37,615 nt of DNA, taken from the NCBI GenBank assembly GCA_017484135.1, contig JAFUTQ010000114.1:1-37615 (forward strand). Reading direction: 5' to 3'. How positions within the stretch are numbered: the first letter of the stretch is position 1; each line of letters begins with the position of its first letter. The DNA is from Lachnospiraceae bacterium (GTDB lineage Bacteria; Bacillota; Clostridia; Lachnospirales; Lachnospiraceae). Shown here one piece after another: positions 1 to 37,615 of the stretch. A program made the translations under genes and the position numbers. The notes beneath the pieces are model-generated. The model saw only the letters and a program-made list of their open reading frames with translations. It did not search any database and had not been told where the DNA came from.

Positions 1-264
1 AGACCAAAGCGAAAGAGGTAATGAACACAATGCTTACGAATATCGTAACCATTGTGAAAGAAACGCCGGAAAAAATCTGGAACTGCATTGTAGGAGCCGT
101 AACAAAAGTAGCCGAGTGGGGCACAAACATGCAGACCAAAGCGAAAGAGGTAATGAACACAATGCTTACGAATATCGTAACCATTGTGAAAGAAACGCCG
201 GAAAAAATCTGGAACTGCATTGTAGGTGCCGTAACCAAAGTAGCTACATGGGGCACAGAGGTAA
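1..264 (+). repeat. 132-bp in-frame tandem repeat in the tape measure gene
   Basis: Two copies with a period of 132 bp (44 codons): the first is cut by the window edge and the second starts near 133. They are almost identical at DNA level up to about position 220 (one difference at 'gtaggagcc' versus 'gtaggtgcc', one at 'aacaaaag' versus 'aaccaaag'), and the end of copy 2 diverges. Near-identity of DNA and not only of protein points to a recent duplication, which would lengthen the tape measure by one unit. More copies may lie to the left. Confidence 0.85.
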
Positions 265-803
265 AGAACAAAGCTGTAGAGGGCATGAAAAGCGTTATAA
301 GTGGTATAACAGATGCCTTTAAGAACATTGGTAGCACTTTCGCTGGTTTTGGTAAGAACATGGTAGAGGGTATCTGGAACGGCATAAGCAATACTACACA
401 GTGGATAAAAGACAAAATAAAAGGCTGGGTAGGGGATGTAACGAGCTTCCTAAAAAATCTCTTTGGAATCGCCAGCCCATCTAAACTTATGCGGGACGAG
501 ATAGGCGTATATCTGGCGCAAGGTATAGGCGTAGGATTTGCAGAGGAAATGGACGGGGTAAACAAGCAGATAGAGGATGCCATACCGAAAGAGTTTGACG
601 TAGGGGCAAAAGTCAACATGAATAAAGAACCCATTGACTTTACCTACGATATAGGCGACGGGAAACCAAAACCCAAGACAAAAGGCGGCGCGGCAGCAGG
701 CGGATTGACTGTCATACAGAATATCTACGCAAATACCACGGATTATGTAAAACAGCAAAAAGAAGCTGCAAGGCAATTCAAAATGATAGCAAGGACGGTG
801 TGA
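3..803 (+). CDS. Phage tail tape measure protein, C-terminal part (start lies left of window)
   Basis: The reading frame is open from the first codon of the window, so the gene begins upstream; the first ATG at 21 is internal, because the residues before it (TKAKEV) belong to a repeat unit. The visible 266 residues start with two nearly identical 44-residue units (MNTMLTNIV..ETPEKIW), then a diverged amphipathic helical stretch, then the segment FGIASPSKLMRDEIG followed by Y.AQGIG.GF, which is typical of the C-terminal end of tape measure proteins. Tape measure proteins set tail length in siphoviruses and sit inside the tail tube. The next gene begins at its stop codon, as expected for the tape measure to distal-tail order. 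The assignment rests on this motif and on gene order. Confidence 0.85.
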   Translation, partial: TKAKEVMNTMLTNIVTIVKETPEKIWNCIVGAVTKVAEWGTNMQTKAKEVMNTMLTNIVTIVKETPEKIWNCIVGAVTKVATWGTEVKNKAVEGMKSVISGITDAFKNIGSTFAGFGKNMVEGIWNGISNTTQWIKDKIKGWVGDVTSFLKNLFGIASPSKLMRDEIGVYLAQGIGVGFAEEMDGVNKQIEDAIPKEFDVGAKVNMNKEPIDFTYDIGDGKPKPKTKGGAAAGGLTVIQNIYANTTDYVKQQKEAARQFKMIARTV

Positions 804-805
804 GC

Positions 806-1693
806 ATGGAAAATGAAAAGCTGACATTTAGAAATTCGCGGGGAGAGAGTCTGGAAATGGGAATAGACAGCGTATATCACTGCAACGTTAGCAAGGATGT
901 GAGTGGCATAGCAGGCGTTACGAATGTGATCTACAGCACAAATAGCATGGGACAGCATGGGGATACATATGTAGGGCAGCGTATTGAGGCAAGGGACGTA
1001 GATATTTTAGGACATATCAATACAAGGGACAAAGCGCAGGCATTACAGCTGCGCCGCCAGATGCTCAAGATACTTAATCCGGAGCTTAGCGCCACACTGA
1101 CTTATGAGTATGGCAGCTTTAAGCGCGTGATAGATTGCAGGATGTTTGACGAGCCCAAAATAGAAAGAAAAAGCGTGTTGTATGAATTTAATCTACAGCT
1201 GGAATGCCTTAATCCGTTCTGGCGAGAAGAGGACGAAACAAAAGAGGACATAGCAAACTGGGTGGCTGCGTGGCATTTTCCCTGCGTGATTGATAAGGAA
1301 AGCACAAAAGGCATGATTTTTGGCTATAGAACAGAAAGCGTAATAGTGGACTGCTACAACGAGGGCGACGTGTCAACGGGTATGCGCATACGATTTACGG
1401 CGCGGGGAACGGTTGAAAATCCTATACTGCTTAACGTAGATACCGGGGAATTTATACAGCTTAATGTCGTCATGCTGACGGGCGATGTAATAGAAGTTAA
1501 TACGAAATATGGCAATAAGGGTGCAAAGCTGACACGGGACGGAATAGAAACGGATTGTTTTCGATTTATTGACGTAGACAGCACATTCATGCAGCTGGCC
1601 ATAGGAGACAACAATTTTAGATATGATGCCGCCAATGGGGTAAACGCTCTTGAGGTGGCAATATTCTATAGCAAGGAATTTTTAGGAGTGTGA
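806..1693 (+). CDS. Distal tail (Dit-like) phage tail protein
   Basis: This 295-residue protein follows directly after the tape measure gene. Its N-terminal half (LTFRNSRGESLEM, then YVGQRIEARDVDILGHI, then LNPELSATLTYEYGSFKR) resembles the N-terminal domain of siphovirus distal tail proteins of the SPP1 gp19.1 type, which form the hexameric hub joining tail tube and baseplate. The later part (LNPFWREEDE, then a beta-rich GTVENPILLN..GEFIQL region) is the usual C-terminal jelly-roll-like domain. I chose ATG 806 because AAGGA at 791-795 is about 10 bases upstream; GTG 800 in the same frame is too close to it. It lies four bases before the next tail gene. The family is clear from motifs and order; the exact name is inferred. 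Confidence 0.8.
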   Translation: MENEKLTFRNSRGESLEMGIDSVYHCNVSKDVSGIAGVTNVIYSTNSMGQHGDTYVGQRIEARDVDILGHINTRDKAQALQLRRQMLKILNPELSATLTYEYGSFKRVIDCRMFDEPKIERKSVLYEFNLQLECLNPFWREEDETKEDIANWVAAWHFPCVIDKESTKGMIFGYRTESVIVDCYNEGDVSTGMRIRFTARGTVENPILLNVDTGEFIQLNVVMLTGDVIEVNTKYGNKGAKLTRDGIETDCFRFIDVDSTFMQLAIGDNNFRYDAANGVNALEVAIFYSKEFLGV

Positions 1694-1696
1694 TGC

Positions 1697-2851
1697 ATGG
1701 AGCTTAGAGTATTTGACAAGACAGTAGAGCCGCTGGGGACAATAGACGAAATGGCAAGCCTGCTATGGCATACGAAATATTTTGACGTGGGTACATTTAG
1801 TTTACTTGCGCCGATTACGGAGAATAACAGCCGCCTGCTGGTAGAGGGTAACATACTTACTAAGCACGATGGAAAGAAGGAAGTACAGACCTCGGACGGC
1901 GGGATATGGCGCAGGGCTGCGCAGATTACCTATGTACATATAACCAAAGACGAAAACGGACTAGAGCAGATAGAGGCGCAGGGCTATATGTTGAGCCGTT
2001 GGCTTAATAAGCGCTGCATCTGTCCGCAGATTGTAGCTATCGCTACAAACCAGAGCCTTATAAACACTATGGTAATAAACAACTGCGGCAGTGAGGCGAG
2101 TGTAAAGCGCTGCTTTCCGCAGTTTGCCATATTAGAGCAGGAAAACATAGCAGGCAACCAAGTGGAGTATGCAAACGAGGTATACGCCCAACTGGGACTT
2201 GAAGTCAAAGCAAGAGCGCAGGCAGGAAAGCTGGGCTATGACATTCTGGTAAATGAAAGAGAGAAGAAATACGGCTTTTATCTGTATAAAGGAAAAGACC
2301 TTACAGCAACAAATAACGACGGTAACACACCCTGCATATTTTCCCGTGATTTTGATAACGTGAATGAGCAGGAATACACCGTCAGTATAGAAAACTGCGG
2401 TAATTTTATTTATGTGCAGGGGGCAGCAGACGACGATGGCAGCCAGCCGGTAGTTACCGTGGACGGAGAGGGCGCGGAAGGTTTAGAACTGGAAGAGGTT
2501 TTTTGTGATGCCACGGACATAGCAAGAAAATACCAGAGCGGAGAAACAGAGATAACAATACCGCTTAATACATATCTGGCTATGCTGCGGACACGGGGCG
2601 GCGCGGAACTGGAAAATTACGGGAAAACTATAAATTTTGTAAGCACCATAAATACAAATTCAAATTTGAAATTTAAGGGCGATTTTGATTTGGGCGATCG
2701 GATTACTTGCAAGGAAGAAAAATGGGGAATACAGATAGACGCAAGGATAACGGAAGTAACAGAAACTTACCAGAAAGGCGAGGAAACCATAGAGGCTACA
2801 TTTGGAGATAGCCTGCCTACGCTGGTAGAACAGATTAGGAAAGTGAGGTAG
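1697..2851 (+). CDS. Siphovirus Gp37-like tail/baseplate protein
   Basis: A 384-residue protein in the third position after the tape measure. The N-terminus (MELRVFDKTVEPLGTID..SLLW) and the sequence (F.VGTFSLLAP.T..N) match the ReqiPepy6 Gp37-like family found after Dit in many Firmicutes phages. Its C-terminal part (DLGDRITC..KWGIQIDARI) is the usual conserved beta segment. By position it corresponds to the tail-associated hub protein that closes the tube and carries the receptor-binding parts. No peptidase or lysozyme motif is visible, so it is probably structural only. Isoleucine is encoded mainly by ATA, as in the surrounding phage genes. It is spaced 4 bp from both neighbours and is probably translated from the same late transcript. 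Confidence 0.72.
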   Translation: MELRVFDKTVEPLGTIDEMASLLWHTKYFDVGTFSLLAPITENNSRLLVEGNILTKHDGKKEVQTSDGGIWRRAAQITYVHITKDENGLEQIEAQGYMLSRWLNKRCICPQIVAIATNQSLINTMVINNCGSEASVKRCFPQFAILEQENIAGNQVEYANEVYAQLGLEVKARAQAGKLGYDILVNEREKKYGFYLYKGKDLTATNNDGNTPCIFSRDFDNVNEQEYTVSIENCGNFIYVQGAADDDGSQPVVTVDGEGAEGLELEEVFCDATDIARKYQSGETEITIPLNTYLAMLRTRGGAELENYGKTINFVSTINTNSNLKFKGDFDLGDRITCKEEKWGIQIDARITEVTETYQKGEETIEATFGDSLPTLVEQIRKVR

Positions 2852-2855
2852 CAAA

Positions 2856-3992
2856 ATGGCAAACAGCTTACCGTTTGATGCTGTGCGAGTAGATAATGAA
2901 TACGACAGAGTCTATAAAGCCGAGGACTGGGCGTGGTACTTCGCGACGTTCATAGCAAATGGCGTTTTTCCAAAGCCGAGCGACGGACTACAAGTAATAG
3001 CTTATAGCGGCATGGAAATAAGGATAAATGCGGGGTATGCATTTATCAACGGATACGCATTCAGAAACCCAGCCACATATAGTTTAACACTGGATACGGC
3101 AGAGGGAGCGCAAAATAGAATAGACAGAGTAGTAGTGCGCTGGGATCTGTCGCTGAGAGATATGTACATTGCGATACTGAAGGGCTCGCCGTCCGCAAAG
3201 CCAGTGCCCACTGCAGTAACAAGGAATACGGAAATATGGGAGCTGGCATTAGCGGATATATATGTAGGCAAGGGTGTTACAAGGATACAAACACAGAATA
3301 TCACGGACCAGCGTTTTAATAGCGCCGTCTGCGGCATAGTGACGGGTACGGTGGAAGAGATAGACGCAAGCGTGCTCACAAAGCAGTTTACAGATTTCTT
3401 TAACAGCTACAGTGCGGCAGTGCTGGACGAGTTTAGCGTATATAAGCAGAAAATAGAAACGTATCTTGCGCAGCTGGCGGGTGTTTACAATGATTATGTT
3501 GCACAGACAGAGGATTTATTTACACAGTACGAAAACAAATTTAATAACCGATACAGCGTTTTTGAAAACACATTAGACGGCTGGGAACGTCAGCTTTTAG
3601 ATGCTTACACCGGATTTGTGGCAAATATTCAGCTTTTCCAGACGGAGGCAGAGAGCGATTTCAATGCATGGTTTGAGGCTATCAAGGGAAAGTTGGGGGA
3701 AGATGCCGCAGGGCAGATACAACTTGAAATTGACGAGATTACAACAGCAGTGCAGGAGCTTACGCGGGCGACAGCAGCAGGCACGGCGGAGACAAAAGCG
3801 GCGCTAGAGGAACTGGACAATAGAGTAAAACGGATAGAAAGTGGCTGGGGTATTGACCTTAAGCATGATGCGGTGCTGGGACTTTGCTACATGGGCGCCG
3901 CCTATATGAGCCAGCATTACGAAAGAACAGAGGAAACGGCAGTAATAGGAGCTACCTATATTGGCAGCTCCTACCTTGCAAATACATATTAG
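2856..3992 (+). CDS. Baseplate/tail-fibre-like structural protein with coiled-coil middle
   Basis: This 378-residue protein has three visible parts. Residues 1-165 resemble the N-terminal attachment domain of phage baseplate upper or fibre proteins (MEIRINAGYAFINGYAF, then NRIDRVVVRWDLSLR). Residues 180-330 are strongly helical with many aromatic residues (VLDEFSVYKQKIETYLAQLA, YVAQTEDLFTQYENKF) and end in a coiled coil (ELTRATAAGTAETKAALEEL). The last 40 residues are a short beta-like tip with related elements YMGAAYMS and YIGSSYLA. It probably trimerises and sits at the tail end, next to the variable protein two genes on. A direct role as anchor for that protein is plausible but not shown by the sequence. 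Confidence 0.65.
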   Translation: MANSLPFDAVRVDNEYDRVYKAEDWAWYFATFIANGVFPKPSDGLQVIAYSGMEIRINAGYAFINGYAFRNPATYSLTLDTAEGAQNRIDRVVVRWDLSLRDMYIAILKGSPSAKPVPTAVTRNTEIWELALADIYVGKGVTRIQTQNITDQRFNSAVCGIVTGTVEEIDASVLTKQFTDFFNSYSAAVLDEFSVYKQKIETYLAQLAGVYNDYVAQTEDLFTQYENKFNNRYSVFENTLDGWERQLLDAYTGFVANIQLFQTEAESDFNAWFEAIKGKLGEDAAGQIQLEIDEITTAVQELTRATAAGTAETKAALEELDNRVKRIESGWGIDLKHDAVLGLCYMGAAYMSQHYERTEETAVIGATYIGSSYLANTY

Positions 3993-4007
3993 GAAAGGTG
4001 GCAGACC

Positions 4008-4445
4008 ATGAAAGGATTTCCAAAAACATTAAAGACAAAAGAGGATTATTACAATTGTCTGGCAATGGTGGCAGCAGGAGAATTGCAGGCGGCTGACTTG
4101 CTGGCAAAAATTGAGAGCGCAGAGGCGCAACGCTATTTGCGGTGCGCGGTAGTGGAAGTGGCAGAGGAAAAGAAAACCGCAACACTTATTTACTGCGATG
4201 AGGCGACAGCAGGCATGAAGTTTGTGGCGGACGGAGTATCCGGGACGGTGCAGGCAGTGGAGCATATGCAGAGTGAAGAGGCGCAGACAGCAGGCGAGGC
4301 AGTAAATGACCGCACGGTACTTACCCTGTCTAAGGCGGTTACGGCTGATTGCTCCACGATTGCTATTGAGACGGCAGAAACCGTGACAGGTATGACAAAA
4401 GACGATATTACAGCACTGAAAGGAGTATTAAAACAGTATGAGTAG
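4008..4445 (+). CDS. Phage protein of unknown function, coupled to the DGR target gene
   Basis: A 145-residue protein that I do not recognise. It begins MKGFPKTLKTKEDYYNCLAM, has a helical first half (LQAADLLAKIESAEAQRYLR), a beta-like middle (TATLIYCDEATAGMKFVADG) and an acidic, threonine-rich C-terminus (TIAIETAETVTGMTKDDI). There is no signal peptide or membrane segment. Its stop codon lies eight bases inside the next gene, so translation of the DGR target protein is probably coupled to it. That layout suggests production in linked amounts, as for a chaperone, adaptor or minor structural partner of the variable receptor-binding protein. This is inference from position only. Confidence 0.7.
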   Translation: MKGFPKTLKTKEDYYNCLAMVAAGELQAADLLAKIESAEAQRYLRCAVVEVAEEKKTATLIYCDEATAGMKFVADGVSGTVQAVEHMQSEEAQTAGEAVNDRTVLTLSKAVTADCSTIAIETAETVTGMTKDDITALKGVLKQYE

Positions 4446-5580
4446 ATTGATGGTAGACGATGTTACAAAGACTGACGCAAGGGCGCTTCTGAACGTCAAC
4501 AAAATGGCTATGATAAGCGATATTGTAGCGCCAAGCAATGAATATCTTTATGCAAGTGGCACAGATGAACTGACTGTAGCGGAAGGGTGTGTAATTGCCG
4601 TTGGTGGCGCGGGCATTTTTAAGACCACAAATACCCTGCTTACGGTGGCTAATTTGGATGTGGGCAGTGCATTTACAGCGGGCAGTGATTATTACATATA
4701 TATTTGTGATAACAGAATAGATGCGGCAGACGAGCAGTATATAATTTCCCTTAATTCCACATATCCTAACGGCTGGAATGCAAGCAACAGCAGAAAGATA
4801 GGTGGATTTCATTACGGCAGATGCCGAATGACAGACAGCAACCTGCAGCCGGTCAACAGAAGCGGCATTATTTTTGGAACTGGTTGGGAAAGTGCAGTAA
4901 GCAACGGTATTGTGCCGCGCTCCGTGTGGACATTAGGACACCGCCCAAAGTGCAGCCCGGAAGGAATGGTATATTTAGGCGGCGACACATGGGTAGATAT
5001 TTATCTTAATTCTGACGACGGCGCAAAAGGCTTAAAATCTGCTTACGGCTGTGCGCCAATGACAGGTACAGAGGGCATGAATTGGTACAATTTTTCAGAG
5101 CGTCTGGCAAAGAGCGGTAAGCGCATGCCTAATTATAGCGAGTTCTGCGCCTATGCGTTTGGCAGCCCGCAGGGATTGGATAACGCCAATACAAATGCGT
5201 GGACGGCGACCACCAACACGGGAAGAGACATCACGGGAAGCGTTATAAATGCTGTATCTGCTGTAGGCTGCGTAGATGCTGTAGGGCGTGTCTGGGAGTG
5301 GCTTAACGATCTTGTAACGAGAGCGGAACACGCCACTAGTGTAACACACCATCCTACAGAAGCGTGGGGCTGGGATGAAGAAACACCACTTAAAACCGGT
5401 GAACAGAATTATGATGTCGGCAACATTTATCAGTATTACGCAAATTCTTTGGCGGCGCTGGGGGCGGGCGGCTACTGGGCCGATGGCGCTAATGCGGGCG
5501 CACGTGCCGTGTATTGCACAGGTTGCCCGTGGAACGTCAGCAGCGGCATTGGCGGGCGTGGGGCGTGTGACTCTATGTAG
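4438..5580 (+). CDS. DGR target: variable receptor-binding protein with C-type-lectin-like fold
   Basis: A 380-residue protein, about the length of the Bordetella phage tropism determinant Mtd. Residues 1-130 look like a virion-attachment domain (the end, RKIGGFHYGRCR, recalls Mtd-like proteins). Residues 155-380 have the formylglycine-enzyme/C-type-lectin layout (GMNWYNFSERLAKSGKRMP, NAVSAVGCVDAVGRVWEWL, ending GARAVYC..CPWN..SGIGGRG). The final 126 coding bases are the variable repeat. Compared with the template, ten residues differ (342, 346, 348, 349, 359, 361, 362, 363, 368, 370), mostly asparagine in the template. These sit on the part of this fold that forms the ligand-binding face in known DGR proteins. 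It most likely binds the bacterial host surface at the tail tip. The gene overlaps the previous stop by eight bases. Confidence 0.9.
   Translation: MSRLMVDDVTKTDARALLNVNKMAMISDIVAPSNEYLYASGTDELTVAEGCVIAVGGAGIFKTTNTLLTVANLDVGSAFTAGSDYYIYICDNRIDAADEQYIISLNSTYPNGWNASNSRKIGGFHYGRCRMTDSNLQPVNRSGIIFGTGWESAVSNGIVPRSVWTLGHRPKCSPEGMVYLGGDTWVDIYLNSDDGAKGLKSAYGCAPMTGTEGMNWYNFSERLAKSGKRMPNYSEFCAYAFGSPQGLDNANTNAWTATTNTGRDITGSVINAVSAVGCVDAVGRVWEWLNDLVTRAEHATSVTHHPTEAWGWDEETPLKTGEQNYDVGNIYQYYANSLAALGAGGYWADGANAGARAVYCTGCPWNVSSGIGGRGACDSM
5447..5572 (+). repeat. Variable repeat (VR) of the diversity-generating retroelement
   Basis: 126 bp at the 3' end of the target gene align without gaps to TR at 6011-6136. 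Sixteen positions differ. Fourteen are template adenines replaced by G (10), T (2) or C (2); the other two are T6026 to G (VR 5462) and C6084 to A (VR 5520). The TR has 27 adenines among 126 bases, so the bias to adenine is very strong. The last 24 bases, rich in G and C, are identical in both copies and correspond to the initiation-of-mutagenic-homing segment; the two sequences separate immediately after GTGACT. Confidence 0.95.
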
Positions 5581-5581
5581 A

Positions 5582-5602
5582 CGGCGGGCGAAAGCCCAGC
5601 CG
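5582..5602 (+). promoter_or_regulatory. GAAA-loop hairpin just downstream of VR (retrohoming target structure)
   Basis: CGGCGGGC, loop GAAA, then GCCC-A-GCCG: an eight-pair stem with one bulged A, starting two bases after the target gene stop codon. In the Bordetella phage DGR a hairpin or cruciform with a GAAA tetraloop a short distance after VR is needed for efficient retrohoming. The same position, stem length and loop here argue for that role. No T-run follows, so it is not a terminator. It is absent after TR, which fits its role of marking VR as the recipient. Confidence 0.8.
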
Positions 5603-5623
5603 ACTACTATAGGGGGGTGTGAA

Positions 5624-5980
5624 ATGACAATCCAGGAAAAAACAGACCAATTACACCAGAAAATATATGATTTTCTGCTATACATATATCCGTTGCTAAG
5701 CAAGTATCCAAAATTTGAAAAATTCAGTCTGCAAACAGCAACCAGAAACGCAATACTGGAAACGCTGCAAGAGGTTATAAAGTGGGACAAGACAGCAACG
5801 AAAAGCCACCTATACGCAGCGGATACGGCGTTACAGCAAAGTAAGGAACTGCTGCGGCTGGCAAATGATTTGAAGTATAGCGCAATGAACGCCCAGCACT
5901 ACGGCACAAGCAGCCGAAAGCTGAAAGAAATAGGCGTTATGCTGGGAGAACTTATAGAAGAGGTGAAAGCAAAGAAATAA
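5624..5980 (+). CDS. avd: DGR accessory variability determinant (Avd-like four-helix protein)
   Basis: A 118-residue, helix-rich, lysine-rich protein between VR and TR. The sequence (IYDFLLYIYPLLSKYPKFEK, then LEEVIKWDKTA-like and LRLANDLKYSAMNAQHYG segments) fits the Avd/23S-intervening-sequence-like four-helix bundle. Avd forms a pentamer that binds the DGR reverse transcriptase and template RNA and is required for mutagenic reverse transcription. The length is close to the usual 110-130 residues. ATG 5624 follows a strong AGGGGGGTG ribosome binding site at 5611-5619. Place, size and helical pattern all agree, and no other candidate accessory gene lies in the cassette. Confidence 0.85.
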   Translation: MTIQEKTDQLHQKIYDFLLYIYPLLSKYPKFEKFSLQTATRNAILETLQEVIKWDKTATKSHLYAADTALQQSKELLRLANDLKYSAMNAQHYGTSSRKLKEIGVMLGELIEEVKAKK

Positions 5981-6010
5981 TAAAATATGGGGCAGCTGCT
6001 TACTACAGCC

Positions 6011-6136
6011 CTTTGGCGGCGCTGATAGCGGGCGGCAACTGGAACAATGGCGCTAATGCGGGCGCACGTGCCGTGAATTGCAACAATTACCCGTGGAACG
6101 TCAACAGCAACATTGGCGGGCGTGGGGCGTGTGACT
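6011..6136 (+). repeat. Template repeat (TR) of the diversity-generating retroelement
   Basis: A non-coding copy of the VR, 30 bp after avd and 173 bp before the reverse transcriptase gene. Read in the VR frame it holds asparagine codons AAC/AAT at most of the changed sites, the usual design because AAY codons give broad amino-acid variety without stop codons when the adenines mutate. It also has ATA and TAC at two changed sites. The flanks (before 6011 and after 6136) do not match the VR flanks apart from chance, so the homology ends are sharp. Confidence 0.95.
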
Positions 6137-6308
6137 TAGTGAGAGCATTATAGGCTTAGCGTATCTACGGAACACTAGCAAGGACTTAAAGAGGAATTTA
6201 GGCAGAGTGCTTAATATTCTATAGTCAGAGCGGCTGTCCCGCCGTAAGGCAAAGAGAAAAAGCAGAGCTGCTGGTTAGTAGCTGCGGCGAAAGGCAGGAG
6301 CTTATATT
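6137..6308 (+). ncRNA. Spacer part of the DGR template RNA
   Basis: 172 bases between TR and the reverse transcriptase hold no plausible gene. In the Bordetella DGR about 140 bases after TR form a structured RNA that binds RT-Avd and primes cDNA synthesis. The stretch here has the same position and similar size, with a possible hairpin near 6262-6284 (GCAGAGCTGCT / AGTAGCTGC) just before the ribosome binding site AGGAG at 6296-6300. The RNA role is inferred from the known system; its 5' end is probably inside or before avd. Confidence 0.6.
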
Positions 6309-7370
6309 TTGAAACGAGTAGGATATATCATAAACCAGAGCGGCGAGAAAATAACACTTGTAGAGGCTATGGCTGATTATGCAAACGTGCAGAAAGCCTA
6401 TAACAAAGCCAGAAAGTGCAAGCGATACCGCAAAGACGTTTTGCTTTTTACCAAAGACAAAGAGAGCAATTTAGAAAAGGTGCGGGACGATATTTTAAAT
6501 CTTTCCTATGAGCCAAGCGAGTACCATTATTTTAAGGTATTTGAGCCGAAAGAGAGGCAGATAATGGCGCTGCCATTCTATGACAGAGTGGTACAGCACG
6601 CCATAAATAACGTGCTAGAGCCTATATTTGATAAACGCTTTATATCCCAGTCTTACGCCTGCCGAAAAGGTAAGGGTATGCACGCTGCATCTGATACGCT
6701 GCAAAATTGGCTTTATGAGTGGCAGAAATTCCACCCAGACGAGCCGCTTTATGTTATCAAGGCAGACATACACCACTATTTTCAGAGTATAGACCACGGA
6801 ATACTTAAGGCTGAAATACGAAAAACAATTAAGGACGCTGGGGTACTGGCACTACTGGATAAAATTATAGACCATAACGGCAATATGCCAGAGGGTATAG
6901 GCATACCAGTAGGAAACCTTACAAGCCAGCTATTCGCTAATATTTATCTGGATAAGCTGGATAAGTACATCAAGCACACGCTGGGCGCAAAGCAGTACAT
7001 AAGGTATGTGGACGACTTTATAATACTAAGTCCAGACAAGGAAGAGCTGCGGCGCTGGCTGGCAGAAATTGAGGTGTTTTTAAGGGAAGAGCTGCGGCTT
7101 GCGCTTAACCCTAAAACTGCAATACTGGCAGCAAAGAACGGCATAGACTTTGTAGGCTATAAGCACAGGGCAACGCACAGAAAGGTAAGACCATACAGCA
7201 TTAAGCGTATCAAGCAGACAATCAAGAAGTGCGAAAGCGGAAAAATAACGAAAGAACAATTACAAAAGAGCATACAGAGCTGGACGGGACACGCAGGACA
7301 CGCCGACAGCTACAACCTACGGAAGAAAATAAAAACACTGGCAAATGCAGCTATACAAAAGGCAGCATAG
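6309..7370 (+). CDS. DGR reverse transcriptase
   Basis: A 353-residue group-II-intron-like reverse transcriptase. Visible motifs in order are VVQHAINNVLEPIFD (around 94-108), the first catalytic aspartate in IKADIHHYFQSID (150-162), GIPVGNLTSQLFANIYLD (198-215) and the catalytic YVDD at 233-236, followed by LNPKT and FVGYKHR. The GNLTSQ form, where most retroelements have QGxxxSP, is a hallmark of DGR enzymes and is linked to error-prone copying of adenines. There is no endonuclease or maturase tail, as expected. The start is TTG at 6309, with AGGAG eight bases upstream; the next candidate would remove conserved sequence. It copies TR RNA into adenine-mutated cDNA that replaces VR. Confidence 0.95.
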   Translation: MKRVGYIINQSGEKITLVEAMADYANVQKAYNKARKCKRYRKDVLLFTKDKESNLEKVRDDILNLSYEPSEYHYFKVFEPKERQIMALPFYDRVVQHAINNVLEPIFDKRFISQSYACRKGKGMHAASDTLQNWLYEWQKFHPDEPLYVIKADIHHYFQSIDHGILKAEIRKTIKDAGVLALLDKIIDHNGNMPEGIGIPVGNLTSQLFANIYLDKLDKYIKHTLGAKQYIRYVDDFIILSPDKEELRRWLAEIEVFLREELRLALNPKTAILAAKNGIDFVGYKHRATHRKVRPYSIKRIKQTIKKCESGKITKEQLQKSIQSWTGHAGHADSYNLRKKIKTLANAAIQKAA

Positions 7371-7394
7371 ACCAGCAGGCGCAGGAGTGAGTAC

Positions 7395-7580
7395 ATGGGT
7401 AACAATTTGCTACAAGTGCTGCATGAGCAGCAGGAAATTATTGAACAGCAAAGCAGGCTTATTGTAGATTTGACAGCCACTCTGGAAAACTGGGAGAGTG
7501 TGGCAGGATACGACGGCGCAGAACTGAAAGAGAGGGCATTAAATTTACAGAAAGCAGAAAGGCAGGAAGTATGGAAATGA
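7395..7580 (+). CDS. Small coiled-coil phage protein
   Basis: A 61-residue protein, glutamine and glutamate rich, with a clear heptad-like pattern (LLQVLHEQQEIIEQQSRLIV then LTATLENW). No membrane segment or known motif is visible. It lies between the DGR and the holin and overlaps the holin start by 10 bases. Small proteins in this position of Firmicutes prophages are often called XkdX- or hemolysin-XhlA-like; the lack of a C-terminal membrane segment argues against XhlA. GAGTG lies upstream of ATG 7395. Function is unknown. Confidence 0.65.
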   Translation: MGNNLLQVLHEQQEIIEQQSRLIVDLTATLENWESVAGYDGAELKERALNLQKAERQEVWK

Positions 7581-8062
7581 AAATCATGGAATTTATTAAC
7601 ATGGCGGCACACAACAAGATTATTGAACTGGTAGCACTTGCGGTTGTATTTGATACCATATTTGGAGTGCTACGGGCAATAAGAGAAAAGAAGTTTAACA
7701 GCTGCGCGGGAATTGATGGAGCTATTCGGAAAGTGGGTATGCTTATATCTTTAGTATTTATGCTGGCTATTGATATGCTGATTAAGGTAAATCTTATTGG
7801 ATTTATCCCAGAGACGGTGCGTAGCCAACTGGGACTTACAAGCGTGGGGGTGGCTGAATTTTTCGCGCTGCTCTATATAGCATATGAGGTAGTGAGCATT
7901 TTTAAGAATATGGCACTTTGCGGGCTACCTGTTAAGAAGGTTTGGGCAGCGGTGCGAACTTTTCTGGGAAAATACACGGATGAACTACCAGATACGGACG
8001 AGTTGGAACAAAGCAGCATCAAGGGTAGCGTAGAGGCAGCAGGGCCGCAAGAAAAAAAATAA
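7571..8062 (+). CDS. Phage holin (toxin secretion/phage lysis holin family)
   Basis: A 163-residue membrane protein. Hydrophobic segments are seen around residues 17-35 (IIELVALAVVFDTIFGVLRA), 53-75 (VGMLISLVFMLAIDMLIKV) and 92-112 (GVAEFFALLYIAYEVVSIF), followed by a polar acidic tail ending in GPQEKK. The short DTIFGVL.A..EKKFNS signature after the first membrane helix is typical of the holin_4 group (phi29-independent, Cph1-like). The holin would open the membrane for the endolysin encoded next. Start is ATG 7571 or in-frame ATG 7577; AGGCAGGAAG just upstream suits either. Confidence 0.85.
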   Translation: MEMKIMEFINMAAHNKIIELVALAVVFDTIFGVLRAIREKKFNSCAGIDGAIRKVGMLISLVFMLAIDMLIKVNLIGFIPETVRSQLGLTSVGVAEFFALLYIAYEVVSIFKNMALCGLPVKKVWAAVRTFLGKYTDELPDTDELEQSSIKGSVEAAGPQEKK

Positions 8063-8082
8063 AATAATAAGTATAAGACATG

Positions 8083-8118
8083 AGCGCTTGCAGAAAAATG
8101 CAGGCGCTTGTTTTATGT
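8083..8118 (+). terminator. Hairpin with T-run between holin and endolysin
   Basis: AGCGCTTGCA at 8083-8092 pairs with TGCAGGCGCT at 8099-8108 (one wobble pair) around loop GAAAAA, and is followed by TGTTTTATG. It lies 30 bases before the endolysin start. It could end some transcripts and lower endolysin relative to holin, or only shape the leader. A complete stop is unlikely because no promoter is obvious after it. Confidence 0.5.
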
Positions 8119-8137
8119 CGAAAGGACGGTAAAAAAT

Positions 8138-8908
8138 ATGAGCAACGAAAAGGTAGTAAACGCAAACACAGAAAAAGTTATTTGGGAGTATCTGGAGGGC
8201 AAGGGATTAAACGCCTACGCTGTGGCTGGTTTAATGGGTAATCTGTACGCGGAAAGCGGGCTTAATTCTTGCAATCTGCAAAACACCTATAATAAGAGCC
8301 TTAATATGACAGATACACAGTATACGGCTGCAGTGGATAATGGCAGCTATAACAATTTTGTAAAGGATAAGGCGGGCTATGGGCTGGCGCAGTGGACTTA
8401 TTACACCAGAAAGCAAGCACTATTAGATTATGCGAAAAAGGCGGGCAAATCTATCGGAAGTGTGGATATACAGCTTGTTTTTTTGTGGGACGAGTTACAA
8501 GCCCATAAATCTGTTATCAACACATTAAAGAATGCAGGGAGTGTGCGGGTCGCCTCGGATGCCGTACTACTGGGATTTGAAAAACCAGCAGACCAGAGCG
8601 AGGCAGTGAGGAAAAAGCGGGCAGAGTATGGCGAGGTGTATTATAAAAAATATGCAAGTACGCAGCGGGCAGAATCACAGGAAAAACCACAGGCAGCAGG
8701 CGTACCATTTAGTGTTAAGGTGGATATAACAAACCTTAGAATAAGAACGGGCGCAGGCACTAATTATGCAGGCACAGGAAAGTATACAGGTAAAGGCATA
8801 TTTACCGTTACGGAAGTAAAGACTGGAAAAGGAAGTACGGCAGGCTGGGGAAAGCTGAAAAGCGGCGCTGGTTGGATAAGCTTGGACTATGCTACGCGTT
8901 TAGCATAG
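8138..8908 (+). CDS. Phage endolysin: tail-lysozyme-type domain plus SH3-like domain
   Basis: A 256-residue protein with two parts. Residues 12-170 match the phage-tail-lysozyme type (VIWEYLEGKGLNAYAVAGLM, GNLYAESGLN, YGLAQWTYYTRKQALL); the glutamate in YAESGL is the likely catalytic residue for cutting peptidoglycan glycan strands. After a short linker, residues 190-256 form a bacterial SH3 domain (DITNLRIRTGAGTNYAGTG, ending GWISLDYATRL), which binds the cell wall. No signal peptide is present, so release depends on the holin. ATG 8138 follows AAGGA at 8122-8126; the open frame extends further up but its earlier TTG lies inside the hairpin. Confidence 0.88.
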   Translation: MSNEKVVNANTEKVIWEYLEGKGLNAYAVAGLMGNLYAESGLNSCNLQNTYNKSLNMTDTQYTAAVDNGSYNNFVKDKAGYGLAQWTYYTRKQALLDYAKKAGKSIGSVDIQLVFLWDELQAHKSVINTLKNAGSVRVASDAVLLGFEKPADQSEAVRKKRAEYGEVYYKKYASTQRAESQEKPQAAGVPFSVKVDITNLRIRTGAGTNYAGTGKYTGKGIFTVTEVKTGKGSTAGWGKLKSGAGWISLDYATRLA

Positions 8909-8913
8909 GGATA

Positions 8914-8957
8914 TTAAAGGGCGGACGGTCTGCGGACGGTCTACCCTTTATTTTTTT
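8914..8957 (+). terminator. Rho-independent terminator after the endolysin
   Basis: Arms TTAAAGGG and CCCTTTATT enclose a GC-rich loop and are followed by seven T. The loop consists of a perfect tandem duplication of the 11-mer GCGGACGGTCT (8921-8931 and 8932-8942). It probably closes the phage late operon, since a new promoter starts directly after it. Confidence 0.8.
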
Positions 8958-8978
8958 GAAAAAATAATAAAACACTTA

Positions 8979-9007
8979 TTTACATATTACAGAATATGTA
9001 ATATAAT
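8979..9007 (+). promoter_or_regulatory. Promoter with palindromic operator for the post-lysis operon
   Basis: TTTACA (8979-8984), 17-base spacer, TATAAT (9002-9007). The spacer holds a perfect inverted repeat, TACATATT at 8981-8988 and AATATGTA at 8993-9000 around ACAG, which is placed to block RNA polymerase when bound. The ribbon-helix-helix protein encoded two genes down is a natural candidate for the repressor. It drives the 46-aa gene, the regulator and probably the channel gene. Confidence 0.75.
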
Positions 9008-9072
9008 AAAGACAGTTAGGGGAGAAACACGAACCCATAACAAATAACTGGGCGGCAGAGAAGGGAGAAAAT

Positions 9073-9213
9073 ATGAACGACGAAATGAACGTAGGCGAAT
9101 TGCTTAAGGAAACAGCCGAGGAGAACCAGACGAGGAAAATACTCGAAATACTTAACGAGTGTAAAGACATCGAAGAGGCAAAAGAAAAAGTAAGAGCCTT
9201 ACTTAAAAAGTAA
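9073..9213 (+). CDS. Small acidic helical protein, first gene of the post-lysis operon
   Basis: 46 residues starting MNDEMNVGELLKETAEE and ending KVRALLKK. ATG 9073 is preceded by GGGAG at 9063-9067. It is the first start codon after a strong promoter, has good codon structure and is all-helical by residue pattern. Function is unknown. By size and place it could be a small anti-repressor or regulator partner. Confidence 0.6.
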   Translation: MNDEMNVGELLKETAEENQTRKILEILNECKDIEEAKEKVRALLKK

Positions 9214-9229
9214 GGCGGGAATACAGAAA

Positions 9230-9255
9230 GGGCGGTGGACTTGCCAAAGCCGCCC
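9230..9255 (+). other. GC-rich hairpin between the 46-aa gene and the RHH gene
   Basis: GGGCGG at 9230-9235 pairs with CCGCCC at 9250-9255, with a further TGG/CCA pairing possible inside. It is followed by A-rich sequence and not by T, so it is more likely a message-stability or translation element than a terminator. Confidence 0.4.
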
Positions 9256-9306
9256 GAACTGTTAAAAAAATTATACATCATGAGGCAAGGGAAAGAAAGA
9301 GGTAAA

Positions 9307-9492
9307 ATGCAGAAAGAAGAATTTAATCAGATCAAATATCAAAATGAGTTTAAGAAAAGGAATTATGATAGATTCGAACTGGTAATGCCAAAAGGACAGA
9401 AAGAAGTAATAAAGCAGAGAGCAAAAGCGGCAGGTCAGAGCTTAAGCGAATATATCAATGCTGCTATTGCAGAGAAAATGGCTAAAGAGTAA
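9307..9492 (+). CDS. Arc/CopG-like ribbon-helix-helix regulator
   Basis: 61 residues. The segment YDRFELVMPKGQKEVIKQRA gives the short beta strand and first helix, and GQSLSEYINAAIAEKMAKE gives the turn and second helix of a ribbon-helix-helix dimer. Such proteins bind palindromic operators, and one lies in the promoter about 300 bp upstream. ATG 9307 follows GAAAGAGGT; the longer open frame from 9235 runs through the hairpin and lacks a ribosome binding site. It may repress its own operon and so control the channel gene that follows 15 bp later. It could also be a toxin-antitoxin-type regulator, but no toxin is recognisable here. Confidence 0.75.
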   Translation: MQKEEFNQIKYQNEFKKRNYDRFELVMPKGQKEVIKQRAKAAGQSLSEYINAAIAEKMAKE

Positions 9493-9507
9493 CGAGGATA
9501 ACACAAA

Positions 9508-10251
9508 ATGAGAAAACGATTATTTAAGATAATAGAACTCTCAGACGGAAACGACAAGTTAAGCGGACTATATGATATTGTTATGATGTGTACAATTGTA
9601 ATTAGCCTTATTCCACTTGCCTTCAAAAAAACAAATTCTTTATTTCTGATAGTGGATTATATAACGACGGGCATTTTTGTTGCTGATTATTTGCTACGCT
9701 TTATAACAGCCGATTATAAACTAGAGGCGGCAGGCAACAATGCAAAATTGAATAATTCCGGGGAGCGGATAAAGTTGTTTTTCATATATCCCTTTACACC
9801 TATGGCGATCATTGACCTTTTGGCCATACTGCCAACATTTAGCATCATAGCATCTGGATTTAAGATATTAAAACTTTTTCGATTGTTGCGCACATTTAGG
9901 GTACTTAAAATATTTAAGATTTTTCGATATTCGAAAAGTATTATTGTTATATCGAATGTAATAAAGAAACAAAAAGAACCGCTTTTAGCGGTATGCGTAC
10001 TGGCGGCTGCATATATTGTTATATGTGCATTGATTATTTTCAATGTTGAGCCAGATACATTTGATAATTTCTTTTCGGCAGTATATTGGGCTACGGTTAG
10101 CCTTACGACTATGGGATACGGGGACATATACCCGGTATCTACTACCGGACGTGTTGTAACAATGCTTTCATCATTTGTAGGGATTGCCATTGTAGCACTA
10201 CCGGCAGGAATTATAACGGCTGGGTACATGGACGAAATCAACAAAGAGTGA
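9508..10251 (+). CDS. Voltage-gated-type potassium channel encoded by the prophage
   Basis: A 247-residue six-helix channel. Helices are visible at about 22-40, 46-66, 90-112, 117-140, 158-180 and 212-238. The fourth has arginine or lysine at almost every third place (FKILKLFRLLRTFRVLKIFK, 118-137), the pattern of a voltage sensor. The pore loop carries the potassium selectivity filter TTMGYGD (200-206). There is no cytoplasmic regulatory domain; the protein ends five residues after the last helix. It would move potassium across the cell membrane in response to voltage. Its place in a phage accessory operon, between an RHH regulator and a transposase, suggests an accessory gene expressed in the lysogen. 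ATG 9508 has GAGGA 11 bases upstream. Confidence 0.88.
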   Translation: MRKRLFKIIELSDGNDKLSGLYDIVMMCTIVISLIPLAFKKTNSLFLIVDYITTGIFVADYLLRFITADYKLEAAGNNAKLNNSGERIKLFFIYPFTPMAIIDLLAILPTFSIIASGFKILKLFRLLRTFRVLKIFKIFRYSKSIIVISNVIKKQKEPLLAVCVLAAAYIVICALIIFNVEPDTFDNFFSAVYWATVSLTTMGYGDIYPVSTTGRVVTMLSSFVGIAIVALPAGIITAGYMDEINKE

Positions 10252-10273
10252 ACAGCAGCAGATCAAGCCGAAC

Positions 10274-10305
10274 GCCGCAGACTTGTAAAAGAGTTTGCGG
10301 CTTTT
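10274..10305 (+). terminator. Terminator-like hairpin after the channel gene
   Basis: GCCGCAGAC at 10274-10282 pairs with GTTTGCGGC at 10293-10301 (one G-U pair) and is followed by TTTT. It separates the channel gene from the transposase gene. Confidence 0.6.
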
Positions 10306-10338
10306 GGTTGCGTATGGGACAAAAGAGAGGTAGGAAAA

Positions 10339-11400
10339 ATGGCAAACAAAAAGGGAAGTCACCAATTGACGAGAGCGGACAGGATAAAAATAGAAGCACT
10401 GCTAAAAGAGGGGTTCAGCAAGCCCCAAATAGCGGCGCATCTTGGAGTACATCGAAGCACTATTTATAACGAATTAAAAAGGGGAGAATATGAGCATCTC
10501 AATGGGGACTGGACAACAGAAATGAGATACAGCCCGGACATAGCGCAGGAAAAGGCAGAGGAAAATTTAAAAGCGAGAGGCACACAACTTAAAATAGCAA
10601 ATGATATTGCGTATGCAAATTATATAGAGGATAAAATAGTAAACGAGGATTACAGCCCGGCAGCAGTACTGGGAGAGCTTAAGGCGCAGGGCAGGGAGGG
10701 GGAATTTAATACTACCGTTTGCGTGGCAACGCTTTACAGTTACATTGATAAGGGCATTTTTCTTAAGTTGACTAATAAGAATTTGCCTGTAAAAAAGAAA
10801 AAGAAACGGAGATACAAAAAAGTACGCAAGCAGCAGGCAAGAGCGGCAGCAGGCGATAGCATAGAAAAGCGACCAAAGGAGATAGACCAGCGGGGAAAGT
10901 TCGGACATTGGGAAATGGATAGCGTGATAGGAAAAAAGGGCGTATCTAAAAATGCGTTGCTGGTACTGACGGAAAGAAAGACACGGGACGAGATTATTTT
11001 TAAACTGCCGAATCATACCGACGAAGCGGTAGTAGCGGCGCTGGATAAATTGGAGCGTAGATATGGCGCGGATATGTTTAGACAGATATTTAAGACAATC
11101 ACAGTAGACAATGGCAGTGAGTTTGCAGACGTGAACGGCTTAGAACGTTCCATACTGAAAGAAGGGGAAAAGAGGACGCATTTATATTACTGCCATCCAT
11201 ATAGCAGCTGGGAGCGTGGCACCAATGAGGTTACAAATAAGATGGTACGTCGTAAAATACCAAAGGGTACAAATTTTGATAATCAGACCGACGAGGAAAT
11301 AGCGGAAATAGAGAGCTGGATAAACAGCTACCCACGCAGAATACACGGCTACCGTTCCGCCGGGGAGCTTTTTACAGAAGAACTGGAAAAGCTGGCTTAA
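10339..11400 (+). CDS. IS30-family DDE transposase
   Basis: A 353-residue protein. Residues 6-48 form the IS30 helix-turn-helix (SHQLTRADRIKIEALLKEGF, IAAHLGVHRSTIYNELKRG). The catalytic core has aspartates at 194 (GHWEMDSVIG) and 257 (TVDNGSEF) and the glutamate of SSWERGTNE, probably 292, followed by NKMVRRKIPKGTNF. Length and motifs are complete, so it should be active. I could not find matching terminal inverted repeats in the 87 bp before or the roughly 200 bp after it, and its ATA-rich codon use resembles the phage genes. It may therefore be a resident phage gene rather than a recent insertion. RBS AGAGAGGTAGG lies before ATG 10339. Confidence 0.9.
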   Translation: MANKKGSHQLTRADRIKIEALLKEGFSKPQIAAHLGVHRSTIYNELKRGEYEHLNGDWTTEMRYSPDIAQEKAEENLKARGTQLKIANDIAYANYIEDKIVNEDYSPAAVLGELKAQGREGEFNTTVCVATLYSYIDKGIFLKLTNKNLPVKKKKKRRYKKVRKQQARAAAGDSIEKRPKEIDQRGKFGHWEMDSVIGKKGVSKNALLVLTERKTRDEIIFKLPNHTDEAVVAALDKLERRYGADMFRQIFKTITVDNGSEFADVNGLERSILKEGEKRTHLYYCHPYSSWERGTNEVTNKMVRRKIPKGTNFDNQTDEEIAEIESWINSYPRRIHGYRSAGELFTEELEKLA

Positions 11401-11647
11401 TATTAAGATGCAGAGAATTTGAGGGCTGGCAGCAGTGGCAGCCTTAAAACTGCGCCGTTTCCACATATGGGCGCTTCACAGGATCGGCACACTTTAGTAT
11501 AGTAAGGGTAACATAACCAGAATATTTCAATATGTATAGTTAAATTCTACAAAAACTATCTGATAATATTGGGGAAAGTGCCGAAACTGAAAAAGTGTCG
11601 AAAAAAAGGTTGAAATTTTTAGACGGATGCGGAAAAAACAAAATATC
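11401..11647 (+). other. Gap holding the likely phage-host transition
   Basis: This gene-free stretch separates ATA-rich phage genes from host genes. It contains a weak hairpin near 11424-11443 (GGCTG/CAGCC) and a near-repeat AAAGTGCCGAAA / AAAGTGTCGAAA around 11575-11606. No tRNA end, integrase or clear attachment core is visible. The left end of the prophage is outside the window, so no att pair could be compared. Confidence 0.35.
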
Positions 11648-11676
11648 TGGACAAAAAAAGCTTGGAATGTTATGAT
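11648..11676 (+). promoter_or_regulatory. Promoter of the coiled-coil anchor gene
   Basis: TGGACA (11648-11653), 17-base spacer, TATGAT (11671-11676), 48 bases before the GTG start. Spacing is ideal and both hexamers differ by one base from consensus. Confidence 0.65.
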
Positions 11677-11724
11677 AAAAAAGATTGTACTGTGTAAAGC
11701 AATTGCAAATGGGAGGAGACGGTT

Positions 11725-12534
11725 GTGAATCGTACAATGGATCGAATCAGACATGGTTTGGACAAGCGGTATTCATACAGTCAGCCGCAGCAGAATAAAA
11801 ACATAAAGAAACAGAGCACGGCACGGAAGGAACAGCCGGATTTACCGATAAAACCCAAGGAAGAACCAAAGGTTCAGCAGGAGCCGGAAGAGCATGTAAT
11901 TGTACAGAAAGAGACGGCTGTCGCAACGGAAGGGATGGCGAGAAAAATGGAACAGGATGACTTCCTGCTCAGACAGGTGGATGAATTCCGCGAAAAGGCA
12001 AAGCAGCTGCAGGAATTGTTAAACAGCAGAGAAAGTAAGGCAGAAGAGCTTCAAAGTATCGTAGATGAGCGGGAAGAAAGAGCACAGGCTCTGCAGCAGG
12101 AGCTGGAGCAGCGGCAGTCAGAGGCCAATCAGCTTTTGAGCGGTGTACACTCCCAGATGGACGAGATGATTGAGCGTGTGGAAGAAAAGTTAAACTCCCT
12201 TTCCAATCAGATTGTCAATGATGTGAATGACGCCGGACAGCGCACTGCACAGCAAAATGTCGGAGTTAAGCAATCCCTTACAGATATTTTTGCTCAGCTT
12301 GACACTATGAAGGTCGAGCTTTCCGAGAAGATTCATGCTGAGGATGTGAAATGCTACCGGAATATGAAGGATCTGATCGAGGAGCTGGAGGTAAAGGTAC
12401 AAGACCACGAAAAGCTGGAGCAGGGACTTGCCAATGTAAAGGGCTATGTCAAGTGTCTGGCATGGTTTTCGATTGTAGAATTTGTAGTATTAGTATTTTT
12501 TATTTTGTATACGATGGGAGCATTTAATTTTTAG
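11725..12534 (+). CDS. Coiled-coil protein with C-terminal membrane anchor
   Basis: A 269-residue protein. Residues 1-70 are polar and rich in lysine, glutamine and proline (probably disordered); residues 75-235 are a long coiled coil (EFREKAKQLQELL, EREERAQALQQELEQRQSEA, and later EELEVKVQDHEKLE). A single hydrophobic helix near the C-terminus (about 244-264, FSIVEFVVLVFFILYTMGAF) should anchor it in the membrane with the coiled coil in the cytoplasm. GTG 11725 has GGGAGGA seven bases upstream. I do not recognise a family. It is the first gene on the host side of the prophage and is separated from the next gene by an inverted-repeat element. Confidence 0.7.
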   Translation: MNRTMDRIRHGLDKRYSYSQPQQNKNIKKQSTARKEQPDLPIKPKEEPKVQQEPEEHVIVQKETAVATEGMARKMEQDDFLLRQVDEFREKAKQLQELLNSRESKAEELQSIVDEREERAQALQQELEQRQSEANQLLSGVHSQMDEMIERVEEKLNSLSNQIVNDVNDAGQRTAQQNVGVKQSLTDIFAQLDTMKVELSEKIHAEDVKCYRNMKDLIEELEVKVQDHEKLEQGLANVKGYVKCLAWFSIVEFVVLVFFILYTMGAFNF

Positions 12535-12544
12535 TTTTAAGATT

Positions 12545-12666
12545 CAGTATGATCTGAGCGTCGGCATGATTGGAGGGACAAATGGTTTCTCGTGCAAAAG
12601 TATTCACATTGTTTTGTGATGTGAACCGTTTGATCCTTTCATCATGCCGACGCTCAAATCATATTG
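12545..12666. repeat. 122-bp MITE-like element, copy 1 of a dispersed palindromic repeat
   Basis: The ends (12545-12570 and 12641-12666) are 26-base inverted repeats with only two differences and share TGAGCGTCGGCATGAT. Inside is a smaller hairpin (TTCACAT.../...ATGTGAA) and the motif CGTGCAAAAG. On the minus strand the middle (GGTTCACATC..ATGTGAA..TTGCAC) matches the copy at 15989-16094. The element fills the space between two host genes. Confidence 0.75.
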
Positions 12667-12704
12667 AGAGCCAAATAATATAAGAAAGCTAAATGAGGAA
12701 AAAA

Positions 12705-14357
12705 ATGAAGAAAACCTGGATCATCGGACATAAAAATCCGGATACGGATTCCATCTGCGCGGCGATCGCATACGCAGATCTGAAAAATAAAACCGAAGAC
12801 GGCTTATTTGAAGCAAAGCGGGCAGGGCATGTGAACGAAGAAACACAATATGTGCTGGATTATTTTGATGTCGAGGCACCCGAATATGTCAGCGATGTCG
12901 GGGCTCAGGTAAAGGATATCGCGTATCGGAGGACGGAAGGAGTCAGCAGTCACATCTCCATCAAGCGGGCATGGGAGCTGATGAAGCAGCTGGACGTGGT
13001 GTCGCTTCCCGTTACCGACCAGGCAAATCATCTGGAGGGCATCGTGGTAACCGGAGATATTGCCACATCCTATATGGATGTGCTGGACAATAAGATTCTG
13101 GCCACCGCCCGCACGCAGTACAAAAATATTATTGATACACTGAGCGGTAAGCTGGTAACCGGAAACGAGCATGGTTATTTCATCCGGGGGAAGGTTGTGG
13201 TTGCGACAACTACGCCGGATATGATGGAACAATATGTCGAAGATGACGATATGGTAATTCTGGGAGACCGCTACGAGTCACAGTTTTGTGCACTTGAAAT
13301 GAATGCCGGCTGCATTATCGTCTGCGAGAACGCAAAGATTGCCAAAACGATTATCCAGCTGGCAGAGGAGAAGGATTGTATGGTGATCAGCACGCCATAC
13401 GATGCCTTTACGGCTGCACGCCTGATCAATCAGAGCATGCCCATCAAATATATTATGAAGAAGGAAAACCTGATTACCTTTGAGCTGGATGATTATATTG
13501 ATGAGGTTCGGGAGGTCATGTCAAAGGTCAGACACCGGGATTTTCCGGTGCTGGATGAGAATGGAAATTATGTGGGAATGATATCCCGGAGAAATCTTTT
13601 GAACATGCAGAAAAAGAGAGTGATTCTGGTTGACCACAATGAAAAGACACAGGCGGTGGACGGAATTGGGGAGGCGGAGCTTTTAGAGATTATCGATCAT
13701 CATCGGCTGGGCAGCTTAGAGACGATTTCCCCGGTATATTTCCGCAATCAGCCGCTGGGCTGTACGTCTACCATTATCTGGCAGATGTATCAGGAGAGAG
13801 GAACTTCGATCGAACCGAAGATTGCAGGACTTTTGCTGTCGGCGATTCTTTCGGATACACTGATGTTTCGTTCGCCCACCTGCACGGAGCTGGACAGACA
13901 GGCCGCAGAGGTGCTGGCAGGGATTGCAGGGGTAGACATGGAGGAACACGCAAAGGCCATGTTTCGCGCAGGAAGCGATTTTAAGAAAAAGACCACGGAG
14001 GAACTGTTTTATCAGGATTTCAAGACCTTCCATGTGGAAGCGTTTGATTTCGGAGTAGCGCAGCTGAGTGCGATGAGCCAGGTGGAATTGGAACAGGTAA
14101 AGGAAAAGCTACTTCCGTATCTGGACACGGTACTGGGAGAGCAGAAACTGGACGCAGTATATGTCATGCTGACGGATATTCTGGAAGAATCCTCGGAGCT
14201 GATCTGGGCGGGCAGACAGGCAGAGACTCTGCTGGCACAGTGCTTCGGCGAGCCGGACGAAGCGGGAGAGCGGCACCTAAAGGGAGTAATTTCCAGAAAG
14301 AAGCAGTTGATTCCCGCATTGATTGCAGGCATCCAGCAGCTGGAGCAGCAGGTGTAG
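12705..14357 (+). CDS. ppaC: Family II (manganese-dependent) inorganic pyrophosphatase with CBS domains
   Basis: A 550-residue DHH-superfamily enzyme that splits pyrophosphate. The N-terminal metal site is GHKNPDTDSICAA (H9, D13, D15), and DHHRLG is at 331-336; the DHHA2 substrate-binding domain forms the C-terminus (residues about 400-550). Between the two halves of the DHH domain is a regulatory insert of about 240 residues with a CBS pair (SLPVTDQANHLEGIVVTGDI and DFPVLDENGNYVGMISRRN) and a DRTGG-like piece, as in clostridial CBS-pyrophosphatases inhibited by AMP and activated by ATP. ATG 12705 is preferred to ATG 12693 because TGAGG at 12694-12698 then acts as ribosome binding site and the protein starts directly at the first strand. 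Confidence 0.88.
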   Translation: MKKTWIIGHKNPDTDSICAAIAYADLKNKTEDGLFEAKRAGHVNEETQYVLDYFDVEAPEYVSDVGAQVKDIAYRRTEGVSSHISIKRAWELMKQLDVVSLPVTDQANHLEGIVVTGDIATSYMDVLDNKILATARTQYKNIIDTLSGKLVTGNEHGYFIRGKVVVATTTPDMMEQYVEDDDMVILGDRYESQFCALEMNAGCIIVCENAKIAKTIIQLAEEKDCMVISTPYDAFTAARLINQSMPIKYIMKKENLITFELDDYIDEVREVMSKVRHRDFPVLDENGNYVGMISRRNLLNMQKKRVILVDHNEKTQAVDGIGEAELLEIIDHHRLGSLETISPVYFRNQPLGCTSTIIWQMYQERGTSIEPKIAGLLLSAILSDTLMFRSPTCTELDRQAAEVLAGIAGVDMEEHAKAMFRAGSDFKKKTTEELFYQDFKTFHVEAFDFGVAQLSAMSQVELEQVKEKLLPYLDTVLGEQKLDAVYVMLTDILEESSELIWAGRQAETLLAQCFGEPDEAGERHLKGVISRKKQLIPALIAGIQQLEQQV

Positions 14358-14370
14358 AGGGGAATATGAG

Positions 14371-14408
14371 AAAGGTCCGGGGAATGCGCGCATTCCCCAG
14401 ACCTTTTT
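14371..14408. terminator. Strong bidirectional terminator between ppaC and rho
   Basis: AAAGGTC-C-GGGGAATG and CATTCCCC-A-GACCTTT form a long stem with one mismatch, A-run before and T-run after. It lies between the convergent stop codons and would serve both genes. Confidence 0.85.
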
Positions 14409-14453
14409 GTGCAAAAAGTCAATGCCGACTTTGTCGGCATTGACCGTGACCCA
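14408..14453. repeat. Dispersed palindromic repeat, copy 2 (core unit)
   Basis: TGTGCAAAAAGTCAATG is followed by the perfect 12-base inverted repeat GTCAATGCCGAC-TTT-GTCGGCATTGAC and by GTGACCCATCAAATC. It shares the TGTGCAAA and GTCGGC hairpin parts with the copies near 26798 and 32880 and the ATCAAATC end with the copy at 15989. It abuts the rho stop codon. Confidence 0.75.
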
Positions 14454-15911
14454 TCAAATCCGGTTCTTTTTGATCATCTGAATAAATTCCCGGTTATTCT
14501 TCGTCCTTACGAACATATTCAAAATGCTCTCCACTGCATCGTCCGTGCGCATTCCGTTGATTGCCTTTCTCATAATATATACCGCATCCTGCTCCTCGCG
14601 GTTCAACAGCAGGTCTTCTCTTCTGGTTCCGGACTTCACGATATCCAGTGCCGGGAATACGCGTTTTTCTGACAGCTTCCGATCCAGTACCAGCTCCATA
14701 TTGCCTGTTCCCTTAAATTCCTCGTATACCACATCATCCATTTTGCTGCCCGTATCCACAAGCGCTGTGGCAAGTATGGTCAGACTGCCTCCCTCACGCA
14801 TGTTGCGGGCTGCCCCGAAGAAACGCTTCGGCATATGAAGCGCCGCCGGATCCAATCCGCCCGACAAGGTTCTTCCACTTGGCGGAACCGTCAGGTTGTA
14901 GGCTCTTGCCAGCCGCGTGATACTGTCCAACAGGATGATTACATCCTTGTTGTGCTCCACCAAACGCTTTGCGCGCTCGATTACCATCTCGGAAACACGT
15001 TTATGGTGCTCGGGAAGCTCATCAAAGGTTGAATAGATGACCTCTACATTCGGTCCCTCGATGGCCTCCTTGATATCCGTAACCTCCTCAGGTCTCTCAT
15101 CAATCAGCAAAATTATCAGGTGCATCTCAGGGTTGTTGATTTTTACAGCCCTTGCCACCTCCTTCAGCAGGGTGGTCTTGCCTGCCTTAGGCGGAGACAC
15201 AATCATACCGCGCTGTCCTTTTCCAATGGGTGATACCAGATCCACGATCCGCATTGCCATGGCACTTCGATCGGTCTCAAGACGGATTCTTTCATTCGGA
15301 AATATCGGCGTGAGATCCTCAAAGCTTGTCCTTCTCACAGCCACGGAAGGATGAAGACCATTCACGCTGGTCACATAAAGCAATGCCGCAAACTTCTCGG
15401 TCTGGGTTTTGATTCTTGTATTTCCGGTAATAATGTCTCCTGTTTTCAGATTAAACTTGCGAATTTGAGCTGGTGAAACGTACACATCGTTCTCTCCGGG
15501 CAAATAGTTTTCGCATCGGATAAAGCCAAATCCATCCGGCATAACCTCCAGGATCCCGTTGGCCGTAATGCCGCTGTCCATCTGTCTGAGCTCATCGGTC
15601 AGTTCCTCTGCTGTGACTGCCGGATTCGCAAAACTTTTATTATTTTGCTGTCTGCCGTTTCTGTTCTCGTAATGCGTATCGCGCCTTCTGTCGTTCGGTC
15701 TTCTCTCAGGCTTTTCTTCTCTTTTTTCCTTTTCCGCGACCTCGTTTTTTTCCTTGTCCACGACTTCGGTTTTCTCTTTTTCCTGCTCATCCAGCTGCAG
15801 CATCGCCTCCACGAGCTGCGCTTTTCTCATGGCAGAAATCCCCGTAATTCCTCTTTCCTTTGCAAGCTCCCGTAACACGGAAACAGCAAGGCTTTCATAC
15901 TTCTCTCTCAT
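14454..15911 (-). CDS. rho: Transcription termination factor Rho
   Basis: A 485-residue hexameric RNA helicase that ends transcription at Rho-dependent sites. The N-terminal helical domain (1-40) is followed by an insert of about 55 charged residues (41-95, rich in E, K and R), a common variable insert in Firmicutes and Actinobacteria Rho. The RNA-binding domain covers [14 protein letters not shown], and the ATPase core holds Walker A in PPKAGKTT (240-247), then [12 protein letters not shown] and [17 protein letters not shown]. The start ATG at 15911 has AAGGAG on the minus strand just upstream. It is convergent with ppaC and divergent from the malic enzyme gene. Confidence 0.96.
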
Positions 15912-15988
15912 CTTTTCTCCTTTTTCTCATAGATCTGAACCGCAATGACTTGGCCATAGGATCTATATGCTTATTTTCATTTTCATTA

Positions 15989-16094
15989 CAATGATTCGAG
16001 GGTCAAAAGGTTCACATCTTGAAACGATGTGAACACATTGCACAAGAAATCTATGCCGACATAGTCGGCAGACCTTTTGACCATCAAATCATTA
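15989..16094. repeat. Dispersed palindromic repeat, copy 3, MITE-like
   Basis: Outer arms of about 23 bases (GGTCAAAAGGT at 16001-16011, ACCTTTTGACC at 16072-16082, extended outward by AATGATT / AATCATT). Inside are the hairpin TTCACATC-TTGAAAC-GATGTGAA, then TTGCACAAGAAA, then the short palindrome TGCCGAC-ATA-GTCGGCA. It lies in the rho to malic-enzyme divergent gap, in the rho leader. Confidence 0.75.
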
Positions 16095-16120
16095 CATCAT
16101 TGGGATAAAATTGAAAATCA

Positions 16121-16214
16121 AAACGAATTTCAGATAAATTTCGTTTATTATACACCATAATTTCAGAAATAGAAAGTCCTTTTTCTTGATTTGTTAATTT
16201 TTTCGTGCTATGAT
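16121..16214 (+). promoter_or_regulatory. Divergent promoter region; forward promoter of the malic enzyme gene at 16186-16214
   Basis: TTGATT (16186-16191), 17-base spacer, TATGAT (16209-16214). On the minus strand a TATAAT lies near 16155 and could serve rho, though its -35 is weak. The inverted repeat AAACGAA (16121-16127) / TTCGTTT (16140-16146) next to it is a possible operator. Confidence 0.55.
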
Positions 16215-16273
16215 ACTGTGTAATGAAAAAAGGGGCAAAAGTCCGCAACCAAAGTAAAGGAGCCTGTCAGAGC

Positions 16274-17449
16274 ATGGATATCAACGAAAAAGCCATACAG
16301 ATGCACAAAGCATGGAATGGGAAACTAGAAACAAAAGCGAAAATGTCCGTAAAGACAAGAGAAGATCTTGCCATCGCATATACGCCCGGCGTGGCGGCTC
16401 CCTGCCGCGTGATTGCCGAACAAAAGAATACGGTGTACGACTACACCATAAAAGCCAATACCGTCGCGGTGGTTTCTGACGGAAGCGCTGTACTGGGGCT
16501 TGGAAACATCGGTCCTTACGCAGCCCTGCCCGTCATGGAGGGGAAATGTGTCCTGTTTAAGGAATTCGGAAATATCAACGCGGTGCCCATCTGTCTCGAC
16601 ACGCAGGATACCGAAGAGATTATCGCAGCCGTAAAAAATATCGCTCCGGCTTTCGGGGGGATCAATCTGGAGGACATTTCCGCTCCCCGCTGCTTTGAGA
16701 TTGAGGAGCGCTTGAAGCAGCTTCTGGATATTCCGGTATTTCATGATGATCAGCATGGTACCGCAATTGTCGTTCTGGCAGGCATCATAAATGCCCTAAA
16801 GGTAACCGGAAAAGACAAAGAAACCGCAAGGGTGGTAGTCAACGGTGCCGGTTCTGCGGGTATCGCCATCACAAAGCTTCTGCTGACATATGGATTCCGG
16901 AATGTGACGATGTGTGACCGTCTGGGTATCATCGGCAAGGATTATCCGGATCTGAATTGGATGCAGCAAAAAATGACGGATGTGACAAACCTTTCCGGAC
17001 AGACCGGAACTCTGGCGGATGCCTTAAAGGGCGCGGACATTTTTGTGGGTGTCTCGGCCCCCAATCTGGTGACACCGGAAATGGTTGCTTCCATGAACCG
17101 CGATTCCATCCTGTTTGCAATGGCCAATCCCACACCCGAGATTATGCCCGACATCGCCAAAGCCGCCGGTGCAAGAGTGGTCGGAACCGGTCGAAGCGAT
17201 TTTCCGAATCAGGTCAACAACGTGATTGTTTTTCCCGGTATTTTCAAGGGGGCGCTGGAGGCGCATGCCGCGCAGATTACAGAAGACATGAAGCTGTCGG
17301 CCGCACTTGCCATTGCCGGGCTGGTATCTGATGAGGAACTCTGTGAGGAGTTTATCATGCCTGAGCCTTTTGATCCAAGAATTGCAGAGGCTGTCAGTCA
17401 GGCAGTAAAAAGGGGGGCTGAAAATGGAAGGACCGACAACCTTATATAA
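16274..17449 (+). CDS. Malic enzyme (malate to pyruvate and CO2), short bacterial type
   Basis: A 391-residue enzyme that oxidatively decarboxylates malate to pyruvate, with NAD or NADP. Visible motifs are AYTPGVAAPC with the catalytic tyrosine (Y36), GLGNIGP with the lysine-bearing VMEGK (K91), the metal site HDDQHGTAIV (157-166) and the dinucleotide fold NGAGSAG (190-196). Length is right for the short bacterial type, which lacks the phosphotransacetylase-like tail of MaeB. I placed the start at ATG 16274 because AAAGGAG at 16256-16262 precedes it and MDINEKAIQMHK is the family's normal beginning. The 3' end overlaps the next gene by 26 bases. With pckA close by, it sets flow between C4 acids, PEP and pyruvate. 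Confidence 0.92.
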   Translation: MDINEKAIQMHKAWNGKLETKAKMSVKTREDLAIAYTPGVAAPCRVIAEQKNTVYDYTIKANTVAVVSDGSAVLGLGNIGPYAALPVMEGKCVLFKEFGNINAVPICLDTQDTEEIIAAVKNIAPAFGGINLEDISAPRCFEIEERLKQLLDIPVFHDDQHGTAIVVLAGIINALKVTGKDKETARVVVNGAGSAGIAITKLLLTYGFRNVTMCDRLGIIGKDYPDLNWMQQKMTDVTNLSGQTGTLADALKGADIFVGVSAPNLVTPEMVASMNRDSILFAMANPTPEIMPDIAKAAGARVVGTGRSDFPNQVNNVIVFPGIFKGALEAHAAQITEDMKLSAALAIAGLVSDEELCEEFIMPEPFDPRIAEAVSQAVKRGAENGRTDNLI

Positions 17450-17939
17450 GCTCATGGTGCTGTATATGCTCAATACCGTAGAATTCCCCCTGACCAACGC
17501 ACAAATCACAAATTTTTTTCTGGAAAAGGAATATACGGATTTCTTTTCCATCCAGCAAACCATTCACGAGCTGGATGAGGCTGAACTGATCAGCATTGAA
17601 ACAACCCAAAAAAATACGCTGTATCAAATCACGCAGGCCGGGAAGGAAACCCTGAAATTTTTTCAGGATAAGATTTCCGTGTCCGTCATGGAAGACATCC
17701 GCGTGTATTTCAAAGAAAATGAAATGGCCATGAAGGCGGACAATGCATACCTGTCCGATTACTACAAGGTTTCCTCCCAGAGCTATGCAGTGCGCTGCCT
17801 GGTAAGGGAGCATGGGGTGAATCGTCTGGATTTCACGCTCATGGTTCGGACCAAGGAACAGGCCGAGGCCATCTGTTTTAACTGGAAAAATCAGGCCGAC
17901 GATGTCTATGCGTGTCTGATTGATTTGTTATTGGAATAA
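17424..17939 (+). CDS. DUF4364-family protein with winged-helix-like N-terminus
   Basis: A 171-residue protein. The first part (LYKLMVLYMLNTVEFPLTNA, then FFSIQQTIHELDEAELISIE and YQITQAGKETLKFF) follows the pattern of a PadR/MarR-like winged helix: helices, recognition helix, then a beta wing with ITxxG. The rest (SYAVRCLVREHGVNRLDFTL, AEAICFNWKNQADDVY) fits the DUF4364 group of Clostridia. Its start lies 26 bases inside the malic enzyme gene after GGGGGG, so the two are translated together. A regulatory role is likely from the fold, but no target is known. Confidence 0.75.
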   Translation: MEGPTTLYKLMVLYMLNTVEFPLTNAQITNFFLEKEYTDFFSIQQTIHELDEAELISIETTQKNTLYQITQAGKETLKFFQDKISVSVMEDIRVYFKENEMAMKADNAYLSDYYKVSSQSYAVRCLVREHGVNRLDFTLMVRTKEQAEAICFNWKNQADDVYACLIDLLLE

Positions 17940-18052
17940 TGAGATTTGCGCGTGAATGGAGGGTGTGTGCAGAGGCCAGGACATTCCCTGCCCTCCGGCA
18001 GCCCTGCATTGACCGTGAGCAACACCCGCTTCAAAATGATAAGACAAATTTG

Positions 18053-18081
18053 TTGCTTTTACCCGGGTGATAGTGTATAAT
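18053..18081 (+). promoter_or_regulatory. Promoter of pckA
   Basis: TTGCTT (18053-18058), 17-base spacer, perfect TATAAT (18076-18081), 118 bases before the start codon. Confidence 0.75.
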
Positions 18082-18122
18082 GTTAAGCGTTGTGGGGATT
18101 TTTCCCGGTAAATTCTAGCATA

Positions 18123-18167
18123 AACTGTTGAAATCCGGATCGCAACACAGTCCGGCTTTGAACAGTT
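18123..18167 (+). promoter_or_regulatory. Hairpin in the pckA leader
   Basis: AACTGTTGAAATCCGGA pairs with TCCGGCTTTGAACAGTT at 15 of 17 positions around an 11-base loop. No T-run follows, so it is not an intrinsic terminator. It ends about 30 bases before the start codon and may stabilise the message or bind a regulator. Confidence 0.55.
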
Positions 18168-18199
18168 AAAAAATAAGAAAGAAAAGAGGTTATTGTAAG

Positions 18200-19804
18200 A
18201 TGGCAGAAATCAATTTGAGCAAGTATGGCATTAACGGAACAACGGAGATCGTTTACAATCCTTCCTTTGATGTACTGTTTGAGGAGGAGACCAAGGCGGA
18301 TCTCGAGGGGTATGAGAAGGGACAGGTCAGCGAACTGGGTGCAGTGAACGTTATGACCGGTGTGTATACAGGCCGTTCTCCCAAAGACAAATTCATCGTA
18401 GTAGATGAGAATTCCAAGGATACGGTTTGGTGGACTTCTGACAAATACAAGAATGACAACCATCCGGCAACAGAGGAAGCATGGAAGGTACTCAAGGATA
18501 TCGCATTAAAAGAGCTCTCTAATAAGAAGCTTTATGTGGTAGATGCATTCTGTGGTGCAAACAAGGATACGAGAATGGCAGTTCGCTTCATCGTTGAGGT
18601 GGCATGGCAGGCTCACTTTGTGACAAATATGTTTATCCAGCCGACCGAGGAAGAGCTGAAAAACTTCGAGCCGGACTTCATCGTGTACAATGCTTCCAAG
18701 GCAAAGGTAGAAAATTACAAGGAGCTGGGCTTAAACTCAGAGACCGCAGTGGCATTCAATATCACAAGCCGTGAGCAGGTCATCATCAATACATGGTACG
18801 GCGGAGAGATGAAAAAGGGTATGTTCTCCATGATGAACTACTATCTGCCGTTAAAGGGCATCGCTTCCATGCACTGCTCTGCAAACACAGATATGAACGG
18901 TGAGAATACCGCGATCTTCTTCGGACTTTCCGGAACCGGTAAGACAACGCTGTCTACCGACCCGAAGCGTCTTCTGATCGGTGATGACGAGCATGGCTGG
19001 GATGACAACGGCGTATTCAACTTTGAGGGCGGCTGCTATGCAAAGGTAATCGACCTTGACAAGGATTCCGAGCCGGATATCTACAATGCGATCAAGCGTG
19101 ACGCACTGTTGGAGAATGTTACACTGGATGCAAACGGCAAGATTGATTTTGCTGACAAGTCCGTGACAGAGAATACCCGTGTATCTTATCCGATCAATCA
19201 CATTCAGAATATTGTACGTCCGATTTCTTCCGCACCGGCAGCAAAGAACGTGATTTTCCTTTCTGCAGATGCATTCGGGGTACTTCCTCCGGTATCGATC
19301 CTTACACCGGAGCAGACAAAATACTACTTCCTGTCAGGCTTTACCGCAAAGCTGGCTGGTACAGAGCGCGGAATTACAGAGCCGACTCCTACCTTCTCCG
19401 CTTGCTTTGGTCAGGCATTCTTAGAGCTGCATCCGACCAAGTATGCAGAGGAGCTCGTTAAGAAGATGGAGAAGAGCGGCGCAAAGGCTTATCTGGTAAA
19501 CACAGGCTGGAACGGAACCGGAAAGAGAATTTCCATCAAGGATACCCGCGGTATCATCGATGCAATCTTAAGCGGAGATGTAGCCAAGGTACCGACCAAG
19601 AAGATTCCGTACTTCAACTTTGAGGTTCCGACCGAGCTTCCGGGCGTAGACACCAACATTCTGGATCCGCGTGATACATACGCAAACGCTTCTGAGTGGG
19701 AAGAGAAGGCAAAGGATCTGGCACAGAGATTTATCAAGAACTTTGCAAAGTATGAGGGAAATGATGCAGGAAAAGCATTGGTTGCTGCTGGACCTCAGTT
19801 ATAA
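18200..19804 (+). CDS. pckA: Phosphoenolpyruvate carboxykinase (ATP)
   Basis: A 534-residue enzyme interconverting oxaloacetate and PEP with ATP/ADP. Key parts seen are [14 protein letters not shown] (substrate binding), [14 protein letters not shown] (P-loop 242-250, lysine 248), [20 protein letters not shown] (metal and nucleotide site) and the C-terminal [15 protein letters not shown]. Length is that of the ATP type, not the GTP type. AAAGAGGTT precedes ATG 18200. In gut Clostridia this enzyme often runs toward oxaloacetate, fixing CO2 and making ATP; the direction cannot be read from sequence. Codons are strongly biased to host-preferred forms, which suggests high expression. Confidence 0.97.
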
Positions 19805-19836
19805 TCCGGAATAAAAATCAGAAACAAAAAAGTAAA

Positions 19837-19872
19837 AAATCCTGGCGGATCCGCTCCGCTGGGATTTCTTTC
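19837..19872 (+). terminator. Rho-independent terminator of pckA
   Basis: AAATCC-TG-GCGGA and TCCGC-TG-GGATTT form a 13-pair stem (with wobbles) around loop TCCGC, preceded by an A-run and followed by CTTTCT. Confidence 0.7.
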
Positions 19873-19906
19873 TATATGCGCAGGGCGCACAAGGAGACCG
19901 AAAAAC

Positions 19907-21067
19907 ATGGAACACACACTGGAATATGCCGTAGGGCAGATGGCGGACAAATGCAGCCGCATGATCATCAGCAGACCCGCACAGAAAACGGCTGTCTACC
20001 GTAAAATTGTGGTAAATAAAAAGCAGCGGAATTATCAGATTGAAAAATACACTGAGAAACAGGTTTTCCATGAGAATGTGGATCTTCAGACCTTAAAAGA
20101 CTTCCTTCTTGCACAGCTGTCCGGAGCATATCGTCAGATGAACGGGTTTGAGGAAGGCTATGAGCATATGCTGATGGTTTCAAAAAAAGGCGTGCCCGCC
20201 TATAAACGCAAAAAAAATGATACAGTCGGAAAGAATTTTGAGTCACATAACCGCACAAAACAATATCTGTTGAAAGAGGGAACTGTCGTACCGCCGCTGG
20301 TGGATATGGGGATTTTTACCGCGGAGGGAAAAGTAGTTCGCTCCATGTATGACAAATTCAGACAGATCAATCGTTTTATCGAAATCATCAATGACTATGT
20401 GAAAGAATGTGAAAAGGACGAGCTCCATATCATTGATTTTGGCTGCGGAAAATCCTATCTCACCTTTATTCTGTATTACTATCTGACCGAAATTCGCCGG
20501 ATCCGGGTACAGATGGTGGGGCTGGATCTGAAACGGGATGTGATCCAAAAGTGCAATGAGACCGCAGAAAAATACGGTTACACCGGTCTGCGGTTCGAAG
20601 TGGGGGATATCAGCTCCTATCAGACAGATTTCAAGGTGGATGCTGTGGTGACGCTGCATGCCTGTGACACCGCCACAGATTTTGCCCTGTTTCATGCGAT
20701 TCAATGGAAGGCGGACATGATTTTCTCGGTTCCCTGTTGTCAGCATGAGTTAAACGCACAGATGGAGAGCGACACGTTTTCGCTGATGACGCGCTACGGA
20801 ATCATACAGGAGCGCTTTGCCGCGCTGGTCACAGATGCCATCCGGGCAAATCTGCTGGAATACTGCGGCTATACGACCCAGCTTTTGGAATTTGTAGATC
20901 TGTCCCATACCCCCAAAAATGTGCTGATCCGTGGAAAGCGTCATGCCGGAGCCAACCGCGCGCACCGGGAGAAAATGCTTTCGGAGGTGCAGCGGATGAT
21001 GGAGGAATATCATTTGAAGCCGATGCTTTACGGACTGCTGGAATCGGAGGATTTGATAGAAACATAG
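19907..21067 (+). CDS. Class I SAM-dependent methyltransferase (Methyltransf_32-like)
   Basis: A 386-residue protein. The SAM-binding motif is DFGCGKSYLTFILYYYL (from 177), followed by GLDLKRDVIQKC (motif II), GDISSYQ (motif III), TLHACDTATDFAL (motif IV, 249-261) and SVPCCQHELN (274-283). The HACDTATD and PCCQHE pair is typical of a methyltransferase group also found in eukaryotes (RRNAD1/METTL25-like). The N-terminal 110 residues carry lysine-rich beta segments that may bind RNA. The substrate is unknown; an RNA target would fit the next gene, which is an rRNA methyltransferase. ATG 19907 lies after AAGGAGACC. Confidence 0.8.
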   Translation: MEHTLEYAVGQMADKCSRMIISRPAQKTAVYRKIVVNKKQRNYQIEKYTEKQVFHENVDLQTLKDFLLAQLSGAYRQMNGFEEGYEHMLMVSKKGVPAYKRKKNDTVGKNFESHNRTKQYLLKEGTVVPPLVDMGIFTAEGKVVRSMYDKFRQINRFIEIINDYVKECEKDELHIIDFGCGKSYLTFILYYYLTEIRRIRVQMVGLDLKRDVIQKCNETAEKYGYTGLRFEVGDISSYQTDFKVDAVVTLHACDTATDFALFHAIQWKADMIFSVPCCQHELNAQMESDTFSLMTRYGIIQERFAALVTDAIRANLLEYCGYTTQLLEFVDLSHTPKNVLIRGKRHAGANRAHREKMLSEVQRMMEEYHLKPMLYGLLESEDLIET

Positions 21068-21091
21068 GCTTTACATCTTTTTGTATGTGCA

Positions 21092-21170
21092 GGGGCGCAT
21101 GAGGAAATGTTTCGGCTGTCGCCGAATGTGCCCCGCACGGCGAGTAGGGGGAGAAAATCTCCCCTACTCG
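21092..21170 (+). terminator. Two consecutive hairpins after the methyltransferase gene
   Basis: First: GGGGCGCAT (21092-21100) with ATGTGCCCC (21126-21134), enclosing TTCGGC-TGTC-GCCGAA. Second: CGAGTAGGGGGAGA (from 21141) with TCTCCCCTACTCG (to 21170), one bulged G. The second is very stable and lies between the two methyltransferase genes; a weak T-run (GATTTTT) follows 12 bases later. TGTGCAGGGGCGCAT here resembles TGCGCAGGGCGCAC at 19877-19890. Confidence 0.55.
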
Positions 21171-21212
21171 ATTGCTGCTTGATTTTTAACAAGTAACGAA
21201 GAGGGAAAAGAT

Positions 21213-22601
21213 ATGCTACCACAGGATTTTACAGAAAGAATGCGGCACATGCTGGGAGATGAGTTCCCGGCTTTTTTGGCAAGCTATGAACAGGAAAAAC
21301 GGCAGGGGTTGCGCCTAAATCCGCTAAAGACCTCACGGGAACGGTTTGAGACACAGACGGATTGGAGGCTCGCACCCGTTTTGTGGGCGGAGTACGGCTA
21401 TTACTATGACAAGGCGTTTGCGCCCGGAAAGCATCCCTATCATGCTTCGGGCGTGTATTATATTCAGGAGCCCTCCGCGATGGCTCCGGCAAGGTATCTG
21501 GATGCGCAGCCCGGAGAGATAATTTTGGATCTGTGCGCCGCACCCGGAGGAAAGAGCACCCAGATTGCAGGAGCCATGCGGGGGCAGGGACTTCTGATAT
21601 GCAACGAGATCCATCCGGCGCGGGCAAAGATTTTATCGGAGAATATTGAGCGGATGGGGATTCGCAATGCGCTGGTGACAAACGAAACGCCCGCACGTCT
21701 GGCGGAGAGATATGAGGCATGCTTTGACCGGATCATGGTGGATGCACCCTGCTCCGGCGAGGGAATGTTTCGGAAAAATGAGGATGCCTGCGAGGAATGG
21801 AGCTTAGAACAGGTGGCGATCTGTGCAGAACGGCAGGATGAGATTTTGGAGGCGGCAGCGCAGATGCTAAAGCCGGGGGGCAGACTGGTCTATTCCACCT
21901 GTACCTTTGCGCCCGAGGAAAATGAGGGCAGTATCAGCCGCTTTCTCGCGAAACACCCGGAATATGAAATCCTTCCTGTAAAGAAATCAGAAGGAATGTC
22001 GGGCGGCAGGGCGGACTGGATACAGGGCGCGGCAGCGCACATCGAGGACACCATCCGCATGTTTCCGCACAAGCTCCGGGGAGAGGGACACTATGTGGCA
22101 GTTCTGAAAAAAACCGGAGAGAGAGGACAAAACGGCGCGGAAAATGTTCCGGCGTGGGAACTGGAAAAGGGCATCACGAACCCTGCCAGGGAGTGCAGGG
22201 ACTATCTGAGCTTTGAGGAGGAATACTTAAAAATCAGGCTTCACACAGAGGGAAAGCTCATCCGCTTTGGCGACCAGCTCTATCTGGCACCGCAGAGTCT
22301 GCCTGCGCTGAAGGGCTTAAAGGTGCTGCGGGCGGGGCTTCATCTGGGCAGCATGAAAAAGAACCGCTTCGAGCCGTCCCATGCCCTTGCGCTGACATTG
22401 CGCGGGGAACAGGTGCGGTTGTCAAAAAATCTGGCATCCGACAGCCCCCAAATACAGGCGTATCTGCGGGGGCAGACCCTGGAGGCAGAGGGAGAAAAGG
22501 GCTGGTATTTAATGACCACAGACGGCTACAGCATCGGCTGGGGAAAGCTGTCCGGCAATGTCATGAAAAATCATTACCCGAAGGGACTGCGCATTTCTTA
22601 A
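21213..22601 (+). CDS. RsmF/RsmB-type rRNA cytosine-C5 methyltransferase
   Basis: A 462-residue enzyme of the NOL1/NOP2/Sun group that methylates C5 of cytosine in 16S rRNA using SAM. The SAM site is DLCAAPGGKSTQIAGAM (106-122), the two catalytic cysteines are in DAPCSGEGMFRK (C180) and YSTCTFAPEENEG (C230), and the YIQEPSAM motif precedes them. The C-terminal 160 residues (about 300-462) form the PUA-like RNA-binding domain seen in RsmF (FEPSHALAL..). Length matches RsmF of Firmicutes. AGAGGGAAAAG precedes ATG 21213. Its last codons overlap direct repeats likely used to control the next gene. Confidence 0.88.
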   Translation: MLPQDFTERMRHMLGDEFPAFLASYEQEKRQGLRLNPLKTSRERFETQTDWRLAPVLWAEYGYYYDKAFAPGKHPYHASGVYYIQEPSAMAPARYLDAQPGEIILDLCAAPGGKSTQIAGAMRGQGLLICNEIHPARAKILSENIERMGIRNALVTNETPARLAERYEACFDRIMVDAPCSGEGMFRKNEDACEEWSLEQVAICAERQDEILEAAAQMLKPGGRLVYSTCTFAPEENEGSISRFLAKHPEYEILPVKKSEGMSGGRADWIQGAAAHIEDTIRMFPHKLRGEGHYVAVLKKTGERGQNGAENVPAWELEKGITNPARECRDYLSFEEEYLKIRLHTEGKLIRFGDQLYLAPQSLPALKGLKVLRAGLHLGSMKKNRFEPSHALALTLRGEQVRLSKNLASDSPQIQAYLRGQTLEAEGEKGWYLMTTDGYSIGWGKLSGNVMKNHYPKGLRIS

Positions 22602-22653
22602 AGAAATCTTAAAGGTTTGCCCGATTGGTTCTTAAAGCCCGGTTGTGTAAAAT
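22596..22653 (+). promoter_or_regulatory. Promoter of the two-component genes with response-regulator-type direct repeats
   Basis: TCTTAAAG occurs at 22596, 22607 and 22630. The first two are spaced 11 bp (one helical turn), the third 23 bp further, so all face about the same side. A promoter TTGGTT (22625-22630), 17-base spacer, TAAAAT (22648-22653) lies with them. Direct repeats of 11-bp period are the usual binding pattern of OmpR/PhoB regulators, so the product encoded 25 bp downstream may control its own gene. Confidence 0.6.
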
Positions 22654-22677
22654 GAGAGACAACAATGGAGGAAGGTT

Positions 22678-23388
22678 ATGTACAACGTATTGATCTGTGA
22701 CGATGAGAAGGATATTGTTTCGGCATTAAAGATTTATCTGTCTTCCGATGACTATCAGCTGTTTGAGGCATACACGGGCAAAGAGGCGCTTGACATCATA
22801 CGCAGGCAGGAGATCCATCTGGTGCTCATGGATATCATGATGCCGGAAATGGACGGCATGCAGGCGCTGCTAAAGATCCGGGAGGAGAGCAACGTCCCGG
22901 TGATTTTTCTGACGGCAAAGAGCGAGGACAGCGACAAGATTTTAGGTCTGGTGGTGGGGGCAGACGATTACATTACCAAGCCCTTTAACCCGGTAGAGGT
23001 ACAGGCAAGGGTAAAGTCCCAGCTGCGCCGCTATATGCAGCTCGGAGGCGGAAAAATAAAGAATAGTCGCCTGACCATTGGTGGTGTTGAGCTGGATGAC
23101 GCGGCAAAGTCAGTCACACTGGATGGAGAGCCCATCGCGGTGACGCCTACGGAATACGAGATCCTAAAGCTTCTCATGGAGCATCCGGGACAGGTATACG
23201 CGCCAAAGGAAATCTATCAAAAGGTCTGGGGAGACGATCCTTACGGCTCGGAAAATACGGTTGCGGTACATATCCGGCATCTTCGCGAAAAACTGGAATA
23301 CAACCCGTCTGAGCCCCGCTATCTGAAGGTGGTCTGGGGACAGGGCTACAAGATCGAAGGGAGCAAAACATGGGAAGCGAACTCATAG
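22678..23388 (+). CDS. OmpR/PhoB-family response regulator (VanR-like)
   Basis: A 236-residue DNA-binding regulator. The receiver domain (1-120) has the acidic pocket D8/D9, phosphorylation site D52 (LVLMDIMMPEMDG), T79 and K101 (DDYITKPF). The winged-helix output domain covers about 130-232 (VTPTEYEILKLLMEHPGQVY, YGSENTVAVHIRHLREKLE, VVWGQGYKIE). GGAGGAAGG lies before ATG 22678. It overlaps the sensor kinase start by 19 bases, so the two are a matched pair. The input signal and regulon cannot be read from the sequence. Confidence 0.93.
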   Translation: MYNVLICDDEKDIVSALKIYLSSDDYQLFEAYTGKEALDIIRRQEIHLVLMDIMMPEMDGMQALLKIREESNVPVIFLTAKSEDSDKILGLVVGADDYITKPFNPVEVQARVKSQLRRYMQLGGGKIKNSRLTIGGVELDDAAKSVTLDGEPIAVTPTEYEILKLLMEHPGQVYAPKEIYQKVWGDDPYGSENTVAVHIRHLREKLEYNPSEPRYLKVVWGQGYKIEGSKTWEANS

Positions 23389-25376
23389 AAAATCAACAGA
23401 CAAAAAAAGAAAAAAAAGCAATGACCGCAGGAGTGAAACGTTTTCTTGTCATATTATGTATGGTACTTTGTATTCTTTCCATGGGTCTGACCCTGCTCTG
23501 TCTCTGCTGGGCGGAACGCTCCGTGTACAGCACCTCCAAAGCGGAGGGAAGATATAACGCCGCCTATGACATTGCATATGAGAATGCCGATGTCATATTG
23601 GGATGGCAGGATGAGGAAGAAGATATGCGCGATGCATATCTGAACAGTCGTCTGGAAAACAGCAACATTTATTATGCCGTATACTTCTATGGAGAAGACA
23701 AAGAGCTGGGAGACAAAGAGCTGCTTGTCGCTGGAACTACCTATGGAAATTCCTCGAAAAGCTATGAATATGTGTTTGAGTTTTTTGGGGAATCTTACGA
23801 CACGGTGGAGATCGCAGATTGGGAGTATGAGGGGAGGTATGCGGTCAAATGCAACGTTCCCTATGAGTCCGAGGTGATCCTGCAAAGCCATGAAGGGCGC
23901 ATGGACGATCTGGCAAGGATCTATTCCTTTCTTCGCATGGGCGACCGGTTTGGCTATCTGTGTCTTTGCGGTGCCATTGCAGGCTGGCTGGCAGGCTTGA
24001 TTCTGCTGGCGGTTCTGATTTGCCATGCCGGCCGCAAAAATGAAGACCAGACCTGGCACCTCAGCTTCGTTGACCGGATTCCCATGGACTTTTATCTGCT
24101 TCTGATGTTCGGCGCGGCAATCCTCTTTTTGGTTTTGGTGGATTATGCAGATCTGGTTACGCAGAGTATAGAGGGCTTCTGTGTGGGATTCTTTGGCGTG
24201 TCCGTACTTGCAATCCCGCTGGTGGTTCTGTCGTTTATGACTCTGTCTGTGCGGATCAAGGCAGGGACGCTCTGGAAAAATAATGTGCTGGTCTATGTGG
24301 GGAAATGGCTCGAAAAACAGGCAAAGCGGGTATACCGCCTGATGCGAGAGCATTTTTCCGTCATATGGCGCGGAATGGCACTTTACCTGCTTGTGGTTTT
24401 TGTTGAGGTTGTTGTCATGCTTTTGGCTGTTGACTATTTTTTCGGGTGGTACTGGGGGACAGAGCCTTTTATAGTCTGCTTTATTATTGTAAAGCTTGTC
24501 TCTGTAGGAGTGGTTTTCGTCCTGTTGATCTGGCTTCACAGGCTGCAGGAGGGAGCGGAGCGGATTGCCGGCGGAAATCTGGATTACCAGATCGATACCG
24601 GGAAAATGATCGGGGCATTTAAGCAGCACGGGGAAACGCTCAGCACGATCCGGGACGGCATACAGGCCGCGGTGAATGAGCAGCTGAAGAGCGAGCGTTT
24701 GAAGGGGGAGCTTCTTACCAATGTTTCTCACGATATCAAGACGCCCCTTACCTCGATTATCAATTATGTAGATTTACTACAGAAAAAGGAGCCGGAGGAT
24801 CCCGAGGTAAAAGAGTATCTGGAGGTTTTGAGCCGTCAGTCTGCCCGGCTGAAAAAGCTGACAGAGGATCTGATCGAGGCGTCCAAGGCATCCACCGGGG
24901 CATTGCCGGTACAGCTGGAGCCCTGCGAGGTCGGGGTGCTGCTGGAGCAGGCAGCAGGTGAATATGAGGAGAAGCTGGCGGAGCTGAATTTGAATCTGGT
25001 GGTGCGAAAACCGGAGGAGGAGATCAAAATTCTGGCGGATGGGAAACATCTCTGGCGTGTATTCGACAATCTGTTGAACAACATTCTGAAATACGCACAG
25101 CCGGGCACTCGGGTGTATCTCGATCTGGAAAAACAGGCAAAGAGCGTATCGATCATTTTTCGCAATACCTCCAGAGAAGCCTTGAGCAGAAGCGGCGAAG
25201 AGCTGCAGGAACGCTTTGTACGGGGGGACAGCTCCCGCAATACGGAGGGGAGCGGTCTGGGGCTGTCCATTGCGAAGAGCCTGACGGAGCTGATGAACGG
25301 AAGATTTGAGCTGACAACGGACGGAGATTTGTTTAAGGTTGTGCTGGTGTTCAGCGGTTTGGCAGCTGTTCATTGA
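23370..25376 (+). CDS. Multi-pass membrane sensor histidine kinase
   Basis: A 668-residue kinase paired with the regulator before it. Membrane helices are seen at about 25-47, 195-219, 241-259, 270-292, 336-358 and 367-389, with a 145-residue outside domain between the first two. A HAMP-like linker (about 390-440) leads to the dimerisation helix with phospho-accepting H454 (NVSHDIKTPLTS). The ATPase domain has the N box DNLLNNILKYA, and G box GSGLGLSIAKSL near residue 632. Six membrane helices are more than the two usual for VanS-like kinases, so sensing may involve the membrane part. The DNA strand opposite holds a long open frame, which is a shadow. Confidence 0.92.
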   Translation: MGSELIENQQTKKEKKAMTAGVKRFLVILCMVLCILSMGLTLLCLCWAERSVYSTSKAEGRYNAAYDIAYENADVILGWQDEEEDMRDAYLNSRLENSNIYYAVYFYGEDKELGDKELLVAGTTYGNSSKSYEYVFEFFGESYDTVEIADWEYEGRYAVKCNVPYESEVILQSHEGRMDDLARIYSFLRMGDRFGYLCLCGAIAGWLAGLILLAVLICHAGRKNEDQTWHLSFVDRIPMDFYLLLMFGAAILFLVLVDYADLVTQSIEGFCVGFFGVSVLAIPLVVLSFMTLSVRIKAGTLWKNNVLVYVGKWLEKQAKRVYRLMREHFSVIWRGMALYLLVVFVEVVVMLLAVDYFFGWYWGTEPFIVCFIIVKLVSVGVVFVLLIWLHRLQEGAERIAGGNLDYQIDTGKMIGAFKQHGETLSTIRDGIQAAVNEQLKSERLKGELLTNVSHDIKTPLTSIINYVDLLQKKEPEDPEVKEYLEVLSRQSARLKKLTEDLIEASKASTGALPVQLEPCEVGVLLEQAAGEYEEKLAELNLNLVVRKPEEEIKILADGKHLWRVFDNLLNNILKYAQPGTRVYLDLEKQAKSVSIIFRNTSREALSRSGEELQERFVRGDSSRNTEGSGLGLSIAKSLTELMNGRFELTTDGDLFKVVLVFSGLAAVH

Positions 25377-25398
25377 TAATTCGCTGATATAAAATCCC

Positions 25399-25427
25399 TT
25401 GACAAGAAGTGCCGTTCCCTCTAGAAT
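25399..25427 (+). promoter_or_regulatory. Promoter of the decarboxylase gene
   Basis: Perfect TTGACA (25399-25404), 17-base spacer, TAGAAT (25422-25427), 67 bases before the start codon. Confidence 0.8.
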
Positions 25428-25494
25428 ACTAGTGTATTTTTATGATTACACAGGTTCAATCAATAGAGCGCACAAAAGTAAGAGGAGAGGCACA

Positions 25495-26763
25495 ATGAAG
25501 AAAAAAACGTTCGTTACCAGACAGCAGATAGAAGAAATCACAAAGACCTACCCAACCCCGTTTCATCTGTACGATGAGGCAGGAATCCGCAGGAATGCAG
25601 AGGCAGTAAAGGAGGCATTTTCGTGGAACAAGGGTTTTCGGGAGTATTTTGCGGTAAAGGCGACCCCCAATCCGTTTATACTGAACATCTTAAAGGAGTA
25701 TGACTGCGGCTGTGACTGCGCATCCATGACAGAGCTGATGCTGGCGGATGCACTGGACTTTGACGGCAGCCATATCATGTTTTCCTCCAATGATACCCCG
25801 GCAAGCGAGTTTCAGCTTGCAAATGAGATCGGCGCGATCATCAATCTGGATGATTTCACGCACATTGACTTTCTCGAGCAGACCATCGGCAAAATTCCGG
25901 AGACGATTTCCTGCCGCTATAATCCGGGCGGTGTGTTCCGCATGAGCAACGGCATCATGGACAACCCCGGAGATGCCAAGTATGGATTTACGAGGGAGCA
26001 GCTGTTTGAGGGCTATAAACTTCTAAAGGAAAAGGGTGCAAAATATTTTGGACTTCACGCGTTTCTTGCCAGCAATACGGTGACGAACGAATATTATCCG
26101 ATGCTGGCAAAGCAGCTGTTTGAGCTTGCGGTGGAATTAAAAAACGAAGTGGGCTGCGAGATCAAATTCATCAACCTGTCCGGCGGAGTAGGCGTTGCAT
26201 ACCGGCCGGAGGAGACCCCGAACGATATCCGTGCCATCGGAGAGGGTGTCCGCAAGGTGTATGAGGAAGTGTTGGTTCCCGCCGGAATGGACGATGTGGC
26301 GATCTATACCGAGATGGGAAGATTTATGCTGGGACCCTACGGCTGTCTGGTAACGCAGGCCATTCATGAGAAGCACACCTACAAAGAGTATATCGGTGTG
26401 GACGCATGCGCCGTCAATCTGATGCGTCCGGCCATGTACGGCTCCTATCATCACATTACCGTGCTGGGCAAGGAGGATGCCCCCTGTGACCACAAATACG
26501 ACGTGACCGGATCCCTCTGTGAAAACAATGATAAATTTGCAGTGGATCGGATGCTCCCTGAGATCGAGCGCGGAGACTATCTGGTCATTCATGACACCGG
26601 AGCGCATGGATTTTCGATGGGCTACAATTACAACGGAAAGTTAAAATCCGCAGAGCTTTTGCTGAAGAAGGACGGCTCGGTTCAGCTGATTCGTCGCGCG
26701 GAGACCCCGAAGGATTACTTCGCAACCTTTGACTGCTTTGATATTTTGAAAAAAATGAAGTGA
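25495..26763 (+). CDS. lysA: PLP-dependent diaminopimelate decarboxylase-family enzyme
   Basis: A 422-residue fold-type III decarboxylase. The PLP lysine lies in EYFAVKATPNP (K55). Other family parts are CASMTELMLAD, FINLSGGVGVAY (glycine loop), YTEMGRFMLGPYG, VDACAVNLMRPAMYGSYH and the C-terminal cysteine segment VTGSLCENNDKFA. It would turn meso-diaminopimelate into lysine. Ornithine or arginine decarboxylases share the fold, but SLCEN with a following D fits the diaminopimelate group. The open frame extends upstream, but ATG 25495 has AGGAGAGG before it and begins at the normal place, after the promoter. It stands alone as a single-gene unit. Confidence 0.85.
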   Translation: MKKKTFVTRQQIEEITKTYPTPFHLYDEAGIRRNAEAVKEAFSWNKGFREYFAVKATPNPFILNILKEYDCGCDCASMTELMLADALDFDGSHIMFSSNDTPASEFQLANEIGAIINLDDFTHIDFLEQTIGKIPETISCRYNPGGVFRMSNGIMDNPGDAKYGFTREQLFEGYKLLKEKGAKYFGLHAFLASNTVTNEYYPMLAKQLFELAVELKNEVGCEIKFINLSGGVGVAYRPEETPNDIRAIGEGVRKVYEEVLVPAGMDDVAIYTEMGRFMLGPYGCLVTQAIHEKHTYKEYIGVDACAVNLMRPAMYGSYHHITVLGKEDAPCDHKYDVTGSLCENNDKFAVDRMLPEIERGDYLVIHDTGAHGFSMGYNYNGKLKSAELLLKKDGSVQLIRRAETPKDYFATFDCFDILKKMK

Positions 26764-26797
26764 TTCCGGCGAAAAGCTAGCTTTCCGATGCGGTTTC

Positions 26798-26880
26798 TGT
26801 GCAAAGAGTCAATGTCGACTGCGTCGGCATGACCTCTTAACCAAACCTTCCACCCCTCAAATCCAAAATATCTCTTTCCT
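26798..26880. repeat. Dispersed palindromic repeat, copy 4 (partial)
   Basis: TGTGCAAAGAGTCAATG, then GTCAATGTCGAC-TGC-GTCGGCATGAC, then CTCTTAACC and further CTCAAATCC. It matches the core unit at 14408 with a few changes and lies after the decarboxylase gene. Confidence 0.65.
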
Positions 26881-27050
26881 AAAAATTTCCTCTAAAGTAT
26901 TCCCGGTAATAAGCCGAAATAATGAACAAGAAGAAGGAAGGAAAGGAATGCACGAAGTCAACGCAAGATACTGAAAGTCGGTGATGTGCGAAGATCGGGT
27001 CGTATATTGCAGAACGGGTTGAGCATGACAGGGCAAAAGAAATGTGCATC
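26881..27050. other. Gene-free stretch of unknown role
   Basis: I see no convincing gene. Only short frames occur on the plus strand, for example 19 residues with several cysteines starting MTGQKKCASEQ near 27026, without good ribosome binding sites. The purine-rich run GAACAAGAAGAAGGAAGG near 26923-26940 is notable. With a terminator following directly, a small RNA is possible but not supported by any recognised fold. Confidence 0.3.
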
Positions 27051-27076
27051 GGAACAGGCAGATTCCTGTTCCTTTT
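27051..27076 (+). terminator. Terminator hairpin GGAACAGG/CCTGTTCC
   Basis: Perfect eight-pair stem, loop CAGATT, followed by TTTT. No gene ends just before it, so it may close a short non-coding transcript. Confidence 0.6.
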
Positions 27077-27125
27077 GTGCGTGAAGGATAGCAGTGTCAA
27101 ACTTTAAGATATATGAGCGATAAAT

Positions 27126-27172
27126 AGCTCACAGCCGTGGAGCAACAATTTCCATGGATGTGAGCTTTGTTT
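27126..27172. terminator. Hairpin beside the 3' end of tRNA-Leu
   Basis: AGCTCACA (27126-27133) pairs with TGTGAGCT (27159-27166), with CGTGGA/TCCATGG pairing inside. It is placed to end tRNA transcription on the minus strand and is followed by a T-rich stretch on the plus strand as well. Confidence 0.55.
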
Positions 27173-27190
27173 TCGTGTCAAAATGAAAAA

Positions 27191-27274
27191 TGCCGATGGC
27201 GGGACTTGAACCCGCACTCTGTTGCCAGAAACAGATTTTGAGTCTGCCTCGTCTGCCAATTCCGACACATCGGC
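27191..27274 (-). tRNA. tRNA-Leu (anticodon CAA)
   Basis: Read on the minus strand: acceptor stem GCCGATG/CATCGGC with discriminator A, D-arm with GTCGGAATTGGCAGAC, anticodon stem GCAGA/TCTGT with loop CTCAAAA (anticodon CAA, reads UUG), a long variable arm (class II, TTTCTGGCAACAGAG) and T-stem GCGGG/CCCGC with loop TTCAAGT. The CCA end is not encoded; TTTTT follows directly. Confidence 0.96.
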
Positions 27275-27347
27275 ATATCTTGTTCGTCTAACCCGAACAA
27301 TAGACATTCTAACACAGTTTTTGGCAGGATGCAAGAACAATTTTTGT

Positions 27348-27377
27348 TTGACAAAAGTTATCATATATGATAACTTT
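27348..27377 (+). promoter_or_regulatory. Palindromic operator with -35 element before the XRE gene
   Basis: TTGACA at 27348-27353 is followed immediately by a perfect 24-base palindrome (27354-27377) with arms AAAGTTATCA and TGATAACTTT around TATA. It lies 48 bases before the XRE start, which suggests autoregulation. The -10 element is unclear, perhaps within the palindrome. Confidence 0.65.
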
Positions 27378-27425
27378 TTTGTGGGAAGAATGAAGCAAAC
27401 AAGTAATTGATTGATTGGGGTAACA

Positions 27426-27671
27426 ATGGACGGACAGCATACGGAAAACAATAAGGGACATCCGCAGGTGCGCAAGGATGTGGTGCGGCAGTTAAAAGAA
27501 ACCAGAAAAGAACTGCAGCTGACACAGGAGCTGCTCGCGGAGCGTGCCGGCACGAAAAAATCAAATATATCCCGATTGGAGAGCGGCAATTACAATCCGA
27601 GCCTGGATTTTTTAATAAAAATCGCAGGCTGTATGGGGAAAAAACTGAAGATTACCGTGACAGATCAATAA
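27426..27671 (+). CDS. Small XRE-family helix-turn-helix regulator (HigA-like)
   Basis: 81 residues with a lambda-repressor-type helix-turn-helix (VVRQLKETRKELQLTQELLA, then KSNISRLESGNYNPSLDFLI). The ending GKKLKITVTDQ is common in HigA-type antitoxins, where a strand follows the DNA-binding domain. A HigB-like toxin would normally be encoded just upstream, but the neighbour there is a tRNA gene, so this may be a solitary regulator. ATG 27426 has GGGG at 27417-27420; the ORF upstream extension starts with a TTG inside the ribosome binding region. It probably binds the palindrome before it. Confidence 0.8.
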   Translation: MDGQHTENNKGHPQVRKDVVRQLKETRKELQLTQELLAERAGTKKSNISRLESGNYNPSLDFLIKIAGCMGKKLKITVTDQ

Positions 27672-27693
27672 AACGAATGGAGGATGTTGCAGC

Positions 27694-27987
27694 ATGGCAG
27701 CAAAGAAAAAACCAAAGACCTTGGGCAAGCATATCAGCAGGGATGTAGAGTTGTGCAGGACAACGAATCATGTGGTGAGCAGTCAATTGATCAAAATGCT
27801 CATCGAATACGAGGTGCCTTTTACACAAAATTGGAAACGAGTTCCTTTTTTCAAACGAATGGCATATAAGGGAGCCCGGGAGGTATGCGTAGTTTCCACG
27901 CACTGCACGCAGTATTCGCGGGCCAGAAAAGTGGTGGATCAGATGGATCATTCCAGAAAGAAGCAGATAATTTTTCACGCGGTGTAG
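27694..27987 (+). CDS. Small basic protein of unknown function
   Basis: 97 residues, lysine and arginine rich, starting MAAKKKPKTLGKHISRDVEL, with two histidine-cysteine spots (VCVVSTHCTQYS). I recognise no family. GGAGG lies 10 bases before ATG 27694, and the gene follows the XRE gene by 22 bp, so the two probably share a transcript. The basic charge would allow nucleic-acid binding, but nothing more can be said. Confidence 0.6.
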   Translation: MAAKKKPKTLGKHISRDVELCRTTNHVVSSQLIKMLIEYEVPFTQNWKRVPFFKRMAYKGAREVCVVSTHCTQYSRARKVVDQMDHSRKKQIIFHAV

Positions 27988-28048
27988 CCATGAGCATGCA
28001 GTGAGTAAAAGAGCATGTGTGAAAAAATGAAAGAGAGAGGAAAAAAGT

Positions 28049-28450
28049 ATGGAAGAAGTGTTACAAAAATTTCCGAATAAAGAGGCATTTGATTTGTTTT
28101 TTATGAACCACTTTCAGCCCATGAACTATGAAGATATGAAGGAAGGGCTGGAGAGCCTTGTAAAAAAAGAAGGTCTGGATATTTTTGAACGCAGTTATAT
28201 GGACAAGATAAAAAAACAGGATTTCAAAGAGCATCTGTCAAAGGCGGCGAAGTTTGCCTTTGATGATGCCATCACAGAAGCATTTTATGAAAAGAATCCG
28301 GAAGTGTATGAGGCGGCATTTGCCATCTATGAAGAGGCTCCGGACAGGGCGCAGGAAATTGCGTATACCTTTCATAAGACCTATCAGGAAATCTATGATG
28401 AGGGAATGAACTGCATGTTTGATGCGGTAATCGCGCCGCTGCTAGGATGA
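28049..28450 (+). CDS. Acidic helical protein of unknown function
   Basis: 133 residues, rich in aromatic residues and glutamate, all-helical by pattern (FPNKEAFDLFFMNHFQPMNY, AFDDAITEAFYEKNPEVYEA). No membrane segment or known motif. AGAGAGGAAAAAAG precedes ATG 28049. It ends 24 bp before the convergent flippase gene. Confidence 0.65.
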   Translation: MEEVLQKFPNKEAFDLFFMNHFQPMNYEDMKEGLESLVKKEGLDIFERSYMDKIKKQDFKEHLSKAAKFAFDDAITEAFYEKNPEVYEAAFAIYEEAPDRAQEIAYTFHKTYQEIYDEGMNCMFDAVIAPLLG

Positions 28451-28473
28451 GTGATGAGGCAATCGGGTGTCGG

Positions 28474-29793
28474 TCACAGACGACAGGATCGCGAGATCGA
28501 GCGTCTCACAAAGTAGATCGAGCATACCGCTGCCACAAGCTGGCTTGCCAGCATGGCATACAGATAGATACGGATTCCGTAGGTGGGAATGAGCAGATAA
28601 ATACACACAATGCGGATGGCGCAGCCGGACAGATTGATGAAAAAGGCGGTGCCGGCCTTGCCCAGACCGTGCAGGATTGAGGACAGGGTCGTGGTAAGGT
28701 AAAGGAAGGGACAGATCCAGCTTAAGGTGCGGATAAAGCTGCCGGCCAGCGTGTTGTGGAACATATATTGTCCGATATAGCGCCCGGTAACCAGGAAAAA
28801 TGCCGTGCTTGCAAATCCCAGCAGCAGGCAGTAAAAAATTGTTTTGCGGGTGGCAGAGCGCACCATGCGCACATTTTCCTGCGCAGATGCCTCGGAGATG
28901 GTCGGAAGCAGCAGGACAGATACGGAATTGGTAAGCGTGCTGGGAAACAGGATCATAGGCATGGCCATGCCGTTTAATATTCCGAATACGCTGAGCGCCT
29001 CGGACGAGGAGTAGCCGAACGCCTTGAGCTTCAGGGGAATCAGGATGGATTCTGCGCTGGCAAAAACGTGGTAGGTAATGCGGTTGGCAGTAAGTGGGGC
29101 AGAAAATAAAGCGATCTCTTTCAGCTTATGGAAAAATCCGCCCCATGCCTTGTAAAAGTGCAGACAGGTAATGGAGATGAGCATGGAACAAAACTCGCCG
29201 CAGACGATCCCCCAGACAGCGATGGAGGGTGTGGGCGCAATGCCTTTTTGCTCATAAATTTTTAAGAGAATATAGACAGCCAGCACGCGGCTGCATTGCT
29301 CTGCAAATTGGGTAACAGCCGGAATGGCTGTCTTTTTTTGTCCGTAATAATACCCGTTGATGCAGGCGTGAATGGAGGCAAACGGGAGCGCATATGCCAC
29401 AATCTGAAGCAATGTAAGGCAGCGCGGTTCATCCAGAATGACATCGGAGATCCAGCCTGCATAGTGGTACATCGGAAGGCCCACCAGCAGGGACAGGCAT
29501 ACGGACAGAAACAATCCGGCATACAGATATCCCATTCCGTAGCCTGATGCTTCCCGGCAGCAGCAGGAAGACACGTATTTGGAGATGGCCGTCTGGATAC
29601 CCGCAGCTGTAATGACCAGTCCCAGAGAAAAAATCGGAAAAATCAGCTGATAGATGCCCATTCCTTCTGCACCGATTGTGCGGGATAAGAATATTCTATA
29701 AAAAAAACCGATTACTTTGCTGAGCATACCGGTTATTGTAAGCAGGAGCGTACCTGTCACTAACGGATTTTTGAGATGCTTTGGCAATTGCAT
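28474..29793 (-). CDS. SpoVB/MurJ-like polysaccharide flippase (MVF/MATE-type transporter)
   Basis: About 439 residues with some 12 membrane helices. The N-terminal GTLLLTITGMLSKVIGFFYR and SRTIGAEGMGIYQLIFPIFS are characteristic of SpoVB-like members of the oligosaccharide flippase group, which move lipid-linked cell-wall or polysaccharide units across the membrane. SpoVB proteins are often near 500 residues, so this one is short. The frame continues to ATG 29859 (461 residues), but that start is preceded by pyrimidines; ATG 29793 has GAGG six bases upstream and starts just before the first helix, so I prefer it. It is divergent from the cysteine desulfurase gene. The substrate is not known. 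Confidence 0.82.
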   Translation of the reverse strand: MQLPKHLKNPLVTGTLLLTITGMLSKVIGFFYRIFLSRTIGAEGMGIYQLIFPIFSLGLVITAAGIQTAISKYVSSCCCREASGYGMGYLYAGLFLSVCLSLLVGLPMYHYAGWISDVILDEPRCLTLLQIVAYALPFASIHACINGYYYGQKKTAIPAVTQFAEQCSRVLAVYILLKIYEQKGIAPTPSIAVWGIVCGEFCSMLISITCLHFYKAWGGFFHKLKEIALFSAPLTANRITYHVFASAESILIPLKLKAFGYSSSEALSVFGILNGMAMPMILFPSTLTNSVSVLLLPTISEASAQENVRMVRSATRKTIFYCLLLGFASTAFFLVTGRYIGQYMFHNTLAGSFIRTLSWICPFLYLTTTLSSILHGLGKAGTAFFINLSGCAIRIVCIYLLIPTYGIRIYLYAMLASQLVAAVCSIYFVRRSISRSCRL

Positions 29794-29877
29794 AAGGAGC
29801 CTCATGGCATTTTTTTTATCTATATGCTGTGTGGACAGTGCTGAGAACTGATTTGACATGGGAAAGGGAGTGTTATC

Positions 29878-31038
29878 GTGGAACGATTGATATATATGGA
29901 CAATGCAGCTACCACGCCGACTGCGCCGGAGGTCATAGAGGCGATGCTGCCGTTTTATGAGCAGAGGTATGGAAACCCCTCTGCAGGCTATGATCTCGGG
30001 CAGACGAGCAAACAGGCCATCGAAAAAGCCCGGGAGATCATTGCGGCTTCTCTCGGGGCAATGCCGCAGGAAATTTATTTTACCGCAGGAGGAAGCGAGT
30101 CGGACAACTGGGCGCTAAAGGGGGTGGCAGAGAGTCAGGGATACCGGGGGAATCACATTATCACCAGCCGTATTGAGCACCATGCAATTTTAAGAACCTG
30201 TGAGTATCTGGAGCAGAACGGTTATGAGGTGACGTATCTGGACGTGGATGAATGGGGGACGGTATCGCCGGAAAAGGTGGCAAATGCCATTCGGCCCGAT
30301 ACGATCCTCATCTCTGTCATGACGGCAAATAATGAGATGGGAACCATTCAGCCAATCCCGCAGATCGGAAATGTTGCCAGACACCATGGAGTTCTGTTTC
30401 ATACCGATGCGGTGCAGGCATACGGACAGATGCCCATACATGTCGATGCCATGAAAGCGGATATGCTCAGTGCCAGTGCCCACAAGTTTCGCGGGCCGAA
30501 GGGCGTGGGATTTCTATATGTAAGGGAAAGCAGCCGGATTCCGCCCTTTGTGCATGGGGGAGGTCAGGAGCGAAAAAATCGTGCGGGCACCGAGAATGTT
30601 CCGGGCATCGTGGGCATGGGAAAGGCGGCAGAGCTTGCGATCAGCACCATGACAGAACGGAGCAGATACGAAAGAAGAATGCGGGATTATCTGATTCGGG
30701 AGATCATGCGAAACATACCGGATTGCCAGCTGAACGGCAGTCGTTTTAACCGACTGCCCAATAATGCGGATTTCTGCTTTGCGGGAATCGAAGGAGGCAA
30801 CCTTCTGATCATGCTGGATGAAGACGGAATCTGCGCATCTGCGGGCTCCGCGTGCAGTACGGGCGAGCATAAACCGTCTCATGTGCTGCGGGCGATGGGA
30901 ATTTCGGAGGAGCTGTGCCGGGGAGCGATCCGTCTTACCTTAAATGAAATGGTAACCGTAGAGGATATTGATTATGTGGTAGATCGTTTGAGAGAAAATA
31001 TAGCGGTTTTGCGCAGCGAGCGCGCAGATTTGCCGTAA
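29878..31038 (+). CDS. Cysteine desulfurase (NifS/IscS-like)
   Basis: A 386-residue PLP enzyme that takes sulfur from cysteine to form a persulfide for iron-sulfur clusters and tRNA thiolation. It starts MERLIYMDNAATTPTAPEVI, has the PLP lysine K203 in SASAHKFRGPKGVG and the active cysteine C326 in SAGSACSTGEHKPSHVL. The HHA motif after TSRIEH (residue 101-102) stacks on PLP. The loop around C326 is short, as in group I enzymes. GTG 29878 has AAAGGGAG seven bases upstream. mnmA lies 700 bp downstream; in some Firmicutes a dedicated desulfurase next to mnmA feeds sulfur to 2-thiouridine, and that role is likely here. Confidence 0.93.
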   Translation: MERLIYMDNAATTPTAPEVIEAMLPFYEQRYGNPSAGYDLGQTSKQAIEKAREIIAASLGAMPQEIYFTAGGSESDNWALKGVAESQGYRGNHIITSRIEHHAILRTCEYLEQNGYEVTYLDVDEWGTVSPEKVANAIRPDTILISVMTANNEMGTIQPIPQIGNVARHHGVLFHTDAVQAYGQMPIHVDAMKADMLSASAHKFRGPKGVGFLYVRESSRIPPFVHGGGQERKNRAGTENVPGIVGMGKAAELAISTMTERSRYERRMRDYLIREIMRNIPDCQLNGSRFNRLPNNADFCFAGIEGGNLLIMLDEDGICASAGSACSTGEHKPSHVLRAMGISEELCRGAIRLTLNEMVTVEDIDYVVDRLRENIAVLRSERADLP

Positions 31039-31052
31039 ACTCAAGTTTCTTG

Positions 31053-31081
31053 TTGAAATCGTTTTAGTCAGAGGGTACAAT
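31053..31081 (+). promoter_or_regulatory. Promoter of the small gene pair before mnmA
   Basis: TTGAAA (31053-31058), 17-base spacer, TACAAT (31076-31081), 52 bases before ATG 31134. It may also serve mnmA. Confidence 0.7.
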
Positions 31082-31133
31082 AATATTAAAGAACTGCATG
31101 GATCAGAGTGTAGTCGATGAGGAGGCAGATTTT

Positions 31134-31373
31134 ATGAATAATGAGCGAATGTCATGGAAGGAAATACAGGAAAAATATCCTGACCAGTGGGTTGGTCTTG
31201 TGGAAGTGAAATATCATAATGACGATGGAATTTCCATTGAATCCGGCATAGTGAAATACACGAACAAACCCAAAGGAGAATTGACCAGAAGGATGCTTGA
31301 GGGCGAGATTGATGCGGTATATACAACACCGGATCATGCTTTCCAAATGGGAATGGTGGGGGTATTTGGATGA
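31134..31373 (+). CDS. Small protein with KYPDQWVGLVEV motif, partner of the next gene
   Basis: 79 residues starting MNNERMSWKEIQEKYPDQWV and ending in [12 protein letters not shown]. The pattern of a helix, then YP.QWV and a beta hairpin, recalls DUF5678-like small proteins, which are known from memory to be encoded before small aspartyl-protease genes. GAGGAGG precedes ATG 31134; the open frame upstream has a weaker start at 31098. Its stop overlaps the next start by four bases (ATGA), so the two are tightly coupled. Function is unknown. Confidence 0.65.
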   Translation: MNNERMSWKEIQEKYPDQWVGLVEVKYHNDDGISIESGIVKYTNKPKGELTRRMLEGEIDAVYTTPDHAFQMGMVGVFG

Positions 31374-31738
31374 AGCAGATTATTTTACCGTTGGATGAAT
31401 TTCAACAAAGACCTGTCGTTCGCCTAAATCATCTGAGGGCATTGTTGGATTCCGGTGCATATATTCCTATATGGGTAGATGACGAGAAGCTGTTGACGGA
31501 TGTGCTGGGTGCGACACTTGTAAAACAGAATGTTGAATTTGCTGGATTCGGTGGGACAGCTGTAGGAAATTTATATCGTGTGACCATGCAGATCGGGGAT
31601 CTGATTTATGAGGTTGATGATAAGCATCACAAGCTGAATATTACGGTTCCGGATGATGAGAGTCTTATTCGGAATCTTCGTATCGTAGATAAGGATGGGA
31701 AGATTCATGTGTTATGTAATTCCGCATGGGCTGACTGA
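31370..31738 (+). CDS. Possible retropepsin-like aspartic protease
   Basis: 122 residues. The sequence [13 protein letters not shown] (aspartate 27 in DSGA) is the catalytic motif of retropepsin-type (clan AA) aspartic proteases, and the length is that of a single retropepsin subunit, which works as a dimer. Downstream, [20 protein letters not shown] resembles the flap and following strands. The second conserved element (a hydrophobic-hydrophobic-G after the flap) is not clear, so the call is tentative. It is translationally coupled to the small gene before it and lies 16 bp from mnmA. It could instead be an inactive relative with the same fold. Confidence 0.5.
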
Positions 31739-31754
31739 ATACGGGGCAAAAAGC

Positions 31755-32831
31755 ATGAAGAAAAAAGTGGTAGTCGGTATGTCGGGAGGAGTGGACTCCT
31801 CCGTGGCGGCATATCTTTTGAAGGAACAAGGCTATGATGTGATCGGAGTAACCATGCAGATCTGGCAGGATGAGGACGAGACGGCGATGGAGGAAAACGG
31901 TGGCTGCTGCGGTCTGAGCGCTGTGGACGATGCCAGGCGGGTGGCACAGCGGTTGGAGATTCCCTATTATGTCATGAATTTTAAGCAGGAATTTCGCAAA
32001 CATGTCATGGATTATTTTGTGAGGGAATATCTGGCAGGGCGCACGCCAAATCCCTGCATCGCCTGCAATCGCTATGTGAAATGGGAATCATTGCTCAAGC
32101 GGAGCCTGGATATCGGCGCGGACTATATCGCTACCGGGCATTATGCAAGAATTGCCAAGCTGGAAAACGGCAGATATGCCATTGCAAAATCGGTAACGGC
32201 GGAGAAGGATCAGACCTATGCCCTCTACAATCTGACACAGGAGCAGCTTGCCCATACCCTGATGCCGGTGGGCGCATATCATAAAGAAGAAATCCGGCAG
32301 ATTGCAGAAAAGCTGGGACTGTCGGTGGCATTTAAGCGAGACAGTCAGGAAATCTGCTTTATACCCGATCACGACTACGCCTCTTTTATTGAGCGAGAGC
32401 TTCATGGAAACGTACCGGAGCCGGGAAATTTTGTCACAGCAGACGGGGAGATTCTGGGGCGGCACAAGGGAATCATTCACTACACCATCGGACAGAGACG
32501 GGGCTTAGGGATCGCAGCGGGCGAGCGGATTTTTGTGAAGGAGATACGCCCGGAGACCAACGAGGTGGTGCTGGGCGGACCGGAGGATGTATTTACGGAT
32601 ATCGTGGAGGCAGAGCAGATCAACTGCATGGCGCTGCCCCGGCTGGAGGAGAATAAACGAATGCTGGGGAAAATTCGTTACTCCCACAAGGGCGAGATGT
32701 GCACCGTTGAAAAAATCGGTGCGGATCGGATCCGCTGCCATTTTGAAAAGCCGGTGCGGGCAGCCACGCCCGGACAGGCACTGGTGTTGTATGATGGAGA
32801 GTATGTGGCGGGGGGAGGAATTATATGTTGA
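31755..32831 (+). CDS. mnmA: tRNA-specific 2-thiouridylase MnmA
   Basis: A 358-residue enzyme that adds sulfur at position 2 of U34 in tRNA for Lys, Glu and Gln. The PP-loop for ATP is [15 protein letters not shown] (8-22), the nucleophile cysteine is C104 in [12 protein letters not shown] and the second active cysteine is C201 in [13 protein letters not shown]. The C-terminal beta domains hold [13 protein letters not shown] and [13 protein letters not shown]. Length is normal. I start at ATG 31755 because [12 protein letters not shown] is the family's usual beginning; the open frame reaches back over the previous gene, and the local ribosome binding site is poor, so translation may depend on the genes before it. 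Sulfur probably comes from the nearby cysteine desulfurase. Confidence 0.95.
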
Positions 32832-32870
32832 AAGAGCTGCTGGTGCGGGCTGGATCGTACAATTGAGGGG

Positions 32871-33000
32871 AGGTCAAAAGGTCATGTCGGCGCAGCCGGC
32901 ATTGACTCTTTGCACAAAAACCTCGTAGGAAAGCTCGCTTTCCTACGAGGTTTCTTGCGCAAAGTGTGCCCATCGCTTTACGCTGGGCACCTTTTGACCT
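32871..33000. repeat. Dispersed palindromic repeat, copy 5, MITE-like
   Basis: Perfect 12-base end repeats, AGGTCAAAAGGT at 32871-32882 and ACCTTTTGACCT at 32989-33000, the same outer sequence as copy 3. Inside, on the minus strand, is the unit TGTGCAAAGAGTCAATGCC. plus GCCGAC-type palindrome seen at 14408 and 26798, and a strong terminator-like hairpin. Confidence 0.75.
32918..32953. terminator. Long hairpin inside repeat copy 5, probable terminator after mnmA
   Basis: AAACCTCGTAGGAAAG and CTTTCCTACGAGGTTT pair perfectly over 16 bases around CTCG, with A-run before and TTT at the end. It may end transcription from both sides. Confidence 0.65.
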
Positions 33001-33043
33001 TAACATGATGAAAAAGTTTTCTCCTAATTTCATATAATACATA

Positions 33044-33072
33044 TTGACATACTAGGAATATGATGATAAGAT
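33044..33072 (+). promoter_or_regulatory. Promoter of the metQNI operon
   Basis: Perfect TTGACA (33044-33049), 17-base spacer, TAAGAT (33067-33072). The leader of about 45 bases is too short for an S-box or T-box element, so riboswitch control by these classes is not seen. Confidence 0.75.
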
Positions 33073-33122
33073 ACCTTCATCGCAACACAGCGAGAGAATA
33101 TTTTTAGCAGGAGGAACTAATT

Positions 33123-34049
33123 ATGAAGAAGAGAGTGTTGGGAATCTTATTATCAACAGCAGTAGCAGTGACCGGGCTGGTTGGATGCGGAAGCAAGGAT
33201 ACAGGTGCAGAAACTACCAATCAGGAGAGCAGCGCGGCAGAAAGCACGGATGACACTGCAGAGGCAGAAGCAGAGCCGGAAGCAGAGGCTGAGGAGGAAA
33301 ACGTTGTAGAGAACAAGGGCACCATTACGGTGGCAGCATCTCCGACCCCTCATGCAGAAATTCTGGAGTATGCAAAGGGAATCCTTGCAGAGCAGGGCTG
33401 GGATTTGGAGATTACAGAATTTGAAGATTATGTACAGCCGAATCTCGTGGTAGAGAGCGGCGAGTTCGATGCGAACTATTTTCAGCATATCCCGTACTTA
33501 GATTCCTTTAACGAGGAGCAGGGAACACATCTGGTCAATGCAGGCGGCATTCACTATGAGCCGTTTGGAATCTATCCGGGAACGAAGAGCTCTTTGGATG
33601 AGCTGGAGGACGGCGATGTGATCGCAGTTCCGAATGATACCACCAACGAGGCGCGGGCGCTCCTTTTGTTAGAGGCAAATGGCATTCTTACCTTAAAGGA
33701 TGGTGCCGGACTTACCGCTACCGTCAATGATATCGAATCCTATGCCACACAGGTGGAGATCAAGGAGCTGGAGGCAGCACAGGTTTCCAGAGTAAAGGAT
33801 GAGGTTGCATTTGTCGTATTAAACGGAAACTATGCGCTGGAGGCAGGCTTCAGCGTAGGAAAGGATTCTGTTGCATATGAGACTTCCGACTCAGAGGCAG
33901 CCAAGACCTATGTAAATGTTATCGCCGTAGCAGAGGGCAATGAAAATAATGAGGGTATACAGGCGCTTGTGAATGTGTTAAAATCAGACGATGTAAAGCA
34001 GTATATCAAGGATCAATATGATGGAGCGGTAATTCCTTTCGAGGAGTAA
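33123..34049 (+). CDS. metQ: Methionine ABC transporter substrate-binding lipoprotein (MetQ/NlpA family)
   Basis: A 308-residue lipoprotein. The signal peptide ends in lipobox LVGC with lipid-anchored C22, followed by a linker rich in E, A and T (about 23-65) that spans the wall. The NlpA domain starts at GTITVAASPTPHAEILEYAK and contains NYFQHIPYLDSFNEEQGTHL, YEPFGIYPG and VPNDTTNEARAL.L, all typical of MetQ. It binds methionine outside the cell and passes it to MetI. AGGAGGAACT precedes ATG 33123. The genes for ATPase and permease follow directly. Confidence 0.93.
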   Translation: MKKRVLGILLSTAVAVTGLVGCGSKDTGAETTNQESSAAESTDDTAEAEAEPEAEAEEENVVENKGTITVAASPTPHAEILEYAKGILAEQGWDLEITEFEDYVQPNLVVESGEFDANYFQHIPYLDSFNEEQGTHLVNAGGIHYEPFGIYPGTKSSLDELEDGDVIAVPNDTTNEARALLLLEANGILTLKDGAGLTATVNDIESYATQVEIKELEAAQVSRVKDEVAFVVLNGNYALEAGFSVGKDSVAYETSDSEAAKTYVNVIAVAEGNENNEGIQALVNVLKSDDVKQYIKDQYDGAVIPFEE

Positions 34050-34070
34050 TCGCCCGGGAGGAGCATTTTC

Positions 34071-35081
34071 GTGGAACCGATTATTCGCGTCGAGCATCTA
34101 TATAAGACCTTTCAGGCAAAAAACGGGCAGGTGGAGGCCATCAAGGATATCAATTTTGAGATACAGAAGGGCGATATCTTTGGAATCATCGGCTTGTCCG
34201 GTGCCGGAAAAAGTACCCTGGTCAGATGCCTGAATCTTTTGGAACGGCCATCCGGCGGAGCAGTGTATGTCAACGGCAGCAATCTCACAGAGCTGCCGGA
34301 GAAAGAGCTGAGGCGCACCAGACAGAAGATCGGAATGATCTTTCAGCATTTTAATCTTTTGATGCAGCGAAACGTGTTGGATAACGTGTGTTTTCCCATG
34401 GAGATCGCCGGAATCAAAAAATCGGTTGCAAGAAAGCGCGCTTTGGAGCTGTTAGAGACGGTGGGGCTTCGGGAGAAAGCGAAGGCCTATCCGGCACAGC
34501 TTTCGGGAGGACAGAAGCAGCGGGTTGCCATCGCCAGAGTGCTGGCGGGCAATCCCGAGATTCTCCTGTGTGACGAGGCAACGTCCGCACTGGATCCCCA
34601 GACAACCAAATCAATTCTTGGTCTGTTAAAGGAGATCAATGAAAAATATCATATTACCATCGTGGTGATCACACACGAGATGGCGGTGGTGCAGGAGATC
34701 TGCTCCCATGTGGCGGTGCTGGATCACGGAGTTCTGGCAGAGACGGGAACGGTGGAGGAACTGTTCCGCTCGCCGCAAACCGAGATTGCAAGACAGCTGG
34801 TGTTCAGCGGTTCCGCACATATTACCCATATGAAAAGTGATCGGATGGTAAGAGTCGTTTTTGACGGCAATTCTGCATTTGAACCTATGATTGGAAACAT
34901 TATTTTAGAGTGTAAGACCCCGGTGAATATTCTGTATGCCAATACCCAGACCGTACACGGGAATGCGGAGGGAGAGATGATTCTCCAGCTGCCGGAGGAC
35001 ACAGAGACGGCGGAGAAAATTATCCGGTATTTCCGGGAAAAAGGACTCAGTGTAGAGGAGGTCAGGGATTATGTGGAGTAG
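34071..35081 (+). CDS. metN: Methionine ABC transporter ATP-binding protein
   Basis: A 336-residue ATPase with Walker A GLSGAGKST (41-49), Q-loop IFQHFNLL, signature LSGGQKQRVAIARVLA (144-159), Walker B ILLCDEATSALD and the switch histidine in VITHEM. The C-terminal 90 residues form the NIL domain that binds methionine and inhibits transport when the cell has enough (FEPMIGNIILE.., ILYANTQTVHG). GTG 34071 has GGGAGGAG before it. The gene overlaps metI by 11 bases. Confidence 0.95.
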   Translation: MEPIIRVEHLYKTFQAKNGQVEAIKDINFEIQKGDIFGIIGLSGAGKSTLVRCLNLLERPSGGAVYVNGSNLTELPEKELRRTRQKIGMIFQHFNLLMQRNVLDNVCFPMEIAGIKKSVARKRALELLETVGLREKAKAYPAQLSGGQKQRVAIARVLAGNPEILLCDEATSALDPQTTKSILGLLKEINEKYHITIVVITHEMAVVQEICSHVAVLDHGVLAETGTVEELFRSPQTEIARQLVFSGSAHITHMKSDRMVRVVFDGNSAFEPMIGNIILECKTPVNILYANTQTVHGNAEGEMILQLPEDTETAEKIIRYFREKGLSVEEVRDYVE

Positions 35082-35730
35082 CACAGTCATACATATGTTG
35101 CTGGAGGGAACCGGCGCGACCCTGTATATGACACTGGTTTCCACGTTTTTCGGATATGTGATCGGACTTCCGATGGGAACCTTACTCGCGGTCACGGACA
35201 AGGACGGCATCCGTCCCAATGCGGTAATTTACAAGATCTTAGATGTGATCGCAAATATCGTCCGAAGTATCCCGTTCCTGATTCTGTTGATTCTGGTCAT
35301 TCCGTTTACCAGATTTCTGGTAGGAAAAAGCTATGGTTCCACCGCAACCATTGTACCGTTGGTACTGGCGGCAGGACCGTTTATTGCCAGAATGGTGGAA
35401 TCCTCCTTAAAGGAAGTGGATAAAGGAGTCATTGAAGCGGCACAGAGTATGGGAGCAGGAACCTTTACCATTATCTGGAAGGTGCTTTTGGCGGAGGCGC
35501 GGACTTCGCTTCTGGTCGGCCTTACGATTACCATAGGAACGATTCTGGGGTATTCTGCCATGGCTGGTGTCGTAGGAGGCGGGGGATTGGGCGATATTGC
35601 GATTCGCTACGGTTACTACCGCTATCAGACCGATATCATGCTTGTGACGATTGTCATATTGGTGCTTTTGGTACAGATTTTGCAGGTGGTCGGCATGCTG
35701 ATTTCCAGAAAGCTGGATCGCAGATTATAA
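35071..35730 (+). CDS. metI: Methionine ABC transporter permease
   Basis: A 219-residue membrane protein with about five helices. The opening MWSSTVIHMLLEGTGATLYM and the EAA-type loop (GVIEAAQSMGAGTFTIIWKVLLAEA), which contacts MetN, are typical of MetI. It also has SAMAGVVGGGGLGDIAIRYG, the conserved end. ATG 35071 lies inside the end of metN. It completes the MetQNI importer for D/L-methionine. Confidence 0.95.
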   Translation: MWSSTVIHMLLEGTGATLYMTLVSTFFGYVIGLPMGTLLAVTDKDGIRPNAVIYKILDVIANIVRSIPFLILLILVIPFTRFLVGKSYGSTATIVPLVLAAGPFIARMVESSLKEVDKGVIEAAQSMGAGTFTIIWKVLLAEARTSLLVGLTITIGTILGYSAMAGVVGGGGLGDIAIRYGYYRYQTDIMLVTIVILVLLVQILQVVGMLISRKLDRRL

Positions 35731-35750
35731 ATTTTTGTTGAACAAAATCG

Positions 35751-35787
35751 CTGCGCGATGGTCTGTCAGGGCTGTGGCGCAGTTTTT
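35751..35787 (+). terminator. Terminator of the metQNI operon
   Basis: CTGCGC (35751-35756) pairs with GCGCAG (35777-35782), followed by TTTTTCTTTT. Confidence 0.65.
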
Positions 35788-35836
35788 CTTTTCTTAAAAA
35801 ATGATATTTTTTATACCAAAATAGGAAGAATAGTAG

Positions 35837-35842
35837 TATAAT
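35837..35842 (+). promoter_or_regulatory. Probable -10 element of the XRE-ImmA operon
   Basis: Perfect TATAAT in AT-rich sequence, 77 bases before ATG 35920. No good -35 hexamer is seen at 16-18 bases upstream. Confidence 0.4.
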
Positions 35843-35919
35843 ACAAGAAAACATTTGCTGTCTGATGGTATTTATAGTATCATATCACCGAACTGTTTGT
35901 GATGAAGGGAGAAATTATC

Positions 35920-36267
35920 ATGAAACGCTTATCTCAAGAAAAAATGGTGGATATCGTAAAAAGTCTGAGAAAATCAAAAGAATTAACACAAGAGCAATTA
36001 AGCGTAGAAACAGGGATCAATAGACAGATGATTGGTAGATTGGAGAAGTGTGAGTATATGCCTTCTATTCCTCAGTTAGAGAAACTCGCTGAAGTATTAG
36101 GTTTTAGCGTTCCTGATTTGTTTGTAGAAAATGAACCAACAGTATATACTGCATATCGTAGTTCAAGTATGTCTAAAGAAGAAAAAGCAGGTGCTGATCA
36201 TATGTTTGAAATGATGATGGCTTCTAAACAACAGCTTCTGTTGAGAAAGGCGATGCTTAATGAGTAA
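35920..36267 (+). CDS. XRE-family regulator of a metallopeptidase operon
   Basis: 115 residues with an N-terminal helix-turn-helix (VKSLRKSKELTQEQLSVETG, RQMIGRLEKCEYMPSIPQLE) and a polar tail (SSMSKEEKAGADHMFEMMMA). ATG 35920 is chosen because AAGGGAG at 35905-35911 is well spaced; ATG 35902 would lie before it. The gene overlaps the ImmA/IrrE-like gene by eight bases. XRE plus ImmA/IrrE is the classic pair in which the peptidase cuts the repressor. Base composition is AT-rich compared with the metQNI genes, a sign of transfer. Confidence 0.82.
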   Translation: MKRLSQEKMVDIVKSLRKSKELTQEQLSVETGINRQMIGRLEKCEYMPSIPQLEKLAEVLGFSVPDLFVENEPTVYTAYRSSSMSKEEKAGADHMFEMMMASKQQLLLRKAMLNE

Positions 36268-37132
36268 GAGCAATTCTGTTGTGTTAAATGATAAACAAAT
36301 ACATGAAATAAAAAAATTAGTTGCTGAAACAAGGCAGTTTTTTGGAGTTCATCCCAATGTTCCTATAGGGAATGATATTCGTCTGCTTCTGGAAAAGAAA
36401 GATATTTTGTTATGCGAATATCCTTTTCCGGATACGAATGGAACTCACACATATGGAAATATTACATGGTTTCAGACGGATAACAGTACAATTACATTTA
36501 TTGGTTTAAATACTTCAAGCTTTTATGATGAACAAATATTTGCTATCGCTCATGAAATATATCATTATACGACAAAGTCTGGAAAAGCATATACTCCTGA
36601 AATTGAATATGAGGATATAGTTACGGAAAAGCAGGCTGACAGATTTGCGGCAGAGCTGTTGCTTCCGGCAGAGGCTTTGAATGATGCAGTGATGAATGTG
36701 TTTGGCAGTTCAAATATCGCAGCTGTTTCTGATAATAGAGCATTGCGTTTTATTGCAAGAATACAATGTGATTGGTGGCTTCCTTTTCAAGCCATCATTA
36801 ATAGATTGCTTGAAGAGGGATATATTAGTGAAAGCCAATACGATAAATTGTATGCAATCGATTGTCGAAATGAAGATGGGATATACAGAAGACTCTTAAA
36901 AAACATTGATGCCGAGATATCAGAACTTTTGAATAAGAGAACGAAAACTGTCGGAGTATCCAATAGAGTAATAGAAACTATTATTAGCAATTATGAGGAT
37001 GGATTTATTGATGATGATGAATTTGTTCGCACATTAGCATTGTTTGATAAAAGACCAGAGGATTTTGGGTTCTGTATGGATGGAGAAATTGATGATGATC
37101 TGAAGAATTTCTTCGAAAGCGAGGAGGACTAA
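36260..37132 (+). CDS. ImmA/IrrE-family metallopeptidase
   Basis: 290 residues. The zinc motif is FAIAHEIYHYTT (HEIYH at 98-102), followed by the third-ligand region EKQADRFAAELLLP (123-136), both typical of the ImmA/IrrE (M78) group. The C-terminal half is helical (LLKNIDAEISELLNKR) with an acidic end. Relatives cut XRE repressors to induce mobile elements or stress genes. The stop codon overlaps the start of the next gene (TAATG-type junction), so the three genes form one unit. AT-rich codon use, with many ATA and AAT codons, sets it apart from host genes to the left. Confidence 0.85.
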   Translation: MSKSNSVVLNDKQIHEIKKLVAETRQFFGVHPNVPIGNDIRLLLEKKDILLCEYPFPDTNGTHTYGNITWFQTDNSTITFIGLNTSSFYDEQIFAIAHEIYHYTTKSGKAYTPEIEYEDIVTEKQADRFAAELLLPAEALNDAVMNVFGSSNIAAVSDNRALRFIARIQCDWWLPFQAIINRLLEEGYISESQYDKLYAIDCRNEDGIYRRLLKNIDAEISELLNKRTKTVGVSNRVIETIISNYEDGFIDDDEFVRTLALFDKRPEDFGFCMDGEIDDDLKNFFESEED

Positions 37133-37491
37133 TGAAGGTAGATACAAAAGAAGTCAATCCAGCTTTTCGGAGTATTATACAAAAACCAGGGCAGAAGGTA
37201 TTTTTGGATGCAAACTTTTTTATTCCGCCTGATAGGAGTAAGGTGGCAAAGGTAACGCCCTATTCATTTGCAGACTTTAAGGAATGCTGGCTCATACCGC
37301 TGTTAAGCGAATTTGCTGGATTGGCGATACATGAATCAGTGTATGACGAACTAGTCGATGATAATGTCAAAAAGTATGCAGAGGAACAGACGAGTTGTAA
37401 TCCTCCAAAGCTTAAGATTCATTACGATTCAGAATTGAATCACTCAGAAGAAGCATTGCGAAATACTTATCTTAAGGAAACGCTGATTTAA
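37132..37491 (+). CDS. PIN-domain-like protein, probably cut short by an IS
   Basis: 119 residues. KVFLDANFFIPPD gives the N-terminal strand and first aspartate of a PIN-domain nuclease, and AIHESVYDELV holds the second acidic residue. The C-terminal acidic residues needed for the metal site are missing, because the frame ends after LRNTYLKETLI where sequence of an insertion element begins. A complete relative would be about 150-180 residues. With XRE and ImmA/IrrE genes before it, this was probably the effector of a toxin- or defence-like operon and may now be inactive. Confidence 0.6.
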   Translation: MKVDTKEVNPAFRSIIQKPGQKVFLDANFFIPPDRSKVAKVTPYSFADFKECWLIPLLSEFAGLAIHESVYDELVDDNVKKYAEEQTSCNPPKLKIHYDSELNHSEEALRNTYLKETLI

Positions 37492-37615
37492 TCTTGCATT
37501 TCTAATGACTGTACCTACGACATCTGGTATAATAGAGATATCACGAAAGGCAGGTACAGTCTATGAATCAACACACCTTCAGCGATATCGAATATTCCAA
37601 CCGCAGGAAGAAAAC
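37492..37615 (+). mobile_element. Left end of an IS5-like insertion sequence (runs out of window)
   Basis: The sequence changes character after the PIN-like gene. It has a TATAAT at 37528-37533 and a perfect 10-base inverted repeat, GACTGTACCT (37507-37516) and AGGTACAGTC (37552-37561), just before a transposase start codon. The exact left end cannot be fixed without the right end or an empty site. Confidence 0.6.
37563..37615 (+). CDS. IS5-family transposase, N-terminal fragment
   Basis: ATG 37563 begins MNQHTFSDIEYSNRRKK and the frame stays open to the window edge. This opening (TFSDIEYSNRRKKT) is typical of IS5-group transposases widespread in gut Firmicutes. AAAGG lies at 37546-37550, 12 bases upstream. 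Only 17 residues are visible, so the family is judged from the start alone. Confidence 0.65.
   Translation, partial: MNQHTFSDIEYSNRRKK

Follow-up and report, generated by a model that had tools for sequence, protein, structure and literature searches.

A complete diversity-generating retroelement in a temperate Lachnospiraceae siphophage that seems to insert upstream of host promoters by means of an IS30-type transposase

The window, meaning the whole stretch of DNA analysed here, comprises bases 1-37615, contig 12, of a 2.55 Mb draft genome, in 116 contigs, of a gut Lachnospiraceae bacterium. It opens within a tail tape-measure gene, named by its place before Dit and without a Pfam match, and the head half of the phage therefore lies outside the window. 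Profile searches identify a block of siphophage tail genes at 800..3992. A target gene with a variable repeat (VR), a GAAA hairpin, an avd gene, a template repeat (TR), a spacer and a reverse transcriptase (RT) gene follow in that order, as a sequence-only reading of this DNA had claimed for positions 4438 to 7370. A lysis block (7571..8908, with matches to PF05105 and PF18013 across it) and an IS30-family transposase gene lie beyond. The RT, Avd, tail, holin, endolysin and transposase reading frames are all intact. The features are as follows.

800-1693, + strand: Dit, siphophage tail gene
1697-2851, + strand: Gp37-like siphophage tail gene
2856-3992, + strand: virion protein gene of the tail block
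4438..5580, + strand: target gene for a 380-aa phage tail tip protein of Mtd type
5447..5572, + strand: VR
5577..5607, + strand: GC-rich inverted repeat after VR, GAAA loop at 5590-5593
5624..5980, + strand: avd, 118 aa
6011..6136, + strand: TR
6132..6139, + strand: TR 3' end and spacer start, predicted (RNAalifold) to pair with 6219-6227
6137..6308, + strand: structured spacer RNA between TR and RT, 172 nt
6219..6227, + strand: spacer strand of the TR-3'-end helix, ending at A6227 (GTCAG; RNAalifold)
6309..7370, + strand: diversity-generating retroelement (DGR) RT, 353 aa, TTG start
7571-8062, + strand: holin
8108-8908, + strand: endolysin (phrog_20388)
10339..11400, + strand: phage-borne IS30-family transposase, the probable integrase
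11596..11621, + strand: right terminal inverted repeat, from end comparisons; the phage ends at 11621
11648..11676, + strand: host promoter-like site TGGACA-17-TATGAT, its -35 box starting 26 bp past the phage end

The target protein matches Pfam model mtd_2nd (PF21916, 7e-42) and the tail protein family phrog_11262 (4e-94), and because its six matches among solved sequences are all Mtd (best 3.7e-22), we identify it as a homologue of the Mtd protein of Bordetella phage BPP-1, to which it is about 26-28% identical. The description of the target as C-type-lectin-like, of about Mtd length and encoded in the tail module thus stands as to the tail module and the likeness to Mtd, and is corrected to outright homology. 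AlphaFold gave no usable model of the target (pLDDT 31.8), so that the C-terminal lectin fold, into which VR falls at the 3' end of the gene, is proposed from sequence homology to Mtd.

For the RT, the best match in the PDB is the BPP-1 DGR enzyme (8ub7_A, 8.8e-52), ranked over group II intron RTs, and phrog_1423 matches at 2e-137. The motif [ILV]GxxxSQ is a mark of DGR RTs; here VGNLTSQ and YVDD are both intact. The best NCBIfam name is group II intron RT/maturase, at a score below its cut-off (148 of 300 bits), and we assign the enzyme to the DGR group by its best solved relative and its motifs. A dN/dS of about 0.1 against close relatives indicates that it is under purifying selection. A second RT is encoded elsewhere in the host genome (G000:C68), at 27% identity. 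The avd gene, read from its ATG at 5624 inside a longer mechanical ORF (5375-5980), encodes a protein that exceeds the NCBIfam cut-off for NF033474 DivGenRetAVD (91.5 bits against 80) and matches PF22296 bAvd (1.8e-20); the Avd-like gene that had been proposed is thereby borne out, with weak matches to solved Avd proteins (E 0.0063 and 0.04). In the same way, profile and solved-sequence searches uphold the earlier claim of a complete DGR in a prophage, with its Mtd-like target, Avd and tail module.

VR and TR align without gaps over 126 nt, with 16 differences, of which 14 fall at the 27 TR adenines (hypergeometric P=1.4e-9); the translations differ at ten residues, all within the repeat. These counts agree with the sequence-only reading. 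The two differences at other bases are a T-to-G change at 5462 and a C-to-A change at 5520. Searched against the host assembly, TR gave two matches, the window's own TR and VR, and no further target for this TR in the host genome.

Related genomes show the same bias many times over. A search that had been suggested earlier, for the same TR with different VRs, found TR identical over 124 nt at seven loci (the window and six related loci, L004, L006, L021, L063, L064 and L074, the last from Lachnospiraceae bacterium A2), which carry seven distinct VRs differing mostly at TR adenines. When 31 distinct VR/TR pairs are pooled, some of them from named strains (Acetatifactor muris DSM 23669, for example), TR adenines account for 378 of the 388 core differences. 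Two pairs of close relatives are particularly informative: between L007 and L008 there are 4 differences in 972 upstream bases but 15 in VR, and between L005 and L064 there are 9 in 1000 upstream bases but 18 in VR, with every VR difference at a TR adenine. Such comparisons indicate that VR is repeatedly rewritten at TR adenines among close relatives, probably by RT-dependent mutagenic retrohoming. Of the ten non-adenine core differences, six are one recurrent change, T to G at TR position 16, which occurs in 6 of the 24 distinct pairs with ATA there and always together with A to G immediately before; it may mark either a rewriting hotspot or an inherited 5' edge.

The hairpin after VR, whose stem has one bulged A and an A/A mismatch, is kept in all 35 rows of the alignment, with a GAAA loop in 34 and GGAA in L079. 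Its stem changes from GGGC/GCCC to GCGC/GCGC in L013, L015, L016 and L018, a compensatory change within one lineage. A hairpin or cruciform with a GRNA loop downstream of VR is a described DGR feature in the available portion of PMC3240598, and one occurs here at that position. The spacer is structured as well: its 26 pairs are formed in 99.4% of alignment cells and 7 of them show two-sided change, values reached by none of 500 shuffles. Helix 1, which joins 6132-6139 to 6219-6227, is paired in 100% of cells, with two pairs changed on both sides. Given this covariation and the pairing with the TR 3' end, A6227 is the predicted cDNA-priming adenine and G6131 the predicted first template base. 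RNAalifold also paired columns 2-3 with 142-143, a pairing we rejected because a local GCC/GGC hairpin was judged likelier after one hand-shifted gap; the formal pair count took in neither. No known Rfam RNA was found at gathering score in positions 1-13000.

The BPP-1 spacer has GTCAG at positions 53-57, and its A56 is what we take to be the cDNA priming site of that phage; the BPP-1 TR bases opposite GTCA are complementary in part only. The accessible text of PMC12875486 speaks of priming from "an internal adenine". GTCAG stands elsewhere in the spacer in VP58.5, BalMu-1 and L040, and it is absent from ARM81mr, from the TR 3' end and spacer of Faecalibacterium phage FP_Lagaffe, and from L039, in which no TR was found. 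A covariance model of the window's spacer, run on 12 sources (the window, BPP-1, YPCBV-1, four other phage DGRs, L038-L040, L080 and L082), gave no match to BPP-1; beyond the window's own spacer it matched L038 (E 1e-4), a place in Lagaffe that is not its DGR spacer (0.009), the end of the window's VR (0.012) and a chance spot (1.8).

In the mechanism we propose, a TR-spacer RNA would be transcribed between avd and the RT gene, and folding of the spacer would bring GTCA, whose last base is A6227, into pairing with TGAC of the TR 3' end. An RT-Avd complex would extend from A6227, reading TR upstream from G6131 with errors at adenines. The cDNA thus mutated would then replace VR at the conserved 3' stretch (IMH) adjoining the GAAA hairpin, so altering some ten residues of the tail tip protein on its C-terminal lectin face. 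The priming chemistry and the roles of the hairpin and of Avd are modelled on BPP-1. The gene order is that of BPP-1 (mtd-VR-hairpin-avd-TR-spacer-brt), which shares the length of the Mtd homologue, the GAAA hairpin after VR, Avd, adenine mutagenesis and GTCAG in a spacer of 144 nt, against 172 nt here; this phage differs from BPP-1 in its siphophage tail genes, its Lachnospiraceae host and its IS30-type transposase. We hold it to be nearly certain that the locus is a complete BPP-1/Mtd-type DGR in the right arm of a temperate Lachnospiraceae siphophage.

That VR and TR are a chance repeat, or an ordinary duplication that has drifted beside the RT of a retron or group II intron, has scarcely any probability left. 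The NCBIfam name of the RT points that way, yet below its cut-off, and the adenine bias within the window (14 of 16) and across relatives (378 of 388), the seven VRs under one shared TR, the presence of Avd and the DGR enzyme as best solved relative refute it. Somewhat more weight, though still little, belongs to the possibility that the DGR was once active and is now a silent relic in a cut or defective prophage, its VR frozen. The contig does begin within the tape-measure gene, and in the 83% complete draft neither an exact search for the predicted left junction nor one 2-kb query with the left-end DNA of a relative found the left half of the phage, a result of low weight; contigs that break at tandem repeats are ordinary in assembly. 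The target body is also more diverged from relatives (dS 1.3-1.6) than the RT (dS about 0.34), so that parts have recombined. Against a relic stand the open genes, the TR and hairpin in place, and purifying selection on the RT family.

A working DGR could also vary a protein whose role is not host receptor choice but, for instance, attachment to mucus or other surfaces. In the text available to us, PMC5883640 describes other gut phages whose DGR targets are Hoc-like capsid proteins, of a kind that binds mucus in T4. The present target, however, is an Mtd homologue encoded after the Dit and Gp37-like tail genes, and the BPP-1 sequence record notes that Mtd mediates attachment to the bacterial surface, which makes this alternative improbable. 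By homology to BPP-1 Mtd, the varied protein probably binds a host receptor.

Viral DGRs with tail targets, as here, are a known class, to judge from the section seen of PMC8144416 on DGR clades of gut Firmicutes phages. The sequence-only reading held the phage to be worth describing, and we agree, though more for its mode of integration than for its DGR: the phage-level integration result is the more novel. By means of its transposase (NF033563, 1.1e-71), the phage seems to integrate a short way upstream of host promoters. In 15 of 20 relatives blasted the transposase gene occupies the corresponding position, which is why the "IS30 element" belongs to the phage and why we rejected block 10274-11621 as an ordinary insertion sequence beside the prophage; of the five exceptions, L004, L006 and L026 stop short of that position, and L011 and L073, which are one and the same prophage, lack the block.

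Members of the IS30 family have imperfect terminal inverted repeats, join their ends with a 2-bp spacer and duplicate 2-3 bp of target. The phage ends are likewise imperfect inverted repeats (13-20 of 26 positions matching), joined with a 2-bp spacer in all three junction contigs, and insertion sites differ between hosts; the flanking direct repeats, in place of 2-3 bp, are exactly 15 bp in six of seven prophages and 7 bp in L079. Since neither the left junction nor left-end DNA was found here, the 15-bp duplication is known from prophages of relatives and not from the window's, and in an empty-site comparison within the genus the flank was too diverged to display a single 15-bp copy. At 8 of 11 sites, and then at all six new ones, the right end is followed at about 26 bp by a sigmaA-like -35 box. 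The first set comprised 14 right ends, 11 of them with host flank; the exceptions are L005, a circle junction, and L016 and L063, which run out at contig ends. The second drew on 20 relatives' loci and counted L106, L107, L109, L114, L121 and L122, leaving out L108 (a copy of L067) and L111 (a doubtful AT-rich end motif, best score 8 at 25-26); at 12 loci no end was recognised by the fixed pattern, and these went uncounted. By eye, L110, L115, L116 and L119 among those 12 look alike, and L117, L118, L120 and others do not.

A close likeness is FP_Lagaffe, according to the accessible part of PMC5883640 a myovirus in which an Mtd-like target, Avd and RT are followed by lysis genes, and these by an IS30-type transposase. 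Its transposase is 54.8% identical to the window's and its RT 38%, and its holin and endolysin stand in reversed order. Its authors noted flanking direct repeats, and that part of their paper makes no mention of promoter targeting. TnGBS and p-MULT, as covered in the available text of PMC3942029, are conjugative elements or insertion sequences that use a Mutator-type transposase and insert 15-17 bp upstream of the -35 box, whereas the present element is a phage with an IS30-type transposase and a distance of about 26 bp.

We consider it likely that in this phage family an IS30-type transposase serves as the integrase, and that insertion takes place in a single orientation and duplicates 15 bp, with the right end of the phage 26 bp upstream of a sigmaA -35 box; with a self-mutating receptor protein besides, the phage would depend on no fixed receptor and on no fixed attachment site. 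The 31 distinct TR/VR pairs are close natural replicates of a BPP-1-type DGR, and the candidate priming base and RNA helix let the BPP-1 mechanism be tested in a Gram-positive system. The insertion rule, if true, would mean that a phage with an IS30-type transposase targets promoters when it integrates, and would bear on how prophages spare host genes and how one family settles in many species. Freedom from both a fixed receptor and a fixed attachment site, if true, could explain the occurrence of the family in several Lachnospiraceae genera.

The sequence-only reading had claimed a complete, ordered diversity-generating retroelement (DGR) in the window, and closer analysis bears it out: all the parts lie in sequence on the same strand, from a target gene with the variable repeat (VR) at its 3' end, through a GAAA-loop inverted repeat, avd, the template repeat (TR) and a spacer, to the reverse transcriptase (RT) gene.

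4438-7370, one strand: DGR cassette, target gene to RT gene
4438-5446: target gene body, upstream of the VR
5447-5572: VR
6011-6136: TR
10274-11621: block with an IS30-family transposase gene (10339-11400, + strand), ending at the phage/host boundary

VR and TR align without gaps over 126 nt, and 14 of their 16 differences fall at the 27 template adenines, exactly as first read (P=1.4e-9). The other two lie at 5462 (T to G) and 5520 (C to A). Searched with the TR, the host assembly (2.55 Mb draft, 116 contigs, the window being bases 1-37615 of contig 12) returned TR and VR only, and no third copy.

The target matches the second Mtd domain in Pfam (7e-42) and is assigned to PHROG tail family 11262; the six distinct solved sequences matching it up to E=1 are all Mtd, the best at 3.7e-22. 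Its AlphaFold model, from an alignment of 26 sequences, has a pLDDT of 31.8 and is set aside. The small gene scores above the NCBIfam cut-off for the DGR protein Avd, and matches solved Avd weakly (E 0.0063 and 0.04). The closest solved relative of the RT, with motifs VGNLTSQ and YVDD intact, is 8ub7 chain A (8.8e-52); group II intron RTs follow at 1.6e-21 and weaker. Chain A of 8ub7 is the RT of Bordetella phage BPP-1, since the RT of the BPP-1 record matches all 328 residues (4.5e-230). Tail genes 5' of the cassette include Dit, Gp37-like and virion genes, and holin and endolysin lie on its 3' side. The lectin fold of the target set apart, every DGR feature open to test was found, and the element belongs to the BPP-1/Mtd kind. 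DGRs of gut Firmicutes phages form an established class (PMC8144416, seen in part), and the Faecalibacterium phage FP_Lagaffe is an earlier example of a Clostridia phage with an Mtd-like DGR (PMC5883640, seen in part). The contig start (1-320) is a tandemly repeated stretch of the tape-measure gene, and draft-genome searches with an exact left-junction pattern and with left-end DNA of a relative returned no phage left half.

RT relatives were found at 56 loci, on 35 viral and 21 genome contigs, and the 39 whose RT reached 67% identity or more in the best segment were kept. Both repeats were fully readable in 34; two loci have a cut VR, where TR adenines account for 13 of 14 differences in L014 and for 4 of 4 in L017, and L019, L066 and L076 were too short. 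Adding the window gives 35 rows and 32 distinct VR/TR pairs, L020, L073 and L075 repeating others; for locus L005, where a G run close to the end of the TR is one base longer, the comparison spans 117 nt. In 31 distinct pairs, leaving aside L022 and the first six positions, 378 of 388 differences fall at TR adenines; 229 of these are A to G, 88 A to T and 61 A to C. Counting the first six positions gives 379 of 397, and adding L022 gives 389 of 417. The repeats of L022 (VR 2877-3000, TR 3442-3565) are mosaic, with 10 of 20 differences at adenines, and seem to derive from different lineages, a sign of recombination inside the cassette.

A search of related genomes for the same TR with different VRs, the check that had been proposed, found an identical 124-nt TR in seven loci, the window among them, with seven different VRs. 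Between loci L007 and L008 there are 4 differences in 972 positions upstream of the VR but 15 within it, and between L005 and L064 there are 9 in 1000 but 18 within it, every VR difference lying at a TR adenine. Adenine-specific rewriting has recurred among the relatives; in the window's own strain, its single VR alone shows it. Selection on the RT is purifying, with dN/dS of 0.09-0.12 for nine relatives and 0.34 for the most distant, L013; dS is close to or beyond saturation for distant relatives. Against close relatives, the target gene upstream of the VR has diverged far beyond the RT (dS 1.3-1.6, RT about 0.34), yet several of these relatives share an identical TR; this part of the target gene seems to have been swapped. 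The T to G change in TR codon ATA (VR 5462, TR 6026) recurs in six VRs (window, L006, L009, L062, L065 and L074), invariably paired with an A to G immediately before it. The TR of L079 (5701-5826) holds just 17 adenines and differs from its own VR at four positions, as if overwritten by a mutated VR.

The hairpin 3' of the VR is kept in all 35 rows, with loop GAAA in 34 and GGAA in L079, and its stem is altered on both strands in a single lineage (L013, L015, L016 and L018); in BPP-1, such hairpins are required for target recognition (PMC3240598, seen in part). The spacer, compared over 20 of the 35 rows (18 distinct), supports a 26-pair structure with 99.4% of cells paired and two-sided change at 7 pairs. 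None of 500 shuffles reached its cells paired, two-sided changes or covariation score, while further pair types were low (499 of 500 shuffles at least as high). Relatedness survives the shuffle, and the structure comes from the very sequences tested; these statistics are therefore support rather than proof. The first helix pairs the TR 3' end (6132-6139) with 6219-6227, setting A6227, within a GTCAG, opposite T6132 and adjoining template base G6131. The BPP-1 spacer has GTCAG at positions 53-57, including A56, the cDNA primer. Phage YPCBV-1 and locus L038 also have GTCAG, after a TR ending CTGTGAC or GTGTGAC; it stands at other spacer places in VP58.5, BalMu-1 and L040 and is absent from ARM81mr and Lagaffe. 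A covariance model of the spacer found no match in BPP-1, and A6227 as the priming base is therefore a prediction; priming of cDNA synthesis by an internal spacer adenine is described for IMH* (PMC12875486, seen in part).

Of 20 relatives compared by BLAST, 15 have the transposase block in the same place, 3' of the endolysin; three of the other loci stop short of that point, and two, which are one prophage, are without the block. In the genomes of 11 relatives, the best transposase match is 73-92% identical in ten; in that of L073 (G104) it is 34%. Homology breaks off abruptly at 11621, where each relative continues into host DNA of its own; insertion sites vary between hosts. Eight of ten left-end stretches start GATAAGTTTTA and that of L102 starts GCTAAGTTTTA; no phage end was found in the L100 stretch. 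Left and right ends form imperfect inverted repeats (13-20 of 26 matching, six prophages). Among seven prophages with both ends read by fixed motifs, the flanking repeat is exactly 15 bp in six (L062, L065, L067, L068, L070 and L074), each a different sequence, and 7 bp in L079; L122 and L102, from one genome, give 15 bp, which becomes 16 when the GCTAAG end's first base is included. Right-left end junctions in three viral contigs, one that of L005, all have a 2-bp spacer (0-18 allowed). Within the window, a 44-nt inverted repeat pair (82%; 12544-12587 and 12624-12667) occupies a gap between host genes, and contig 62 of the same genome carries a similar stretch.

Besides the transposase, 10 of 11 relatives have a short, weak match to its N-terminal HTH (E 1e-3 to 2e-6; two with internal stops). 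End position was examined in L098, where the match is a 66-residue ORF (4549-4725) about 170 bp inside the left end, and in Lagaffe, where such a gene adjoins the IS30 integrase. It looks as if a regulator shares the DNA-binding domain of the transposase in a Mu-like manner. In Mu, repressor and transposase bind identical sites.

TTGACA-16..18-TATAAT was scored at 70 offsets in 11 right flanks, and in 8 of them the best site, promoter-like by sequence rather than a mapped promoter, falls 25-27 nt beyond the phage end, the offset having been chosen on these same 11. The exceptions are L067 at 29, L070 at 28 and L079 at 6 (with a slightly weaker site at 26). In six new sites (transposase relatives whose end matches a fixed pattern, copies excluded; 12 others had no recognised end), the best site is at 25 or 26 in all. 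These offsets put a promoter-like -35 box some 26 bp away from the phage's right end. The mean score at offset 26 is 8.6 of 12 over 16 flanks, against 4.5 in shuffled flanks. Left flanks, read outward, have it at 26 in one of seven, with one more a six-way tie including 27. The window's own site, TGGACA-17-TATGAT (11648-11676), precedes the gene at 11725. The flanks of L068, L070 and L072 may be coding; their best scores of 8, shared by L065, are the lowest seen. Locus L115 (G042), with an RT 51% identical and a transposase about 4 kb downstream of it, lies, judged by eye from the 16S start, directly before an rRNA operon promoter.

TnGBS elements, with a Mutator-type transposase, insert 15-17 bp upstream of sigmaA promoters (PMC3942029, seen in part). 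Among the open-licence papers found by search, none was seen to describe an IS30-type phage that targets promoters for insertion, and the portions seen of PMC5883640, PMC13432834 and PMC3942029 mention none. The IS30-type transposase is the phage's own gene, with a precedent in the IS30-type integrase of Lagaffe (PMC5883640, seen in part).
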